Source: Bacteroidota bacterium
Lineage (GTDB): Bacteria; Bacteroidota; Bacteroidia; Chitinophagales; Chitinophagaceae
Length of the DNA stretch: 64,000 nucleotides
Assembly (NCBI GenBank): GCA_018267545.1
Contig: JAFDYG010000496.1
Span: 62,001 to 126,000 of the forward strand
Reading direction: 5' to 3'
The position numbers and the translations under genes are program-made. The notes below the pieces were generated by a model that was given only the letters and a program-made list of their open reading frames with translations, was not told the DNA's origin and made no database searches. This document shows, one piece after another, positions 1-64,000 of this stretch. Numbering within the stretch: position 1 is the first letter of the stretch; each line of letters starts with the position of its first letter.

Positions 1-585
1 AAAGGAGAAGTCCTTTTCAGGGAAGACGCCTTCCCCTCCGGCATTTACTACCTCGTCAGCGGCAAAGCGAAAAAGTATAAAGTCGACAAACACGGACGCG
101 AACAGATCATCTACGTCGCCAACTCGGGTGAGCTCCTCGGCTACCATGCCATCCTCTCCGGCGACAACTACCCCGACTCCGCCGCCGTCCTGGAAGACAG
201 CCGCATCATCTTTATTCCGAAGGAAGACTTTCTCGAAGCCATCCGCCAGTCCGATACGCTCAACCGCAGACTCCTCAAAAACCTGAGCCACGAATTCGTA
301 GTCCTCACCAACAGCCTCACCCTCTTCGCCCAAAAATCGGTCCGCGAACGCCTGGCCCTCCAGCTGGTCGTCATCCGCGAAAAATATAAATCCGGCATCC
401 AGCCCGGCGCCCCGGTCGAAATCAACATGAGCCGCGAAGACCTCGCCAGCCTCGTCGGCACCGCCCGGGAAAACGTCGTCCGCACACTCACCGAATTCAA
501 AAATGAAGGCATCCTCGAAACCCGTGGCCGGAAAATCATCGTCCTCGACGTCTCGAAGCTTATACAAATCTCCAACTTCAGATAA
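1..585 (+). CDS. Crp/Fnr-family transcriptional regulator (5' end cut off)
   Basis: Frame 1 is open from the first base to a TAA at 583-585, so the start lies outside the window. The 194 visible residues compare with roughly 220-230 for the family, so only a short N-terminal piece is missing. Visible residues 1-80 form the cyclic-nucleotide-binding-like beta roll, about 85-130 the dimerisation helix, and 141-182 a winged helix-turn-helix with the typical core SREDLASLVGTARENVVR near 144-161. No cluster-binding Cys set of the Fnr type is seen in the visible part. Family assignment is firm; ligand and targets are unknown. It may or may not control the two-component pair downstream, which begins 171 bp later after a possible terminator. 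Confidence 0.9.
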   Translation, partial: KGEVLFREDAFPSGIYYLVSGKAKKYKVDKHGREQIIYVANSGELLGYHAILSGDNYPDSAAVLEDSRIIFIPKEDFLEAIRQSDTLNRRLLKNLSHEFVVLTNSLTLFAQKSVRERLALQLVVIREKYKSGIQPGAPVEINMSREDLASLVGTARENVVRTLTEFKNEGILETRGRKIIVLDVSKLIQISNFR

Positions 586-617
586 CTCCACCGACAAACA
601 AATCTCTTCTCATCAGA

Positions 618-676
618 GCCTCCGCGCACGCCCCCCCATTGCCAAAGCAAACCGCAAGGCAACCGGAGGCTTTTTT
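618..676 (+). terminator. Possible terminator after the Crp/Fnr gene
   Basis: GCCTCCG at 618-624 is the exact reverse complement of CGGAGGC at 664-670, and six T residues follow at 671-676. The 39-nt loop is long, so this is weaker than a standard intrinsic terminator, but its place just after the stop codon fits. Confidence 0.4.
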
Positions 677-756
677 CCGCCGTTGTACTAAAAGACCCCA
701 AAACTAACCCCGGACCATCGAATAAAAGATGAACCAGTTCACAAACGAGTCCCGAT

Positions 757-1458
757 ATGAAAAATGTGCTGATTATAGAAGACGATCCCTCGATCATTGA
801 GCTCCTGACCATACACCTTACCGACCTCTCCTGCCAGGTAACCAGCGTCCGCCACGGAACGGAAGGCCTCGACATCGCCACAAAAACTTCGTTCGACCTC
901 ATCATCCTCGACCTCATGCTCCCCGGCGCCAACGGCTTGGACATCTGCAGGAACATACGCCGCTCCGGCAGCAACACCCCCATCCTGATCCTATCGGCAA
1001 AATCGGAGGAAATAGACAAGGTGCTCGGCCTTGAAACCGGCGCAGACGACTACCTCACCAAACCCTTCAGCATCCGTGAGTTCATCGCCCGCGCAAAAGT
1101 CATCTTCCGCCGCGGCGACACACCCCTTAATAACGACCCGCCTTCCTCCAAAAAACAGATCTCCTTCGGCTCACTGGAAATTGACATCGACATGAGAAAA
1201 GTAACTCTCGACAACAGCCGCGTCGAGCTATCCCCCAGAGAATTCGAGCTGCTAACCCTGCTGGCCTCCAGCCCCGGCAAAAGCTACAGCCGCAAACAGC
1301 TGCTAAGCCTCATCTGGGGCTACGACTTCGACGGATACGAGCATACCGTCAACTCCCATATCAACCGGCTTCGCGGCAAGATCGAATCCGACATCTCCCA
1401 TCCCCAATATATCCTCACGACCTGGGGAGTCGGATACCGCTTCAACGAAGAACTATAA
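757..1458 (+). CDS. OmpR-family response regulator
   Basis: DNA-binding half of a two-component system. The receiver domain covers residues 1-118, with the acidic pair D9/D10, predicted phospho-acceptor D52 in LDLMLPG, S80 and K102 (TKPF). A winged-helix output domain covers about 135-230 (LSPREFELLTLLASSPG, then the wing GVGYRF). The 233-residue length is typical. The start is the ATG at 757. The histidine kinase begins 8 bp after the stop, so the two are almost certainly co-transcribed. OmpR/PhoB proteins bind direct repeats spaced by about one helical turn, which matters because such repeats occur further along the window, but nothing links this regulator to them directly. Confidence 0.95.
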   Translation: MKNVLIIEDDPSIIELLTIHLTDLSCQVTSVRHGTEGLDIATKTSFDLIILDLMLPGANGLDICRNIRRSGSNTPILILSAKSEEIDKVLGLETGADDYLTKPFSIREFIARAKVIFRRGDTPLNNDPPSSKKQISFGSLEIDIDMRKVTLDNSRVELSPREFELLTLLASSPGKSYSRKQLLSLIWGYDFDGYEHTVNSHINRLRGKIESDISHPQYILTTWGVGYRFNEEL

Positions 1459-1466
1459 ACATTCAT

Positions 1467-2942
1467 ATGCGTTTTCAGCCACTACGACACAACGGACTAT
1501 TCTGGAAAATAACGGGCGTATTCACCCTGCTGCTGATACTCTTAGGCATCGCCTATGCAGCCATCGCCTTCTGGATGTCCCGTAAGAACCTCAACACCAT
1601 CAACGAGCAGATCAACGGAGACATCGCCGCCCACCTGGCCCGCAACACCACACCCATGAAGGACGGAAAGCCCGACACCGCCGTCACGCACGATATCATC
1701 CACTCCATCATGGTCATCAACCCCAGCGTCGAAGTCTACCTGCTCGACACCTCGGGAAAGATCGTCGACTTCGTCGTACCCGGCGCCTCCGTAAAGACAA
1801 GCCACGTCGACCTAACCGCCATCAGGCAATACATGAGGGACGGTGCAAAAAAATACGTTACCGGCGACAATCCCCGGAACCCCGACCAAAAAACCGTCTT
1901 TTCCGCCGCACCCATTCACGAGAATAACCGGCTCTCCGGATACGTATACGCCGTCCTTTCAAGCGAAAAACAAGCCCGCATCGCCGCCGCCGTCAACAAA
2001 GACTTCCTCCACAACCTCGGCGCCACTCTTTTCTTCGCTACCCTGCTCGTCGTATTCATCGTCGGAACCGCCACCTTTTTCCTCATCACCGGCAACGTCT
2101 ACAAAATAGCTTCGGTCGTAAAACGCTTTAAAGACGGAGACCACACCGCCCGCATCGAAGGTAACCTCAAAGGAGACCTCGGCGTCCTTACCTCTACCTT
2201 CAACGAGATGGCCGATACCATCGTGGACAATATGGAGAAGCTCACCTCGATGGACCGCCTGCGCCAGGAACTGATCGCCAACATTTCCCACGACCTGCGA
2301 AGCCCTCTCGCCATTACCCGGGGCTACATCGAAACCCTCACCATGAAAGGAAACACGCTCACCGACCAGGAAATCAAACGATACCTCTCCATCATAACGA
2401 GCAGCCTGCAGAAGCTCTCCCACCTCGTCGAGCAGCTCTTCGAATACTCGAAATTCGAAGCCAACCAAATCCTGCCCCAAAAGGAAGCCTTCTTCCTCAG
2501 CGAGCTCGTATCGGACCTCATCGCGAAATACGAAATACTCGCAAAACAAAAAGGCATTACCCTAAACGCAGACACCAGGACGACACTTCCCCTCGTCTTC
2601 GCCGACCTGGCGCTCGTCGAAAGAGCCGTTCAAAACCTCCTCGACAACGCGCTCAAATTTACCCCGGCCGGCGGGTCCATCACCATCACCCTCCGCAACC
2701 GCGGCAAGAACGTCGAGCTGGCCATCGCCGACACCGGCATCGGCATCCCGGGCGATGACCAGCCCTATATCTTCGACCGGTACAAACAGTTCCCCGATCA
2801 CGAACTGACCAACAAGGAAGGAACAGGCTTGGGCCTGGCCATCGTCAAGAAAATCCTGGATCTCCATCATTCGACCATCACCGTCACAAGCCAGCCCGGA
2901 CAGGGAACAACCTTCTGGTTCCAGCTCCCCATCCCCGGATAA
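1467..2942 (+). CDS. Membrane sensor histidine kinase with HAMP domain
   Basis: Partner of the preceding OmpR regulator. Transmembrane helix 1 is at about residues 15-36, a periplasmic sensor loop follows at about 37-184, and helix 2 is at about 185-208. Then come HAMP (about 209-262), the dimerisation domain with H275 in NISHDLRSP, and a catalytic domain with an N box (NLLDNALKF), a G1 box (DTGIGIP) and a G2 box (GTGLGLAIV). All kinase motifs are intact. The 491-residue length fits the classic EnvZ/PhoR layout. The stimulus cannot be read from the sequence; the loop matches no small-molecule sensor domain that I recognise. Confidence 0.95.
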   Translation: MRFQPLRHNGLFWKITGVFTLLLILLGIAYAAIAFWMSRKNLNTINEQINGDIAAHLARNTTPMKDGKPDTAVTHDIIHSIMVINPSVEVYLLDTSGKIVDFVVPGASVKTSHVDLTAIRQYMRDGAKKYVTGDNPRNPDQKTVFSAAPIHENNRLSGYVYAVLSSEKQARIAAAVNKDFLHNLGATLFFATLLVVFIVGTATFFLITGNVYKIASVVKRFKDGDHTARIEGNLKGDLGVLTSTFNEMADTIVDNMEKLTSMDRLRQELIANISHDLRSPLAITRGYIETLTMKGNTLTDQEIKRYLSIITSSLQKLSHLVEQLFEYSKFEANQILPQKEAFFLSELVSDLIAKYEILAKQKGITLNADTRTTLPLVFADLALVERAVQNLLDNALKFTPAGGSITITLRNRGKNVELAIADTGIGIPGDDQPYIFDRYKQFPDHELTNKEGTGLGLAIVKKILDLHHSTITVTSQPGQGTTFWFQLPIPG

Positions 2943-2993
2943 CTCCCCGCGGCTCACTTTTTCTTCACCTTGTCATTCCATAACACAAATATT

Positions 2994-4298
2994 CTAAAAA
3001 TGCAGCTTATACCGCAGCCATCCAAATAACATGCTGACGACAATAAGATAAACCACATTCAACCGGTACCGGACCAGCACAGCAATCGAAAGCGCCACCC
3101 ATAGCACAGCCGGAACGTCCGGCAGCCGCTCCACTCCCCTGGGAAACACAACCCCCTTCCCCAAAAAAAGTACGAGATTGGCAATCACCCCGACAATCGC
3201 CGCCGTCACTACCTTCAAAACCTCGGCAATCGCCGCCTTCCCATGTGACCGGGCGATCAAAGGACCTCCGACAAATATATACAGGAAACAGGGCAGAAAC
3301 GTATAATAGACCGTCACCACCAGCGCAATGCTCCCCATTATAACCGACGAATGGAACTGATTGAACCCCGCCATAAACCCGACAAATCCCACCACGATGA
3401 TCAACGGCCCCGGCGTCGTCTCCGCCAGCGCAAAGCCATCCACCATCTGCATCTTCGACAACCACCCGAACCGGCCCACCGCAAACTGCGCCACATACGG
3501 CAGCACTGTATAGGAACCCCCAATGGTAAAAAATGCCGTCTGCGTAAAGAAAAAAACCAGCTGCTTCCAGAATCCAAACCCATCCACAGCCACATACAAC
3601 AACCCCAACGGAGCCAGCCAGAATAAAAGAAAGACAGCCAACTGCCGGACCACCTCCCCCCATCCCTTCGACACCTGCGCCGGCGTTGAAAACTTATTAA
3701 TCAGGTACTCCCTTTCGTTCGCCTCCTCCTTCTCCTCCGCTTCCCCATTACCGCTCCCCCCTTTCCCCGCATACCGGATGACAAGAGCCGCTGCAATCGC
3801 GCCCATGATGATCAGGATCAAAGACACATTATAAAAGAAGATCAGCACAAAGGCCGCCACGGCCACCAGGTATTGTACAAGACTACCCAGCGACTTACGC
3901 CCCACCCTGACCAGCGAAATGATAATGATAGCGATAACCGCCGGCTTGAGTCCATCGAAAAGCGAATAGATCCACGGCACCTGCCCATAAAGGACATAGA
4001 GCACGCTCAATCCCAGTAAAATAAACATCGAAGGAAGCACGAACAATATACCCGCCGCCAGCCCTCCCTTCTTCCCATGCAAAAGCTGGCCGATATAGAT
4101 AGCCAGCTGCTGCGCTTCCGGCCCCGGCAGCAGCATACAAATACTCAGTGCATGAAAAAACCGGCTATTACTTATCCATTTTTTCTTGTCGACAAGCGTA
4201 TCGTGCATCAGTGCAATATGACCTGCCGTTCCGCCAAAGCTGATCCAACCCAGCTTGACCCAGAACTTCAAAGCCTCTTTGAATGAGGGGTACTTCAT
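2994..4298 (-). CDS. chrA: Chromate-type (CHR family) anion transporter
   Basis: Integral membrane protein of 434 residues with the duplicated CHR architecture. The first half has FGGT at 21-24 and PGPEAQQLAIYIG at 58-70. The second half has TIGGSYTVLP near 258-267 and TTPGPLIIVVGF near 294-305. A charged linker rich in Glu (about 178-200) separates the halves. The family exports chromate, but many Bacteroidota copies sit outside chromate operons, so the substrate is uncertain. I start at the ATG at 4298: the longer in-frame version would run into the upstream gene and adds a non-membrane leader. It follows the barrel gene on the same strand after 23 bp and may be co-transcribed with it. Confidence 0.85.
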   Translation of the reverse strand: MKYPSFKEALKFWVKLGWISFGGTAGHIALMHDTLVDKKKWISNSRFFHALSICMLLPGPEAQQLAIYIGQLLHGKKGGLAAGILFVLPSMFILLGLSVLYVLYGQVPWIYSLFDGLKPAVIAIIIISLVRVGRKSLGSLVQYLVAVAAFVLIFFYNVSLILIIMGAIAAALVIRYAGKGGSGNGEAEEKEEANEREYLINKFSTPAQVSKGWGEVVRQLAVFLLFWLAPLGLLYVAVDGFGFWKQLVFFFTQTAFFTIGGSYTVLPYVAQFAVGRFGWLSKMQMVDGFALAETTPGPLIIVVGFVGFMAGFNQFHSSVIMGSIALVVTVYYTFLPCFLYIFVGGPLIARSHGKAAIAEVLKVVTAAIVGVIANLVLFLGKGVVFPRGVERLPDVPAVLWVALSIAVLVRYRLNVVYLIVVSMLFGWLRYKLHF

Positions 4299-4321
4299 CG
4301 CGCCAAAGCTAAGTGTAAATA

Positions 4322-5251
4322 CTAAAACCTCCACGTAAATTCCGGGGCCAGCACAAAGCTCCGCGTGAGCCCATCCGGCCGCACATCCCTCACCACCAGC
4401 GGCGCTCCCCCCGTAATGCCGGCCACCAGCCGATTCGTCAGCACCCACCTTACCGTACCCGTCAAATTCAACGTCAACCCATCCGAACCCTGTATCGAAA
4501 TCCGTCCGGCGCTCTTATTCGCATCGACGTACGTATCTCTGCCGATATGATAAATTCCCAAAAGCCCTCCGCCCAGCTGCAACCGCCCGCCATTGACCAG
4601 CTGATAAAAGCCGCGCAGCAAAACATCCGGCTTTCTCTTAAAATCAGCCGTAGCAGCATACTTCGCCGCATCCGCATTTCCCATCCAAAAAACCGGCAGA
4701 AACCCATTTCTGTTTGTCCCCGTCAAAGGCTGCTGATACCCTGCAGAAAACTGCCACCGCTCACTATTGACACTCACCCCCGCAATCAGATCGAATGTCC
4801 CCAGGCTGCTCTGGTACTGCATCGGCAAAGGCTTCCCATCTTCCTTCAAATCCGACCGGTTGAAAGGCAGCTTCCCCCCAAGCGTCCCCGACCATTTCCA
4901 CTCACTCCCTGGATTGAATACATACGTACCCGACAAAAACAAATCCCCCAAACCCGCCGCATTTCCCAAACTGCCGCTGGCGTAATTGCCCGTCAATTTC
5001 GCCTCCACACTCCACCGCCTGTCGAACGAATATTCATACCGCAGCGCTGGCGTAAACACGAACACTCCTTCATCCCCCACACCAACCGCCAGGTTCAGCC
5101 CAAGCCGCTGATGACTGCTATCCGCCGCCTGATGCAGCTGCCGCAAATTACCGATCGTACAGAATCCCGCATCGCTGCATCCCTGCGCACCAGCCCCCGT
5201 ACAAATAAGGATGAAAAATCCAAGAAAAAAGAGAGTAGAAAGTGCTTTCAT
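4322..5251 (-). CDS. Predicted outer-membrane beta-barrel protein
   Basis: Residues 1-23 form a signal peptide ending in GAGAQ. The rest alternates short beta-strand-like stretches rich in Gly, Tyr and Trp, and the chain ends WRF, the terminal aromatic typical of BAM substrates. It resembles the uncharacterised transporter/porin-like barrels of Bacteroidota; I cannot name a family with certainty. A longer frame reaches 5410, but residues before the ATG at 5251 are basic and lack a signal, so I use 5251. It lies directly upstream of the CHR transporter, so the two could jointly handle the same anion across the two membranes (inference only). Confidence 0.75.
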   Translation of the reverse strand: MKALSTLFFLGFFILICTGAGAQGCSDAGFCTIGNLRQLHQAADSSHQRLGLNLAVGVGDEGVFVFTPALRYEYSFDRRWSVEAKLTGNYASGSLGNAAGLGDLFLSGTYVFNPGSEWKWSGTLGGKLPFNRSDLKEDGKPLPMQYQSSLGTFDLIAGVSVNSERWQFSAGYQQPLTGTNRNGFLPVFWMGNADAAKYAATADFKRKPDVLLRGFYQLVNGGRLQLGGGLLGIYHIGRDTYVDANKSAGRISIQGSDGLTLNLTGTVRWVLTNRLVAGITGGAPLVVRDVRPDGLTRSFVLAPEFTWRF

Positions 5252-5338
5252 AAAAGTTAGCCGTTTTCCCCTTAGTCGGCTCAACCCGAAAAACCTTACA
5301 AAAAAACTCCCCCGGTCAAAATGCGCCCCCCGTCGTGA

Positions 5339-5346
5339 TACTTTTG
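5339..5346 (+). promoter_or_regulatory. -7 promoter element for the two-repeat lipoprotein gene
   Basis: TACTTTTG matches the Bacteroidota -7 consensus TAnnTTTG exactly and lies 67 bp before the ATG at 5414. No clear -33 TTTG is seen at the usual distance. Confidence 0.45.
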
Positions 5347-5413
5347 TTATACTTCGGCAACACTCCTGAAACACAAGCCTTCTAGCTTTGCCCTTATAAA
5401 TATCAACCAAAAT

Positions 5414-6355
5414 ATGAACCGGACCTTCTCTGCACTCCCCCTTATCGCGGGACTTCTACTTACACTAACCGCCTGTAAAAAAGACAAAAACAATAATCCC
5501 GCCACCGGTCGCGACCCCAATACGGCCGACCCCGCCATGATCGACCGGTTCAGCAGCGCCGCCGGACACCTCCAGGTTCGCACTTCCACCAACGGCCTCC
5601 CCGCCGCCGGCGCCCCCATCAATTTCGACCAGGGCCCCTTCATCACCCGCGGCCTCACCCCCGCAGGTAAGATAGTGGATTACTATAACTTCGATATCCA
5701 GCCGCAGAAACCCGCGCCCATTTACGTGCTGTTCAAGTCAGGCGAGTCCACTCCCGTCTCGGGACAGCACAACATCATCGACGTTATCCCCGGCGACGCG
5801 AACTATAACGACTTCTGGCAAATCTATAAGGTAACCGTCCCCTCCAGCTACGTCGCCAACACCATCACCAGCTACCAGGAAATTACCGCCCAGGGCTATA
5901 CCATCACAAAGACGAACGACCTCGTCAACTGCCCCGTCGTACCAAAGGGTTCCACCGCGGCCAAAAGATTCCCGGCCACCAGCGACAACTCCCTCACCAT
6001 CGGCTGGTACAAGGATAAGGTCGTCTATTACTTCAACTTCTTCGAAAAGGCCCTCACCGTAACACCCGACGGCCTCGTCCCCGTAGCCCCCATCTACGTA
6101 ACCTTCAACATCAACCCCAACCAGTCCAGCGGCGGACCCGCCTCCGGCTTCAAAACCGAACAAGGCTCCGACCAGACACACAACGTCCTCAGCGTCCTCC
6201 CCTCCGACGCCGGCTATTCCCCCCTCTGGGCCGTAGCCGTCTACGACAACAGCAGCTTCCCCTCGGTGAAGGACCTCACCACCGTCAAAGCCGCCCCCCT
6301 GCTCGTCCCCAACGCCGGCGACGTCAACTGCCCCGTAGTCAGCATTCAACAATAA
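5414..6355 (+). CDS. Lipoprotein made of two related repeats, function unknown
   Basis: Signal peptide II: hydrophobic 6-20, then C21 followed by KKDKNNN, so the mature protein is lipid-anchored. The 313-residue chain holds two similar halves. The first has VDYYNF, then APIYVLF, then HNIIDVIPGDANYNDFW, then VNCPVV. The second has VYYFNF, APIYVTF, HNVLSVLPSDAGYSPLW and VNCPVV in the same order. This is a tandem domain duplication with one Cys per repeat at matching places. No known enzyme motif is visible. A small Cys/His-rich secreted protein follows after 29 bp on the same strand and may share its transcript. Confidence 0.8.
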   Translation: MNRTFSALPLIAGLLLTLTACKKDKNNNPATGRDPNTADPAMIDRFSSAAGHLQVRTSTNGLPAAGAPINFDQGPFITRGLTPAGKIVDYYNFDIQPQKPAPIYVLFKSGESTPVSGQHNIIDVIPGDANYNDFWQIYKVTVPSSYVANTITSYQEITAQGYTITKTNDLVNCPVVPKGSTAAKRFPATSDNSLTIGWYKDKVVYYFNFFEKALTVTPDGLVPVAPIYVTFNINPNQSSGGPASGFKTEQGSDQTHNVLSVLPSDAGYSPLWAVAVYDNSSFPSVKDLTTVKAAPLLVPNAGDVNCPVVSIQQ

Positions 6356-6384
6356 ACACAGTAAAATCTCAAAAAAAATAAACC

Positions 6385-6582
6385 ATGAAAAAAGCACTCT
6401 TCGCACTCCTGCTCATCGGCGCAACTACAGCCACCTACGCCCAAACACCCGACGGCGGCAAGCTGAAAAAACACCAATGCACTGAAGCCTGCAAAAAAGA
6501 AGGACACCACGTATACGCCCACGGCGAAAAAGGCCACGTATGCACGGATGCTTGCCACAAGACGGACAAGCCCAAAGCATAG
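6385..6582 (+). CDS. Small secreted Cys/His-rich protein
   Basis: 65 residues. A signal peptide of about 19-20 residues ends at TYAQ. The mature part is about 45 residues, very basic, with two matching motifs HQCTEACKK and HVCTDACHK separated by a His-rich stretch (HHVYAHGEKGH). Four Cys and six His in so short a chain suggest metal binding or disulfide bonding in the periplasm. I do not recognise a named family. It follows the two-repeat lipoprotein by 29 bp and is followed by a hairpin. Confidence 0.65.
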   Translation: MKKALFALLLIGATTATYAQTPDGGKLKKHQCTEACKKEGHHVYAHGEKGHVCTDACHKTDKPKA

Positions 6583-6615
6583 CCGTCTTAACTCAGAGGT
6601 TGTTAATAGAGACCG

Positions 6616-6660
6616 GGCCCGCCCCTTGCATTTCCATGCATCGGCGCGGGCCTTCCTCTT
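6616..6660 (+). terminator. Possible terminator after the Cys/His-rich gene
   Basis: GGCCCGC at 6616-6622 pairs exactly with GCGGGCC at 6646-6652, followed by the pyrimidine tract TTCCTCTT. The 23-nt loop and mixed tail make it only a moderate candidate. Confidence 0.4.
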
Positions 6661-6766
6661 CGCCACCTGATGCACATATCTGGCCCGCTTTTAGCATTCG
6701 CTTTTTCATGCAAACCATCAATACCCCAACCAGGGCCTCCGAGCCCCTCACAAGCTATAACCATTT

Positions 6767-7006
6767 CTATCTTTTGGGAAAAATCAGCGCATAAATAACA
6801 TACAGCCACCCCAGCAAACCCGCAATGATCGCCAGCAGAATAGACTCATTACGCTTCCAGGAGATCAATACCGCAATCAGGCTTCCCAGCCCAATCCCGG
6901 GACCATAATATCCAGGCTGATAATAAAACGGGGAAGGCGAACCCGGCGCCACACAAGAGGCCAGCAAAAGCAAAGGAAGAAGAAGCAATCCAATTCTTTT
7001 ATCCAT
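6767..7006 (-). CDS. Small lipoprotein with a C-terminal membrane segment
   Basis: 79 residues. The N-terminus MDKRIGLLLLPLLLLASC gives a lipobox with C18. A Pro/Tyr/Gly-rich stretch (about 22-40) follows, then one or two hydrophobic segments from about 41 to 76 and a basic end. A lipid anchor combined with a C-terminal membrane helix would tie it to a membrane at both ends. No family is recognised. Confidence 0.6.
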   Translation of the reverse strand: MDKRIGLLLLPLLLLASCVAPGSPSPFYYQPGYYGPGIGLGSLIAVLISWKRNESILLAIIAGLLGWLYVIYALIFPKR

Positions 7007-7129
7007 GTAAAAGTTGATTTACCTGTCAAGCGCCAATTCCGAGCCAAACCATTCCCAACCAGTCGAACAACCCATCAAACCATCCGCTGAGTATTATTTT
7101 CCACAAACTGTAGAGTTCTAAGCCGCCCC

Positions 7130-7531
7130 CTACTTACCATTGAAAAGATGCTCCTCCAATATCCCCTTCAACGTCCTCTTCAGCTCCTCGAACGAATCAC
7201 TTTTTTGATAGAACGCCTCCGCACCCACATCCCTCGGCTGAATCCCCTGATGACTAAGATCAGCAGAAGAATACATGATAATAGGAACATTTCTCGCCCC
7301 TGCCATCTTCTTTATCTCCCTCAAACATTCCCAACCCGTCATTGCCGGCATATTTACATCTAAAAAGATAATGTCCGGCCACTCCCCCCGCATTCCGGCA
7401 AGTCTCTCCAAAGCAGCAAGCCCATTAGTATAATGCTCCACCTGCACCGGCACATTCATATAACCGATCGCATCTGAAAAACAGAGGAGATCATCTTCAT
7501 CGTCTTCTATCAACATCAGTCGTTTGGTCAT
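7130..7531 (-). CDS. Stand-alone CheY-like receiver protein
   Basis: 133 residues, receiver domain only. It has the acidic triad E9/D10/D11, phospho-acceptor D58 in IIFLDVNMP, the switch Ser in IMYSSAD and a Lys in YQKSD. No output domain is present, so it must act by protein contact or as a phosphate sink. No histidine kinase is adjacent; the nearest are about 5.7 kb upstream on the plus strand and 20 kb downstream. It resembles the single-domain receivers often found near phytochrome-like kinases in Bacteroidota. Confidence 0.85.
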   Translation of the reverse strand: MTKRLMLIEDDEDDLLCFSDAIGYMNVPVQVEHYTNGLAALERLAGMRGEWPDIIFLDVNMPAMTGWECLREIKKMAGARNVPIIMYSSADLSHQGIQPRDVGAEAFYQKSDSFEELKRTLKGILEEHLFNGK

Positions 7532-7580
7532 AAAAGTTTAGGAGGGGTTGGCCGCACAGCAGGGCCCACACTAAAATAGT

Positions 7581-7608
7581 AAAAAAAAGCCGGGGTAGAA
7601 ACCCCGGC
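7581..7608 (-). terminator. Strong intrinsic terminator of the SusCD-ABC-MutS-M16 operon
   Basis: Read on the minus strand, GCCGGGG (7608-7602) pairs with CCCCGGC (7595-7589) around a 6-nt loop whose end bases can also pair, followed directly by eight T residues (7588-7581). It lies 29 bp after the M16 peptidase stop codon. This is the best intrinsic terminator in the window and marks the 3' end of the long minus-strand operon. Confidence 0.88.
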
Positions 7609-7636
7609 CGCATATCACATGAGAAAACTAAAAACA

Positions 7637-10417
7637 TTATTTTTCAGGCATCAGCTCCAACCGCACATAATTCCCCCCGCTCAAATACCGCTTCGCCGCA
7701 TCCCGTAAATCTCCCACCGTAACCGAATCGACAATCCTCAAATACCCATCCACCTCGTGCAAATCCGCCCCATTGCGCACCTGTCCCGCCAAATACCCCG
7801 ACCAAAATCCATTCGTCTTCACCGCCGTCTCCCTCCCGGCCTTCGCCTCCGCCTTCCACTTCTCCAAATTCGTAGCCACCGGCCCATCCCTGCGAACCTT
7901 CGCAATCTCATCCAGCGCCGAAGCCACCAGCTTATCCGCATTCGCCGGAGCACACCCAAAGCTCACCGCCATCGAATACCGCGGCTGCGCACCCTTCGTC
8001 GAATTGAAGCTCACCCCCGGACTATAAACCCCGCTCTCCTCCTCCCGAAGCCGCTCCAGCATCCGAATCTGCAGCACCTCCCTGAGCGCCTCCAGCCGAA
8101 CCCTCGAAACCGCACTGTAATCGAACTCCCCGGACATGACCATATAAACCGTAGCCTTCGGCTCCGAACCCTTATAGACAACCTTTTCGATCTTGCCCGC
8201 AGGAATATGAATCCCCAAATCCTTCCCCTTTTCCCCCGCACGCGTCGACGGCAAACCGCCCAGGTACCGCTCCAGCAGCGGACGAATAGAAACAACATCA
8301 AAACTTCCCACAAAAACAAAAGTAAATCCCGAAGCATCCGCAAACCGCTCCTTATAAATCCGGAAAGCCTTATCCAAATCAATCCTCCCCAGCTTCTCCA
8401 GGCTCGGCCCCGTCCGCCGGATATTATAATTACCAAGTACAGCGCTCACCGAATCGCTAAACACCGCCCCCGGATTATTGGCCCTGTTCATAAGCTGCGC
8501 CCGGCTGCGCTCGATAATACTGGCAAACACGGCACTATCCTTCCGCGGCTCCGTAAAATAAGCATACACCAGCTGCAAAGCCGTTTCCAGATCAGCCGGA
8601 GTCGAGCTACCGTTAATCCCCTGCGTCTGCTCATCGATCCCCGGCGATACCCCCACCTGCTTACCCGCCAGAAACTTCTGCAGCGCACCCTCGTCATAAT
8701 TCCCCACCCCTCCGGATGATACAACCGCGGCAGCGCTGGCCGCAGTCTCATAGTCCGCATCCGGATACAGCGAAGAACCACCCGAAGCAAATCCGCTAAA
8801 GAGAATCTGATCATTCTTAAACTCCGTAGGCTTTAACAATACCGTCACCCCATTGCTGAGCTTGAGCGTCGTAACCCCCAGCCCCGCATCCCGCTTTTCA
8901 CCTACCACCTTCCCCGCAACAGGCGCATGCGCCAGCAACGGCCCGGAGCTAACCTCGTCCTTATACGCCTCCAACGGCCCCGCCTCCACAGCAGCCATCC
9001 ACCCCGCAACAGCACCACTATCCGGAAGCGCCCCCCGCTCCTTCTCCGCGGCCAAAATCAAAATATCCCTGTCCTTCCCCTCCAACATCCCTCCCGTATA
9101 CTTATTTACCTCCTCCAGCGTAATACCCGGAAGGTCCTTCGCCGTAAGCGCATACTCCACCTCGATACCCGGAGCCGCTTGCCCCTTCAAAAAAAATTCC
9201 TGGTACTCCTGTACATATTTTGCCGACACAGTCTTATCTTTTTCTTTCAGCGCCGCCGTAATCCCGCTCAGCACACTCGCCTTCGCCCGATCCAGCTCGG
9301 TCTTCGTAAACCCGAACCTACCCGCCCGCACCATTTCCCTCCACATCGCCTTGAACCCCAATTCCAGCTGACCCGGACGTGCCGTCACGCTTCCATCGAA
9401 AACATCCAGCCCCCCGACAAACCCGCCAACCCCCGCGCCCGCCTGCACAAACGGCGGATTCGCCTGCCGCGCCAGCTCCCCATACCTTCCCTGCAACATT
9501 TCATTCAACAAATTCCGTATCAGGTCCTCCCTATAATCCGCCTCCGTCCTGATCACCAGCCCCCGGTGCTTGATGATCACCTCCGCCTGCGTAGCCGTCA
9601 TCTCCGGATCGGTAGCGACAATAAACCGCCCCGAACCCGCAAGCGCTATCGGATACTTCGCCCGCGGCCGCTCCTGCGCCGGATTACGCAAATCAGCAAA
9701 TCGCGCCTTCACTTCCTTTTCCATTTGGTCTACATTAATATCACCCACAATGACCACCGCCTGCAGATCGGGTCGGTACCAGTCATGGTAGAAACGCTGT
9801 ATCGTCGCCGGCACAAACCGCGACAGCACACTATCCGTCCCAATCGCCTGCCGGTAAGCATACCGCGAACCATTCACCACTACCGGCCAATACAACCGCC
9901 GCAGCCTTTCTCCCGCTCCCTTCCCGAGCCGCTTCTCCTCCAGCACAACTCCCCGCTCCTTGTCGATCTCCGCCGGGTCCAAAACAGCACTGTTCGCCCA
10001 GTCCCGGATGATCTGCAGCCCATTGGCCACCACCTCCGGCTTGTCGGTCGGTATCGGCAGCTGGTAGACCGTTTCATCGAAATTCGTATACGCATTGATA
10101 TCCGCCCCGAAACGAACCCCATTCTTCTGCAAATAATCGATCAGCGCATTCTTCGGATAATGGACCGTCCCATTAAAGCTCATATGCTCCATAAAATGCG
10201 CAAGCCCCTGCTGATCCTCGTCCTCCAAAATCGACCCCACATTATTCACCAGGTACAATAGCGCCCGGTTCTTCGGCTCTTCATTATGCCGGATAAAATA
10301 CGTCAGCCCATTCGGCAGCACACCCGTCCTTACCGCCGGGTCCAGCGGCAGCACCTGCTGACCCACCGAAACCAAAGACAATACACAACCCGCAAAAAGA
10401 AATTTTAACTTTTTCAT
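7637..10417 (-). CDS. Secreted M16 (pitrilysin/insulinase) family zinc peptidase
   Basis: 926 residues with a signal peptide (about 1-20). The N-terminal M16 domain has the inverted zinc motif HFMEH at 74-78 and the third ligand E154 in DKERGVVLEE. The second, inactive M16 domain occupies the C-terminal half, giving the usual two-halved clamshell. It probably cuts short peptides in the periplasm. Its start codon overlaps the stop of the upstream MutS-like gene (ATGA at 10417-10414), so translation is coupled. It is the last gene of the operon headed by SusC, which suggests that the substrate is a peptide brought in by SusCD or a peptide handled by the adjoining ABC transporter. Confidence 0.93.
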   Translation of the reverse strand: MKKLKFLFAGCVLSLVSVGQQVLPLDPAVRTGVLPNGLTYFIRHNEEPKNRALLYLVNNVGSILEDEDQQGLAHFMEHMSFNGTVHYPKNALIDYLQKNGVRFGADINAYTNFDETVYQLPIPTDKPEVVANGLQIIRDWANSAVLDPAEIDKERGVVLEEKRLGKGAGERLRRLYWPVVVNGSRYAYRQAIGTDSVLSRFVPATIQRFYHDWYRPDLQAVVIVGDINVDQMEKEVKARFADLRNPAQERPRAKYPIALAGSGRFIVATDPEMTATQAEVIIKHRGLVIRTEADYREDLIRNLLNEMLQGRYGELARQANPPFVQAGAGVGGFVGGLDVFDGSVTARPGQLELGFKAMWREMVRAGRFGFTKTELDRAKASVLSGITAALKEKDKTVSAKYVQEYQEFFLKGQAAPGIEVEYALTAKDLPGITLEEVNKYTGGMLEGKDRDILILAAEKERGALPDSGAVAGWMAAVEAGPLEAYKDEVSSGPLLAHAPVAGKVVGEKRDAGLGVTTLKLSNGVTVLLKPTEFKNDQILFSGFASGGSSLYPDADYETAASAAAVVSSGGVGNYDEGALQKFLAGKQVGVSPGIDEQTQGINGSSTPADLETALQLVYAYFTEPRKDSAVFASIIERSRAQLMNRANNPGAVFSDSVSAVLGNYNIRRTGPSLEKLGRIDLDKAFRIYKERFADASGFTFVFVGSFDVVSIRPLLERYLGGLPSTRAGEKGKDLGIHIPAGKIEKVVYKGSEPKATVYMVMSGEFDYSAVSRVRLEALREVLQIRMLERLREEESGVYSPGVSFNSTKGAQPRYSMAVSFGCAPANADKLVASALDEIAKVRRDGPVATNLEKWKAEAKAGRETAVKTNGFWSGYLAGQVRNGADLHEVDGYLRIVDSVTVGDLRDAAKRYLSGGNYVRLELMPEK

Positions 10418-11742
10418 GAATGTTGAGTGATGATATCAATAATTTTTTCATTTTCAATAATCGTCATACCCACCCGGTCCGCCGCGATCCCCTCCTGCAG
10501 GATATAAGTATACCGCGGCCGGCCCTCTTCCAGCACCGTCGGCAGATAAGCAAACCGCAAATTATACCGGTGCTGCCGCAGCACCTCCCCCGCTTCTACG
10601 ATATGCGTGCTGATGATAAACGCACACCGGCCATATTTCGAAAAAGCCTCTGTTACCGCCAGCGTCCCGTCATAGGCGTCCTTCACATTGGTCCCCTTGA
10701 ACAATTCGTCGAACAGCACCACCAGCCGCTTCCCCTCACTCACAGCCTGCGCGACAGACTTCACCCGCAGCACCTCGGCATAAAAATGACTGTGCCCCTG
10801 GCTCAGATCGTCCGCGACATTGATCGAGGAGAAAAGCCCATCCCGAACCGAAAACGCCATCCCCGCCGCCGCAACAGGAAATCCCATATGAGCAAGATAT
10901 ACCGCCACCCCAAACGCCTTCATAAACGTCGACTTCCCCGCCATATTCGCACCCGTAAGAAAAAGCATGTTCGTCTTCTTGTCCAGCACAATCGAATTAC
11001 CCACCGCACCGCTCACCGCCGGATGCCGCAGCTCATCAATCCATACGATACTATCTGTCTGTGCCAGCGCCCCGGCATATCCCCAGTTATTGACCTTCGC
11101 CAGGTTGCCGACACAGATATACACATCCAATTCGCTTAGCACCGCCCTCACCGTCTCCAGCCCCTTGCGCAAACTCGTCCGCAGCAAATAATCATGCCGA
11201 ACCAGGGTCCAAAGCCCCCAGCCTTCCATCCCCCCTTCAAGCATTCCAACCAGACGCTTATCACCCAATACCTCCAACGCAGCAGAAATCCTGGAAGCAT
11301 AAGGCCCCACAGGATCGCGAGAACCCAGCTCCCGCAAAAACTCCCCCAGCACACGCAGTCCATAAACCGCAGCAAGCAGCCCCTCCCGCAATTGTTCAAA
11401 CTCCTCATTGCGCACCAGCGAAGCCAGTGCCTTCCGCCTTACCCCATGCCACACCGCAGCCGGCAAATGTCCATGCCCGGGGCTTTCCAAATACGCCTCC
11501 ATCGCATCCACCTGCTCCCCGCTCAACGGAAAGACCAATCCCTGTGCGGCAAAATGCCGAAAGACCCCACTACGCTTATTGATCGCCTCCGCATCCGTCA
11601 GCGGATGACGAAACATTTGTTCTAGCAGCCGCTCTCCCCCCGTCGTATGCACCTTGCAAAACAAGCTGAAGATCGACCCCCTCCGGTGCTTACCCAGCAA
11701 ATTCAGATCGTTCATTGTCTGCTGATCGGTAATAAAATTCAT
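10414..11742 (-). CDS. MutS-like ATPase lacking mismatch-recognition domains (copy 2)
   Basis: 442 residues. The N-terminal part (about 1-200) matches the MutS lever/core domain (GGERLLEQMFRHPLTDAEAI is the recognisable start). The C-terminal half is the ABC-type MutS ATPase, with Walker A TGANMAGKST, Walker B LVVLFDELFKGTN and a late His in STHIVEAG. The mismatch-binding domain with its Phe-x-Glu motif and the connector domain of true MutS (about 850 residues) are absent, as are the Smr and endonuclease parts of MutS2. It therefore cannot be a standard mismatch sensor. It overlaps both neighbours by ATGA and pairs with a paralogue upstream; a heterodimer is likely. Confidence 0.88.
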   Translation of the reverse strand: MNFITDQQTMNDLNLLGKHRRGSIFSLFCKVHTTGGERLLEQMFRHPLTDAEAINKRSGVFRHFAAQGLVFPLSGEQVDAMEAYLESPGHGHLPAAVWHGVRRKALASLVRNEEFEQLREGLLAAVYGLRVLGEFLRELGSRDPVGPYASRISAALEVLGDKRLVGMLEGGMEGWGLWTLVRHDYLLRTSLRKGLETVRAVLSELDVYICVGNLAKVNNWGYAGALAQTDSIVWIDELRHPAVSGAVGNSIVLDKKTNMLFLTGANMAGKSTFMKAFGVAVYLAHMGFPVAAAGMAFSVRDGLFSSINVADDLSQGHSHFYAEVLRVKSVAQAVSEGKRLVVLFDELFKGTNVKDAYDGTLAVTEAFSKYGRCAFIISTHIVEAGEVLRQHRYNLRFAYLPTVLEEGRPRYTYILQEGIAADRVGMTIIENEKIIDIITQHS

Positions 11743-13076
11743 ATCGCGTGATAATTGCCGTTTTTAAGAATATCCAACACGCCTTCATTTCGGATGATCA
11801 CCATCCCGTGCCGGTCGTCGGTAATACCCCGCTCCAGCTGATACGTATACACCGGCCTGCTGCCATCCATCCGGGTCGGCAAAAAGATGAACCCAATATT
11901 GCCATACCGCTCCCGCAGCACCTCCCCCGCCTCGATGATATGGGTCGAAATGACGAAAATGCTATTCCGCTTCGTAGCAAAAGCCCCCGTTATCGCAATC
12001 GTCGCCTCATACGCATCCTTGACATTGGTGCCGCGAAACAGCTCGTCGAAGATCACCAGCAGGTTTCGTCCCCGGTTCAGCTCCTCGGCTACTTTCTTTA
12101 CCCGCAGCACCTCCGCATAGAAATGACTCGCGCCCATCCCCAGATTATCGGCCAGGTTGATCGTCGTAAACAGTCCATCCAGCACCGAAAATTCCATCTC
12201 CGCAGCCGCCACGGGAAACCCCATATGCGCAAGATATACCGCAATCCCCAGCGACTTCATGAATGTGCTCTTCCCCGCCATGTTGGCCCCGGTAAGAAAA
12301 ACGACATTCTGGTCGGGCGAAATCCCAATGGAATTGGAAACAGGATTGGCCAGTGCCGGATGATACAACCCGCGAAATTTTACCGTATGCGCGTCCGCCT
12401 CGAGCACCGTCGGAAAGCAAAACTTCCGCGCCACCGCGACCCTCGCTACAGTAAGGTACAAGTCCAGATAATATAATTTCTCCAACAACCGCCGGACCGT
12501 CGCCCGATGCCGGAAACGCAGCTGATCATCCAGCTCCGCCGCCTGCTCGAAACCCAGCTTCTTACGCGCAGGAACCTGCCGCACGGCAACAAACACCGAT
12601 TCCTCCAGCAGACCCTGAAGCGCCGTCCGGTCCTCCGCATAAGGCGTACCATCCGCCGCCAGGGTCGCCGCAAATCCATACACCATATGCACCAGCTCCA
12701 GCGCCGCCGCCACACCCTTGTATATAATATCCTGCTCAGTATTATTCGAAATCATCCCCGCAATCCGCTTCCCCAACGCCGCATCTTCATGCGACAGCTT
12801 GGTCCGCTCGTCGGTATTGGCTAGCCACTGCTCGATCGCGTCGAACCATTCGGGCTTGCACGGAAACGATACCCCCGCATCCGCAAAAAACCGGATACAT
12901 CCGCTCCTCCGCCGGATAGCCTCCGGCCGCGACAACGGCTCGTGAAACAGCTGCTCCAGCAGCATCGCGCCTCCCCGCGTCTGCGTATGATTGAAGATAC
13001 CATAAACGGCCCCGTCCCCATGCTTACCGAAAATGTTCAGGTCGTCCAGCGTCTGCCGGTCTGTAATAAAATGCAT
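11739..13076 (-). CDS. MutS-like ATPase lacking mismatch-recognition domains (copy 1)
   Basis: 445 residues, clearly paralogous to the next gene: both begin with M-(N/H)-FITD-x-QT and share the Walker A block GANMAGKSTFMK followed by YLAHMGFPVAAA. Walker B is LLVIFDELFRGTN and the His motif is STHIIEAG. The core domain is present; the mismatch and connector domains are absent. The stop overlaps the next start by 4 bp (ATGA), and the GldF-GldG fusion gene ends 4 bp before this start codon. Outside the ATPase the two copies have diverged, as expected for the two subunits of a heterodimer. The partner DNA or protein is unknown. Confidence 0.88.
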   Translation of the reverse strand: MHFITDRQTLDDLNIFGKHGDGAVYGIFNHTQTRGGAMLLEQLFHEPLSRPEAIRRRSGCIRFFADAGVSFPCKPEWFDAIEQWLANTDERTKLSHEDAALGKRIAGMISNNTEQDIIYKGVAAALELVHMVYGFAATLAADGTPYAEDRTALQGLLEESVFVAVRQVPARKKLGFEQAAELDDQLRFRHRATVRRLLEKLYYLDLYLTVARVAVARKFCFPTVLEADAHTVKFRGLYHPALANPVSNSIGISPDQNVVFLTGANMAGKSTFMKSLGIAVYLAHMGFPVAAAEMEFSVLDGLFTTINLADNLGMGASHFYAEVLRVKKVAEELNRGRNLLVIFDELFRGTNVKDAYEATIAITGAFATKRNSIFVISTHIIEAGEVLRERYGNIGFIFLPTRMDGSRPVYTYQLERGITDDRHGMVIIRNEGVLDILKNGNYHAI

Positions 13077-13080
13077 ACGC

Positions 13081-15522
13081 TTATTTTCTTTTACGCCGGA
13101 TCAGAATAATGCTTCCCAAAACCAATAATATCCCCGGAAGAACGCCCAGCAAAAACACCTTCAGCATGGACAGACCGCTATCGGTGATCGTCAACCGCTT
13201 GTCCTGCGAAGGAGGCCGCGTCGTCTCGATCGGAAACTCCCCATGGGCAAACCAGCTGAAAATTCCCGTGCTGAAATCGAAATTGCAGGTCCTGATATTG
13301 AACCGCGCCAGCTCCGCATTGCTGAGAAAATCGGCATCACCCGCAACGACAATCCGCTGCTCCTTGCCATTGATATTTCTCGTAAGACCCAGCACCGCCG
13401 GAAGCGGCCCCTGCTTGTCCCCCTTCGTAACGTCGAAGTCGAGAATATCCGCGCTGAACTCGGGCTTTTTGACTTCCTCCTTCTTTTTCTTCCCCCCATC
13501 CCCGCTCTCGACATCCCCATCTCCCGCGACGACCATCACCATACCACCCCCACGGGGCGACTCCTCGTCCTCGGATAATTGGATCAGGCTTTCATCCGGC
13601 TTGATCTTCTTGTTCCAGCTCAGCTTACCCGAGGTCATCGCCAGCGGCTTGATCGTAAAAGGACCGTCGGTCGTAAAGGACAATCCCGCCGCACCATGCA
13701 TCGCGATGACCAGGCTGTCTTCGGCATCCTCATGTAATTTTTTCGTAAACCCCGCCGCTTCCGCCGTCAGATAAGGCTGCACCAGCTCGGGAGAAAAATC
13801 CTTGTTTTTCTGAACCATCATCCCATCCATCAGCTGAACACCCAGCGGCTGCAGCAGCGGATTGACTACCTCCTGCTTTCCGGGCTCTCCCGCGATAAGA
13901 AGGTTGCCCCCGCCGGCGATATATTTTTCAATCTTACGCCGCGCAACACTATCGAACGGCAGCTTCGGATCGGCAATCACCAATCCCGTAATATCCGCAG
14001 GAATCTCCTCGTCTTTCAGATAGACCTTGGTCACATCGAACCCCTGATTAATGAGCGAATTCCGGAACGTGATCTCCGTCGTCAGCCATTTGAAATGCCG
14101 GTCCCCCATTTTTTCCGTGCTGCGCTCCGACTCCCCTTGCGCAAAAGCGATCTTCGGCATCTTCGACTGCATCAGCCGCTTCAGCGCCGCCGAAGTTTCG
14201 GTTTCCGTAGGAAACACCATTTGGTCGTCGTACAGCCGCAGGAAGGTCTGCCTCCCCCGGAAATGCAAATCCATGACATAGCGGTTTTGCTCCGGCCGCA
14301 GATCGATGATCTTATGAATCTCTTCCGGCGTCTTGAAGTTCGCCAGGTTTACCTTCATTGACTTCGCATACCGCTCCGCCAGGGTCTTCAAATTCACCCC
14401 CGGATTATATTTGAACAGGTTCTTGTCCCCCGTGCTGTCGTAGAAATAAATGTAGTTGAATTTAATATCCGGCTTGAACCGCAGATAGGGCTCCCACCGC
14501 GCCATATCGGTATTGCGCTGATCCGGCTTTCCATACCAGAAACGGCCGTCCAGCAGGTTGACATAGGTATTCACCTCCAAAGTCGAGTCCCCCATTTCTT
14601 TCAATACTTTCTGCGCATTCACGGTCAGCGTCATCGACTTCGTAGCCGTCGTATCGAGATAACCGACCATTCCCGGCCGGCTGCTGATATACCCCACCGT
14701 CAACGCCAGCACCACGATCAGCACATAACGGCCCACCTTCACCACCGCCGGCTTCGACTCCCGGTCCGACTGCAGCTTATAAATCCCAAAGGCCAGGAAC
14801 ATACCGATAATCACCGCAAAATAAATGAGGTCCTTCGTAGTAATCAGCCCCAGCAGCATATTATCGGCCCGCCCCTCGATGGAAAGAAAATACGACAGGT
14901 CCCGCACAAAATCGATGTCCTGCCACAGCTGCCCGATATAGCTCAGCACCGCCAGCAGCACCAGCGTGCTCAACGCCGCCACCACCTGGTAGGAGGTGAG
15001 ACAGGACATAAAGAGCCCGATCGCCGCATAGGTGCATAATAGCAGGTAGATGCCGAACAGTCCGGCGAATAACATCCCCGCGTCCGGATGCACAATATTG
15101 AACAAGCCGAAAACGACCATCAACGCCAGCACCAGCACCAACGCAAGGTTATAGACCATCATCGAGAGATACTTCCCGAAAATAATTTCCCGCACCTTGA
15201 TCGGAGAGGAATAGAGCAGCTTGATAGTGCCGGCATTGATCTCCCGGCTCATCAGCCCCATCGTCAGCAGGGGAAGATACAGGTATAGCTTCCCGACGAG
15301 CTGCGGCCAAATCCCATACGGAGGCGCAAAGCTCCTTCCCGTCAGAAACATCAGGTATTTCAGATTCCTTCCGCCCATATCCTGGCTCGTCAGGATGCCC
15401 TCCATCATACTGGTATACGCAAGCCCTGACTGGAACAAAAGAGCGATCAGCAAAAACCACGCGATCGGAGAATAAAAAAGCAACGCCAGCTCGGTCCTGG
15501 CTATTTTGAGTATGGTCTTCAT
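13081..15522 (-). CDS. Fused GldF-GldG ABC transporter permease/auxiliary protein
   Basis: 813 residues. Residues about 1-240 are an ABC-2 type permease (six hydrophobic segments; MKTILKIARTELALLFYSPIAWF at the start is GldF-like). A further membrane helix and a large extracytoplasmic GldG-like domain follow (Rossmann-like stretch with VIADPKLPFDSVARRKIEKY and GGGNLLIAGEPG), and a final helix and RRKRK tail anchor the end. In Flavobacterium, GldF and GldG are separate proteins that work with GldA in gliding. I start at the ATG at 15522, since the longer frame overlaps the ATPase gene. It lies 4 bp after the ATPase gene, so the two should form one transporter. Confidence 0.85.
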   Translation of the reverse strand: MKTILKIARTELALLFYSPIAWFLLIALLFQSGLAYTSMMEGILTSQDMGGRNLKYLMFLTGRSFAPPYGIWPQLVGKLYLYLPLLTMGLMSREINAGTIKLLYSSPIKVREIIFGKYLSMMVYNLALVLVLALMVVFGLFNIVHPDAGMLFAGLFGIYLLLCTYAAIGLFMSCLTSYQVVAALSTLVLLAVLSYIGQLWQDIDFVRDLSYFLSIEGRADNMLLGLITTKDLIYFAVIIGMFLAFGIYKLQSDRESKPAVVKVGRYVLIVVLALTVGYISSRPGMVGYLDTTATKSMTLTVNAQKVLKEMGDSTLEVNTYVNLLDGRFWYGKPDQRNTDMARWEPYLRFKPDIKFNYIYFYDSTGDKNLFKYNPGVNLKTLAERYAKSMKVNLANFKTPEEIHKIIDLRPEQNRYVMDLHFRGRQTFLRLYDDQMVFPTETETSAALKRLMQSKMPKIAFAQGESERSTEKMGDRHFKWLTTEITFRNSLINQGFDVTKVYLKDEEIPADITGLVIADPKLPFDSVARRKIEKYIAGGGNLLIAGEPGKQEVVNPLLQPLGVQLMDGMMVQKNKDFSPELVQPYLTAEAAGFTKKLHEDAEDSLVIAMHGAAGLSFTTDGPFTIKPLAMTSGKLSWNKKIKPDESLIQLSEDEESPRGGGMVMVVAGDGDVESGDGGKKKKEEVKKPEFSADILDFDVTKGDKQGPLPAVLGLTRNINGKEQRIVVAGDADFLSNAELARFNIRTCNFDFSTGIFSWFAHGEFPIETTRPPSQDKRLTITDSGLSMLKVFLLGVLPGILLVLGSIILIRRKRK

Positions 15523-15526
15523 GAGT

Positions 15527-16462
15527 TTAGTTTTTCCGGCCGTTCTGACCGGAGAGTTGTGCAAATATTTCGTCGAGCGAGCTCTTGTCGAGCGTAATCT
15601 CCCGTAGACGCCAGCCCTGGCTGACGCTGGTAGCGATAAGACGTTCGGTGATCTCGGGGTCGCCGCTGAAGTACAGCCGGACCTGCTTCTCCGTCAGGAA
15701 ATCGGCCCTGTTGATCCCCGGAACCCGCAGAAACTCCTCCTGCGAAGGAGGATTGTCCATATACGTCAGCACGCTGTGCGGCTCCATATAGTTATTGAAA
15801 GCATCCATCGTATCGGCAAATACGATCCGGCCATTGTCGATCATCTTGATTTCCTTGCAAAGCATCTGCACTTCGGTAAGGATATGCGAGGAGAAGATGA
15901 CCACGCGATCGGCCGCGATTTCCTTTATGAGTGCCCGAACCTCGATGATCTGATTCGGATCGAGACCATTGGTCGGCTCGTCCAGCACCACCAGCTTGGG
16001 CCGGTGAATGATGGCCTGGGCGATGCCCACACGCTGCCGGTAGCCCCCCGACAGGTTTCGGATCAGCCTCCCGCTGAAATGCGCGATGCCGCAGCGCTCC
16101 TTGGCCACTTCGACCGCAGGCCGGATTTCCGCCTTGCTCATCTTGCGGAGATTGGCGCAGTAAACGAGATATTCGTCGACGGTCAGGTCCATATACAACG
16201 GCGCATTCTGCGGCAGAAATCCAATAAGCCTCTTAGCCGCCTCCGGGTCCTTACGCATATCGATACCGCCGATCGATACGCTTCCTTCGGTTTGGTTGAG
16301 ACATCCGCACAGGATGTTCATGGTCGTGGACTTGCCCGCGCCATTGGAGCCCAGCAGTCCGACGATACCGCTCCGGTCTATCTCCATATTGATGTCCCGG
16401 ATAGCCCAGCTCGTGGAATACTTATGCGATAGACGCTCGATCTTTACGATGGGGTGATTCAT
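15527..16462 (-). CDS. ABC transporter ATP-binding protein (GldA-like)
   Basis: 311 residues. Walker A GSNGAGKS is at 38-45, the Q loop is near 85 (LPQN), the signature LSGGYRQR is at 137-144, Walker B LVVLDEP is at 157-163, and the H loop is in SSHIL. The C-terminal extension of about 90 residues is usual in GldA/NatA-type exporters. It should energise the GldF-GldG fusion encoded 4 bp downstream. It starts 22 bp after the SusD stop. No gliding or PorSS genes are nearby, so an export role tied to this operon is more likely than motility (inference). Confidence 0.92.
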   Translation of the reverse strand: MNHPIVKIERLSHKYSTSWAIRDINMEIDRSGIVGLLGSNGAGKSTTMNILCGCLNQTEGSVSIGGIDMRKDPEAAKRLIGFLPQNAPLYMDLTVDEYLVYCANLRKMSKAEIRPAVEVAKERCGIAHFSGRLIRNLSGGYRQRVGIAQAIIHRPKLVVLDEPTNGLDPNQIIEVRALIKEIAADRVVIFSSHILTEVQMLCKEIKMIDNGRIVFADTMDAFNNYMEPHSVLTYMDNPPSQEEFLRVPGINRADFLTEKQVRLYFSGDPEITERLIATSVSQGWRLREITLDKSSLDEIFAQLSGQNGRKN

Positions 16463-16484
16463 ATTTGTGTTTTTACACCGGCGC

Positions 16485-17891
16485 TCAATAGCCGGGATTC
16501 TGTTTTAGCTTGATATTATTCTGTAATTCGGTCTGCGGCACGGGATATAGCTGCGCAGTGGCCGTAAAGCCGGGCTTCTCCGCCCCCAGCACCGCCACCG
16601 CCGTACCCGTCCGCTTCAGATCGAACCAGCGGTTGCCCCATTCCGCAAAAAGCTCCACCTGCCGCTCATGCATGATCGCATTCATAACCTCTCCCTTTAC
16701 ATTGGGATTGGCCGTGCTCGCCGCGAGCCCCGCACGGGCGCGCACCGTATTCACGTCGCTCAGCGCCGCAGCCCCATTCCCCAGCTGCGCGGAAGCCTCC
16801 GCCCGGATCAGATACTGTTCCCCAAGCCGCAGCATCATATAGTCTTCCGTAGTCTGCGCATTCGGAGTTTGCAGATTCTTATACTTGAAAGGCGAATAGA
16901 CCGTGTTGCCGTTGGCGACAGTCGGCGTAAGCCAGTCCTGCATCCTCAAATCCCCCGGCTCGAAGGCATTCAAAAGCCAGGTCGTAGCGATGTAGGGCGG
17001 CACACTCCCCGATGAATAGGGAATGAACTGCATGGCGTCTCCCGTCACGTTATTGGGCCCTGCCGCCGGCAATTGCCAGATGGCCTCCTCACTACCGTCC
17101 AGGAACACCTCGTTCGGATCGGTCACGAGATTATATTCACCGCTCCCGATCACGGCATTGGACCGGTCGTAAGCCCCCTGCCAGTTATTCCGATACAGAT
17201 AGACCTTGGCCAGCATCGCATCCGCCACCAGCTGGTTGGGCCGGACATGCCCGCTGGAAGGATAGTCAGCCATCAGGTTCTGTTTCGCGCTGGTCAGATC
17301 TGACACGATCTGCGCATAAACAGTATCGACCGGAGCCCGGGGCAGCACAGCATTTACTTTGTAGTCGATCCCCGTGACGACCGGCACCGGACCGAACATG
17401 TTCACCAGCTGGAAATAATAAAAGGCGCGAACCACCTTCATCTCCGCCGTAATTTGCTTGCGGAAAGAAGCAGACATATTCGCATTGTCCGTAACATTAG
17501 CCAGAACATTGTTGACTACATAGAGCGAGGTATAGGGCGAGGACCAGATAGTTCCCACAGACCCGTTGATGGGAGAGAGGCTGTAATTATAGAACTGGGT
17601 CATCGACGCATCGTAAGGACTCGGCTGGAGCAGCTCGTCGGAGGACAGACAGACAGGCCCGATCATGTCCCCATTGTTCCAGGCTACTCCCGAAGTGGTT
17701 CCGGCGGCATAGGTATACACCCAGGCGATGGCGCTCATCGCCGCCGCACTGTCGGCATACTGGTCCTTCTCCCCGATCTGCGTGGGAGGACTGGAAGGGA
17801 TCTCGATCAATTTTTTACAGGACCCATTCAGCAGCGCCATCATCAGCAGGGCTGCCGGGAAGATATATCGGTTGATGCTAGTTTTTCGCAT
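16485..17891 (-). CDS. SusD/RagB-type substrate-binding lipoprotein
   Basis: 468 residues. The lipobox ends at C25 (LLNGSCKK), so it is a surface lipoprotein. TPR-like helices characteristic of SusD are visible (MKVVRAFYYFQLVNMFGPVP near 150-170; EEAIWQLP; LGEQYLIRAEA), and the family end motif YPVPQTEL-(x)4-KLKQNPGY is present. It caps the SusC barrel encoded 12 bp upstream and selects the ligand. The substrate cannot be read from the sequence. The M16 peptidase in the same operon favours a peptide over a glycan (inference). Confidence 0.95.
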   Translation of the reverse strand: MRKTSINRYIFPAALLMMALLNGSCKKLIEIPSSPPTQIGEKDQYADSAAAMSAIAWVYTYAAGTTSGVAWNNGDMIGPVCLSSDELLQPSPYDASMTQFYNYSLSPINGSVGTIWSSPYTSLYVVNNVLANVTDNANMSASFRKQITAEMKVVRAFYYFQLVNMFGPVPVVTGIDYKVNAVLPRAPVDTVYAQIVSDLTSAKQNLMADYPSSGHVRPNQLVADAMLAKVYLYRNNWQGAYDRSNAVIGSGEYNLVTDPNEVFLDGSEEAIWQLPAAGPNNVTGDAMQFIPYSSGSVPPYIATTWLLNAFEPGDLRMQDWLTPTVANGNTVYSPFKYKNLQTPNAQTTEDYMMLRLGEQYLIRAEASAQLGNGAAALSDVNTVRARAGLAASTANPNVKGEVMNAIMHERQVELFAEWGNRWFDLKRTGTAVAVLGAEKPGFTATAQLYPVPQTELQNNIKLKQNPGY

Positions 17892-17903
17892 GTTGATTAC
17901 GGT

Positions 17904-20900
17904 TTAAAAATTAAAATTCAGACCCATTGCCATCGTACGCTGGATCGGGAACGCCGTGAAGTTGCTGAACAGCTCCGGGTCGCCTACTTTGTAGTTGGAG
18001 ACGGTCCATAGATTTTGGACATTACAGTAAATACGCGCGCCCTTGATATGCCAGTGCTTGAGAACATCTTCCGGCACGGAATAAGACAGCGACACCGTCT
18101 TCAGCCGCGCATAAGTATCATCGCTATAGGCGCCCGAGGAAGCGGAGAAGGTATACCCCGTTCCCATATAAGGCGAGGGATAACCGGACACCAGGCGCTG
18201 CAGCGTAGCGTGCGTGTCGCCAGGTCCGGTCCAGTATTTCCCGAGAACGACGTCGGGCTGGTTGATATTTACGAAGCCCGGCGCAAAGTTTTGATAGGCA
18301 TAGCCCAGCCAGTTGGGCGCCGTCTGACTCGAAAACTGGATAAAGACGTAAAGGCTCAGCTGCTTATAGGTGAACGTGTTTCCAAACCCGCCCAGATATT
18401 TCACCTCTCGGTCGGCAATAGGCACCTGGTCGCCGCCGGTTGCCACAAGCCCATATCCCGGCGTATACGTCGTCTGCCCCTTCGCGTCATAGAACTCGAA
18501 CCGGCCCGTGGTCGGATTGACGTCCTTATACCGGTAACCGAATATGATCGAGGTAGGCTTGCCGATAACATAAGAGTTCGCGTAGGACGAAGACTCCAGA
18601 TTGGGGAAGCTGAGCAGCTTGTTACGATTCCAGCTGATATTGAAATTCGTCCGCCAGGTGAAGTTCTTCGTTTTGATATTAGTCGAGGTCAGTGAAAATT
18701 CCCATCCCGAGTTTTGAACGTCGGCAGGCGTATTTTCCAGCACTGTGCTAAAACCCGCCTGCGAAGGAAGCGGATAGCCGGCCAGCTGATTGCCTACGCG
18801 GTCCCGGTACCAGTTGGCGGTAAGCAATATCCGGTCCTGGATAAAGCCCAGGTCGAGCGCGATGTTGAGCGAACGCTTTGTCGCCCAGGAATAATCCGGG
18901 TTGTAGAGATTCTGCGGCTGATTGCCCCGCACCCCCTGGAAAGGAAACTGGTAGGTCTGCGGAGTCCAGAGCGCCTGGTATTGATAGCCTTGCACCCCAT
19001 CCGACCCGCTGGTCCCATAGCTGCCGTAGAGCTTGCCGAAGCTGATAAAAGGCAGCGCGTTTTTAACGGCCTTCTCCTGCGTAAAGATCCAGCCCAGCCC
19101 CACCGAACCAAAGCTCCCGAACTGCCTTCCGGGACCAAAATTGCTGGACCCATCCCGACGGCCCGAAAGACTGACGATAAATTCCTGGTTATACATATAC
19201 TTCAACCGGCCGAACATCGCCGCATACTTATAGAGCGAATACTGCTCGTACGCATAGACCGACCCGGCCCCATTGATCGACCCAAGAAACAGATCGCTCG
19301 TATAATCATATCCCTGCTGTGTAGTCCTGTCGGCGATATTCTTCTTATAGCTCGTTCCTACCAGCGCGCTGAAATTGCTCTTACCCAGGTTGAGGTTGTA
19401 GTCGATCTGCGGTTCGATATTGATCGTCTCGAAGGTATTCTGACCGAATTGGGCGCTGCGGCTGATGTAGGAGGGGTCCTGGGCCGTGCTGGGAAACGGG
19501 CTCGCCTCATCGGCCGTGACCCGGCTATATCCCGCTGTGACGCCAAAGCTCAGTCCCCTGACGATCTTGTAGTTCAGGTGCGCATTGTTGTTGAGGGTAT
19601 AGCTTTTCATATCGGCCGTGGCGTTCAGATTGGCGTAAAACTGGTAAGGCTGGAGGTTGAACCCCTTGTAGCTCCAGACCAGGCTGCCGTCGGGATTTTT
19701 CAGCTCCGGCAGATTCGGAGGATCGGTGATGTCCCTGTTTCCTCCAAATCCGGCCGAATGAGTTTGGACATAACCGAAGTCGACGCCAAAATCGATGGTG
19801 AGCCTGTTATCCCCCGAAGCATGATGAAACTGGCTGTGCAGCGTCATCTGCTGATTGGACCAATCTCCGGGATAGTTGTAGTTGCTCCGGGTATAACCGG
19901 CCGACAACATAAACGTATTGTTATAATAGCCTCCGGACAAGCTGCCGTGAACATCGATATTGTGGGTACCACGGCCATAGATGGTCTTTTCCCAGTTGGT
20001 ATAGCGGGTCGTATCGAACAGCATCAGGTCAGGCGCAAATCCGGGATCGGATGGATCGCTGCTCGGCGTAAGACCATCCTGCGCAAGCGCTTCGCGGCGC
20101 AGCGAAAGATACTGCGGCGTATTCAGGAATTTTATGTCCCGCGCATTGCTGTTGAACTGCGTGTTCACATTCAGATCGAACACGGTCTTTCCCGGCTTCC
20201 CTTTCTTGGTAGTGATCAAAATAACCCCGTTCGACCCCTGCGTACCATAAATAGAAGTGGCGTCCGCATCCCGAAGAACAGTGACGCTTTCTACATCCGC
20301 AGGACTGATGCCGTTGAAAGGACTGATCCCGCCCGGCTGACTGATGCCGCCATTGAAGGATTCCGTACTCGCCAGCGAGTTGAACTGGTTCACGTTGTTA
20401 TTCTGCGGCGCAAACGGAATCCCATCGATAATGAACAACGGCTGATCATAAGGTTTAAAATAGTTCGGCGGCGCCAGCATCGTATTCTGCCCCCTGATCT
20501 GCAGCTGCATCTTCGAGCCAGGCACGCCGCTCGTCGCATTGACGGCCAGACCGGGCACCTGCCCCTGCAAAGCCTGCAGTACATTGGTGACAGGCTGCTT
20601 GCTGATCGTAGCCGCATCGACCGTAGTGATCGCCCCGACATTGAAGCGGCGGCTGGTCGTGCCATACGCCTGAATCACCATCGCATCGAGCTCGTCCTGG
20701 CTGCGTCGCAGCATGATATAGTGATAGGTGCCGTTTCTTGCCGACACTTCATATTCCCGGGTCACATATCCCGTATAGGAAACGACAAGCACGGTCCCCT
20801 CGGCAATATTCTTCATCTCGAACCCGCCGTTGACATCCGACTCCGTCCCCTTCTTCGTTCCCTTGATCCGGATGGAAGCCCCGACGAGCGGCGCTCCCGT

Positions 20901-21344
20901 ACTATCCGCGACGCGTCCCTTGATACCATCCCCTGGCGGAATCTCCACCTGATACGCTGAATACGGCGCTGCCGGCTGTACAGGTTTTTCCTTCAGCACG
21001 ATCATTTTGTCGAGGATGGCGTAGGTGAAAGGCTGATCCCGGAAACAAATATCCAGCGCCTCCTTTAGACTGGCATCGCGCACCGATATGGTCACGCTGC
21101 GCGTCTGTTTCAACCATTCATCGCGGTAAACAAAAAGATAGCCCGTCTGATCGGTAATCTTCTTAAAGACTTTTTCCAACGGGACATGTTGTTCCGAAAG
21201 GTTGATCTGCGCTCTTGTCTTTGCGCTGAGGTGCAGACAGGTAGCCAGCAGTAAAATGCTTGTCAATCGCATGGCTAAGAGAGTTTTGGTGATGGCGGCG
21301 CTCCTTTTGCGCAAGCGCGCGCCTTTCAATGCAGCTAAAAGCAT
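17904..21344 (-). CDS. SusC/RagA-type TonB-dependent transporter with STN domain
   Basis: 1146 residues from the ATG at 21344, chosen because a basic stretch (RLRKRSAAITKTLLAMR) before the signal helix is usual in Chitinophagaceae SusC proteins; ATG 21272 is the alternative. Order: signal, STN domain (about 45-120, the part that talks to FecR), a carboxypeptidase-regulatory-like Ig domain (GIKGRVADSTGAPLVGAS), plug domain (from VIQAYGTTSRR, with LQGQVPGLAV and DADATSIYGTQGSNGVI), then a 22-strand barrel ending in GLNFNF. The STN domain plus the FecR and ECF sigma genes upstream make this a surface-signalling transducer: binding of the substrate outside should switch on the operon. Confidence 0.93.
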   Translation of the reverse strand: MLLAALKGARLRKRSAAITKTLLAMRLTSILLLATCLHLSAKTRAQINLSEQHVPLEKVFKKITDQTGYLFVYRDEWLKQTRSVTISVRDASLKEALDICFRDQPFTYAILDKMIVLKEKPVQPAAPYSAYQVEIPPGDGIKGRVADSTGAPLVGASIRIKGTKKGTESDVNGGFEMKNIAEGTVLVVSYTGYVTREYEVSARNGTYHYIMLRRSQDELDAMVIQAYGTTSRRFNVGAITTVDAATISKQPVTNVLQALQGQVPGLAVNATSGVPGSKMQLQIRGQNTMLAPPNYFKPYDQPLFIIDGIPFAPQNNNVNQFNSLASTESFNGGISQPGGISPFNGISPADVESVTVLRDADATSIYGTQGSNGVILITTKKGKPGKTVFDLNVNTQFNSNARDIKFLNTPQYLSLRREALAQDGLTPSSDPSDPGFAPDLMLFDTTRYTNWEKTIYGRGTHNIDVHGSLSGGYYNNTFMLSAGYTRSNYNYPGDWSNQQMTLHSQFHHASGDNRLTIDFGVDFGYVQTHSAGFGGNRDITDPPNLPELKNPDGSLVWSYKGFNLQPYQFYANLNATADMKSYTLNNNAHLNYKIVRGLSFGVTAGYSRVTADEASPFPSTAQDPSYISRSAQFGQNTFETINIEPQIDYNLNLGKSNFSALVGTSYKKNIADRTTQQGYDYTSDLFLGSINGAGSVYAYEQYSLYKYAAMFGRLKYMYNQEFIVSLSGRRDGSSNFGPGRQFGSFGSVGLGWIFTQEKAVKNALPFISFGKLYGSYGTSGSDGVQGYQYQALWTPQTYQFPFQGVRGNQPQNLYNPDYSWATKRSLNIALDLGFIQDRILLTANWYRDRVGNQLAGYPLPSQAGFSTVLENTPADVQNSGWEFSLTSTNIKTKNFTWRTNFNISWNRNKLLSFPNLESSSYANSYVIGKPTSIIFGYRYKDVNPTTGRFEFYDAKGQTTYTPGYGLVATGGDQVPIADREVKYLGGFGNTFTYKQLSLYVFIQFSSQTAPNWLGYAYQNFAPGFVNINQPDVVLGKYWTGPGDTHATLQRLVSGYPSPYMGTGYTFSASSGAYSDDTYARLKTVSLSYSVPEDVLKHWHIKGARIYCNVQNLWTVSNYKVGDPELFSNFTAFPIQRTMAMGLNFNF

Positions 21345-21533
21345 ACATTTGCAGTGTTTGGGTTTAACAATAAAGCAGTTTCCAACAATTGTGACCGGTT
21401 GGCCCGAACTTTTCGCCGGGAGTGGTACCAACACTTCCGGCTTTTTTTCCCGCCGCATCAGGCAACAGGCATCCGCCAACCATTATCTTATAGTGATAAG
21501 GCTCTTACTCAAATTGACAACAATGGATGAAGG

Positions 21534-22664
21534 TTATGGCGTCACGAAGATCTTTCGCCCCTCGACCGTAAAATGGACGCCACTGGTCTGCAGCACCTGC
21601 AGCACCGTCGATAACATCGTATTTCTCGGCACGACCCCGGTGATATGGCCCCCGGGGACACCATTCTCAAAGGCTACCTCGACATCGTACCAGCGGCTGA
21701 TCTGCCGCATGACCGTGCCGATATCGGCGCTCGTTAGATAAAATAAACCGTTCTTCCAGGCCAGCACCGACTCCAGGTTCGCATCGGGCGTCGCCTGCAG
21801 CTGCCCGTCCCGCCATTCGGCCTGCTGTCCCGCACGCTTCAGCATGATCTCATGCCCCGGAATGCCCACCGCCGCCGCACCCGTCGCCAGCGTGACCTTT
21901 ATCGACGGCTCGTCTGCATAGGCATTGATATTGAAAGAGGTGCCGATATCCCGAACCACCTGCCCACGAACCTCTACCTCGAAAGGAACGTTTACGTCAT
22001 GCGCCACCTCGAAATAAGCCTGCCCCACGATGCTCACCTTACGCATATTCCCGGCAAAAGACGCCGGAAACGTGATCGAGCTGAGCGCATCCAGCCAGAC
22101 CTTTGTCCCATCCGACAAGACCAGCTTATATTGCCCGCCCCGCGGCGTCGACAATGTGTTATAAGTCATTGTACTTTTCGTCTTCCCCGTTTCAGTTTGA
22201 TAATCCAGCTGCCCATTTTGCTTCATAACCCGGCTCGCGCCCTGCGTCGCCAGCATCCCATTCGCCGCGCTGTCCAGCACCATTCGCTGCCCATTGCCCA
22301 GCGTCAGAATCGCCTTGTCTCCGCCTGGACTCGCCTCGATGTCGATCTTCATAGCCACAACACCCGGCGTCTCTTTAGTCTTCGGCCATAACAGCCAAAC
22401 CCCAACAGCCAATACCACCACAGCCGCCGCAATCGCCGCAGCCCGCGTCAACCACCTCACCCGCGGCCGCACATCTTCTCCCAGCTCCGCCCTTATCCTC
22501 GCCAGCATCCGGTCATGCACAATCCTCGGCTCATCCACCGCCGCTTCCCCAGGATACTCATCCCCCAAATCTTCAAACCACGACTCCACCCATTCCTTCT
22601 CCGAAGGAGTACATTCCCCGGCCAGGTAACGTCGAAGCAGCGATTGAGCATCCCTTTCTGTCAT
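21534..22664 (-). CDS. FecR-type anti-sigma factor (DUF4974 class)
   Basis: 376 residues. The cytoplasmic sigma-binding region is about 1-70, one membrane helix covers about 74-93 (AAAIAAAVVVLAVGVWLLW), the FecR domain starts at about 165 (LSTPRGGQYKLVLSDGTKVW, then GQAYFEVAHD), and the C-terminal DUF4974 secretin-like domain (ISRWYDVEVAFENG) begins near 310. It should hold the ECF sigma factor inactive until the SusC STN domain signals. It lies between the sigma gene (71 bp away) and SusC (189 bp away), all on the minus strand. Confidence 0.95.
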   Translation of the reverse strand: MTERDAQSLLRRYLAGECTPSEKEWVESWFEDLGDEYPGEAAVDEPRIVHDRMLARIRAELGEDVRPRVRWLTRAAAIAAAVVVLAVGVWLLWPKTKETPGVVAMKIDIEASPGGDKAILTLGNGQRMVLDSAANGMLATQGASRVMKQNGQLDYQTETGKTKSTMTYNTLSTPRGGQYKLVLSDGTKVWLDALSSITFPASFAGNMRKVSIVGQAYFEVAHDVNVPFEVEVRGQVVRDIGTSFNINAYADEPSIKVTLATGAAAVGIPGHEIMLKRAGQQAEWRDGQLQATPDANLESVLAWKNGLFYLTSADIGTVMRQISRWYDVEVAFENGVPGGHITGVVPRNTMLSTVLQVLQTSGVHFTVEGRKIFVTP

Positions 22665-22735
22665 GATGATATAGATGGGTTCTTTATATTAGTGACATCC
22701 CGTTCCCCGAAGTGGTACGCAGTATTATCTTTTTT

Positions 22736-23332
22736 TTAAAAAAAATGCGTGGTCAGCCATAAGAACAATCCGGCAGGCAGTCCAAGCCCCTCCCGAAGCA
22801 CCTTCAGCGACCGATATACCTGCTTCCGCACCGTCTCTTCTGAAATGGAAAGCCGCTCCGCAATCTCTTTATAGGACAGATGCTCCTTTCGGCTGAGAAT
22901 AAACACCTCCCTCATTTTTTCCGGCAGCTGCCCAATCAACCCATCGATCCGCCCTTCCAGCTCCCGGCCGAAGATATCCGCTTCCACGCCCAAACTTTCA
23001 TCGGAAAAGACCTGCATCCGAACCGCCAGCCGGTCCAGGTACAACGCATACGTGCTGCTTTTCTCGATCTGCCGGATCGAAAGATATCGCGCGCTATTAT
23101 ATAGGTAGGTGGAAAGATTCCGCTCGATCTGCAGCGTCTCGCGCCGCCGCCAGAGAGAAACAAACAACTCCTGGACGATATCCTCGGCGTCCGATTGCCG
23201 CCGGATAACCCGCAGGACGAAGACCAGGAGCTTATCCCAGTACCGCTCGTAAATAGCGGTAAATGCATCCGCGTCACCGCCCGTCAAAGACGCCACCAGC
23301 TGTTCATCCGTGTAGGAATCGTACAGAGCCAT
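22736..23332 (-). CDS. ECF RNA polymerase sigma factor
   Basis: 198 residues. Sigma region 2 covers about 23-90 (YERYWDKLLVFVLR, DAEDIVQELFVSLWRRR) and region 4 about 135-185 (LPEKMREVFILSRKEHLSYKEIAERL, then a helix-turn-helix ending in RKQVYRSLKVLRE). The C-terminus is unusually hydrophobic (LFLWLTTHFF), which could help contact FecR at the membrane. Paired with the FecR gene and the STN-type SusC, it completes a cell-surface signalling cassette for the operon down to the M16 peptidase. Confidence 0.95.
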   Translation of the reverse strand: MALYDSYTDEQLVASLTGGDADAFTAIYERYWDKLLVFVLRVIRRQSDAEDIVQELFVSLWRRRETLQIERNLSTYLYNSARYLSIRQIEKSSTYALYLDRLAVRMQVFSDESLGVEADIFGRELEGRIDGLIGQLPEKMREVFILSRKEHLSYKEIAERLSISEETVRKQVYRSLKVLREGLGLPAGLFLWLTTHFF

Positions 23333-23392
23333 TCAGAATTGTTTTCTCCCGCAGACCGTCCCCAAGGGATCATCGGAAATATGACGAAACGA

Positions 23393-23400
23393 TAAATTTA
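23393..23400 (-). promoter_or_regulatory. Possible -7 element for the ECF sigma gene
   Basis: TAAATTTA on the minus strand agrees with TAnnTTTG except the last base and lies 60 bp before the sigma start. An ATTG about 17 nt further upstream could be the -33 element. Confidence 0.35.
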
Positions 23401-23458
23401 GGGAAAAATCTCCATGCAATCCTCCCCATTATCCATTCCTCTCGCCCACACCCCACAG

Positions 23459-23466
23459 TAATTTTG
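23459..23466 (+). promoter_or_regulatory. -7 promoter element for the AhpD-like gene
   Basis: TAATTTTG is an exact TAnnTTTG match, 21 bp before the ATG at 23488. No convincing -33 element is present. Confidence 0.5.
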
Positions 23467-23487
23467 TTCCAACACAAAAAATAAAAA

Positions 23488-24021
23488 ATGGAAAAATTTA
23501 CAGTCCCCACCCGGGAAGAAGTATCCCCTGCCAACCAGGCCAATTTCGACGCGCTCCAAAAAGCCCTCGGCCTGGTCCCCAATCTCTACGCCACCATCGC
23601 CTACTCCAATAACGGTCTCTCCCGCTATCTCGCCTTCCAGGGCGCAAAGACCTCCCTCAGCAACAAAGAAAAAGAAGCCGTCAACCTCATCGTCAGCCAG
23701 GTCAATGGCTGCATCTACTGCCAAAGCGCCCACACCCTCCTCGGAAAAATGAACGGCTTCTCCGAAGAAGAGACGGTTAAAATCCGCACCGGCCGCGCCA
23801 CCGACCCCAGACTAAACGCCCTCGTCACCCTGGCCAAAGACATCACCGAATCAAAAGGCCGCATATCCCCCGCCAGCCTCGACGCATTCTTCGACGCCGG
23901 CTACGACAAAGGCCACCTCGTAGACCTCATCCTCCAGATCAGCGACAAAATCGCCATGAACTACCTCCATAACCTCACAAAAATCCCCGTCGACTTCCCC
24001 CTCGCCGCAACCATCCTCTAA
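23488..24021 (+). CDS. AhpD-like / carboxymuconolactone decarboxylase family protein
   Basis: 177 residues, all-helical AhpD fold. The redox motif is C75-IY-C78 with H82 nearby (NGCIYCQSAHT), the catalytic pattern of AhpD peroxidases rather than of true carboxymuconolactone decarboxylases, which lack the Cys pair. A role in peroxide or organic hydroperoxide removal is therefore likely. It is a single-gene unit with its own -7 element and a hairpin terminator. The AraC regulator encoded 48 bp downstream on the same strand could respond to the same stress (inference). Confidence 0.88.
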   Translation: MEKFTVPTREEVSPANQANFDALQKALGLVPNLYATIAYSNNGLSRYLAFQGAKTSLSNKEKEAVNLIVSQVNGCIYCQSAHTLLGKMNGFSEEETVKIRTGRATDPRLNALVTLAKDITESKGRISPASLDAFFDAGYDKGHLVDLILQISDKIAMNYLHNLTKIPVDFPLAATIL

Positions 24022-24031
24022 CGATCATCAA

Positions 24032-24065
24032 AACGACGGGCGCAATCGCACCCGTCGTTATCTTT
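24032..24065 (+). terminator. Hairpin terminator overlapping the next gene's promoter
   Basis: AACGACGGG at 24032-24040 pairs perfectly with CCCGTCGTT at 24051-24059 (9 bp, 10-nt loop), 10 bp after the AhpD-like stop. The tail (ATCTTTGCC) has a short T run only. Its 3' arm overlaps the -7 element of the AraC gene. Confidence 0.6.
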
Positions 24066-24066
24066 G
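24059..24066 (+). promoter_or_regulatory. -7 promoter element for the AraC-type gene
   Basis: TATCTTTG is an exact TAnnTTTG match whose end is only 3 bp before the ATG at 24070, which would give a leaderless transcript if used. Its first base is the last base of the terminator stem. Confidence 0.4.
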
Positions 24067-24069
24067 CCT

Positions 24070-24954
24070 ATGCCCCCGTCATCAAACTACACACTCACCA
24101 ATCCCGCCACCGGAAACCTGCTGTTTAAAATCTACGGCTTCCGCGACGACAACCCCTTCGACCACCTCCAACGACTCAGCTACTATACGATAATTCTGCT
24201 CACAGAAGGAAACGCAACACTCCATGCCGACTTTACCGAACACGAAATAGGCCCCGCCAGCCTGCTCTTCTTCTCCCCCTACCAACCCTTCATGCTCGGC
24301 AGCACCCAAAACATCCAGGGCTCCATCCTCCACTTTCACTCCGATTTCTTCTGTATCCACCAGCACCAACGCGAAGTCGCCTGCAACGGTATCCTCTTCA
24401 ACAATATCTACCAGGAACCCATCCTCACCCTCTCCGAAACCGACCTAAAAGAATTCCAACACCTCCTCGACGAAATAAAACCCGAAATCACCCGCACCGA
24501 CCTCGCCCAGCACGAGCTGCTCGTCTCCTATCTAAAAATATTCCTCATCCGCGCTTCCCGGTTGAAAACCGAACAGGCCCCCATCTCCTCCCATCGCCCC
24601 CAGGCCGACCTCGCCCAACACCTCCGCGACGCCATCGAGCAACACTATAAAACCATCCACTCCCCCAGCGGCTACGCCGCTCTCCTCCACGTCACCCCCA
24701 AGGCCCTCGCGCGTATCGCCAAAATCCACTTCAACAAAACCCCGACAAACCTCATCACCGAACGCATCATCATCGAAGCAAAACGCGAGCTCTACCTATC
24801 CTCCAAAACAATAAAAGAAATCGCCTACACCCTCGGCTTCGACGACGAATTCTACTTCAGCCGCTTCTTCAAAAACAACGCCGACGTCTCCCCCCAGCTC
24901 TTCCGCGAAACCGTCGGCTTCGCCCGCGCCGAACACTCCCCCTCCTCCAACTAA
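24070..24954 (+). CDS. AraC-family transcriptional regulator
   Basis: 294 residues from the ATG at 24070 (a TTG two codons earlier is less likely). The N-terminal half is a cupin-like sensing domain (about 20-150). The C-terminal 100 residues hold the two helix-turn-helix motifs of the family (YAALLHVTPKALARIAK; then TIKEIAYTLGFDDEFYFSRF with the conserved GF-x(4)-YF-RFFK pattern). It probably controls the monooxygenase/acetyltransferase genes that start 117 bp downstream, or the AhpD-like gene upstream. The ligand is unknown. Confidence 0.9.
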   Translation: MPPSSNYTLTNPATGNLLFKIYGFRDDNPFDHLQRLSYYTIILLTEGNATLHADFTEHEIGPASLLFFSPYQPFMLGSTQNIQGSILHFHSDFFCIHQHQREVACNGILFNNIYQEPILTLSETDLKEFQHLLDEIKPEITRTDLAQHELLVSYLKIFLIRASRLKTEQAPISSHRPQADLAQHLRDAIEQHYKTIHSPSGYAALLHVTPKALARIAKIHFNKTPTNLITERIIIEAKRELYLSSKTIKEIAYTLGFDDEFYFSRFFKNNADVSPQLFRETVGFARAEHSPSSN

Positions 24955-25020
24955 CCCCCTCCGGGAAATCCAGACAACACTTAGGGAACATCCGTCATTG
25001 CCACCCCCACCGGCGCACCC

Positions 25021-25028
25021 TACCTTTA
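25021..25028 (+). promoter_or_regulatory. -7 promoter element for the monooxygenase/GNAT operon
   Basis: TACCTTTA matches TAnnTTTG at seven of eight positions, 43 bp before the ATG at 25072, with an ATTG about 22 nt upstream as a possible -33 element. Confidence 0.4.
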
Positions 25029-25071
25029 CCGACCAAACACAAACAAGGACAAAAACAAAAAACCATCCACC

Positions 25072-25365
25072 ATGGAAAAACTCGCCCTCCTCGCCCGTCT
25101 CGAAGCAAAGCCCGGAAAAGAAACAGAACTAAAAGAATTTATCGAAAGCGCCCTCCCCCTCGCCCAGGCCGAACCCCTTACCATCCGCTGGTACGCCCTC
25201 CAGCTCGGCCCAACTACCTTCGGCATCTTCGACACATTCCCCACTGAAGACGGCAGACAAGCCCACCTCGCAGGCCCCATCGCCCGCGCCCTCATGAGCA
25301 AGGCCGACGAGCTGCTGGCATCTCCCCCCCAGATCGAACCCGTATCTTTGTTAGCGGTAAAATAA
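25072..25365 (+). CDS. ABM-domain (quinol) monooxygenase-like protein
   Basis: 97 residues, one antibiotic-biosynthesis-monooxygenase ferredoxin-like fold: LALLARLEAKPGKETELKEF at the start and a beta strand with FGIFDTFPTEDGRQAHLAG in the middle. Such small cofactor-free oxygenases act on quinols or other reactive aromatics, usually as dimers. The stop codon overlaps the start of the next gene by one base (TAATG at 25363-25367), so the two are translationally coupled. Confidence 0.85.
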   Translation: MEKLALLARLEAKPGKETELKEFIESALPLAQAEPLTIRWYALQLGPTTFGIFDTFPTEDGRQAHLAGPIARALMSKADELLASPPQIEPVSLLAVK

Positions 25366-25817
25366 TGATCAGAAAACTCTACGACACCGAAAAAATACCC
25401 TATCCCCTTCTCTTGCTCGCCGACGAGACAGCAGAAGCAATCGACCGATATATCCACGACTGCGAAATATATCTCTATGAAAAAAACGACGAAACCATCG
25501 CCGTTTACGCCGTCCAAAAAATAACCGAAACCAGCATCGAAATAAAAAACATCGCCGTCGACACCCCCTTTCAAAACCAGGGGATAGGAAAACAATTATT
25601 ACACCACGCCGCCCAAACCGCAGCGCAAAGAGGCTTCCACTGGCTCCTGATCGGCACAGCCGATCAGGCCGCCGGTCCCCTGAGCCTCTACAAAAAAGCA
25701 GGCTTCACAGAATTTAAAAGAATCGAAAACTTCTTCATCGACAACTACCCCCAACCCATCTACGAAAACGACAAGCAGCTAAAAGATATGATCGTACTCA
25801 GAAAATACCTGAAATGA
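25365..25817 (+). CDS. GNAT-family N-acetyltransferase
   Basis: 150 residues. The acetyl-CoA loop is visible as FQNQGIGKQLLHHA (motif A, Q/R-x-x-G-x-G/A), preceded by the strand IEIKNIAVD and followed by LYKKAGFTEF, the usual motif B. The acceptor is unknown. It overlaps the monooxygenase gene by 1 bp and the next acetyltransferase by 4 bp, so all three are one operon. Confidence 0.88.
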   Translation: MIRKLYDTEKIPYPLLLLADETAEAIDRYIHDCEIYLYEKNDETIAVYAVQKITETSIEIKNIAVDTPFQNQGIGKQLLHHAAQTAAQRGFHWLLIGTADQAAGPLSLYKKAGFTEFKRIENFFIDNYPQPIYENDKQLKDMIVLRKYLK

Positions 25818-26236
25818 AAAACAACTACCGCATAGAAACCTCGACCGACCACTACCACGTCATCGAACTGCTCGAAGACGGTCTCTACCGATACAACTCC
25901 GAAAAAACCGGCCGCCACGACGGCCTTAACTTCTCCCGGGTCGTAAAAGACGAAGAAAACAACATCATCGCCGGCATCTCCGGATGGACCTGGGCAGGCT
26001 CCTGCGAGATCACCCATCTATGGGTCTCCCCCACATTCCACCAACACGGCATCGGCACACACCTCCTGCAATCCGCCGAAGCAGAAGCAAGAAAGCAGCA
26101 CTGCCAAACCATCCTCGTCCGAACCTTCAGCTTCCAGGCGCCCGAATTCTATAAAAAGCATGGATTCTCACTAGCCCACACCATCGACGATTTCCCATCC
26201 GGCCACGGCTATCATATCCTGATAAAAAACCTATAA
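25814..26236 (+). CDS. GNAT-family N-acetyltransferase (second)
   Basis: 140 residues. Motif A is FHQHGIGTHLLQSAE after CEITHLWVSP, and motif B is FYKKHGF. The region before it (GISGWTWAGSCEITHLWV) is the form typical of GNATs with a conserved Trp-rich strand. It overlaps the previous gene by ATGA (25814-25817). It is not close enough to the previous GNAT to be a fresh duplicate. Confidence 0.88.
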   Translation: MKNNYRIETSTDHYHVIELLEDGLYRYNSEKTGRHDGLNFSRVVKDEENNIIAGISGWTWAGSCEITHLWVSPTFHQHGIGTHLLQSAEAEARKQHCQTILVRTFSFQAPEFYKKHGFSLAHTIDDFPSGHGYHILIKNL

Positions 26237-26246
26237 CACCCCAATC

Positions 26247-26576
26247 CTACGCCGCCATCCGCGAACACTCCTCCGCACAACGCTTGCAGGCCTCCGCACA
26301 CTCGCGGCAATGCACCATATCATGCTTTCCGCATTCTTCCCCGCAGGCCCGGCACAGTTCAGCACACATCCGGCATTGCTCCTTCGCCCGGTCACTACCC
26401 AGGCTCATCAGCTGCGCCGACGTATAACATACCGCCGCACACTCCATATCCAGCTGTACACACCGCACCATCCGCTGAACATCTTTTTCCTGCAAACAGG
26501 AAGAAGCACAATGATTGCAGACCGCTGCACAATTCAGACACGCGTCTATACACGCCTTGTAATCATGATAATTCAT
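26247..26576 (-). CDS. Four-helix-bundle copper-binding (DUF326) protein
   Basis: 109 residues with 19 Cys, most in C-x2-3-C spacing on four helices (CIDACLNCAAVCNHC; CRMCAELCRACGEEC; CRECAEACKRCAEEC). This is the DUF326/Csp pattern, in which Cys thiols line the core of a helix bundle and hold many Cu(I) ions. There is no signal peptide, so it is a cytosolic store (Csp3-like) rather than an exported one. It is convergent with the acetyltransferase operon, and no copper exporter gene is adjacent. Confidence 0.92.
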   Translation of the reverse strand: MNYHDYKACIDACLNCAAVCNHCASSCLQEKDVQRMVRCVQLDMECAAVCYTSAQLMSLGSDRAKEQCRMCAELCRACGEECGKHDMVHCRECAEACKRCAEECSRMAA

Positions 26577-26661
26577 AACTTTCGATTTAATTCGTAAACA
26601 AAGAATAACCGAAAATCAGCAGAAAATAACATGCCACGTTGAATTGACCGGCCATTCCCGT

Positions 26662-27114
26662 TTATATCGTCGCCTCCCCTGTTCCCCCGCCCCCACTCAA
26701 TATACTCCGCAAATGAAACCGCACGAAGTGCTCCATGGAATCCTCCCGGTTATATCCTGCCCCATAACCCATCGGCTTGATTAAATATCCCGATACCCCA
26801 AGCCGGTCGATTGCCCTCCTGTCGGCCTGCTCCCCCGAAGTCGTCATCACGAACACAGGAATATCCTTCAGCCGCTCGTCGGTCCGGATAATGGTCAAAA
26901 ATTCCAGTCCATTCATCCTGGGCATATTCAGATCCAGCAGCACCAAATCCGGCAAAGAGCTCATCCCTCCATTCCCCCGTAATATATCGAGCGCTTCAAT
27001 TCCGTTGAAAGCCGTGTAGAGTTCGTACGGAATATCCAGCTTGTTCAGCGATCTCCTCACGCTCATCACATCCAGCTCATCATCCTCTACCAGCACGATT
27101 ACTTTTTTTTCCAT
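26662..27114 (-). CDS. Receiver-only response regulator
   Basis: 150 residues. Receiver domain with E10/D11/D12, phospho-acceptor D61 (LVLLDLNMP), T91/T92 in FVMTTSG and a Lys in LIKPMGYG. No DNA-binding domain is present; the last 25 residues form an extra helix. The single base at 27114 is shared by its start codon and the stop region of the kinase gene, so the two are co-translated and must be a cognate pair. Such receivers act through protein contact or as phosphorelay intermediates. Confidence 0.92.
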   Translation of the reverse strand: MEKKVIVLVEDDELDVMSVRRSLNKLDIPYELYTAFNGIEALDILRGNGGMSSLPDLVLLDLNMPRMNGLEFLTIIRTDERLKDIPVFVMTTSGEQADRRAIDRLGVSGYLIKPMGYGAGYNREDSMEHFVRFHLRSILSGGGGTGEATI

Positions 27115-28535
27115 TATATATTCTTTAACCAGGTGAAAAAGAATTTGGCTCCATTACCGGGAGAAGAAACCAGCCGGATACTCCCACCCCGCTCCTCCAC
27201 GATCTTTCGGACGATCGAAAGCCCAATCCCGGTGCTTTCCTTGTCGGCCTTCTCGCGCAGGGTCCGAAACATGCCGAATATCTTCTCATGGTATTGCGCG
27301 GGTATCCCGGGGCCATTGTCCTCTACCCAAAATTCATAGTGCGCGCCGTAGTCCACCGCGCCCACCGTAATGACCGTCGCTCCGGCCCGGCCGTATTTGA
27401 CCGCATTGCCGATCAGGTTGCTCAGCACCTGCTGCAGGGTAAGCCGCTCCGTAAACACGACAGGCAGCCGCTCCGTCCGTATAATATATCCATCCGGCAC
27501 AATCAGGTCCGCCAGTTCCCCCACCAGCTTTTCTACATCCACCGCCTCTTTCAACGCCCCTTCCCTCCCCGCACGCGCATATTCCAGCATCCCGTCGATC
27601 AGCGCCTCCATCCGGTTGACACGATCGGGAATAAAATCCAGGTATTTTCGAACTGTCGGACCGATCTCCGAGCCATGATCCTCTTCTATCCATTTTATCA
27701 CATTCGATATACCCCGCACCGGAGCTTTCAGATCGTGCGAAACGACATAAGCGAATTGGTTCAGCTCCTGGTTCTTTTTCTCCAGCTCGCTGATCGTCTG
27801 GCTAAGCTTATCCGACATGAGATTCAATGAATGCGACAGACTGCTCAGCTCATCGCGTTTATCATCCTCCACCCGGCTAAAGTCCCCCTGGGAAATTCTT
27901 TCGGCAAGCCTCACCAGCGGCCGGATCCGGCCCGAAATCCTCCGGACCAGCCACAACGCCGTACCCAGCCCGACTAAAACCAGCAAAAGACTGGACATCA
28001 GCGAATACCGATCCGTCCGGGCGATCGCCTCCGACTGCTCTTTTCTGCGAATGTCCCTCAACCCGTATTCGGCCTTATTGAATGAATCGAAAAGCAGGGA
28101 AATCCGCTGGTAATATTCCAGGTCGGCCACCATTCGCACACCCGGCACGGTCTTTTTCCCGGATTTGATTATTCCATTCGCAAAGTCTACCCAATGTCCA
28201 TGCAGCACCATGATCGAATCCAAAACCCTCCGCTGCTCCGGTAAGGAAATAAGCGGGTCCAGCTGTCTTCCCCGCTCGGGAATACTCTTCAACCCCTCGT
28301 CATACACCACCAAAAATTTCTTGTCGCCGGTCAGCAGAAATCCGCGAAAAGCACTCTCCATCCCTATCATATCTTTATTGAGATTGGCGGAATAGCGGAT
28401 AACAGCTTCCGACCTGTTCAGAAACTCCGAAACCTGCTTGACTCTCAACGTAAGCATATAATTGACCACAGAATCCAGCAAATCGATCGAAATGGCAATC
28501 ATGAAGCCCAAAAAAATTTGCGTCGCTAATTTCAT
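27114..28535 (-). CDS. Sensor histidine kinase with CHASE3-type sensor and HAMP
   Basis: 473 residues. Membrane helix 1 is at about 7-29, a helical CHASE3-like extracytoplasmic domain at about 35-175 (ESAFRGFLLTGDKKFL is the diagnostic stretch), membrane helix 2 at about 178-198, HAMP at about 199-252, then a coiled coil and HisKA with H267 in YVVSHDLKAP. The catalytic domain has an N box (NLIGNAVKYG), a G1 box (DNGPGIP) and a G2 box (STGIGLSIV). All motifs are intact. It forms a pair with the receiver gene downstream and is divergent from the trehalose-phosphatase gene, 142 bp away. Confidence 0.93.
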   Translation of the reverse strand: MKLATQIFLGFMIAISIDLLDSVVNYMLTLRVKQVSEFLNRSEAVIRYSANLNKDMIGMESAFRGFLLTGDKKFLVVYDEGLKSIPERGRQLDPLISLPEQRRVLDSIMVLHGHWVDFANGIIKSGKKTVPGVRMVADLEYYQRISLLFDSFNKAEYGLRDIRRKEQSEAIARTDRYSLMSSLLLVLVGLGTALWLVRRISGRIRPLVRLAERISQGDFSRVEDDKRDELSSLSHSLNLMSDKLSQTISELEKKNQELNQFAYVVSHDLKAPVRGISNVIKWIEEDHGSEIGPTVRKYLDFIPDRVNRMEALIDGMLEYARAGREGALKEAVDVEKLVGELADLIVPDGYIIRTERLPVVFTERLTLQQVLSNLIGNAVKYGRAGATVITVGAVDYGAHYEFWVEDNGPGIPAQYHEKIFGMFRTLREKADKESTGIGLSIVRKIVEERGGSIRLVSSPGNGAKFFFTWLKNI

Positions 28536-28593
28536 TGCCGGAATTTACAGATTGTCGTAAATCCACGAAAATAGGAGGCCGGCAAATCCGGCA

Positions 28594-28622
28594 TTCTAAT
28601 GAAATTCTAATTTGTTTCTAAT
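28594..28622 (+). promoter_or_regulatory. Triple TTCTAAT repeat with 11-bp period upstream of the trehalose gene
   Basis: TTCTAAT occurs at 28594-28600, 28605-28611 and 28616-28622, exactly 11 bp apart, followed by a likely -7 element TAGATTTA at 28644-28651. The same repeat pair recurs before the antiporter and the first MscS gene. Equal spacing of one helical turn is typical of PhoB/OmpR-class binding sites. Confidence 0.75.
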
Positions 28623-28643
28623 GCCAATCATTACCGGTGGAGG

Positions 28644-28651
28644 TAGATTTA
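28644..28651 (+). promoter_or_regulatory. Possible -7 element for the trehalose-phosphatase gene
   Basis: TAGATTTA matches TAnnTTTG at seven of eight positions and lies 26 bp before the ATG. Its start is 50 and 39 bp after the first two TTCTAAT boxes, the same offsets seen at the MscS promoter. Confidence 0.45.
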
Positions 28652-28677
28652 CATCAGCTTAACGAAATCTTCCGGAA

Positions 28678-30261
28678 ATGAATACGCATAACAGACTCTT
28701 CATTATAACAGGTCACCTTCCTTTACAAATACAAGACCTCGACGCCCGGATAACGGTTCAGCCGTCCTTCGACGATCGTACCTCCACCATTGCAGCCTTT
28801 CTTCAACCGGACCACGGAATCGACAGTCCTGCATTCAGAGAGATTGGCTGGACAGGCATAACCGCCTGTACACCCGCGACATGGGCCCTGCTACCCCTCG
28901 AAGGTATGCCCGGCCGCATTTCCTGGTATCCCGTCTTCCTGTCCGCTAAATACGAGCAGGGTCTCATCCAGGGCTTCGGCAATACCGTCCTGTGGCCCCT
29001 GTTCCATTACCTTCCAACCGATGCGAAATACCAGGCGGCCTCCTTCGCAGACTACGTCGGAATCAACAGCCAGTTCACCGAAAGCATGCAGCGCTACCTT
29101 CGGCCCGGAGACACGGTATGGATCCACGACTACCATTTATTACCATTGGCAGGAATGCTCAGAGAGCTGCTCCCCGAACTCACCATCGGTCTGTCCCTGC
29201 ATATCCCCTTTCCTTCTTTCACAGCCTTCCGGCGCCTCCCGGAAGACTGGCAGCGGCAGATCCTAAAAGGAATGCTCGGCGCCGATCTCATCGGCTTCCA
29301 AACAGCAGAATTCGCCGACCATTTTCGCAGCTCTGTCCGTATGATCCTGAATACCCCCGTAGATGGAATGACCGTCGAATTCGAAGACAGGCTCGTCGCT
29401 ACCGGCGTTTTCACCATGAAAAGCGAATGGGGAAAAGACTTTCTTACGGCATTGAAAAATGCCCGGCATCACCAGCAGAATTTCCAGATCCGGTTTTTCG
29501 ACGTCTATTCGCAGCGGCAGCTGATGGAACACTATCGCAACGCCGGCAAACGCCAGTTTCTCCTCGACTACGACGGCACCCTGATGCCCTTCTTCGACCT
29601 CCCGTCCCAGGCCCGCCCCGCCGATATGGTGCTGGACTCCCTCCGCCGGCTGGCCGCCGACGACCGTAACTCCGTATGCATCATCAGCGGCAGGGACAGC
29701 AACACGCTTCAAAACTGGCTGGGACAGCTTCCCATTCATATCATCGCCGAACACGGAGCCGAAATAAGATACCGCGGTCAGCCCTGGCAGCGAATAGGCC
29801 ATCACGTCGATGAATGGAAACACCACGTGCTCCCCGCAATGGAGCATTACACCGGGAAATGCCCCGGCGCCTTCATCGAAGAGAAGAATTTTTCGATCGT
29901 CTGGCACTACCGCAATGCAGATGCTCCGCTTGCAGACAGCATAAAAATGGACCTCTACTCCAAACTATCCGGCATCATCGCCGGCCTCGGACTGCAAATA
30001 ACGATGGGCAAGAAAATCGTCGAAGTACGAAGCGGGCACATCGACAAAGGAAGCACAGTCCAGAACCTGCTCGGCCGCGAAACCGGCGACTTCATCCTCG
30101 CCATCGGCGACGACCGCACCGACGAGGATATGTTCCGCGCCCTCGCCGACCAAAAGCAGGCTTTCACGATCAAAGTAGGCCACGAAGCTTCCTACGCCCA
30201 TTTCAACGTCCATACCCCGCAATCCGTCATCTCCCTGCTGGACATGCTCGGACACATCTGA
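28678..30261 (+). CDS. Trehalose-6-phosphate phosphatase fused to a half GT20 synthase domain
   Basis: 527 residues. Residues 1-245 match the N-terminal lobe of trehalose-phosphate synthase (GT20): NTVLWPLFHYLP near 102-113, VWIHDYHL 147-154, LHIPFPSF 174-181 and GADLIGFQT 201-209. The C-terminal lobe that binds UDP-glucose (R-x-DY-x-KG and the D-G-M-N-L-V block) is absent: after GVFTM at 243-247 the chain passes directly to the end of a synthase domain (SEWGKDF) and a linker. Residues 290-527 are an intact HAD phosphatase with D297/D299 (DYDGT), S337 (SGR), K457 and D478/D479 with D482. Usual bifunctional proteins have about 730 residues. It should still remove phosphate from trehalose-6-phosphate but not make it. 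The arginine of the usual SNR motif is also lost (TGH). Confidence 0.88.
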   Translation: MNTHNRLFIITGHLPLQIQDLDARITVQPSFDDRTSTIAAFLQPDHGIDSPAFREIGWTGITACTPATWALLPLEGMPGRISWYPVFLSAKYEQGLIQGFGNTVLWPLFHYLPTDAKYQAASFADYVGINSQFTESMQRYLRPGDTVWIHDYHLLPLAGMLRELLPELTIGLSLHIPFPSFTAFRRLPEDWQRQILKGMLGADLIGFQTAEFADHFRSSVRMILNTPVDGMTVEFEDRLVATGVFTMKSEWGKDFLTALKNARHHQQNFQIRFFDVYSQRQLMEHYRNAGKRQFLLDYDGTLMPFFDLPSQARPADMVLDSLRRLAADDRNSVCIISGRDSNTLQNWLGQLPIHIIAEHGAEIRYRGQPWQRIGHHVDEWKHHVLPAMEHYTGKCPGAFIEEKNFSIVWHYRNADAPLADSIKMDLYSKLSGIIAGLGLQITMGKKIVEVRSGHIDKGSTVQNLLGRETGDFILAIGDDRTDEDMFRALADQKQAFTIKVGHEASYAHFNVHTPQSVISLLDMLGHI

Positions 30262-30308
30262 ACCAGCCCATCGCACCAACCTGTCTCACCTCCACGCGCC
30301 GCACCGCC

Positions 30309-31742
30309 TCACCTCCACCCGCCGCCCAGCGCCCTGTACAGATCGACCATCGAAGCCATCTGCCGCTGCCGGGTCTCCACCAGGTCGAACTTCGATTCAA
30401 GCGCATCGCGCTGCGTCATCAGCACTTCCATATAATCGGCGTGAGCAGACCTGAACAGCTGATCGGCAATGCCGATCGACTGACTTAACGCACCAACCTG
30501 GCTGGCCCTCAGCTCATAGCTCTTTTCCAGGTTGCCGATTTTCGACAGCTGGTTGGCTACCTCCGCATACGCATTCAATATCGTCTGCTCATAATGGTAC
30601 ACCGCCTGTATCTGCCTGGCATTGGCGCTGAAATAAGCCGCCTTGATCGCATTCCTGTTGACCAGCGGAGCAGTGAGATCGCCTGCCAGCGAATACAGCA
30701 GCGACTTCGGCGTCTCCAGGAGATAGGCCGGGTTGAAGGACTGGTAACCCAGCGAAGCAGATATGTCCAGCGACGGAAAGAACCGGGCTCTCGCAGCCTT
30801 TACATCCAGCCGCGCCGCAGCCAGGTCCAGCTCGGCCTGCCGGATATCCGGGCGATTGACCAGCAGCTGGGAAGGAACACCGGCTTGCACGACGCCGGAA
30901 AGCACGCTGTCGGTGGCCTGGCGGCTCCTGGCAATCGGCTGCGGATACCGCCCCAGCAGCAAATTGATCCTGTTCTCCGTCTCGGTGATCCGCTGCCGGA
31001 GATCGTATCGCATACTTTGCGTCTTCGATACCTCCGCCTCGAACTTCCGTACCGCCAGCTCCGTCACCCGCGTGGCCTCCTTCTGGACCCGGACTATATG
31101 TAACGCATTCTGCTGAAGGGTGATATTGCTCTCCAGTATCTCCAGCTGTTTATCCAACGCCTGCAGCTCATAGTAGGCGTCGGCAATCTCGGCGACCAGG
31201 TTGGTAACGACGAAATTCCGGCCCTCTACGGTGGACAGGTAGCGGCTCACCGCCGCCTTTTTCGCATTGTGCAGCTTATTCCAGATATCGACCTCCCAGC
31301 TGGCATTGACGGCCACCAGGTAGTCCTGCAGAGGATCCGGCGTTCCCCCGCCCGGCCGGACGGCGATCTCGTCCTCGGTAGCCCCCTGCAGGGTATACCT
31401 GCCGGCTTTGTCGAAACCCGCGCCCGCCTTTACTCCTGCAAAAGGCAGGTACTCCCCCTTCCTCGCCCTGACTTCATTACGCGCAATTTCTATCTCCTGC
31501 AGCATGCTGTTCAGCTCCCTGTTGCCGGCAAGCGCCGTATCGATGAGAGACTGCAGGTAAGGGTCGGCGAAAAACGCCCGCCGGCCCAGGGCCGCAGCAT
31601 TGGCAGTATCACCGCCCACGCCATAGGTGGCCGGCGTCGTCCTGTCCTCGCTCCTGCCGGAAACGGCCGGGACACGACACGCGTTGGACAAAAGCAAAAT
31701 GCATATTGCCACTATATATCCGCGAAATGTTTTCCTATACAT
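30309..31742 (-). CDS. Outer-membrane efflux lipoprotein (TolC/OprM/NodT family)
   Basis: 477 residues. The lipobox ends at C22 (LLLSNAC). Two TolC-type repeats of long helices are recognisable (IDTALAGNRELNSMLQEI; NRPDIRQAELDLAAARLDVK is the second-repeat hallmark). It forms the outer-membrane exit duct for the RND pump. Its start overlaps the end of the pump gene by 8 bp, so all three efflux genes form one minus-strand operon: adaptor, pump, duct. Confidence 0.93.
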   Translation of the reverse strand: MYRKTFRGYIVAICILLLSNACRVPAVSGRSEDRTTPATYGVGGDTANAAALGRRAFFADPYLQSLIDTALAGNRELNSMLQEIEIARNEVRARKGEYLPFAGVKAGAGFDKAGRYTLQGATEDEIAVRPGGGTPDPLQDYLVAVNASWEVDIWNKLHNAKKAAVSRYLSTVEGRNFVVTNLVAEIADAYYELQALDKQLEILESNITLQQNALHIVRVQKEATRVTELAVRKFEAEVSKTQSMRYDLRQRITETENRINLLLGRYPQPIARSRQATDSVLSGVVQAGVPSQLLVNRPDIRQAELDLAAARLDVKAARARFFPSLDISASLGYQSFNPAYLLETPKSLLYSLAGDLTAPLVNRNAIKAAYFSANARQIQAVYHYEQTILNAYAEVANQLSKIGNLEKSYELRASQVGALSQSIGIADQLFRSAHADYMEVLMTQRDALESKFDLVETRQRQMASMVDLYRALGGGWR

Positions 31743-34700
31743 GGTGATCTATTTCTTCTGTTAAAGGATTTTCGTCTTCGTCTTTGATCAGCTTGCGTCT
31801 TGCCGCAATGGTGCCGAACAGATAGTATAATCCGGGGATGAGGATCACACCGAACAACGTACCCATCAGCATCCCTCCCGCCGAAGCAGCGCCGATGGTA
31901 TGATTGCCGATGGCGCCCGGCCCCGTAGCCACCAGCAGCGGAATCAACCCCGCTATAAAAGCCAGCGAGGTCATCAGTATCGGACGAAACCGCTCCTTCG
32001 CCCCTTCTATAGCCGCCTGAAACACCGTCGAGCCCGCCCTGTGCCGCTGTACCGCAAACTCCACGATCAGCACCGCATTCTTACCCAGCAAACCAACCAG
32101 CATGACCAGCCCTACCTGTGCGTATATGTCGTTGGCCAAACCCATGGCTTTGATCAGCGCAAAGGAGCCGAACACGCCGGCAGGAAGCGAAAGAATCACC
32201 GCCAGCGGCAGGATGAAGCTCTCATATTGCGCAGCCAGGATAAGGTATACGAAACCCAGCACCACCAGGAAGATATACAGCGCCTCGTTGCCTCGTCCCG
32301 TCTCGTCCTTCGAAAGCCCTTCCCAATCGATCCCATACCCGCGCGGCAACGTCTTCGCCGCTACTTCCTGGATGGCCCTCAACGCTTCTCCGCTGCTATA
32401 ACCCGCAGCAGGCTCCCCCCTTATGGCGGATGAAGGATACATGTTGTAACGCGTAATCTCGTTGAGTCCATGCGTCTTCCTTATCGTCATGAAGTCCGAA
32501 TAAGGAACCATCTCATCCTTGTCATTTTTGACATACAGCTTCAGCACATCGTCGGGCAGCTGCCGGTATTGCGGCCCCGACTGCACATACACCTTGTAAA
32601 AGGTGCCGAAACGAATAAAACCCAGCTCATAAGTGCTGCCGATGAGCATCGACAGATTATCCATGGCCTTCCCGATAGAAACGCCTTTCTGCATCGCCGC
32701 CTCGTTGTTGATCTGCAGCTCATACTGCGGATAGTTGGCGCTGAAAAACGTAAAAAGCCCCGACAGCTCCTTTCGCTGCCTCAGCGCATTCATGAAATCG
32801 TCGTTCACCTTCTCCAGCTCCCGGTAATCGTCGTTGTTGGTTTTGTCCAGCAGCCGCAGCGCAAATCCACCCGCACTCCCATATCCCGGTACCGCCGGCG
32901 GGCCAAAGAATTCGATGGTAGCCCCCGACAGGTCCTTCGTCTTCTCCTCCAGCTCTTTCATGATCTCGTTGACCGTATGCTTTCGCCTGGACCACTCCTT
33001 CAGATTGATCAGGCAAGTGCCCGCATTGGAACCCCGGCCATCGGTCAATACCTCGTAACCGGCCAGGGCCGACACGGACTGTATACCCTCGATATGCTCG
33101 GCAATGGCCTGCACTTTTCTGGCAAGCTCATTGGTCCGCTCCAGCGTAGAGCCCGGAGGCGTCTGAATGATGGCATAGATCATTCCCTGGTCTTCATTGG
33201 GAATAAATCCGGACGATAGCCCCCGGTTGATACCGAAAATACCGAACCCAAAAGCAGCCAGCAGCCCGAACGTAACCAGCCTTCGGCTGACGATACGCCT
33301 CAGCAAACCCGTATAAGCGCCCGTCAGCCGGTCGAAGCCCCTGTTGAAGGCATCGATGAGCCGGTCTACCGGCGTCTTCTTCCTCGGCTGCCCATGCGTA
33401 TTCTTCAGGATGATCGCACACAGCACCGGCGTAAGCGTCAACGCCACCAGCCCGGACAGGACAATCGACGTAGCCATCGTAATGGAAAACTGGCGGTAGA
33501 AAATCCCCACCGGACCGGACATGAACGCCACCGGAATGAATACCGCAGCCATTACGAAGGTTATCGCTACGATGGCCCCGCTGATCTCGTGGACCACCTT
33601 TTTACTCGCCGCATACGGCGACAGATGCTCGGTAGCCATTTTCACATGCACCGCCTCGATCACCACGATCGCATTGTCCACCACAATCCCGATGGCGAGC
33701 ACCAATGCAAAAAGCGTAATCAGATTGATGGTCAGACCGAAAAGCTGCATGAAGAAAAAGGCCCCGATCAGCGAAACGGGCACGGCCAGCGTCGGGATCA
33801 GGGTGGAACGCCAGTCGCCAAGAAACAGGAAGACCACGATCGCCACCAGGATAAACGCCTCTCCCAGCGTATGCAATACTTTTTCGATGGAAGCATCCAG
33901 GAAGCTGGACACGTCGTAGCTGATGTCATAGTCCATACCCGGCGGAAACGAGCTGCCCTTGATCTCCTCGAGCCTTTCCTTGATCCTGCGGATGACGTCG
34001 CTCGCATTGCTTCCATAGGTCTGCTTCAGTACAATTGCCGCAGACGGATGATTGTTAAGATTGGAATAGATGTCATAGAACTCGCTGCCGAGCTCGACGT
34101 CGGCAACATCCTTCAAACGCAGGAATTCCCCGTTCGGATTCGCCTTCAAAATGACATTCTGGTACTGCTCCGGCTGATTATATCTTCCCTGGTAGGTAAG
34201 CACATATTCCAACGCCTCCGACCGCTGACCGTCGCTGCGCCCGATACGGCCCGGAGAACCGATGATGCTCTGCTCGCCAAGCGCCTGCATCACTTCCTCC
34301 GTGGAAATATTATAGGCCCGCATCCGGTCGGGCTTGAGCCAGATACGCATAGCGTACTGCCTGCTGCCCAGGATTTGCGCCTTGCCGATGCCCTTCACCC
34401 GCCGGAGCTCCTGCAGAATATTGACGTTGGCATAGTTGTAAAGAAATTTTTCGTCCGCGTGCGGGTCCGTACTGTAGACATTAACATACATCAGCATATT
34501 GGGCTGAAGGATGTTTACGACCACCCCTTCGCGCTGCACCAGCGGCGGCAGCCGGTTGGTCACCTGCTCGATACGGTTTTTCACGTTGACGACGGCCTGG
34601 TTAGGATCGGTCCCCAGGTCGAAGACAACCTGGATATTCGCCTCGCCGGCGCTGGTGGCGTCGGACGTCATGTACTTCATGCCCGCCACGCCGTTCACGG

Positions 34701-34902
34701 CTTTTTCCATCGGGATCAGCACCGACTTGACCAGCACGTCCGCGCTGGCGCCGGGATAGGCCACGGTAACCTCTACCCGGGGCGGAGCGATGGAAGGGAA
34801 TTGCGATGTAGGAAGGGTATTGATGGCCAGAACCCCCATAAAGATAATGACAAGGGAGATCACAATGGAGAAGACCGGCCTCTTCATGAATATGTTGAAC
34901 AT
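31735..34902 (-). CDS. RND multidrug efflux pump, HAE1 (AcrB-like) family
   Basis: 1055 residues, the usual AcrB length, with 12 membrane helices in two repeats and large periplasmic loops (FIKRP-like start, then LPTSQFPSIAPPRVEVTVAYPGAS). The proton relay shows one change: the AcrB Asp pair on helix 4 reads VVDNAIVVIE here, so the second Asp is Asn. The helix-10 Lys is kept (GLLGKNAVLIVEF). The C-terminus ends in a charged cytoplasmic tail. Substrates are probably hydrophobic drugs, bile-like compounds or envelope lipids. It is encoded between the adaptor (26 bp gap) and the outer-membrane duct. Confidence 0.95.
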   Translation of the reverse strand: MFNIFMKRPVFSIVISLVIIFMGVLAINTLPTSQFPSIAPPRVEVTVAYPGASADVLVKSVLIPMEKAVNGVAGMKYMTSDATSAGEANIQVVFDLGTDPNQAVVNVKNRIEQVTNRLPPLVQREGVVVNILQPNMLMYVNVYSTDPHADEKFLYNYANVNILQELRRVKGIGKAQILGSRQYAMRIWLKPDRMRAYNISTEEVMQALGEQSIIGSPGRIGRSDGQRSEALEYVLTYQGRYNQPEQYQNVILKANPNGEFLRLKDVADVELGSEFYDIYSNLNNHPSAAIVLKQTYGSNASDVIRRIKERLEEIKGSSFPPGMDYDISYDVSSFLDASIEKVLHTLGEAFILVAIVVFLFLGDWRSTLIPTLAVPVSLIGAFFFMQLFGLTINLITLFALVLAIGIVVDNAIVVIEAVHVKMATEHLSPYAASKKVVHEISGAIVAITFVMAAVFIPVAFMSGPVGIFYRQFSITMATSIVLSGLVALTLTPVLCAIILKNTHGQPRKKTPVDRLIDAFNRGFDRLTGAYTGLLRRIVSRRLVTFGLLAAFGFGIFGINRGLSSGFIPNEDQGMIYAIIQTPPGSTLERTNELARKVQAIAEHIEGIQSVSALAGYEVLTDGRGSNAGTCLINLKEWSRRKHTVNEIMKELEEKTKDLSGATIEFFGPPAVPGYGSAGGFALRLLDKTNNDDYRELEKVNDDFMNALRQRKELSGLFTFFSANYPQYELQINNEAAMQKGVSIGKAMDNLSMLIGSTYELGFIRFGTFYKVYVQSGPQYRQLPDDVLKLYVKNDKDEMVPYSDFMTIRKTHGLNEITRYNMYPSSAIRGEPAAGYSSGEALRAIQEVAAKTLPRGYGIDWEGLSKDETGRGNEALYIFLVVLGFVYLILAAQYESFILPLAVILSLPAGVFGSFALIKAMGLANDIYAQVGLVMLVGLLGKNAVLIVEFAVQRHRAGSTVFQAAIEGAKERFRPILMTSLAFIAGLIPLLVATGPGAIGNHTIGAASAGGMLMGTLFGVILIPGLYYLFGTIAARRKLIKDEDENPLTEEIDHHV

Positions 34903-34928
34903 TATTTTCTGTTTTTGGAGGGTATGCT

Positions 34929-36011
34929 TTATTCTGTCGGCAGCTTCAGACGGTCGATTACAGAATGAGGGTCCTGGTACCTGAAAACGACGTGATCGTT
35001 ATTCTTAACCTTGAGAAGACCTTCCAGCAGGATCTTCTCGTCCCCGGAAAGACCTTCGCTCACGACGTACAAATCCGGCAGCTGAGCCCCGATCGTGATG
35101 GGCGTCAGCCTGGCGATATTATCCTTATCTATCACATACACGTATTTCTTATCCATGATCTCCAGGGTCGCCTTCTGCGGAATAACCACCGCCTTCTTCA
35201 ACGGCACCCTCATCAGCACATTCCCCGTCTCGCCATGCCTCAGCACTCCCTTTTCGTTGGGGAATGCAGCCCTGAAAGCAATATTGCCATTCTCGTTGTT
35301 GAACTCGCCTTCGATGGTCTCCACCACACCCGGATGATCGAATAGCTGCCCGTTGGCCATCTGCAGCTGCACCTTCGTTTTCTCGCTGCTGTTCGGGCGG
35401 GAAACGTAATTCAGGTATTCGGGCTCCGACACGTTGAAATACACCCACATCCGGCTGTTGTCGGACAGCGAGGTCAGCAGATCACCTTCCCCTACAAGAC
35501 TGCCCTGCTTCAGATGAAGCCGGTCGACCAGACCGTCGAACGGAGCCCTTATTTCGGTAAAGCCCAGGTGCACCTGCGCCAGCCCAAGCTCCGCCTTCGC
35601 CCGGTTATACCGGGCCATCGCCATCGCCAGCTCATTCTTCGACACGATATTGCTGTCGGCAAGCCGCCGGCTGTTCTGAACTTCGATATCGGCTTCATTG
35701 ACTTCCGCCTGCGCCTTTTGCAGCTCCGCCTCGTATATCTTCGGCATAATGCGAAAAAGCAGCTGGCCCTTATGGACGTACTGACCTTCGTCTACATAAA
35801 TATCCTGCAGGTAGCCCTTTTCCTGGGCCTTGATCTCGATATTACGGATCGACCGAACCTGCGAGACATAAGACTTCGTTACCGAAGTATCCATCTGCAC
35901 CGCACTGGTTACGAGAAATGTAGGAGTTTCGATTTTTTCGGCTTCCGTGGATGTACACGCCGCCTGGCATAGACACGCCAGCACGCCGACGAGCATGAGG
36001 GTTTGTTTCAT
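34929..36011 (-). CDS. RND periplasmic adaptor (membrane fusion lipoprotein)
   Basis: 360 residues. The lipobox ends at C19 (LCQAAC). Barrel-sandwich halves are visible as EKGYLQDIYVDEGQYVHKGQLLF and FTEIRAPFDGLVDRL, with a short alpha-hairpin between them (about 95-145), then a beta-barrel (GNVLMRVPLKKAVVIPQ) and a membrane-proximal domain. It links the pump to the outer-membrane duct and is the first gene of the operon. A perfect 17-bp palindrome lies 51-67 bp upstream, a likely operator. Confidence 0.95.
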   Translation of the reverse strand: MKQTLMLVGVLACLCQAACTSTEAEKIETPTFLVTSAVQMDTSVTKSYVSQVRSIRNIEIKAQEKGYLQDIYVDEGQYVHKGQLLFRIMPKIYEAELQKAQAEVNEADIEVQNSRRLADSNIVSKNELAMAMARYNRAKAELGLAQVHLGFTEIRAPFDGLVDRLHLKQGSLVGEGDLLTSLSDNSRMWVYFNVSEPEYLNYVSRPNSSEKTKVQLQMANGQLFDHPGVVETIEGEFNNENGNIAFRAAFPNEKGVLRHGETGNVLMRVPLKKAVVIPQKATLEIMDKKYVYVIDKDNIARLTPITIGAQLPDLYVVSEGLSGDEKILLEGLLKVKNNDHVVFRYQDPHSVIDRLKLPTE

Positions 36012-36061
36012 AATGCTTATTATTTACACTGGTGAAGGGATTGCAATAAAATAACTACCGC

Positions 36062-36078
36062 TATAGCAGGCTGCTATA
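36062..36078. promoter_or_regulatory. 17-bp perfect palindrome, likely operator of the efflux operon
   Basis: TATAGCAG-G-CTGCTATA: two 8-bp arms around one central base, 51 bp upstream of the adaptor start codon. The length and AT-ended arms fit a dimeric TetR- or MarR-like repressor site. No such regulator is encoded in the window. Confidence 0.65.
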
Positions 36079-36107
36079 CGGCAACAAACGGGACCAACGA
36101 AAAAAGA

Positions 36108-36488
36108 TTAGATTCTGAGCACTCTGTGGATAATGTACTTCGGGGAAGAATAGCCGGAAGTACGACGGCACGCCCGTAAACGCCGGAGAAAGGACAGACA
36201 GCTCCATCCGTATGACGATACAGACCTGGAACAGAAATAATCGCTGGGCTCACCCGCATGCCTCCTGCCCAGATCGTCTTCATCTTCGAGCTCGACAGCC
36301 TTCAGCTTGTCGGAACCATGGTGGGTGGCCGAAGACGGAGGCTCCGCAATAACCCGCGCTTCGCTGACCCCGAAACGCTCGAAAACCCCGCCCCCGAAGA
36401 CGAATCGCGTAGCACGAATCGCAGGCTCGCCCCTGTGAAGGAGCGGTAAGCATAAAAATAGGAGGAATTGAATCAACGATCTCTTCAT
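36108..36488 (-). CDS. Doubtful small secreted protein upstream of the efflux operon
   Basis: 126 codons. The first 25 residues look like a signal peptide (MKRSLIQFLLFLCLPLLHRG), which is the main support. The middle is acidic (LKAVELEDEDD). The last 45 residues are Arg/Ser/Cys-rich and resemble non-coding translation; a second minus-strand frame (36283 to 36074) looks equally plausible there, so a frameshift cannot be excluded. The remaining sequence between 36012 and 36630 holds the 17-bp palindrome and the TTCTAAT pair and no other gene that I can support. Confidence 0.35.
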   Translation of the reverse strand: MKRSLIQFLLFLCLPLLHRGEPAIRATRFVFGGGVFERFGVSEARVIAEPPSSATHHGSDKLKAVELEDEDDLGRRHAGEPSDYFCSRSVSSYGWSCLSFLRRLRACRRTSGYSSPKYIIHRVLRI

Positions 36489-36580
36489 CTTACTTAGTCA
36501 TGGATGTTCGAATTTCCATGGCGGGCAATCGTCGCATAAAGTTAATATGCCGGCACATAGATTCATACAACACCTTCCAA

Positions 36581-36598
36581 TTCTAATGACATTCTAAC
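36581..36598 (+). promoter_or_regulatory. TTCTAAT/TTCTAAC repeat pair, 11-bp period, upstream of the antiporter
   Basis: TTCTAAT at 36581-36587 and TTCTAAC at 36592-36598 are 11 bp apart. A -7-like TAAACTTG follows at 36619-36626; the boxes lie 38 and 27 bp before it, one base from boxes 2 and 3 of the trehalose promoter (39 and 28). Confidence 0.65.
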
Positions 36599-36618
36599 CT
36601 TTTTTCCGATTTTATCCT

Positions 36619-36626
36619 TAAACTTG
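36619..36626 (+). promoter_or_regulatory. Possible -7 element for the antiporter gene
   Basis: TAAACTTG matches TAnnTTTG at seven of eight positions and ends 4 bp before the ATG at 36631, which would make the transcript leaderless. Confidence 0.35.
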
Positions 36627-36630
36627 AATC

Positions 36631-37863
36631 ATGAACACGCAGGAAATAATTACTCTTACCATTTTACTGGCAGCCGTTTTTTCTTATATCAACCATCGTC
36701 TGCTGAAATGGCCCCCGGTAATAGGAATCGCAGCGCTTTCCCTGGTATCGTCCATACTGCTGATCACGCTGGGCTCCTCCTGGTTCACCCTGTCGAAAAA
36801 AGTCGTCCTTCTCGCAGCATCCGTAGACTTCCAGGACCTGCTGATGAACTTCATGCTAAGCTTCCTCCTTTTCGCCGGAGCCATCCACATCGACGCCGCA
36901 AGCCTCAAAAGCCAACGCTGGTCCGTCATGACGCTGGCCACCGCCGCCACCCTGGTCTCTACCTTTCTCATCGGCTTCATCACCTGGAATATCTTCAACC
37001 TCTTCCATTTCCCCATTCCCTTCATCCACTGCCTGCTGTTTGGCGCACTGATCTCTCCTACCGACCCCATCGCCGTTCTGAGCATCCTTCGGAAGGCAGG
37101 CATACCCTCATCCCTCGAATTGAAAATCGCCGGGGAATCCCTCTTCAATGACGGCGTTGCAGTCGTCATTTTCATCAGCATCCTGAAGCTGGCAAGCCCG
37201 GATATGACCGAAGTATCCGCGGTCTCCATCGGAGGACTCTTTCTTCGCGAAGCTTTAGGCGGCATCGCCTTCGGCGCGCTGCTCGGCTACCTGGGCTTCC
37301 TCGCCCTCCGCTCCATCGACGATTATAAAGTGGAGGTAATGATCACGCTTGCCATCGTAATGGGCGGTTATTACATCGCAGACCGCCTGCACGTGTCCGG
37401 CCCCCTGGCCATGGTCGTAGCCGGTCTGATCACAGGCAACAAGGTCTCACACGAAGCGCTCTCCGATACCAGCAGGGATTATCTCCATAAATTCTGGGAA
37501 CTCATCGACGAAATCCTCAACGCCGTTCTCTTTCTTTTCATCGGCCTGGAAATGCTGATTATACGCATCGATAAAACCATCCTTGTCATCGGAGCCGTCT
37601 GCATCCTCATCTGCCTGCTGTCGCGCTGGCTATCCGTCAGCCTGCCGGTGCTGCTGCTTCGCCGCAAGCTCGATTTTGAAAAGAACGCCATCGCAATTCT
37701 TACCTGGGGCGGCCTCAGGGGCGGCATCTCCATTGCCATGGCCCTTTCTCTCGGCGAAGACATGCACCGGAGCGAATTCGTTTCCATCACCTACATCATC
37801 GTCATCTTCTCCATCCTCGTCCAGGGCCTCACCATCGGACGGATTGCACGGAAGCTTCAGTAA
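36631..37863 (+). CDS. Monovalent cation/proton antiporter (CPA1, NhaP type)
   Basis: 410 residues with about 12 membrane segments. The ion-binding motifs are intact: ISPTDPIAVLSIL (TDP at 144-146) and GESLFNDG with N173/D174, the electroneutral ND signature of CPA1. A conserved Arg occurs in LTWGGLRGGISIAMAL. It has no C-terminal regulatory domain. It should exchange cytoplasmic Na+ or K+ for protons, setting ion content and pH. The unit is monocistronic, between the efflux operon and the mechanosensitive channel, under the TTCTAAT repeats shared with the other stress genes. Confidence 0.93.
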   Translation: MNTQEIITLTILLAAVFSYINHRLLKWPPVIGIAALSLVSSILLITLGSSWFTLSKKVVLLAASVDFQDLLMNFMLSFLLFAGAIHIDAASLKSQRWSVMTLATAATLVSTFLIGFITWNIFNLFHFPIPFIHCLLFGALISPTDPIAVLSILRKAGIPSSLELKIAGESLFNDGVAVVIFISILKLASPDMTEVSAVSIGGLFLREALGGIAFGALLGYLGFLALRSIDDYKVEVMITLAIVMGGYYIADRLHVSGPLAMVVAGLITGNKVSHEALSDTSRDYLHKFWELIDEILNAVLFLFIGLEMLIIRIDKTILVIGAVCILICLLSRWLSVSLPVLLLRRKLDFEKNAIAILTWGGLRGGISIAMALSLGEDMHRSEFVSITYIIVIFSILVQGLTIGRIARKLQ

Positions 37864-37915
37864 TGAACGGTGTGGAACCGAATACCCAGTCATGCAATAA
37901 TTTCCACGAATAAGG

Positions 37916-37933
37916 TTCTAATGGGATTCTAAT
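37916..37933 (+). promoter_or_regulatory. TTCTAAT repeat pair, 11-bp period, upstream of mscS/GT20 operon
   Basis: TTCTAAT at 37916-37922 and 37927-37933, 11 bp apart. They lie 50 and 39 bp before the -7 element TACCTTTG (37966), exactly the offsets of the first two boxes at the trehalose-phosphatase promoter. Confidence 0.75.
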
Positions 37934-37965
37934 CTATCCGGGGATTAGCTTTGCCCGTTCCTGTC

Positions 37966-37973
37966 TACCTTTG
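37966..37973 (+). promoter_or_regulatory. -7 promoter element of the mscS/GT20 operon
   Basis: TACCTTTG is an exact TAnnTTTG match, 41 bp before the ATG at 38015. A TTTG at 37950 is too close (12 bp) to be its -33; an activator bound to the TTCTAAT boxes could replace the missing element. Confidence 0.55.
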
Positions 37974-38014
37974 TAGCTGCTTCGGCGGTTTTTGCATCAT
38001 CTAAAAAAATCGGC

Positions 38015-39076
38015 ATGAACAATTTTCTAACCTATGTCTTCTGGGGTAATTCGATGAAGAACTGGCTCATCGCTGCCGGCTGCACCATACTCCTCTTTTT
38101 GATTATCCGCATCTTCAAAAGAATAATAATAAATAAGGTCCGCCAGATGGCCCTTCGGACCGCAGGCACCCTCGACGATGCGCTCGTCACCTTCCTCGAA
38201 AAAACCATCGTGCCGCTGTCATATCTGCTGGCCGTCTACGCCGGCGTCCAGTTCCTCGACATGACTCCGAAAGCCGGCACGATCATCAGCCGGACGCTGG
38301 CCGTCGTCTTTACCTGGGCCGTCCTGCGCCTGATCACTTCTTTTGCAGACTTCACGTTTCAACGCCACATCCGCCGCCAGCCGGGCGATACAAGGGAAAA
38401 GCAGGGAAAAGGAATTCTCATCATCTTCAATATCGTCATCTGGATACTCGGCCTCGTCTTCCTGATCGATAACTTTGGATACAATATCACCACCATCATT
38501 ACAGGCCTCGGAGTAGGAGGCATCGCCATCGCCCTGGCCGCCCAGACGATCCTCGGAGACCTTTTCAGCTACCTCGTGATCTTCTTCGACAAGCCTTTCG
38601 AAATCGGCGACTTCATTATCGTCGACGACAAAATGGGCAGCATCGAATATATCGGTATCAAAACCACCCGCATCCGGGCGCTGAGCGGCGAACAGCTGAT
38701 CTGCAGCAACAGCGCGCTCACCAGCTCCTGGCTGCACAACTACAAAAGAATGAGTACCCGCCGGATCGTCTTTTCATTCGGCATCGAATACAATACCCCC
38801 GCGGGAACGGTTAAAAAAGTACCCGGCATCATCCGGAACATTATCGAAGCGCAGCAAAAGGCCAAATTCGACAGGGCCCACCTGCTAAAATTCGGCGACT
38901 CCAGCCTCGACTTCGAAGTAGTATACATCGTCCAGGACGGAGACTACAACCTGTACATGGATATTCAGCAGGAAATAAACCTTTCCATCATGACACAGTT
39001 CGAACGGGAAGGAATCAATTTTGCCCATCCTACGAGAATCCTGCATTTCCCGCGCCCTCAGCTGGTAAACTCCTAA
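38015..39076 (+). CDS. MscS-family mechanosensitive ion channel
   Basis: 353 residues. Four N-terminal hydrophobic helices (about 17-35, 64-81, 90-111, 133-152) precede the pore helix with its small-residue packing pattern (GLGVGGIAIALAAQTILGD, 164-182) and the vestibule domain (KPFEIGDFIIVDDKMGSIEYI, then LICSNSALTS). The family opens under membrane tension to release solutes on hypo-osmotic shock. The sensor-GT20 gene starts 12 bp after its stop, so the channel and a compatible-solute enzyme are co-transcribed. Confidence 0.95.
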   Translation: MNNFLTYVFWGNSMKNWLIAAGCTILLFLIIRIFKRIIINKVRQMALRTAGTLDDALVTFLEKTIVPLSYLLAVYAGVQFLDMTPKAGTIISRTLAVVFTWAVLRLITSFADFTFQRHIRRQPGDTREKQGKGILIIFNIVIWILGLVFLIDNFGYNITTIITGLGVGGIAIALAAQTILGDLFSYLVIFFDKPFEIGDFIIVDDKMGSIEYIGIKTTRIRALSGEQLICSNSALTSSWLHNYKRMSTRRIVFSFGIEYNTPAGTVKKVPGIIRNIIEAQQKAKFDRAHLLKFGDSSLDFEVVYIVQDGDYNLYMDIQQEINLSIMTQFEREGINFAHPTRILHFPRPQLVNS

Positions 39077-39088
39077 CTCCCCGAGACC

Positions 39089-41320
39089 ATGAAACTAAAG
39101 ATTAATTTCACGCTGATCCTCTCCATCGTCCTGGCCATGACCGTCGTGGCGGCAGCATTCACCTTCTTCCAGATCGCCAGCGAAACAGCCAGCCTGCGCG
39201 AGGAGCTGAAAGAGCGTACCGCCCGGATTGCCGACGTATACAGCAGAACCCAGCTCGTACACCTCCTGCAGGAGGACAGCACAGGACTCAAACGTTTCTC
39301 CGACAGCATAAGCAAAGACTACCGCCTGCTCGGAATCGCCGTCTATTACAACAAGGACAGTATCATCACTCCCGATACCTCCATCCGGCCGCTGGTTTCC
39401 TTTTCGCTCGACTACATTGCCCTTGCCCTGACCGCCGACAGCGCCATCGGAAATTTTAAAAAATCCGGGGAAAAAAGCTTTTATCAATACATCAGACCGA
39501 TAAAACGGACCGATATACCCAATGAGGCGCTGGTATTCTATACCGACGCCTCCTATATCGACCGCATCATCAGCAATATCTGGTTTCGGAATTTCTTCCG
39601 CTGGTTTGCCCAGGTGCTCATCATTTCTTTTGTGACCATCCTCGTCATCCGTTGGGGAATAATAGGCCCCTTGAATAAGATCGTCCTATGGCTGCGCGAG
39701 GCCGCCACCGGCAACCTCGACAAGCTCAAACAACGCCCCCCTACCAATTTCCTGGCCCCTCTTCATAAAGAAATCGTACACATCGCCAAAACCGTAAGGG
39801 AAGCCAGAGCCATCGCCGAAGAAGAAGCATTGCTGCGCTCCAATGCGGAAGCCGTCTGGACACCCGAGAGACTGCGCATCGAAGTCTCGAACCTCCTGCA
39901 CGAAAAGAAAATGGTAGTAGTCTCCAACCGGGAACCCTATATGCACATACACGCCGGCAGAGAGATCAAATGCATCGTCCCCGCCAGCGGCATGATCACA
40001 GCCATGGAGCCAATCCTGAAGGCTTGCGGCGGACTCTGGATTGCGGCAGGAATGGGAGACGCCGACCGGGAAACGGTAGACAAACATGACAAGATCCTCG
40101 TCCCGCCGGAGCAGCCCGAATATACCCTTCGCCGCCTCTGGCTGACCAAAGAGGAAGAAGACCATTTCTACTACGGCTTTTCCAATGAAGGCCTCTGGCC
40201 TTTATGCCATATCGCCCATACCCGGCCGGTATTCAGAAAGGAAGACTGGGATTATTACAAAAAAGTAAACCAGGATTTCGCCCGCGCCGTCATCCGGGAG
40301 ATCGAGGCGGAAGAACAGCCGCTTATACTCATCCAGGACTACCATTTTGCCCTGCTTCCGGAATTGATACGAAACGAACGGCCCGATGCAAAAATCGCTA
40401 TCTTCTGGCACATCCCCTGGCCCAACGCCGAATCGTTCGGCATTTGCCCCTGGCAAAGAGACATATTGAAAGGCATGCTCGGGGCCGACCTGATAGGCTT
40501 CCATACACAATTTCACTGCAATAACTTCCTGGAGACCGTGAACACGGCCCTCGAATCCCGCGTCCAATGGGAAAACTACGCGGTCAGGATCGGCGATGCC
40601 ACCACGATGGTAAAGCCCTTCCCCATCAGCATCGACTTTACTCTCAAAGACTACGATAAACCTTCCGTCAAAACCGATTTCTCCAGGCTGCTCGCAGACT
40701 ATGGAGCTACCTGTAAATTCATGGGCATCGGCGTCGACCGTATCGACTATACCAAAGGCATTATCGAAAAATTCCTCGCCATCGAGCGCTTTCTTGAAAA
40801 ATATCCTGCCTACGTCGGAAAGTTTACCTTCGTCCAGGTAGGAGCCCCCAGCCGGACGCTTCTGAAAACCTATGCCGATACGGTAAGCGCCGTAGAAAAA
40901 GAAGCCGACCGCATCAACTGGCGTTTCAAAAACAGGAACTGGAAACCGATCCTGCTCCTCAAAAGACACCACAGTCACGAAGAAATAACCCCCTTTTACG
41001 AGTCCGCCGATCTTTGCATGGTGACGTCCCTCCACGACGGCATGAACCTGGTGGCAAAGGAATTTATCGCCAGGCGCGGCAACAATGACGGGGTACTCAT
41101 ACTGAGCCGTTTCGCCGGCGCCTCCCAGGAGCTGAAAGGCGCGCTGGTAGTCAATCCCTATGACATCGAAAAAATGGCGGACGCCATAAAACAGGCATTG
41201 GAAATGCCCGACGAAGAACAGCAGCAGCGTATGCAGAAAATGAGACAGTCCCTGGTCGAAAACAATATATTTTCCTGGGCAGCCCATTTGCTGCGAACGC
41301 TTACCTCCATTTATCGCTGA
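39089..41320 (+). CDS. Membrane sensor-HAMP-GT20 glycosyltransferase (trehalose-6-phosphate synthase-like)
   Basis: 743 residues. Membrane helix 1 is at about 7-29, an extracytoplasmic sensor region at about 30-172, helix 2 at about 173-188, a HAMP-like linker at about 189-245, and a complete GT20 domain at about 274-740. GT20 catalytic residues are kept: QDYHF with D417, FWHIPWP with H441, R551 and K556 in DRIDYTKG, and D650/N653/E658 in LHDGMNLVAKE. The usual glycine loop after the first strand is replaced by PASGMITAMEP, so the sugar-phosphate acceptor may not be glucose-6-phosphate. The layout is that of a two-component sensor with the kinase swapped for a glycosyltransferase; solute synthesis could be switched directly by an outside signal. 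Confidence 0.9.
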   Translation: MKLKINFTLILSIVLAMTVVAAAFTFFQIASETASLREELKERTARIADVYSRTQLVHLLQEDSTGLKRFSDSISKDYRLLGIAVYYNKDSIITPDTSIRPLVSFSLDYIALALTADSAIGNFKKSGEKSFYQYIRPIKRTDIPNEALVFYTDASYIDRIISNIWFRNFFRWFAQVLIISFVTILVIRWGIIGPLNKIVLWLREAATGNLDKLKQRPPTNFLAPLHKEIVHIAKTVREARAIAEEEALLRSNAEAVWTPERLRIEVSNLLHEKKMVVVSNREPYMHIHAGREIKCIVPASGMITAMEPILKACGGLWIAAGMGDADRETVDKHDKILVPPEQPEYTLRRLWLTKEEEDHFYYGFSNEGLWPLCHIAHTRPVFRKEDWDYYKKVNQDFARAVIREIEAEEQPLILIQDYHFALLPELIRNERPDAKIAIFWHIPWPNAESFGICPWQRDILKGMLGADLIGFHTQFHCNNFLETVNTALESRVQWENYAVRIGDATTMVKPFPISIDFTLKDYDKPSVKTDFSRLLADYGATCKFMGIGVDRIDYTKGIIEKFLAIERFLEKYPAYVGKFTFVQVGAPSRTLLKTYADTVSAVEKEADRINWRFKNRNWKPILLLKRHHSHEEITPFYESADLCMVTSLHDGMNLVAKEFIARRGNNDGVLILSRFAGASQELKGALVVNPYDIEKMADAIKQALEMPDEEQQQRMQKMRQSLVENNIFSWAAHLLRTLTSIYR

Positions 41321-41396
41321 GAAATCGTCCTTCTTTCCAGGTCGCGCCTTTCTTCACAGGAATTCGTAACTTGAATATCCAATACCTGCCGCCGCC

Positions 41397-43223
41397 ATGA
41401 AATTTATGAAAAAAACACATTTCCTGGTTCTTGCAGGCTTCCTCCATGTCTGCACAGCTTACGGGCAAGGGCCCAAAGACAGTCTTAAAAAAGACACCAG
41501 CCGTCCGGACTCGACCCGCACTGCCGAAAATCTGCTCCTGCAGCACCAGGAACAGCAGATGATCGACTCCGCCATCCGCCGCCAGCTTCTCATAGAATTG
41601 AAGCAGTCTACCGGCAATGCCCTTAGGACTAAAGAGCTGCAGCAACAACTTTCCGATATCCTGACCCGCGACTCGCTCAGAAAGGAAGAACAGGTCCACG
41701 TCATTCAACAGCTGAAAACGAACGCCCGTCCACATCCCGTCATTCTTAACTACGACACGCTTTTTCCGATTTTTACCAGGATCGGCTCCTTCAACGCAGG
41801 CGACCGGGCAGACGCCATCAGCCGCAGGATACAAAAACTATATGACGACTTTATCTTCATGCCCGATTCCCTTCGCCTCAACCCCACCCAGGAAGGCTAT
41901 GACATCATATACACCCCCGACCAGGTCATTATGACCGTGACACAGCTGGACGCCTTATGGTTCAATGTCGGCACGGACTCCCTCGCACGCTACTACCTCG
42001 GAACGATCAAATCGGCCGTCGTCCGCGAAAAAAGCGCCAACAGCGTACAGAACTGGCTCAAACGCATCGGCCTTTCCCTGCTCATCGCCGCCTGCGCCGC
42101 ACTTGTCGTCATCTTGCTGAACAGGCTTTTTCGCAGATCGGCTCTTTTCATCCATAAAAAAAGAGACAAGCACCTGAAAGGCCTCGTCTTCCGCAAAATC
42201 CAGCTCCTTACGCCGGCGCGAATGGAACAGCTCGCGCTGTCCATCAACAACATCGCCCGCATTATCGCCATCATTCTTTCGGTTTACCTGAGCCTCCTGC
42301 TCCTGTCCGGCGTCTTCCGGGCGACCCGGCGCTGGACAGATACCCTCCTCAGCTGGATTCTCACACCGGCCAGGGCCGCCCTGCACGGCGTCGTCAAATT
42401 CCTGCCCAACCTGTTTACCATCCTCGTAATCTGGATAATCTTCAGATACCTCGCCAGGGCCATCCGTTACTTTTCGGACGAGGTGGAAAAAGGTCACATA
42501 CAGATCAATGGATTTCATAAAGACTGGGCGCACCCGACCTATAATATCATCCGGTTTCTCCTGTACGCCTTTATGCTTGTAATTGTCTTCCCCTACCTTC
42601 CCGGCTCCGATTCCCTCGCCTTCAAAGGGGTCACCGTATTCCTCGGCATCCTGTTTTCTTTGGGCTCGTCTTCTGCCATTACCAATCTCGTGGCCGGCCT
42701 GGTCATCACCTATATGCGGCCGTTCAAAGTAGGAGATCGTGTTCGAATCGGCGATGTCACAGGCGACGTCGTCGAAAAGAATATGCTCGTCACCCGCATC
42801 CGTACGATCAAAAACGAGGACATCACCGTGCCCAATTCAACTGTGCTCGGCAGCAGCGCCATCAACTACTCGGCCAACACGGGCCCCGAAGACAAGGGGC
42901 TCATTATGCACACCACAGTCACGATCGGCTATGACGTCCCCTGGAAACAAATGCACGAAGCCTTGCTGACGGCCGCAGGAAGAACCGCCCTCGTACTAAA
43001 AGACCCGCCCCCCTTCGTCCTGCAGACCAGCCTGGACGACTTTTATATCTCCTACCAGCTGAACGTATATACGAAAGAGGCCAATAAACAGGCGTCGATC
43101 CAGTCAGAGCTGCATCAGCATATACTGGACAGCTGTAACGAAGCCGGCATCGAGATCATGTCTCCCCACTACAGGGCCATGCGTGACGGCAACGAAACCA
43201 CCATTCCCCCTAACCACCGATGA
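41397..43223 (+). CDS. MscS-family channel with signal peptide and periplasmic domain
   Basis: 608 residues. The signal peptide ends at TAYGQ (24). A mostly helical, Gln/Arg-rich periplasmic domain runs to about 215. Four or five membrane helices follow between about 222 and 407, then a pore segment (LGILFSLGSSSAITNLVAGLV, about 418-440) and the vestibule domain (KVGDRVRIGDVTGDVVEKNML; ITVPNSTVLGSSAINYS). This is the YbdG/MscM-like long form. It follows the sensor-GT20 gene after 76 bp on the same strand. Two different MscS channels flanking a solute-making enzyme point to osmotic adjustment. Confidence 0.93.
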   Translation: MKFMKKTHFLVLAGFLHVCTAYGQGPKDSLKKDTSRPDSTRTAENLLLQHQEQQMIDSAIRRQLLIELKQSTGNALRTKELQQQLSDILTRDSLRKEEQVHVIQQLKTNARPHPVILNYDTLFPIFTRIGSFNAGDRADAISRRIQKLYDDFIFMPDSLRLNPTQEGYDIIYTPDQVIMTVTQLDALWFNVGTDSLARYYLGTIKSAVVREKSANSVQNWLKRIGLSLLIAACAALVVILLNRLFRRSALFIHKKRDKHLKGLVFRKIQLLTPARMEQLALSINNIARIIAIILSVYLSLLLLSGVFRATRRWTDTLLSWILTPARAALHGVVKFLPNLFTILVIWIIFRYLARAIRYFSDEVEKGHIQINGFHKDWAHPTYNIIRFLLYAFMLVIVFPYLPGSDSLAFKGVTVFLGILFSLGSSSAITNLVAGLVITYMRPFKVGDRVRIGDVTGDVVEKNMLVTRIRTIKNEDITVPNSTVLGSSAINYSANTGPEDKGLIMHTTVTIGYDVPWKQMHEALLTAAGRTALVLKDPPPFVLQTSLDDFYISYQLNVYTKEANKQASIQSELHQHILDSCNEAGIEIMSPHYRAMRDGNETTIPPNHR

Positions 43224-43252
43224 CATCTTTTATACCAAACATGTGACACAAT

Positions 43253-43515
43253 ATGGAAATACAGACAAAAAAAAGAACGATCGCAGCGCTTTCCAATGCT
43301 TCGCATAGGATCGTCGCGGAAAGGATGGAACGCACCGGACTTATCTCCTATGTCTGCTGGTATCTTCGCATGGATGGGACATAGCCGGCGCCGCCAATGC
43401 AGGCATGCAAACGGCCTATCTGATGCCCTTCAAGGAAGTATTGTATCCCCTTGCGCCCCAGCCGGATTACAAATGCAAAGATCTTTTTGAGCTGGCCGAA
43501 CTCTTGCTGAATTAA
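43253..43515 (+). pseudogene. Remnant of a type II haloacid dehalogenase (HAD family)
   Basis: Two dehalogenase fragments lie in different frames. From the ATG at 43253 the first encodes IAALSNASHRIVAERMERTG followed by LISYV, the second HAD motif and following helix, and then stops at 43382-43384. From about 43351 the next frame encodes LLVSSHGWDIAGAANAGMQT and continues AYLMPF to a normal C-terminal end at 43515; this is the family's last active-site block. The N-terminal nucleophile domain (about 90 residues) and about 50 residues between the fragments are missing. It is therefore a decayed gene with at least two deletions and a frameshift. Confidence 0.8.
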
Positions 43516-43528
43516 GTTTTATAACACC

Positions 43529-45181
43529 ATGACAGGAAAGAATAGATCGATATGGGTAATTGTACTCCTGACCGCAGTCCTCCTGACCGCTGCCTGCACC
43601 GGCAAACCTCCGGCCCCCGCAAAACACGCAGTCAGAGATACGACAATCGTTGCTGCCAACGCCTACACCCATCTGCTGCTGGACAGTCTGACCGTACAGA
43701 GATTTGTCGACGACGATGTAAAAGACAGCGCAACCGCCGCCGCCATCATAAGTTTTTACAATACCCGCAACTATCAGTACGCCTGGTTCGACGAAGAAGG
43801 ACTCACCGGACAGGCGGGCGCCTTCTGGACGAACCACCAGGCCGCCACAGCTACGATCGACAATACAGTAACCCGGGATTCCCTTTTCCATGCCGGCATG
43901 GACAGCCTTATCGACGGCAATTCGATGACCCTCACCAACACAGAACGGGAACGCATCGAGCTCGGCCTCACAGTACATTTTTTCCGGTATATGAGCCCCA
44001 CCCTTGCAGGGGAAATAAATCCCGCAGACCTGAAATGGTACATCCCAGCCAGGAGGATTGACGCCGCCGAAGCCCTCGACTCCCTCCTGAACGGAAAGAA
44101 CCCCGGCTGGCACCCGCTGGGGCAACGCTTCTACCAACTGAGAACCAGGCTGCTCGCCTATTCGAAGCTTCAAAAAGAAGGCGGCTGGCCATCGATCCGG
44201 CTAAAGGAAAAGACATTAAAAAAGGGCGCCCATAGCCCCCAAATTGAAAGTATCCGGAAAAGACTGCAGCTTGCCGTCGATTCAGCCGGCGCAGCCACCA
44301 CAGCGCACCCAGCCACCGAAGCGCACGCAGCCGCCACAGCCCCCGTCGACACCACGCTGTTCGATTCCGTCCTGGAGCAAAACGTACGCCGGGCCCAACG
44401 CTCCTTTGGACTGCCCGCCACAGGAATCATCGACCAGGCGCTGATCGACGAGCTGAATATCCCCATCGGGCAAAGAATCGAACAGCTCCTCATCAACCTC
44501 CAGCGGCTCAAGTGGATGCCCGAAGAAGATTCCTCCTACATCCTGGTCAATATCCCGGATTACAGGCTGCTGGTTTATCACCGGGACAGCATTGTCTCCA
44601 CCATGCGGGTCGTCGTCGGGAAAGCCGCACATCATACCGTCATATTCTCCGGCCAGCTGAAATATGTCGTATTCAGCCCCTATTGGAACATACCCGCCAG
44701 CATCGTCCGCAATGAAATCCTGCCGGCTATGAAGAAGGACCGGCGCTACCTCGACCGCCATCGTATGGAAATCACAGGCTATTCCGCCGGTCTGCCCGTC
44801 ATCCGGCAGAAACCAGGTCCCGGCAATGCCCTGGGCAAGGTCAAATTCCTCTTCCCCAACCGGTACAATATCTATCTTCACGATACCCCCCAGCGCGACC
44901 TGTTCGAAAAAGACCGTCGTGCATTCAGCCACGGATGCATCCGCATCCAACACCCCTTCGGGCTGGCAAGCCTTCTATTGTCGAACAACCCCAAATGGAA
45001 CGGAAAAAAAATCCGCGAAGCCATGAACGGCTCCGCTGAAAAATGGGTAACACTACAACCGGCCATACCGATCTATATCGTTTACCTCACAGCATGGGTA
45101 GATAATGAAGGCCTCTTACATTTTGCAAAAGATATCTATGGCCACGACAGCGAGATGGCAAGCCACCTTTTCGCCAGATAA
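43529..45181 (+). CDS. Lipoprotein L,D-transpeptidase (YcbB/LdtD type)
   Basis: 550 residues. The lipobox ends at C23 (LLTAACTG). A large N-terminal scaffold domain (about 40-225) is followed by a peptidoglycan-binding helix bundle (about 235-310) interrupted by an Ala/Thr/His-rich low-complexity insert (about 254-272), then the YkuD catalytic domain (about 335-520) with H451 (YLHDTP), H468 and C470 in SHGCIRI. It cross-links peptidoglycan by the 3-3 route, which stiffens the wall under envelope stress. It starts 13 bp after the dehalogenase remnant. Confidence 0.92.
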   Translation: MTGKNRSIWVIVLLTAVLLTAACTGKPPAPAKHAVRDTTIVAANAYTHLLLDSLTVQRFVDDDVKDSATAAAIISFYNTRNYQYAWFDEEGLTGQAGAFWTNHQAATATIDNTVTRDSLFHAGMDSLIDGNSMTLTNTERERIELGLTVHFFRYMSPTLAGEINPADLKWYIPARRIDAAEALDSLLNGKNPGWHPLGQRFYQLRTRLLAYSKLQKEGGWPSIRLKEKTLKKGAHSPQIESIRKRLQLAVDSAGAATTAHPATEAHAAATAPVDTTLFDSVLEQNVRRAQRSFGLPATGIIDQALIDELNIPIGQRIEQLLINLQRLKWMPEEDSSYILVNIPDYRLLVYHRDSIVSTMRVVVGKAAHHTVIFSGQLKYVVFSPYWNIPASIVRNEILPAMKKDRRYLDRHRMEITGYSAGLPVIRQKPGPGNALGKVKFLFPNRYNIYLHDTPQRDLFEKDRRAFSHGCIRIQHPFGLASLLLSNNPKWNGKKIREAMNGSAEKWVTLQPAIPIYIVYLTAWVDNEGLLHFAKDIYGHDSEMASHLFAR

Positions 45182-45262
45182 CCCCGCCCCCGACCCGCCA
45201 GCCCTACCCGGCCTTCCAGCCTCCCGGCCCGCCAGCCGGCCGCCCCACCCGGCCTTCCCTGC
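45182..45262. repeat. GC-rich spacer with imperfect direct repeats between convergent genes
   Basis: CCCGCCAGCC occurs at 45194 and 45228, and ACCCGGCCTTCC at 45206 and 45247, in the same order. The 81-bp spacer is almost free of A and lies between the L,D-transpeptidase and the oppositely oriented PDZ gene. No clear terminator hairpin was found in it. Confidence 0.5.
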
Positions 45263-45745
45263 TCAAAAATCATGAATACTATAATAAACGACCTGCTTAC
45301 TGCCCGGATAAACACCCTGAATCTGGTAACTCACTTTCTGACGGCTCACCGCATTGGTCAGTTCCTCGACGGTGGTAACCGGTACATCCCCTATCCTGGT
45401 AATGACGAACCCTTCCCTCATCTTTGTCTGGTTGCTCAACGTTCCGCCGGCGTGTATTTTCACGACAACCACTCCGCCCGAAATACCCATCTTCGCCGCA
45501 GCTGCTTTTGAAAGGCTGGAAAAATCAGCCCCCAGCGGAGCCGACATCCGCGAACCGGCTACACTTTCCCCCATCCCCTGCGCCCGAATACCCCACGGAC
45601 CGCAGCCTGCTATCACTAAGACGGCAAGCAGCACCCCCCTCCTGCACTTCGCCTGTAAAAAACTTCTGATAACCACAGCGGCCAACGCCAGACCGTAAAG
45701 GCCGATGGCCGCAACGGCCAGACTCTTTTTCTGTTTTGGCATCAT
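45263..45745 (-). CDS. Membrane-anchored stand-alone PDZ-domain protein
   Basis: 160 residues from the ATG at 45745 (ATG 45742 is equally possible; a longer frame to 45796 lacks support). Two hydrophobic helices (about 9-27 and 35-53) are followed by a short linker and one PDZ domain (LGADFSSLSKAAAAKMGISG, then GGVVVVKIHAGGTLSN, GFVITRIGDVPV, TVEELTNAV), closest to the second PDZ of HtrA/DegP proteases. No protease domain is present. It could hold or present unfolded or C-terminal peptide ligands at the inner membrane. It lies downstream of the nucleotidyltransferase gene on the same strand. Confidence 0.7.
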   Translation of the reverse strand: MMPKQKKSLAVAAIGLYGLALAAVVIRSFLQAKCRRGVLLAVLVIAGCGPWGIRAQGMGESVAGSRMSAPLGADFSSLSKAAAAKMGISGGVVVVKIHAGGTLSNQTKMREGFVITRIGDVPVTTVEELTNAVSRQKVSYQIQGVYPGSKQVVYYSIHDF

Positions 45746-45806
45746 AATGCATCGGTTTAGACAGCATTTGCCGAAATTTTCATGCCATGACGCCATCCGC
45801 CCAAAA

Positions 45807-46577
45807 TCACAACGAACGCAGCAACCCCCTCAGCATTTCTCCCTTTTCCGCAGTCTCCTCACTTTCGATATTACTAACCGAAAGGATCGGCGGCAGCTTC
45901 GAATAAAGCTCCGGCATCCCAAGCCATGACGCCACCTGCATTTTTATCCATTTATTATAGGCAATGGGGTATGAGCTCTTTGAAATAAACAGCGCCTGCA
46001 GAAACTTTTGAAATGCAACGGTCAATCTGTCGAAAGCCTGAAAATGTAAGCCCCGTTCAATATAAGGACCTATACAGTCCAAATCATATTCGCAGAACTC
46101 GATCGTCATTCGAAGCCTCTCAGCACGCAGCGCCTCGTCATAATAGGGCAGCCATTTGCGTCGCAGCTCCAGGAAATAAGGTCCCGCATCGCCCAAAGGC
46201 TTGGAATAACATACCTGATTACCTATTTCAAGCTCGAAACTATCCGGCATCCCTCCTTCCTCCATCTCTCCGGGCCGGTAATCGCCCGCAATCAGGTCCA
46301 AATGCAAAAGCGCATGTTTCCCCGAATCCCTATACCTCGATATAGCAGCAGAAGTCTTCGCATATGCCTGCCAGCCCGCCTCCATCCCCTCCCTCTCATC
46401 CGCTGTTATACCCTGGGCCAAAAGAATAGCAAAATCAAGGTCGCTGCCGGCCACCGCCTGTCCCCTTGCACAGGAATTTACGACCAGTATAGTATCGATA
46501 TTTCTACTGCTCCCGAAATAATCTTTTATCGACTCGGCCGCATCACTATGCGCCTGCGTTGGAAATGATACAGACAT
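45807..46577 (-). CDS. Nucleotidyltransferase-fold protein
   Basis: 256 residues. Polymerase-beta-like NTase motif near 33-51: NSCARGQAVAGSDLDFAIL, where the usual Gly-Ser pair reads Asn-Ser and the two metal-binding Asp are in SDLDFA. A third acidic strand is LHLDLIAGD near 90-98. A helical C-terminal half (about 140-256) resembles the kanamycin-nucleotidyltransferase/HI0074-type substrate domain. It probably transfers a nucleotide to a small molecule or protein; the target is unknown. It starts 2 bp after the GH2 gene stop, so it is in that transcript. Confidence 0.8.
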   Translation of the reverse strand: MSVSFPTQAHSDAAESIKDYFGSSRNIDTILVVNSCARGQAVAGSDLDFAILLAQGITADEREGMEAGWQAYAKTSAAISRYRDSGKHALLHLDLIAGDYRPGEMEEGGMPDSFELEIGNQVCYSKPLGDAGPYFLELRRKWLPYYDEALRAERLRMTIEFCEYDLDCIGPYIERGLHFQAFDRLTVAFQKFLQALFISKSSYPIAYNKWIKMQVASWLGMPELYSKLPPILSVSNIESEETAEKGEMLRGLLRSL

Positions 46578-46579
46578 AT

Positions 46580-49234
46580 CTAATGACTACGTATTTGCAA
46601 ACGGGCCGGAACACAGCCTTCCGCCTCCGCCCTTAAACTTATCTCCCCCTTTCTCCCCGGCGTCCCCCGCACAATCACCAGCACCATCCCGCCAAACGCC
46701 GCCCTTGACACAGACCCAAACGACGTCAGATCAGCAGGATTGCCATTATCCGTCGCCACAATCTCCCCCGGTCCCGAAACCGAAAACCGTATCAAATTCG
46801 CCGCATCCGGCACCACCACTCCTTTACTATCCACCACACTCACCGTCACAAACACCAAATCGCCCCCATCCGCCTTCAACCTCAATCCCGCCGCCACCCC
46901 CGCCGTCCTCACCACATCCGTTGCCCACACCTTCCCCCCCTTATACGCCACCACCTTCAATTCACCCGGTTCATACACCACACTATCCCATCGCAACCGA
47001 TACTCGAATGCGCCCTTCTTCTTCCTCCCCTGAGACCGCCCATTCAAAAACAGCTCCGCCTCATCACCCGAAGTATATACATGGACCGGCGTCACAAGAC
47101 CTACCCTCTCCGGCCAGGTCCAGTGCGGCAAAATATGCGCCATCGCCAGCTCCGGCCGCCACCGGGACTGATATAAATAAAATCTATCCTTCTTAAATCC
47201 CGCCAGATCGATAATCCCCGAATACGAGCTCCTCGCCGAATAATACGGCGTAGGCTCACCCAAATAATCCCAACCCGACCAGACAAACTCACCCCCCACA
47301 AACGAATTCATATCCTGCGCCCTAAACACCTTGTCCGGAGAAGCCCCAAAAGCCGCCGTATACAAATCGTACGCGCTAACCGCCCGGTTCACCGAATCCC
47401 CACCCGTACTATCACTCACCGGCGCACTAACTCCAGAAGAAACAGGAAAAACATACGTCCCCCTCGTGCTCAGCGCCGAAGCCGTCTCAGTACTCAGAAT
47501 CAGCTTGCCCGGAAACCTCTCCCGAAACGCCCCATACAACGGCGACGTCCTGATCCCACGAAGATGCGCATACGCAGGAGCATCCCTAATCCCCTCTCCC
47601 TGATAATTCAGGCTCAGCACATCCATAACACCCGGAAACGGCATATCCGGCTTCGCATAATTCATCGATGCCGTCGCAGGCCTCGTACTATCCTCATCTC
47701 TTACTATATCTCTTAACTCCCTCGCCACCACAGCCCCCTCATCCCCCGTATATTGCTCCCCCACCTCGTTACCAAAGCTCCACTCGATAATACAAGGATG
47801 ATTCCTATCCCTCCGCACAAACGCCCGCAGATCAGCCTCATGCCAGTCCGCAAAAATCAAATGAAAATCCAACGGCGTCTTCCCCCTGTACCAGCAATCG
47901 AAAATTTCATCGATAACCAGAAAACCCATCCGATCCAACATGTCCAACAGCTCCGGGGCCGGCGGATTATGCGCCAGCCGAATCGCATTACACCCCATCT
48001 CCCTCAACATCTCCAGCTGCCGCTCCGCCGCCCTTTCATTAAAAGCCGCTCCCAGCGCCCCCAAATCATGATGCTGATTGACCCCCTGTATCCGCACCCG
48101 CTCTCCATTCACGATCACCCCCTTCACCGGGTCAAACTCCACCGACCTGATCCCAAAACGAGTCTTATACTCATCCACCATCTTCCCTCCCGCATACACC
48201 CTCGTAACCGCCGTATACAAATGAGGCCGCTGCGCAGGCAGCGGCCCCCATAATAATGGATTGCGAATCTTAACTATACCTTCGACACGCTCCTTCCCCC
48301 TTACCATCACTTCCTTAGACCTCACTATCCCAACTTTCTCACCCCTCTCATTCAAAATATCCGAAACCACCCGAACCTTTTGCCCCCCGCCCAAACCATT
48401 TACTACCTGCACCCCAACCACTACATCCGCCGCTGCCGCAGTCACATCCCGAGTCCTCACAAAAGTTCCCCACTGCGCCACATGCACCGGCGAAACAACC
48501 TCCAGCCACACATGCCGGTACAGCCCAGCCCCCGGATACCACCTCGAAGAATTTGAAGGATTATCCACCCGTATCGCCAATTGATTCTCCCCTCCTACCC
48601 GCAAATACGGCGTCAGGTCCAACCGAAAAGAATTATAACCATACGGCCATCCCCCCACCAATTGACCATTCAACCACACCATCGCATAGCTCATCGCCCC
48701 ATCTACATTCAAATAAACCGACCTACCCTCCCACCCCGCCGGCACATCCAGCTTCCTCCGATACCAACCCACCCCCTGCACCGGCAGCCTTCCCATCCCT
48801 CCTCCCACAACCACATTCTCTCCCACATAAAACGGCCCCTTTATCGCCCAGTCATGCGGCAACCTCACCCGTTCCCACCGGGAATCATCAAAATCACCGC
48901 GAACAAAAGAAAAATCTCTCCCCGGATTCCCCCCAGGCCGAACATATCGCTTAGCAGAATCTTTTATAAAATCATTCGCCGAAGGCAGTATCCACGCCTT
49001 TAACGCCCTTGCCGAAACCACAGCAGACGCAACTTCCGAAGCCCTCGTATCCGCCACTTTATTATCATTCCGATCCATCACCCTCGGACGCTCATCGTAA
49101 ATTAAACTATCCCCCTCTCCCTCATACCGCATAAACCTCCAACCCTCATCGATCTTAACCCTCTGTCTCACCTGAGCTTTCACCACCCCGGCAACACCCC
49201 CCAAAAACAAACAAATGAAAAATATCTTTTGCAT
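46580..49234 (-). CDS. Glycoside hydrolase family 2 (beta-galactosidase-like)
   Basis: 884 residues with a signal peptide (about 1-20). The jelly-roll sugar-binding domain covers about 100-250, the Ig-like domain about 255-365, and the TIM barrel starts near 370 (VNGERVRIQGVNQHHDLGALG). The acid/base is E490 in WSFGNEVGE and the nucleophile E582 in LSTETAS. Two further beta domains fill the C-terminus (about 680-884). This is a periplasmic or exported exo-glycosidase of the beta-galactosidase/beta-glucuronidase group; the exact sugar is open. The sense strand is strikingly rich in G and the protein in Val and Gly, unlike plus-strand neighbours. Confidence 0.92.
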   Translation of the reverse strand: MQKIFFICLFLGGVAGVVKAQVRQRVKIDEGWRFMRYEGEGDSLIYDERPRVMDRNDNKVADTRASEVASAVVSARALKAWILPSANDFIKDSAKRYVRPGGNPGRDFSFVRGDFDDSRWERVRLPHDWAIKGPFYVGENVVVGGGMGRLPVQGVGWYRRKLDVPAGWEGRSVYLNVDGAMSYAMVWLNGQLVGGWPYGYNSFRLDLTPYLRVGGENQLAIRVDNPSNSSRWYPGAGLYRHVWLEVVSPVHVAQWGTFVRTRDVTAAAADVVVGVQVVNGLGGGQKVRVVSDILNERGEKVGIVRSKEVMVRGKERVEGIVKIRNPLLWGPLPAQRPHLYTAVTRVYAGGKMVDEYKTRFGIRSVEFDPVKGVIVNGERVRIQGVNQHHDLGALGAAFNERAAERQLEMLREMGCNAIRLAHNPPAPELLDMLDRMGFLVIDEIFDCWYRGKTPLDFHLIFADWHEADLRAFVRRDRNHPCIIEWSFGNEVGEQYTGDEGAVVARELRDIVRDEDSTRPATASMNYAKPDMPFPGVMDVLSLNYQGEGIRDAPAYAHLRGIRTSPLYGAFRERFPGKLILSTETASALSTRGTYVFPVSSGVSAPVSDSTGGDSVNRAVSAYDLYTAAFGASPDKVFRAQDMNSFVGGEFVWSGWDYLGEPTPYYSARSSYSGIIDLAGFKKDRFYLYQSRWRPELAMAHILPHWTWPERVGLVTPVHVYTSGDEAELFLNGRSQGRKKKGAFEYRLRWDSVVYEPGELKVVAYKGGKVWATDVVRTAGVAAGLRLKADGGDLVFVTVSVVDSKGVVVPDAANLIRFSVSGPGEIVATDNGNPADLTSFGSVSRAAFGGMVLVIVRGTPGRKGEISLRAEAEGCVPARLQIRSH

Positions 49235-49332
49235 ATCCTAAAATAATCTAAACCGTCATCATTTCGGGAAATTTAGTCATCTACCATCTACAGACTTTAC
49301 CCGATATTCGCTGCATCACTATCATCCTCCTC

Positions 49333-49800
49333 ATGACACACACAACTAAACAGGCGATCGCCCCCCTTTTGCTAAGACTGATTATCGGCTTCGGTTTCGT
49401 GGCCCACGGCTGGGCTAAAATCAGCAGAGGAACCGCAGGCTTCGAAAAGCTTCTCATCCACCAGGGCGTTCCCTTTCCCCACATCAATTCGATCATCGGC
49501 CCCTACACCGAGCTCCTCGGTGGAGCCGCCATCCTCATCGGAGCGTTCGTTACCCTCGTATCCATCCCGCTTCTCTTTACAATGATCGTTGCAACATTTT
49601 ACGTGCAAGGCCATTATGGATTCAGTTCCGTAAAGACTATAGGACTCTCCCCCGAAGGACCGATCTTCGGTCCGCCAGGATACGAGATAAACCTCCTTTA
49701 CATAGCCGGCCTCCTTTCACTGATGCTAACCGGAGCCGATCCATATTCCTTAGATTACTGGAGAAAAAACAGAAAGACTAAATCAGCTTATCCGGAGTAA
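49333..49800 (+). CDS. DoxX-family membrane protein
   Basis: 155 residues with four hydrophobic helices. DoxX start LLLRLIIGFGFVAHGWAKI (about 12-31), then GPYTELLGGAAILIG and a last helix near LYIAGLLSLML. DoxX proteins associate with membrane redox systems and quinones; the specific role here is unknown. Its last 23 bp overlap the 3' end of the oppositely transcribed molybdoprotein gene (49778-49800). Confidence 0.88.
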   Translation: MTHTTKQAIAPLLLRLIIGFGFVAHGWAKISRGTAGFEKLLIHQGVPFPHINSIIGPYTELLGGAAILIGAFVTLVSIPLLFTMIVATFYVQGHYGFSSVKTIGLSPEGPIFGPPGYEINLLYIAGLLSLMLTGADPYSLDYWRKNRKTKSAYPE

Positions 49801-51904
49801 CGGGCAATTCCCTCACTCTTTTCCCCGTAGCATTATAAATCGCATTGGTAACCGACGCCGCAACACCAATCAACGAAATCTCTCCAATCCCCTTCGTACC
49901 GAGAGGATTGATATATCGATCCGGCTTGTCGATGAAAATAGCCTCGATCTGATGAATATCCGCATTCACCGGAACATGATAATCCGCAAAGTTACCGTTC
50001 ACATATCTACCGTACTTGTCGTCGAAGATCGCCTCCTCCGTCAGCACCATGCCAATCCCCCCAACCGCCCCGCCAATCATCTGGCTGGCCGCCGTCTTAT
50101 GACTCACGATCCGGCCGGCATCCACCACCGCCACCAGCCTCATCACCTTCACCACACCGGTCAATGGATGAACATGCACCTTCGCAAAATGCGCCGAAAA
50201 AGAATACATCGAATAATTCTTCGCCTGCTCGCTGCTCTGCGACTCTTCGGTAAGCTCCAGGTAAGGCAGACTATGCTTTTGCAGCAGCGCGACATAATCC
50301 AGCGGACCTTCAGCCGATTGTCCGTCCAGCGCGGCAAATTTCTGCCGGATAGCCATACACGCATCATGCACGGCCGATCCTACCGAAGACACCGTAGACG
50401 ATCCCCCCTGCGTCGGAGCCATCGGAAAGGCGGAATTCCCCAGCTCGAACGTTATCTTGCCCGCCGGCACCCCCAGCAAATCCGAAGCGATCAGCGTCAT
50501 CGCTGTACCCGTCCCCGGACCTATATCGCTCGTCGCGCTTTGAATATTCACGCTCCCATCCGCCATGATCTTTATCTTCGCCAGCGCCCGCCCCCGGTAA
50601 GCCCCAAACGCGCCGCACCCGATGCCATAACCAACCAGCCATTCTCCCTCCTTCTGCGAGCCCGGCCGGGGCGACCTGTTCTCCCATCCTATTCGTTCCG
50701 CCCCCAGCTCATAGCACTCGCGCAGATACTTGCTGCTCCACGGCAGATTCCGCTCCGGATCACGCTCCGCATAATTCTTCAGCCGCAGCTGAATCGGGTC
50801 CATCTTCAACGCATAGCTCAATTCATCCAGCGCCGACTCCAGCGCAAACGAACCCGTCGCCTCTCCCGGTCCCCGCATAGGCGCAGGAACACCCACATGA
50901 AGAGGAACGACCTTATAAAGCGTATTGCAATTGGCAGCGTCATACAAAAACCGCGAACAGTTGACCGAGTTTTCAGTGAACTCTTCATACGTAGCCGTCT
51001 GCGAATAGGACTCATGCGTTATCCCCAACAGCTTCCCATCCGCAGTCGCCCCCAGCCCGATTTTCTGTATAGTAAACGGCCGATAGCCCACCAGGGTAAA
51101 CATCTGCTCCCGCGTAAGCGTCACCTTGACGGGACGCCTGACCAACCGCGCCGCATAAGCCGCCGCGATCTCATGCGGCCAGGTGCGAAGCGAAGAACCA
51201 AAGGCCCCTCCGACAAATCTCGAATTGACCTGCACATTCTCCGGCTTGATCCCAAAAGCATTGCTGAACGTTCGCTGCGTGCTGACTACCCCCTGCGACT
51301 TGGTATACACCGTCAGCTTGTCCTCTCCCTCCCAGCTCGCAATCGTAACGTGCAGCTCCATCGGATTGTGCATCTCGGAAGGCTGCAAATACTCCTGCTC
51401 CACGACCACAGGCGCTTTCTTATACGCATTCGCCTCTCCCCGCAGATAATCCTTATACTTACCCCCCTGCGGCGTCACGCCTTTCTCCCGGTTCTTATGA
51501 AAGTCCGTTTCGAAAGCCTCCTCCTGGTACGTCGCACGAACCAGGCTGGCGGCATAAGTAGCCTTCTCGAAACTTTCGGCAACGACTAACGCGATCGGCT
51601 GTCCGTTAAAAGAAACCGACTTATCATTGAAAAGCTTCAACCCCCTTACCGGCTGGGCAGCATCCGGCTTGAATCCGGGCAGACCCGCAAAATTGAACGG
51701 CGTTATCACCTCGATCACCCCCGGCGTCCGTTTGGCCGCCTTCACATCGATAGCCGTAATCGTTCCCTTCGTAATAGTCGCAGGCACCAGGACACCATAC
51801 GCGAGCCCCGGCAGCTTATATTCCCCGGAGTATTTCGCCTGTCCCGTGACTTTCAGCCGTCCGTCTACCCGGCTCATCGAATCCCCTATAAGGCTCTTGT
51901 TCAT
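49778..51904 (-). CDS. paoC: Molybdenum-binding catalytic subunit of aldehyde oxidoreductase (xanthine dehydrogenase family)
   Basis: 708 residues. Molybdopterin-cytosine-dinucleotide enzyme of the xanthine oxidase family, with the N-terminal a/b-hammerhead (GQAKYSGEYKLPGLAYGVLV) and the large Mo-binding domains (GGAFGSSLRTWPHEIAAAYA; GAVGGIGMVLTEEA). The catalytic base is E675 in GTKGIGEISL near the end. It is shorter than full xanthine dehydrogenase because FAD and FeS are on separate subunits. It is encoded 11 bp after the FAD subunit. It probably oxidises aromatic aldehydes in the periplasm like E. coli PaoABC. No MCD-insertion chaperone (PaoD-like) gene is adjacent. Confidence 0.9.
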   Translation of the reverse strand: MNKSLIGDSMSRVDGRLKVTGQAKYSGEYKLPGLAYGVLVPATITKGTITAIDVKAAKRTPGVIEVITPFNFAGLPGFKPDAAQPVRGLKLFNDKSVSFNGQPIALVVAESFEKATYAASLVRATYQEEAFETDFHKNREKGVTPQGGKYKDYLRGEANAYKKAPVVVEQEYLQPSEMHNPMELHVTIASWEGEDKLTVYTKSQGVVSTQRTFSNAFGIKPENVQVNSRFVGGAFGSSLRTWPHEIAAAYAARLVRRPVKVTLTREQMFTLVGYRPFTIQKIGLGATADGKLLGITHESYSQTATYEEFTENSVNCSRFLYDAANCNTLYKVVPLHVGVPAPMRGPGEATGSFALESALDELSYALKMDPIQLRLKNYAERDPERNLPWSSKYLRECYELGAERIGWENRSPRPGSQKEGEWLVGYGIGCGAFGAYRGRALAKIKIMADGSVNIQSATSDIGPGTGTAMTLIASDLLGVPAGKITFELGNSAFPMAPTQGGSSTVSSVGSAVHDACMAIRQKFAALDGQSAEGPLDYVALLQKHSLPYLELTEESQSSEQAKNYSMYSFSAHFAKVHVHPLTGVVKVMRLVAVVDAGRIVSHKTAASQMIGGAVGGIGMVLTEEAIFDDKYGRYVNGNFADYHVPVNADIHQIEAIFIDKPDRYINPLGTKGIGEISLIGVAASVTNAIYNATGKRVRELPVTPDKLI

Positions 51905-51915
51905 AACGAATATTT

Positions 51916-52902
51916 TTATACAATGGCCGCCGCCGTCTTTAAAGCCTGCAAAATCGCATTCGGCGCCATCCTTAACTTGAATTGATTGTAGGAATACCCC
52001 TTCGCACCCTGCATAGCTATCTGCGCAGCCTGCCGGAAATTATCCTCCGTAACAGTCTTCCCCTTCAAAAACTCCTCCGCAGCCCCAAGCCTCCAGGGCT
52101 TGTGCGCCACACCCCCCATGGCAAGACGCACGCCGCGAATACCACGGCTGCCATCCAAATCCAACGCAGCCGCAACCGAAACCAGCGCAAACGCATAAGA
52201 AGTCCTGTCGCGTATTTTTAAATAATGAACATTCTTCGTAAACACCGGAGCCGGCAATTCCACAGCCGTAATCAGCTCCCCCTTCTGCAACGTATTGTCC
52301 AGCTCCGGCTGCTCACCCGGCAGCCGGTGAAAATCCTCCATGGCAATACTCCGCTCCCCCGCCGGCCCACTTACCCTCACCACCGCATCCAGCGCCCGAA
52401 GCGCCACACTCATATCACTTGGATTGACGGCAATGCACTTCTCGCTCGCCCCGAAAATCGCATGCATCCGGTTGATCCCATCGATCGCGCCGCACCCGCT
52501 TCCGGGCACACGCTTATTACAAGGCATCGTCGGGTCGAAGAAATAAGAACAACGCGTGCGCTGCAAAAGATTGCCGCCCGTAGTCGCCATATTCCGCAAT
52601 TGCGGCGACGCCCCCGCATTGATAGCCATCGATAACAAAGGATAATGCTCCAGCACATACGGATGATCCGCCACCTCACTGTTCGTCGCGAGGGCGCCAA
52701 TCCGCAGCCCGCCGCCAACTACCTCGATCCCCCGCAACGGCAGCCGGTTGATATCCACCAGCTTCTCCGGCGCCACCACCCCCATCTTCATCAAATCGAC
52801 AAGATTCGTCCCCCCGGCCAAAAAATAAGCGCCCGCCTCCTTTCCCTTCACCCGGATAGCCGCCGGCGTATCCGTAGGCCTCATATATTGAAACGGCTTC
52901 AT
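51916..52902 (-). CDS. paoB: FAD/4Fe-4S subunit of aldehyde oxidoreductase
   Basis: 328 residues from the ATG at 52902, the codon that overlaps the iron-sulfur gene's stop (ATGA at 52902-52899). The FAD-binding PCMH fold has [15 protein letters not shown] (26-40) and [13 protein letters not shown] (106-118). Four Cys (C118, C128, C137, C156) sit in a loop with [12 protein letters not shown], the arrangement that carries an extra 4Fe-4S cluster in E. coli PaoB. It moves electrons from the molybdenum and 2Fe-2S sites. Order in the operon is FeS, FAD, Mo. Confidence 0.9.
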
Positions 52903-53531
52903 GATAATTGATTTTTGACGTCCTGAATCGCTTTGACAATATTCGAATAAGCGCCGCACCGGCAGATATTCCCGCTCATAAACTCGCTGATCTGCTCCGG
53001 CGACGCCGTCCGGCCCTCTTTTAATAACGCGACCGCCGACATGATCTGCCCCGAAGTACAATACCCGCATTGGAATCCATCATGCCGTATAAAGGCCTCC
53101 TGCATCGGATGCAGATTCTCCCCATCGGCAAGCCCCTCGATCGTAGTAACCTTCTTCCCGTCATTGGTCACCGCCAGGCTAAGACAGGAATTGACCCGCA
53201 CCCCGTCGACATGAACCGTACACGCCCCGCACTGCCCGCGGTCACACCCCTTCTTACTGCCCGTCAGCCCCAATTGCTCCCGCAACAGATCGAGCAGCGT
53301 AGTCCTCGCCTCTACCTTTACCTGGTAAGGCGCACCATTGACCGTTAAACTGACAGGAATCTTCTCCCACTCATCCGCGATTTTTTCATCCCACTTGTTT
53401 TCCGCCGCTCGCAAAACGGCCCCTGGAGAAAATGCGATAGCCGACAGCAGCGACCCTTTTTTGAAGAAATCCCGCCTCGATTCGCTTTGCGGGCCGGACT
53501 GCTCCGCAGGCTTGTCTGTATACCTGGACAT
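52899..53531 (-). CDS. paoA: 2Fe-2S subunit of aldehyde oxidoreductase, Tat-exported
   Basis: 210 residues. A Tat signal is present: twin Arg at 19-20 in [10 protein letters not shown], then a weak hydrophobic stretch to about 43. Two 2Fe-2S clusters: plant-ferredoxin type with C96, C101, C104, C116 ([12 protein letters not shown]) and the all-helical type with C155, C158, C190, C192 ([14 protein letters not shown]). The Tat signal means the assembled trimer is carried to the periplasm. First gene of the three-gene minus-strand operon. Confidence 0.93.
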
Positions 53532-53681
53532 ATAAATGAATTAATTGTTAGAAAAAAACAAGGGAAGGGGTCCATGAATTTACGAAAATTTCGACACGGA
53601 TGCTCATCACATGCCACTAACTTTTACCTTGGCGCAGACCGGTAACCGGAAAAGACTATTTCAATATTCGCCTTATAAACA

Positions 53682-56021
53682 TCATTCGATTATTTTTTCA
53701 ACCCGGCTCAATTTCCCCGCCGCATTTATCCCCTCGACAATCACCCGGAACCTCCTGCTGATATCGTTATTGTAAAACTCGATCGTCGCCTTCTTGCTAT
53801 GCGCATCCGTCATCACATACGGCTTCCAGAACAAAGTCGTCCTCGTATCCGCCGCCCCCTCCACCGGCACGGAATAATCCGGCGAATAAAATTTTCGAAA
53901 AGCCGAATACCCCTCCAGCGTCTTATAGCTCAGCGCAGCCTCCCCGACCGGCGTCGGCTTCACATCACCTCCCTTCTTCGTATACACCGAAATCGCCCCG
54001 CCCGTCCCATTCGAAGAACCAAAAAACGGCGGCCGAAACACTTTTATATACGCCACATCCTGTATCGGCACATTATCCATCTGTATCGCATCGATCGGCA
54101 CCTCGTCCAGAAACAGCTGAGGCGCCCCATCCCTCCACCGCAACGCCCACCCCAGCCCATCATTCCTCCTGGCCACCTGCAATCCCGCCACCATCCCCTG
54201 CAAATACTGAAACACGCTCGACATCCCATTCGCCCGATCGTCACTCGTCAAATCGAACTGCTTCGCCACATCGCTCCTGTCCCCCTTGAAAAACCCCGAA
54301 GTATATTTATCATCCAGCAAATCCACCGGCTTCCTCGCCCTTGCCGTCACCGTAACCTCTTTCAATGTCTTTGCCCTCACCGCCTTCTCCCACTCGACCT
54401 GCCGCCCCACGACCGCCGCCGCCTGCCGCACCACCTGCGTATCGACCACAACACCCTCACCCGCATCCCGCAACGCCGGTAAAAATCCATTCCGAAGCGT
54501 CAGCTCCCCCTTCTTACTCCCGATGTATTGATAATAAACCCGCAGCGTATCGAAAAACACCCCGCCGTGCAAACCAAACATCCCATCCTTCCCTACAGAC
54601 ACCGTCACCAGCTGCCTCGTACTATCCTTCGCCAGCAGCACCAGCGCCAGCTGCTGCCCGGCCGGCACGTTCCCCCCGGCGGCAAAACCCCTGATCGCCA
54701 GATAATCACTATCCCTCCCAAACCGTAAAGCCGGCAAATTCCCCCGCAACGCACCAACCCAGTCGAACTTCCTCCACCCATGCGTCAACATCACCAAATC
54801 CAAATCCTGCCGCACATCGACTCCGTCCCCACTAAAATAATAGGACGGTTTCCTCACATACCCCTTTATATCATCACACAACAACAGCTGCGAAACAATC
54901 CCGTCTTCCCCAACCGGCACATCCGCATCCACCACCGCCACCGATAGATTCGTAGCCGCCGTATCCACCGCGCCCACTTCGATCACATTCCTGCCCCTCG
55001 CAGCCATCCCCCTCTCCACCACGCTTATCTCCGTCGTAAACACAGCATTGTGATTGTTCACAAACACAATCCGCTCAGCCACCGGAACCAGCCGCGCATT
55101 AAAAAGCGTGATCTGCAATATCCCCGTGGACAGACTATCCGTCGGTATCTCCGCAACCCCAGCCGCCCGCACACCCAAATTCAGCTGCGACCGGTACACC
55201 AGCCGCTTATTCATATAGGCCGCCAAATGCAATGTCTTCAACTCATCCCCCGCATCCGCACTCCTCGTCACCTGCACCATCGTCCGCTTCGGCAGCGGCT
55301 GAACATAAAGCCCAACGCCAGCCCCCAAAACCTCCGGCAAAGAAGTCACATGACCCCCACCCCACTTCGCCACATACCTCTCTCCCGCCTTCGGCATTAT
55401 CATCACCACACCCATCCCATCATGCCTCGAAAAAAAGGAATCCACCAGCACACCCCCGGCGGTAAATATCCCTCCGGCAACATCCACCGGCCTCCCCTTC
55501 CCATCGACCGCCAAAAACGCAAGCCGGCTATTCACACCATCTACCAATTGTCCCCCCTCGGGAAAAAACTGCAACGTCGTACCGCCCCCAGCACTCCCCA
55601 CCCCCGAAGCAGCCCCCTCTCCCACCACCAATAAATCCCTCATATAAACAGCATCGAAATTCAACATCCACGACGTATACACCCTCACCCGCAAACTCCC
55701 CTTCACACCCGCGGGAATCTCGAACTGCCCCTTCGCCGACGACACAAACACAGGCGTCACAAAATGCTTCAGCAGCCTCCCGCCCCCATCGAAAAAATCG
55801 ACGTAAAGATTCTTGCTAATCCCCGAAGGCGCAGCACCCGAAAACAAATACGCCTTGAACCAAACCGTCTCCCCTGCCCGATAAGCCCCCTTATCGAACT
55901 GCACATACACCTTCTCCTCCGGATACCGCTGCTCATAAATCCTCAGCACCGAATCGATCACACTACCCTGCCCCCAAACCCTCCCCCCACACAACACGAA
56001 AAACAAAAACAAATACTTCAT
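53682..56021 (-). CDS. MG2-like and TonB-plug-domain protein without a barrel
   Basis: 779 residues from the ATG at 56021. A signal peptide (about 1-18) is followed by an alpha-2-macroglobulin MG2-like domain (KVYVQFDKGAYRAGETVWFK) and several beta-sandwich repeats up to about 560. A TonB-dependent-receptor plug domain covers about 580-720 (LKEVTVTARARKPVD; GMSSVFQYLQGMVAGLQV; GGAISVYTKKGG). No barrel follows; the last 60 residues are another beta domain. This class is common in Bacteroidota, but its job is unknown; it could compete with or dock onto SusC plugs. It starts 6 bp after the SusD stop. Confidence 0.8.
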   Translation of the reverse strand: MKYLFLFFVLCGGRVWGQGSVIDSVLRIYEQRYPEEKVYVQFDKGAYRAGETVWFKAYLFSGAAPSGISKNLYVDFFDGGGRLLKHFVTPVFVSSAKGQFEIPAGVKGSLRVRVYTSWMLNFDAVYMRDLLVVGEGAASGVGSAGGGTTLQFFPEGGQLVDGVNSRLAFLAVDGKGRPVDVAGGIFTAGGVLVDSFFSRHDGMGVVMIMPKAGERYVAKWGGGHVTSLPEVLGAGVGLYVQPLPKRTMVQVTRSADAGDELKTLHLAAYMNKRLVYRSQLNLGVRAAGVAEIPTDSLSTGILQITLFNARLVPVAERIVFVNNHNAVFTTEISVVERGMAARGRNVIEVGAVDTAATNLSVAVVDADVPVGEDGIVSQLLLCDDIKGYVRKPSYYFSGDGVDVRQDLDLVMLTHGWRKFDWVGALRGNLPALRFGRDSDYLAIRGFAAGGNVPAGQQLALVLLAKDSTRQLVTVSVGKDGMFGLHGGVFFDTLRVYYQYIGSKKGELTLRNGFLPALRDAGEGVVVDTQVVRQAAAVVGRQVEWEKAVRAKTLKEVTVTARARKPVDLLDDKYTSGFFKGDRSDVAKQFDLTSDDRANGMSSVFQYLQGMVAGLQVARRNDGLGWALRWRDGAPQLFLDEVPIDAIQMDNVPIQDVAYIKVFRPPFFGSSNGTGGAISVYTKKGGDVKPTPVGEAALSYKTLEGYSAFRKFYSPDYSVPVEGAADTRTTLFWKPYVMTDAHSKKATIEFYNNDISRRFRVIVEGINAAGKLSRVEKIIE

Positions 56022-56027
56022 CAAAAA

Positions 56028-57653
56028 CTATTTACTCAAATAAGGATTCAGCTTCACCTCCGTAGCATTATACGGCAAATACCAGTTCTTCGGATCCGCC
56101 AATACCGCACCCACCGCAGCCTGCTGAGCCGCCGGCACCCGCTTCAGCACCACCCCGCTCAGATAAGAAGCATTCGGAGCCGCCGCCGTCCCCCGATGCC
56201 TCGCCATCCGCATCAGCGTAAACCACCTTCTCCCCTCGAAACCCAATTCCAACCCCCACTCCCTCAAAATATAATCCTCGATCTTCTCCACGGACGAACC
56301 CGCCGAGATACTATCCGCCCCCGTCACCGGAGTCGTCGCATTCGGCATCCCCACCCTTCCCCTTACCGCATTGATATTCGAAATCGCCGTCGCCTTATCC
56401 CCGCTCCGGTTCGCCGCCTCCGCCCACAACAACGACACATCCCCGCACCGGTTTATATACGGCACATAGTCGCTCTGATACGCCGCCCGAATCGTCGGCG
56501 GAACATTGTTGACCGAATCCGGAAGCACCGCAGCCAATCCCAGAAACTTCCAGATGACCGGCGCACTGCTGCGAGGTTTATTATAATAAGGCGCCCCGCC
56601 CGCATAAGAATATCCAAACCCACGATAGATATCATCCTTGGTATTAGTAGTAGATATCGCATCCGGATACAAAGGATTATAAGTTTTCATCGCCACCGTA
56701 GACGGCGCCACCATATACTTCCCGCCCGAAGCCGGATCATTGGACGTCAACATCATCAGAGAGTTGGTTTCCCTCGCGGCAAAACTAAAATTGACCCTCA
56801 ACAGCGGCTCCGCGGCAAACGGCAGCGCATTCTGCGAAAAGTTCAGGAACCACGAGGCATTCATCCCCCCGGGTAGCGCCTGATAAAGACTATAGTTCCG
56901 GCACACATTCACCGCTTCCGTATACTTATTCCGCCACAGATACACCTGCGCCTGCAGCTCACAAACCGCCTGCTTCCGCACCCTCAGCTGCCCCTGCTCA
57001 TAGCTGACCCGCAGCCCCGCATCGAAACTGTTCGGAACCCAGATCTGAAAATCACAGGCAGCATACGCGCGCTGCAAATCGACCTCCACCGAATCCAGTA
57101 TCCGGTCCTGCGCCGTCGGCGCAATCCTGAACAAGGTATCCACCTTGCTGATATCATCCACCGCATCCCACACAAACGGTACCGACCCGAAATTCTCCAC
57201 CAGGTTAAAATAAGCCCAGCAACGTAAAAACCGCGCCTCACCCAGATATTGATCCCTCCGCGCCGGCGGAAAATAGTTCGAGTCCAGCGGAACCCTCGGC
57301 ACATTCTTGATAACGTAATTCGCCCGGTTGATCAGATCATAGTACGGCTGCCACTCCGTATACCGGTTGTTCGCCGTCACCCGGTGATACGCCAGCTCCT
57401 GGATATCATTGTCCGCTCCCGTCCCCGGCGTCACCCAATCCCCCCGCATCTCCCCCAGCACGAACTGATACTCCACCAGCGGCTGCAGCGCCTGATACGC
57501 CCCACGCAGCATAAACTCCGCATCCCAGTAGTTCTTCGGAAAATTCGATTCCAGCACCACGTCCTTCGGCGCAGGCGCCAAAAATTTCTTGCATCCCCCG
57601 CCAATCACCACCACCACAACGAGTATCAATAATCCCCTGATATTTTTATTCAT
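56028..57653 (-). CDS. SusD/RagB-type lipoprotein (middle uptake pair)
   Basis: 541 residues. The lipobox ends at C21 (VIGGGCKKFLAP). SusD helices are visible as RRDQYLGEARFLRCWAYFNL with NFGSVPFVWD, and LLWAEAANRSGDKATAISNI. The C-terminus (WYLPYNATEVKLNPYL) is the family ending. It forms a lid on the SusC barrel encoded 28 bp upstream. Sequence divergence from the other two SusD proteins in the window suggests a different ligand. Confidence 0.93.
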   Translation of the reverse strand: MNKNIRGLLILVVVVVIGGGCKKFLAPAPKDVVLESNFPKNYWDAEFMLRGAYQALQPLVEYQFVLGEMRGDWVTPGTGADNDIQELAYHRVTANNRYTEWQPYYDLINRANYVIKNVPRVPLDSNYFPPARRDQYLGEARFLRCWAYFNLVENFGSVPFVWDAVDDISKVDTLFRIAPTAQDRILDSVEVDLQRAYAACDFQIWVPNSFDAGLRVSYEQGQLRVRKQAVCELQAQVYLWRNKYTEAVNVCRNYSLYQALPGGMNASWFLNFSQNALPFAAEPLLRVNFSFAARETNSLMMLTSNDPASGGKYMVAPSTVAMKTYNPLYPDAISTTNTKDDIYRGFGYSYAGGAPYYNKPRSSAPVIWKFLGLAAVLPDSVNNVPPTIRAAYQSDYVPYINRCGDVSLLWAEAANRSGDKATAISNINAVRGRVGMPNATTPVTGADSISAGSSVEKIEDYILREWGLELGFEGRRWFTLMRMARHRGTAAAPNASYLSGVVLKRVPAAQQAAVGAVLADPKNWYLPYNATEVKLNPYLSK

Positions 57654-57681
57654 ACAGTTTCAATTGTCAGTTTATAAAAAA

Positions 57682-60588
57682 TTATAACCCCACCTGCAAT
57701 CCAAAAATCACGGCCTTCAACGGCGGCACATTCCCATAATCCACCCCATAAATGATCGGATTGGAGAAATTCGCAACGTCCGGATTATATCCTTTGTACT
57801 TGGAGAACGTGTACAAATTCTGTCCCGTCACCAATACCCTCGCACTCTTGAACACCCCCCTGAATACCCCCTTCAGCGGGAATGTATACCCCAGCGTAAT
57901 CGACTTGAACCGCAAATAAGACCCATCCTCCAGCCACCGCGTAGAAAACCGCGTATTCCCCGAAGGATCTCCATTGGCCAGCCGCGGCATATCCGTCACG
58001 TCCCCCTCGTTCCTCCAATGCCAGATCACCGACGTAGACTGGTTGTCGTAATTGGACATCGCCTCCAGCGCCGCACGCCGCGCGTTATATATCTTATTAC
58101 CCGAAGCAAAATCCACAAAGACCGACAGGTCCAAATTTCCATAAGAGAAATAATTGGTAAACCCGCCAAACACCTTCGGATTCACGTTCCCGATCACTTT
58201 CCTGTCCTTCCCATCGATAATCCCATCCCCATTCACATCTTTAAAAATCATATCCCCGCCGCGAAAAGGATTCGAATTAGCCGCCCCATTTTTAACCTTT
58301 ACATCCGAAGTCCTGGCATAAACGCCATCAGCCTGATAACCATAAAACGAACCCAGCGCAGCCCCGCGTTGCAGCACCGTCGTATAGTCTCCATAGTCGA
58401 TCACCGAATCCAACCTCGGCGGCGCCGATGTCACATTATTTTTATTGTAGGTAACGTTCAGCACCGTTTGCCACCCGAACACACGCCCCTGGGCCCTGTC
58501 CAGTACCTTCCAGCTGAACGAGGCCTCTACACCCCTGTTCGTAACCGCACCCTCGCTGACCGCATAATTGTTGAAACCGCTCGTCCCGGGAAGCAGAATA
58601 ATATTGTAAAGATGATCGGTGTGCTTGTCGTAAAAGTCGAAGGTGAACCCAAACCGCCCCTTCGCCAGCTGCAAATCCAGCCCCGCATCGAACTGCCGCG
58701 TCTGCTCCCACTGGAAATGAGGGTCGCCCAATATCCCGAACCGCACCGCAGAATATACATACGGCGCAGGAACCAGCGCATTGAACGCATTCGTAAAACC
58801 CACATCGTCATTCCCCGTCAATCCATAGCTCGTCCGTAGTTTCAGATCGCTGACCAGCCGGCTGCCACGCAAAAAAGACTCCTCACTCACCCGCCACGCC
58901 GCCGAAGCCGAAGGAAAATAACCCCACTGATGACTCGACTGGAACCGGCTCGACCCATCCGCCCGCATATTCACCCCAAACAGATACTTATCCAGATAAG
59001 CATAGTTCGCACTCGCAAAAAACGACATCAAATTCCATTTCGGCGATATGCTCCCGATCGAATCCAACGACAAAGGGTCCGACGTATTGACCGTCGTCAG
59101 CTGGTCCGAGCTCGCATTGACCGCCCTGCCGTACTTCGAATCCTGCGACGTCGTCTGTATCGCATTCCCCACAAAAGCCGTAATGCTATGCTTCCCATCT
59201 CCCAAACCCCGTTTGTACGTCAGCACGTTCTCGTTCAGCAGCATCAGCTCATAGCTATTCTGTCTCGAAGAAGCCCGGATAATATAATTCGTAGGAAGCA
59301 TCCCCGCTGACGGCACAAACCTCGTCTCCGACAGCCGGAAATAATCGAAGGACAATCCTACCCGCAGACTCAGGTAAGGTGAAAAAATATACTGTCCCGT
59401 CGTCTTCCCGGTAATTCTATTGGTATTATTCTTATTAATCATGCTGCTGATCAGCGAATACGGATTGTTATGCCCCGCATAGTCTGCACTGTCCGGATAA
59501 GGCAGGTCCGCCCCCTTCGTATCCTGCTGAAAGACCGCCAGCGTCGGCGCCTTCACCGTCGTCAGGAACAAGGGATTGGTGTTATACGCATTGCCCGCAT
59601 CCGACAGCTTTCTGTCCGTCCGGCTATACGAAATAGTGTTCAGAAAGCTCAGCTTCCTGCCCACCTTATAGTCCAAATTGAACCGAACATTGAACCGGCT
59701 GAAATTCGTATTGCTGATCACCCCCGACTGCCCCGTATACCCCACATTCAACGCATACCGCGCACCCGCATCACCACCCCGCAGCGTCAGATGAAAGTTG
59801 TCCGTCATACTGTTACGCAGCACCTGGTCCTGCCATTTCGTATTGTTGTTGTATCGCTCCACCCGGTCCGCCGGCGTCGACACCAGCAAATACCTTCCTA
59901 CCCCATTACGAATCGCCGCATCCGACTGGCCGCTCGCCCTCTCTTTATCCAGCATAACACCCCTGTACAGCGCCGTATCCAGCACCTGGATCCTATCCGG
60001 CTGAAATTGCACCCCGCTGTACGCCGAAACATCCAAAAATGTCTTACCCGCCGTACCCTGATTGGTCGTTATCAATACCACCCCATTTCCACCCCGCATA
60101 CCATAGATCGACGTCGCCTGCGCATCCTTCAAAATACTGATCGACGCAATGTCTTCCGGGTGGATATCCGACAACGGGTCGTTGTCTACATTCAACGCCA
60201 GCGAATTCTTGAAACGCGTAGCCTTTACCGGAACCCCATCCACTACATACAAAGGCGTCGTCCCCCCATTGAAGGTCGACACACCCCTGATATTCAGCAA
60301 CGCCCCCGTAGCCGACGTCGGCATCACCCGCACCCCGGCCACCTGCCCCTGCAGCATATTATTGGGCGCAAAAGACGCCAAATCTTTCAAACGGCTGTCT
60401 GACGCTAACTCGCTGACACTCGCCCCCAGCCTCTTTCGCGGAATATTGATATAACCGATATTGACTTCCTCGTCCGGCCTTCCGACGACGATCGTATCCG
60501 AAGTCTTCTCCTGCGCAGCAGCCCTCTCCCCCGACATGAGCGCCGCAAACAGCAGCACGCCCATCATATATTTTTTTATACTTATCAT
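57682..60588 (-). CDS. SusC/RagA-type TonB-dependent transporter (middle uptake pair)
   Basis: 968 residues with a signal peptide (about 1-25). There is no STN domain and no carboxypeptidase-like Ig domain: the plug begins almost at once (VGRPDEEVNIGYINIP, then LQGQVAGVRVMPT and DAQATSIYGMRGGNGVV). The barrel ends in GLQVGL. It is short for a SusC protein. Without STN it cannot signal to FecR, so control must come from elsewhere. It lies 51 bp after the FAS1 gene and before its SusD partner. Confidence 0.93.
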   Translation of the reverse strand: MISIKKYMMGVLLFAALMSGERAAAQEKTSDTIVVGRPDEEVNIGYINIPRKRLGASVSELASDSRLKDLASFAPNNMLQGQVAGVRVMPTSATGALLNIRGVSTFNGGTTPLYVVDGVPVKATRFKNSLALNVDNDPLSDIHPEDIASISILKDAQATSIYGMRGGNGVVLITTNQGTAGKTFLDVSAYSGVQFQPDRIQVLDTALYRGVMLDKERASGQSDAAIRNGVGRYLLVSTPADRVERYNNNTKWQDQVLRNSMTDNFHLTLRGGDAGARYALNVGYTGQSGVISNTNFSRFNVRFNLDYKVGRKLSFLNTISYSRTDRKLSDAGNAYNTNPLFLTTVKAPTLAVFQQDTKGADLPYPDSADYAGHNNPYSLISSMINKNNTNRITGKTTGQYIFSPYLSLRVGLSFDYFRLSETRFVPSAGMLPTNYIIRASSRQNSYELMLLNENVLTYKRGLGDGKHSITAFVGNAIQTTSQDSKYGRAVNASSDQLTTVNTSDPLSLDSIGSISPKWNLMSFFASANYAYLDKYLFGVNMRADGSSRFQSSHQWGYFPSASAAWRVSEESFLRGSRLVSDLKLRTSYGLTGNDDVGFTNAFNALVPAPYVYSAVRFGILGDPHFQWEQTRQFDAGLDLQLAKGRFGFTFDFYDKHTDHLYNIILLPGTSGFNNYAVSEGAVTNRGVEASFSWKVLDRAQGRVFGWQTVLNVTYNKNNVTSAPPRLDSVIDYGDYTTVLQRGAALGSFYGYQADGVYARTSDVKVKNGAANSNPFRGGDMIFKDVNGDGIIDGKDRKVIGNVNPKVFGGFTNYFSYGNLDLSVFVDFASGNKIYNARRAALEAMSNYDNQSTSVIWHWRNEGDVTDMPRLANGDPSGNTRFSTRWLEDGSYLRFKSITLGYTFPLKGVFRGVFKSARVLVTGQNLYTFSKYKGYNPDVANFSNPIIYGVDYGNVPPLKAVIFGLQVGL

Positions 60589-60639
60589 TTCTCAGCAGTT
60601 ATAAAGTCAAAAAAAGTTATTAATGCCCGCGGACCACGC

Positions 60640-62148
60640 CTAATAAACCGGCGTCAAAATCAAACACTCCAGGTTCAGCCCCCCCACAGCCGTACAAACG
60701 AAGTTCAACCGCTTGTCACCACTCGTCTTGAAGTCGTAAGTACCGATCACATAGTTCTGCCTGAACTGCGGCAATCCCGCGAAACTGTAATTGACCGGAG
60801 GCCCGATCGTATCCGCCCCGTAATAAAGCTGAAAAGTGCCCCGCCCCCCATTCTTGTCGTTGACCGTCAGCTGATACTTCCCCTTCCGCACATTCCGAAC
60901 GACGGTAACCATCGAATCGCCCACCCCATCCGGATTCACGAATAACATATTCCCCGCAGCAGACTCGAAATAATACCGCCAGTTCCCCGAGCTCGCATTG
61001 GCCGCCGGCGTACTGTTCCCATTGGCAAAACCGGGAATACCATAGCAATAGTTGGTGGAGCTCCAAAAGATATGATAGATCTGCGTCCTCTTTTTCGTAG
61101 CAGGAAAAGCGAGCGGCTGGCTGACGTTATGAATAAGCCCATTACGCGCCCCGATATCGCTGGCCGCAAAATCCGTCGACCCGTCGATCAGGTGCGGTGC
61201 AGCCAGATCGAAGTAGATCCAGTCCTGCTGGTCGATCGTCATCAGCGTGCTGTCCCAGCGCTGGATAATATTCAAAGCCGGAATAGCCGCCGTCAGGTGC
61301 GTATAGCTGCTGCTCGAATTTTGTCCCGGCGCAAGGTGATTGCGCATCAGCCGGACCAGGCTGTCCATCGGCAGGTTGTCGAAACTCTGAATCCCCGCCT
61401 TCTGCAGCACGTCGTTCGTCTCGGCGAACAAGGTCAGCCTGTTCCTCACCCCCGCCGCATTGGTCAGACTGCTGATCGTATCCATCAATCCCGCCTTCGT
61501 CAGTCCGGCGATAAGAATACTATACTTGTCCGGGTTATTCTTCAAAAACTCCCCGATCGTCAGCGTCGGCGGGTCCAGCACCGCATCCAGCTTGTGCACA
61601 TATCCATTGTAATAGGTCAGATCGGTCTGATAGATCCGCGCCACACCATTGGCGATAGCCTGCGACTTATAGCCCTTCGAAATATCGATGCTCAAATAAT
61701 CCCCCGCACCCGTAGTCGTCGCCTGCGGCCCCTGGATAAAATCCGAAGCCTGCAGCCGCGTCGGCAGAATATGATAGTTCATTAGATCGTAGATCGTCGA
61801 ATCTGGAAAATCATCCAGTCCCTTCTTCCCCCGAACGGCAAAATACTTTCGGAAAGCATTATTGTCCGGAGCAAAGAACGTATAAGGCCCATACGAATCC
61901 AGCGCAGCCGCAAGCGTCAGGCTCACCGAAACGCCATGCGCCGAATCGTACTTCGGCTTGCTCGCCTTCTCCAGGGCCGCCACCGCAATGCTCATGCTCG
62001 TATCCTGCTTCAGCATATCGAATAGCAGCACCTTCCTGTCCTGCACCTGGTAGGAGAAGTTCAGGTCCTTCTTACAGGCCGGCTCTATCAGCAGCAGCGC
62101 CGCAAAGACGACGACGGCCCGCATACCATACAAAAAATTGTTTTTCAT
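60640..62148 (-). CDS. Fasciclin (FAS1)-domain lipoprotein
   Basis: 502 residues. The lipobox ends at C25 (LIEPACKKDL). Two FAS1 adhesion domains cover about 35-195 (GPYTFFAPDNNAFRKYF, then LMNYHILP and GYVHKLDAVL) and about 200-345 (RLTLFAETNDVLQKAG, then LMRNHLAPGQ and GLIHNVSQPL). A C-terminal beta-sandwich of about 140 residues follows, probably carbohydrate- or collagen-like binding. In Bacteroidota such lipoproteins are often placed with SusCD genes and may be surface capture proteins. It sits between two SusCD pairs, 17 bp after the first SusD. Confidence 0.88.
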   Translation of the reverse strand: MKNNFLYGMRAVVVFAALLLIEPACKKDLNFSYQVQDRKVLLFDMLKQDTSMSIAVAALEKASKPKYDSAHGVSVSLTLAAALDSYGPYTFFAPDNNAFRKYFAVRGKKGLDDFPDSTIYDLMNYHILPTRLQASDFIQGPQATTTGAGDYLSIDISKGYKSQAIANGVARIYQTDLTYYNGYVHKLDAVLDPPTLTIGEFLKNNPDKYSILIAGLTKAGLMDTISSLTNAAGVRNRLTLFAETNDVLQKAGIQSFDNLPMDSLVRLMRNHLAPGQNSSSSYTHLTAAIPALNIIQRWDSTLMTIDQQDWIYFDLAAPHLIDGSTDFAASDIGARNGLIHNVSQPLAFPATKKRTQIYHIFWSSTNYCYGIPGFANGNSTPAANASSGNWRYYFESAAGNMLFVNPDGVGDSMVTVVRNVRKGKYQLTVNDKNGGRGTFQLYYGADTIGPPVNYSFAGLPQFRQNYVIGTYDFKTSGDKRLNFVCTAVGGLNLECLILTPVY

Positions 62149-62165
62149 ATAAATGCAATTGATCG

Positions 62166-63632
62166 TTAATTATAGTAGGGGTTTTGTACCAGCTTGGGAT
62201 TCTTATTCAGCTCATCGAGGAAGATCGGCATATACCAGCTCCTCGGGTCGATGATCCGGCTCTTGATCAACGCCCGGTCACCAACCGACCGCGACTGCAC
62301 AACCCGGTCGATCAAAAAACCGGGATTGGCGAAATTGTTCCGCTTAGCCCCCCGAACCAGGTCATACCACCTTTTCCCCTCACCCGCAAGCTCCATCGCC
62401 CGCTCCTTCATGATCAGGTCCATGATAAGCGATGCCGGCGCATTGCCGTCCAGGTTGTCATAAATAGGAACCTGTCCCCTCGTACGTATAACATTGATGA
62501 TATCCAGCGCCTGCTGCTTCTCGTTGACGCTGTCCGCATCCTGGATATTGACCAGCGCCTCCGCCTTCATCAGCATCACATCGGGCAATCGATATACGAT
62601 AAAATTTGGATCGTTCGTCGGCCGCACCACATTGGTAGTACCCGTGCTGAAACCCCGCCATTTCCAATAGCTGTTCCCCGATATATAGGTCTTGTTCAAT
62701 CCCCGGATACCCTGCGCATTATTCTGCCCCTCGTCACCGGTAAAATAGCTGACCAGCACGTCATTCGCATTGAAATTGCCGATCGCCCCCAGCAGCCCGT
62801 TCGTCTCGTTCAGCGTATAATCGTACTCTACCTCGAAGACACTCTCGGTCGTATTCTTCTGGTTGAAGATGCTAATCCAGTTGGCGCCCGAAACCAGGCT
62901 ATACAATGCCGTATTGTCCAGCACCTTCTGCGCCGCATCCGCCGCCGGCTTATACTTGTCGCGCCATAAATAAACCTCCGCCTGCAGCGCATTGACCGCC
63001 GCCTTCGTCACCCGCCCCCTCGTATCGATATCTTTATCATACCGGACCGGTATATAAAGCGCCGCCGTATCCAAATCCATCTGAATCTTATTCAAAATCG
63101 AATCCGACGGAGACTTCGGGATAAAGTAATTGACCGCATCGCTCGTCGGAGCCGTCAGCACCAGCGGCACATCCTGAAACGTCCGCACCAGGTAGAAGTA
63201 CGCCAGCGATCTCAAAAAAAGCGCCTCCGCCACCATCGCCCGGCTGTCGGCCAGCGTAAACTTGCTATCTGCATTCAATACCCCCGGCACCGACTGTATC
63301 ACCGTATTCGTCCGCCCGATCAGCGTATACGCCACCGCCCAGTTCGAGACCGGACGCGTCTTGTCCATATACTGGTAGAAGGGATAGGTCACGTCGCTGT
63401 TGGACAACGGATTCAACAGGTCCCCCCTGAATTCCCCCCAGTTCAGAAACTGGGTCGTAGCCGCCTGCAGCGCATCGTAGCAGGCGATGACCGAAGCCTG
63501 CGCATCGGCCTTCGTCTTGAAGAAGTTATTTCCCGTGATCGAATTCTCCGGCGTCTGATCGAGGTACTTCTTACAGCCCCCCGAAACAGCAGCCAACCCG
63601 AAAACGACCAGCATCTTGATTATTTTTTTCAT
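62166..63632 (-). CDS. SusD/RagB-type lipoprotein (pair cut by window end)
   Basis: 488 residues. The lipobox ends at C20 (VSGGCKKYLDQTPE). SusD core motifs: MVAEALFLRSLAYFYLVRTF with VPLVL, YRLPDVMLMKAEALVNI, and MELAGEGKRWYDLVR. The C-terminal end is KNPKLVQNPYYN. It is a surface lipoprotein that pairs with the SusC encoded 31 bp upstream. It is the second gene of a run that continues through the FAS1 protein and the next pair. Confidence 0.94.
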   Translation of the reverse strand: MKKIIKMLVVFGLAAVSGGCKKYLDQTPENSITGNNFFKTKADAQASVIACYDALQAATTQFLNWGEFRGDLLNPLSNSDVTYPFYQYMDKTRPVSNWAVAYTLIGRTNTVIQSVPGVLNADSKFTLADSRAMVAEALFLRSLAYFYLVRTFQDVPLVLTAPTSDAVNYFIPKSPSDSILNKIQMDLDTAALYIPVRYDKDIDTRGRVTKAAVNALQAEVYLWRDKYKPAADAAQKVLDNTALYSLVSGANWISIFNQKNTTESVFEVEYDYTLNETNGLLGAIGNFNANDVLVSYFTGDEGQNNAQGIRGLNKTYISGNSYWKWRGFSTGTTNVVRPTNDPNFIVYRLPDVMLMKAEALVNIQDADSVNEKQQALDIINVIRTRGQVPIYDNLDGNAPASLIMDLIMKERAMELAGEGKRWYDLVRGAKRNNFANPGFLIDRVVQSRSVGDRALIKSRIIDPRSWYMPIFLDELNKNPKLVQNPYYN

Positions 63633-63663
63633 CGAAATTTTCTTTTATGTTCAAGCAAATCGA

Positions 63664-64000
63664 TTAGAAACGAACATTACAGCCCACCGTCAAACCCTTC
63701 GTCTGCGGCGTCAGCCCCTGATCTATCCCGATAAATGTCGGGTCGCTTCCCAACTGAATCTCAGGGTCCGCCCCCGTATATTTCGTCCAGGTGAATAGGT
63801 TGTTACCCGTAATGAAGGCGTCTACCGACTTCAGCTTTGCCCGCTGGACCAGCTTCGTCGGCAGCCGGTACGTAAACGTGATATACTTCAAACGGGCATA
63901 GGACCCATCTTCCACCCAACGGCTCGAAGCCCTCGAATTCCGGTCGTCCGCATCCAGCGCACGCGGTATGCTCGTGACATCCCCCTGCTTCCGCCAGCGC
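63664..64000 (-). CDS. SusC/RagA-type transporter, C-terminal fragment (cut by window end)
   Basis: Only the last 111 residues are in the window; the open frame continues past base 64000. The visible part is the end of a TonB-dependent barrel (RWVEDGSYARLKYITFTY, then LKSVDAFITGNNLFTWTKY and a final GCNVRF with terminal Phe). This stretch is typical of SusC C-termini. It heads the minus-strand run of uptake genes. Confidence 0.93.
   Translation of the reverse strand, partial: RWRKQGDVTSIPRALDADDRNSRASSRWVEDGSYARLKYITFTYRLPTKLVQRAKLKSVDAFITGNNLFTWTKYTGADPEIQLGSDPTFIGIDQGLTPQTKGLTVGCNVRF

Follow-up and report, generated by a model that had tools for sequence, protein, structure and literature searches.

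What do the trehalose, antiporter and mechanosensitive-channel genes of a Chitinophagaceae genome share that would place them under one switch, and which regulator would throw it? The genes lie in a window of 64,000 nucleotides (the whole stretch of DNA analysed), where three separate units are each preceded by a heptamer repeated 11 bp apart (Table 1). The antiporter reached no NCBIfam equivalog cut-off. The GT20 protein carries hydrophobic segments near residues 2–31 and 169–195; its gene probably forms one operon with MscS1, to which the second channel gene possibly also belongs.

Table 1. Repeats, promoter elements and genes of the three units in the window
Feature	Position	Strand	Length (aa)	Details
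Operator, TTCTAAT ×3, 11-bp period	28594..28622	+		Exact; upstream of TPP gene
Putative -7 element TAGATTTA (TPP)	28644..28651	+		5/6 to TAnnTTTG; offset 50 from repeat 1
Trehalose-6-phosphate phosphatase (TPP) + partial GT20 region	28678..30261	+	527	PF02358, partial PF00982; NCBIfam TIGR00685 above cut-off
Operator, TTCTAAT-N4-TTCTAAC	36581..36598	+		One mismatch; upstream of CPA antiporter gene
Possible -7 element TAAACTTG (CPA), weak	36619..36626	+		Offset 38 from repeat 1
CPA-type cation/proton antiporter	36631..37863	+	410	PF00999
Operator, TTCTAAT-N4-TTCTAAT	37916..37933	+		Upstream of MscS1 gene
Putative -7 element TACCTTTG (MscS1)	37966..37973	+		6/6 to TAnnTTTG; offset 50 from repeat 1
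MscS-type mechanosensitive channel (MscS1)	38015..39076	+	353	PF00924, PF21082, PF21088
GT20 (trehalose-6-phosphate synthase-like) protein, hydrophobic N-terminal part	39089..41320	+	743	PF00982
Second MscS-type channel	41397..43223	+	608	PF00924, PF21082

An earlier note on this DNA had counted seven copies of TTCTAAT in these arrays. Six are exact, all on the forward strand (28594, 28605, 28616, 36581, 37916, and 37927), and the seventh, at 36592, reads TTCTAAC. The window indeed holds no further pair, as the note had stated, the sole other copy being a single heptamer on the reverse strand at 63663. Lone TTCTAAT is not enriched in the window (7 observed vs 6.1 expected); the single heptamer stands at chance level, and the evidence is the 11-bp pairing.

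The genome-wide scan for the N4-spaced pair that had been proposed as a check showed enrichment over the reversed control. Across the 7.3-Mb genome, TTCTAAT-N4-TTCTAAT was found five times exactly and 13 times at ≤ 1 mismatch, and the reversed pattern was found zero times. The 13 matches fall, by our grouping, into nine separate sites, three of which lie within 9.4 kb in the window (P ∼0.0004 under uniform placement). In 33 congeneric genomes the exact pair occurred 46 times, in 13 of the 33, and the reversed pattern five times. Arrays were intergenic in 59 of 65 cases, and 51 were oriented towards the closest ORF, at most 350 bp away.

The likeliest binder of the window repeats, judged from genomic context, is RR499, an OmpR/PhoB-type response regulator encoded with its kinase HK499 on another contig outside the window (G000:C499, locus L010 2845-4958). 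Like its paralogue RR461, RR499 combines a PF00072 receiver with a PF00486 winged helix (Trans_reg_C), and the partner kinase gene (HisKA + HATPase_c, L010 2845-4245) overlaps the RR499 gene. Among the best 30 of 83 family-wide matches to RR499, 22 loci carried an exact pair within 1.5 kb and 27 a pair at ≤ 1 mismatch, and the reversed control gave 0 at every spacer. The idea that direct repeats one helical turn apart signal a regulator of the OmpR/PhoB class is thereby supported, since the operator adjoins such a regulator/kinase operon across the family; RR499 is tied to a direct-repeat operator of ∼11-bp period through genomic association only. Within the genus, exact pairs were present in 10 of 11 genomes with an RR499 match of at least 69%, compared to 3 of 22 genomes without one (P = 3e-5). 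Two genomes, G003 and G009, have operator sites at ClC/CPA genes, yet their best RR499 relatives reach 63% and 62%, respectively (86 of 158 and 86 of 122 candidates scored). Because the repeats flank the genes of one two-component system in relatives, this system is probably the switch of the three window units.

In other genera, operators near RR499 stand upstream of genes for ClC channels, OmpA, and stress proteins, of an MscS-NhaA pair and otsAB, and of a GPD-GT20 operon. Locus L203 reads RR-HK-operator-(81-aa ORF)-MscS1-NhaA, L206 has operator-otsAB adjoining Usp-HK-RR, L207 has operator-GPD-GT20, and in L202, L204, and L205 the operator lies between ClC and RR. In L015, from a Bacteroidetes MAG, the order is TPP-trehalase-GT20-operator-NhaD-RR-HK-operator. 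The operator-linked genes thus appear to form an osmotic and envelope-stress set, with a putative osmotic signal.

The proposal of a turgor regulon stands in part: genes for osmolyte synthesis, antiport, and mechanosensitive channels, together with envelope genes, do carry the operator, but it is missing from most orthologues of the window genes. Operator conservation upstream of these orthologues, which the earlier note had set as a test, was mostly negative. Among CPA homologues the pair stood directly upstream in 0 of 8, with two mismatches allowed, and ahead of a putative operon in 2 of 8. MscS1 in other genus members had it in 0 of 3 at ≤ 1 mismatch, and one of these genomes (G020) has TTTTAAT arrays. 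When the pair was counted anywhere in the gene ± 1.5 kb at ≤ 1 mismatch, it was found at 3 of 30 MscS1 family loci (own locus counted) and 2 of 30 otsAB family loci. These counts do not support the idea that the three window genes have long been conserved members of the regulon.

Promoter geometry is common to two of the three sites. The distances claimed from the first repeat to the -7 element are exact, at 50 bp for TAGATTTA and TACCTTTG and 38 bp for TAAACTTG. The last of these promoter calls is weak because TAAACTTG ends just 4 bp before the ATG, and the MscS1 promoter has an additional TAnnTTTG match, TAGCTTTG, at offset 30. Offset 50 is also the modal distance of RR499-class sites (n = 38), occurring in 14 of the 19 with a recognisable -7 element; in a hand-picked set of other stress-gene sites (n = 13) it was found in only 4 of 11 recognisable cases.

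Taken with the linkage to RR499, we consider it probable that the window repeats are the operator of RR499/HK499, which would activate osmotic and envelope-stress genes including the three window units. Activated RR499 would bind as head-to-tail dimers to TTCTAAT pairs or tetrads 11 bp apart. With a -7 element of the TAnnTTTG type located downstream, 50 bp from repeat 1, the bound array would promote activation. Its predicted targets are its own neighbours (OmpA and Usp in relatives) and, here, TPP, the CPA antiporter, and the MscS/GT20 operon.

Alternatively, the paralogue RR461 (C461), alone or together with RR499, might recognise all or part of the window sites (e.g. the antiporter's), which we regard as unlikely. 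RR499 and RR461 have a common core heptamer, which would allow such recognition, so a TTCTAAT pair alone is no proof of regulon membership; indeed, pairs occur at 10 of 11 RR461-group loci. The TPP site scored 20.0 with the RR461 profile (surrogates up to 13.6) vs 10.9 with the RR499 tetrad profile (surrogates up to 9.0), under which the CPA and MscS sites fell below zero, a scoring that is weak because the window sites hold only two or three units. RR461-class sites also precede P-type cation ATPases (L064, L068, and L071; the 907-aa gene behind some of these sites is one), MgtC (L189), HlyD (L057), and cytochrome b561 (L009 and L080), so a role in ion stress does not single out RR499, and RR461 becomes a slightly likelier reader. 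However, in RR461-class sites (n = 12) the -7 element lies at offset 62 in 10 of the 11 recognisable cases, compared to 50 at TPP and MscS1, and their third and fourth units are mostly TTATAAT and CTCTAAC, which the window sites lack. In addition, MscS, otsAB, GPD-GT20, ClC, and NhaA genes were found beside RR499 and not beside RR461, which again favours RR499 as the reader of the window sites.

Improbable in our judgement is that the repeats act as repressor or dual sites, keeping stress genes silent for as long as the system is on. The sequence would fit either sign of regulation, but the arrays sit upstream of the -7 element at fixed distances and do not overlap it, the usual place for activators of the OmpR/PhoB class. 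Least credible by far is that the pairs are chance occurrences or a functionless repeat family. Besides the chance-level heptamer, this would fit the own-genome count at two mismatches, where the signal is drowned (pair 52 vs control 39), and the total over spacers 0–30 in the congeneric genomes, where the control exceeds the pair (101 vs 88, hand sums). Against it, spacer 4 makes up 46 of those 88 matches by hand count (46 vs 5 for the control) and is the only spacing enriched, and the sites are intergenic, oriented, and tied to one regulator clade.

A sister group, RR502, is associated with TTTTAAT in place of TTCTAAT, and at the position of PhoB Arg201 (residue 208) it has Phe where RR499 has Tyr, making this residue a candidate specificity switch. 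Among the first 72 regulators collected, all 12 with Phe had T in the operator, and 47 of the 60 with Tyr had C (T in 2, mixed in 5, none in 6); among 49 later ones, T accompanied Phe in 21 of 23 cases (none in 2), and C accompanied Tyr in 15 of 26 (T in 3, mixed in 7, none in 1). Residue 208 stays a candidate switch, as the tree yields only one or two independent contrasts. We tentatively suggest, with rather more doubt than confidence, that three sister systems in one genome use minimally different operators: both RR499, for osmotic/envelope stress, and RR461, for cation transport, would read TTCTAAT, separated by spacing (50 vs 62 bp) and outer units, and RR502 would read TTTTAAT, the C-to-T step being set by Tyr to Phe. 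RR499 would then be a main regulator of osmotic and envelope stress in a large family, probably a Bacteroidota one, and its regulon would be fluid, having repeatedly recruited trehalose, glucosylglycerol-type, antiporter, and channel genes.

In the open-licence literature we found no operator, regulator, or target list for stress control in this family. The present analysis supplies all three, the regulator as a candidate, and adds a natural series of paralogous regulators that allows a one-base difference between operators to be matched with a difference of one residue. RR499 scores below the NCBIfam cut-offs for PhoB (174 vs 296 bits), OmpR (146 vs 331), RprY (144 vs 370), and a heavy-metal regulator (236 vs 279). 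It shares receiver and Trans_reg_C winged helix with Escherichia coli PhoB, to which it is 31% identical, but lies under the PhoB equivalog cut-offs, and PhoB has another half-site, other targets, and a base-contacting Arg201 where RR499 has Tyr. Published accounts describe the Pho box as two 11-bp direct repeats (PMC3978041) and the PhoB half-site as TGTCA(T/C) (PMC3264566). KdpE, an OmpR/PhoB-class regulator of an osmotic-balance operon, is similar in its kdpFABC operator, where 5 bp separate TTTATA from TTTACA and the half-sites therefore also lie 11 bp apart (PMC3264566); it differs in its target, a K+ pump, and its footprint of -72 to -50, and is absent among the 25 best NCBIfam models listed for RR499. 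The Helicobacter pylori activator HP1043 recognizes a pair of TTTAAG hexamers, separated by 5 bp, that overlaps promoter sequences, but is a phosphorylation-independent orphan whose DNA model is not head-to-tail (PMC8345958). RprY and PhoB of Bacteroides (NCBIfam) are, like RR499, Bacteroidota regulators of this class, but with 144 against a cut-off of 370 and 173 against 270, respectively, RR499 is neither. We regard the proposed regulon and its operator as new, of a known kind.

The earlier note had read seven copies of TTCTAAT in three upstream regions of the window; six are exact, and the seventh, the second unit of the antiporter site, is TTCTAAC (see table). Its statement that no further pair occurs there held, the sole extra heptamer being a single copy on the reverse strand, and the single heptamer is not enriched in the window (7 vs 6.1 expected). 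The sites precede a gene for a trehalose phosphatase that retains part of a GT20 domain (TPP), a CPA antiporter gene, and an MscS channel gene (MscS1) with genes for a GT20 protein and another MscS channel behind it. Across the 7.3-Mb source genome, there are 5 exact copies of the pair TTCTAAT-N4-TTCTAAT and 13 when ≤1 mismatch is allowed, with no match to the reversed control pattern; at two mismatches the counts are 52 and 39. By our grouping, the 13 matches form nine separate sites, three of which lie within 9.4 kb in the window (P ∼0.0004 under uniform placement).

Repeat units, operator sites, and neighboring features
Feature	Position	Strand	Remark
TTCTAAT, exact	28594, 28605, 28616, 36581, 37916, 37927	+	sequence scan
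TTCTAAC	36592	+	second unit of antiporter site
TTCTAAT, lone exact	63663	-	sequence scan of window
Other own-genome site			ahead of 143-aa protein gene, HtrA-type protease gene behind
Other own-genome site			ahead of kinase gene divergent from ClC channel
Other own-genome site			ahead of DUF2961 gene
TPP	28678-30261		keeps GT20 profile positions 70-244 of 473 ahead of phosphatase
GT20 protein	39089-41320		N-terminal ∼270 aa with two hydrophobic segments, like a receptor; no Pfam match at E≤1
CHASE3-HAMP histidine kinase and single-domain response regulator	26662-28535	-	divergent from TPP operator
Further OmpR-type regulator/kinase pair	757-2942		∼30% identical to RR499; no operator pair near
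RR499 (TTCTAAT)	L010 4245-4958		Tyr at residue 208
RR502 group (TTTTAAT)	L179 2284-3024		Phe at residue 208
Tandem operator pairs	L061 6274, 6319		45 bp apart, ahead of one gene
Tandem operator pairs	L219 4154, 4186		32 bp apart, ahead of one gene
RR461-class operator	L064, L068, L071, L189, L057		P-type cation ATPase, MgtC, HlyD behind

The exact pair was found 46 times in 13 of 33 congeneric genomes, and the reversed pattern 5 times. Its excess is confined to spacer 4, since that spacer holds 46 of the 88 matches obtained when any spacer of 0 to 30 was allowed (42 in the remaining 30), while the control totals 101 over the same range (hand sums). Among 294 family genomes, hand-summed counts gave 220 exact matches in 107 genomes vs 41 control matches in 32. 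The intergenic bias by which the earlier note proposed to check the pair was borne out in 65 chained arrays (≤1 mismatch) drawn from the window and from genus loci fetched around matches and regulators: roughly 59 are intergenic, and for roughly 51 the next ORF downstream is co-oriented and lies no more than 350 bp away, both counts being approximate because ORFs were called mechanically and certain loci stop at the site. Many sites carry three or four units, the outer ones looser.

In the source genome, the operator stands on both flanks of an OmpR/PhoB-type regulator/kinase operon, RR499/HK499 (contig C499), and behind a second such operon, RR461 (C461). A close RR499 relative occurs in 68 of 244 family genomes (83 matches). 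Within the best 30 of these 83 loci, one per genome, a spacer-4 pair lies within 1.5 kb of the regulator in 22 (exact) or 27 (≤1 mismatch); at one mismatch, spacer 15, the next register of the repeat, is found in 6 loci, spacer 10 in 2, and spacer 7 in 1, and the control gave 0 at every spacer tested. This adjacency, a genomic association, favors the OmpR/PhoB-class binder proposed earlier; RR461 also has the pair. Within the genus, 11 genomes have an RR499 orthologue reaching at least 69%, and 10 of these contain the exact pair, vs 3 of the 22 lacking such an orthologue (P = 3e-5); one of these three, G023, has its pairs at an RR461-type operon. Across the family, hand-compared lists gave 53 of 68 genomes with an RR499 relative vs 54 of 226 others (P = 1e-15), about 50 of the latter lying outside the regulator search, which covered 244 of the 294 genomes. 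Genomes G003 and G009 have operators at ClC, antiporter, and related genes, and their best RR499 relatives found reach 63% and 62%, a mismatch that may reflect incomplete search or assembly, the sole explanation we offer.

RR499 is the best explanation for the window operators and is predicted, with reasonable confidence, to bind them, an assignment made mainly because of promoter geometry. The −7 consensus of Bacteroidota is TAnnTTTG, and over 64 sites its matches peak at offsets of 50–52 (19) and 62 bp (11) from repeat 1; no comparable peak was seen with the reversed motif. With site classes picked by us and 5 of 6 or better counted as recognizable, the −7 element was recognizable in 19 of 38 RR499-class sites (14 at exactly 50), 11 of 12 RR461-class sites (10 at 62), and 11 of 13 other stress-gene sites (4 at 50). 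The TPP and MscS1 promoters of the window have it at 50 (MscS1 with a second match at 30), and the CPA match, at offset 38, leaves 4 bp between its end and the ATG; 38, 50, and 62 differ by 12-bp steps, about one helical turn.

That the paralogue RR461 reads the window sites instead is unlikely, since its class mostly has the −7 element at 62, whereas TPP and MscS1 have it at 50. The tetrad profiles, however, do not favor RR499, because the TPP site scores 20.0 with the RR461 profile (surrogates up to 13.6) and 10.9 with that of RR499 (top of 20 surrogates 9.0). RR461-class sites also precede genes for P-type cation ATPases, MgtC, HlyD, and cytochrome b561, which suggests that another regulon, linked to cations, uses an identical core heptamer. 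Because these sites adjoin cation-transport genes, the functions of the two systems may be related; the finding made RR461 slightly less improbable and took a little from our confidence in RR499.

Near RR499 in the genus and other genera, the operator precedes universal stress, TPR, OmpA, and ClC genes, many of them identified by BLAST against a small set of Pfam-scanned representatives, with ClC checked separately. There it is also located ahead of an MscS gene followed by a small ORF and an NhaA antiporter gene (L203), of otsAB (L206, one mismatch), and of a glycerol-3-phosphate dehydrogenase gene with a gene behind it that joins GT20 to a sucrose-phosphatase-like domain (L207), which might be a glucosylglycerol or trehalose operon. 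Among the 31 genomes with both an MscS1 homologue and an RR499 relative, the two lie <10 kb apart in 8 (hand count). In a Bacteroidetes MAG locus (L015), TPP-trehalase-GT20 is followed in turn by an exact pair, genes for an NhaD antiporter, for a regulator (52% identical to RR499), and for its kinase, and another exact pair. This locus is one of 13 retrieved with the GT20 protein; the remaining 12 have no pair at ≤1 mismatch. That protein has near full-length matches at 59–68% identity in 11 MAG loci (L014-L024) titled Bacteroidota or Ignavibacteria; together with the −7 type, its relatives point to Bacteroidota as the likely source of the window.

Conservation upstream of orthologues of the window genes, also proposed as a check, was mostly lacking. 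No pair lies directly upstream of any of eight CPA homologues in six other genomes, including one in G022 (77%); for two (G003 C255, G009 C54), a pair precedes a possible operon. MscS1 has none at ≤1 mismatch in three other genus members; in one of them, G020, TTTTAAT arrays adjoin a regulator resembling RR499. Counting pairs anywhere in the gene ±1.5 kb, 3 of the best 30 of 57 MscS1 family loci (own included) and 2 of 30 otsAB loci (from 73 matches) have one at ≤1 mismatch, and 7 and 8, respectively, at two mismatches vs 2 each for the control. No full-length TPP orthologue was found in the genus, matches being longer fusions or fragments; TPP is perhaps a decayed otsAB fusion, and the genome also has otsAB of usual length at C170. 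Since orthologues mostly have no pair, the regulon would appear fluid, or some window sites recent.

A sister regulator, RR502 (61–63% identical to RR499), represents 12 loci, 11 in one supported clade and L172 beside it with unresolved placement. All 12 have a spacer-4 TTTTAAT pair and none a TTCTAAT pair; TTCTAAT and TTTTAAT pairs occur in 38 and 7 of 41 RR499-group loci and in 10 and 1 of 11 RR461-group loci, with 0 or 1 reversed controls at spacer 4 per group. Every member of the RR499 and RR461 groups has Tyr at residue 208 (RR499 numbering), whereas all 12 RR502-group loci encode Phe there. Of 49 later-fetched regulators, those with Phe comprise 21 with T and 2 with no site, and those with Tyr comprise 15 with C, 3 with T, 7 with both, and 1 with neither (P = 3e-8, clear cases). 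By our numbering, the position aligns with Arg201 of E. coli PhoB, described as one of four residues making base-specific contacts (PMC3264566). Residue 208 is a candidate determinant of C/T specificity, and only a candidate because the tree, where three changes suffice, gives one or two independent contrasts and further positions differ as well.

RR499 falls below the cut-off of every NCBIfam model among the best 25 of 101 matched. Neither this operator nor a matching regulon was found in the literature covered, chiefly open-licence papers, so that its silence is weak evidence of absence. The regulator class itself is already known, and OmpR/PhoB regulators are described as binding direct repeats (PMC3264566, PMC8345958, PMC3978041).
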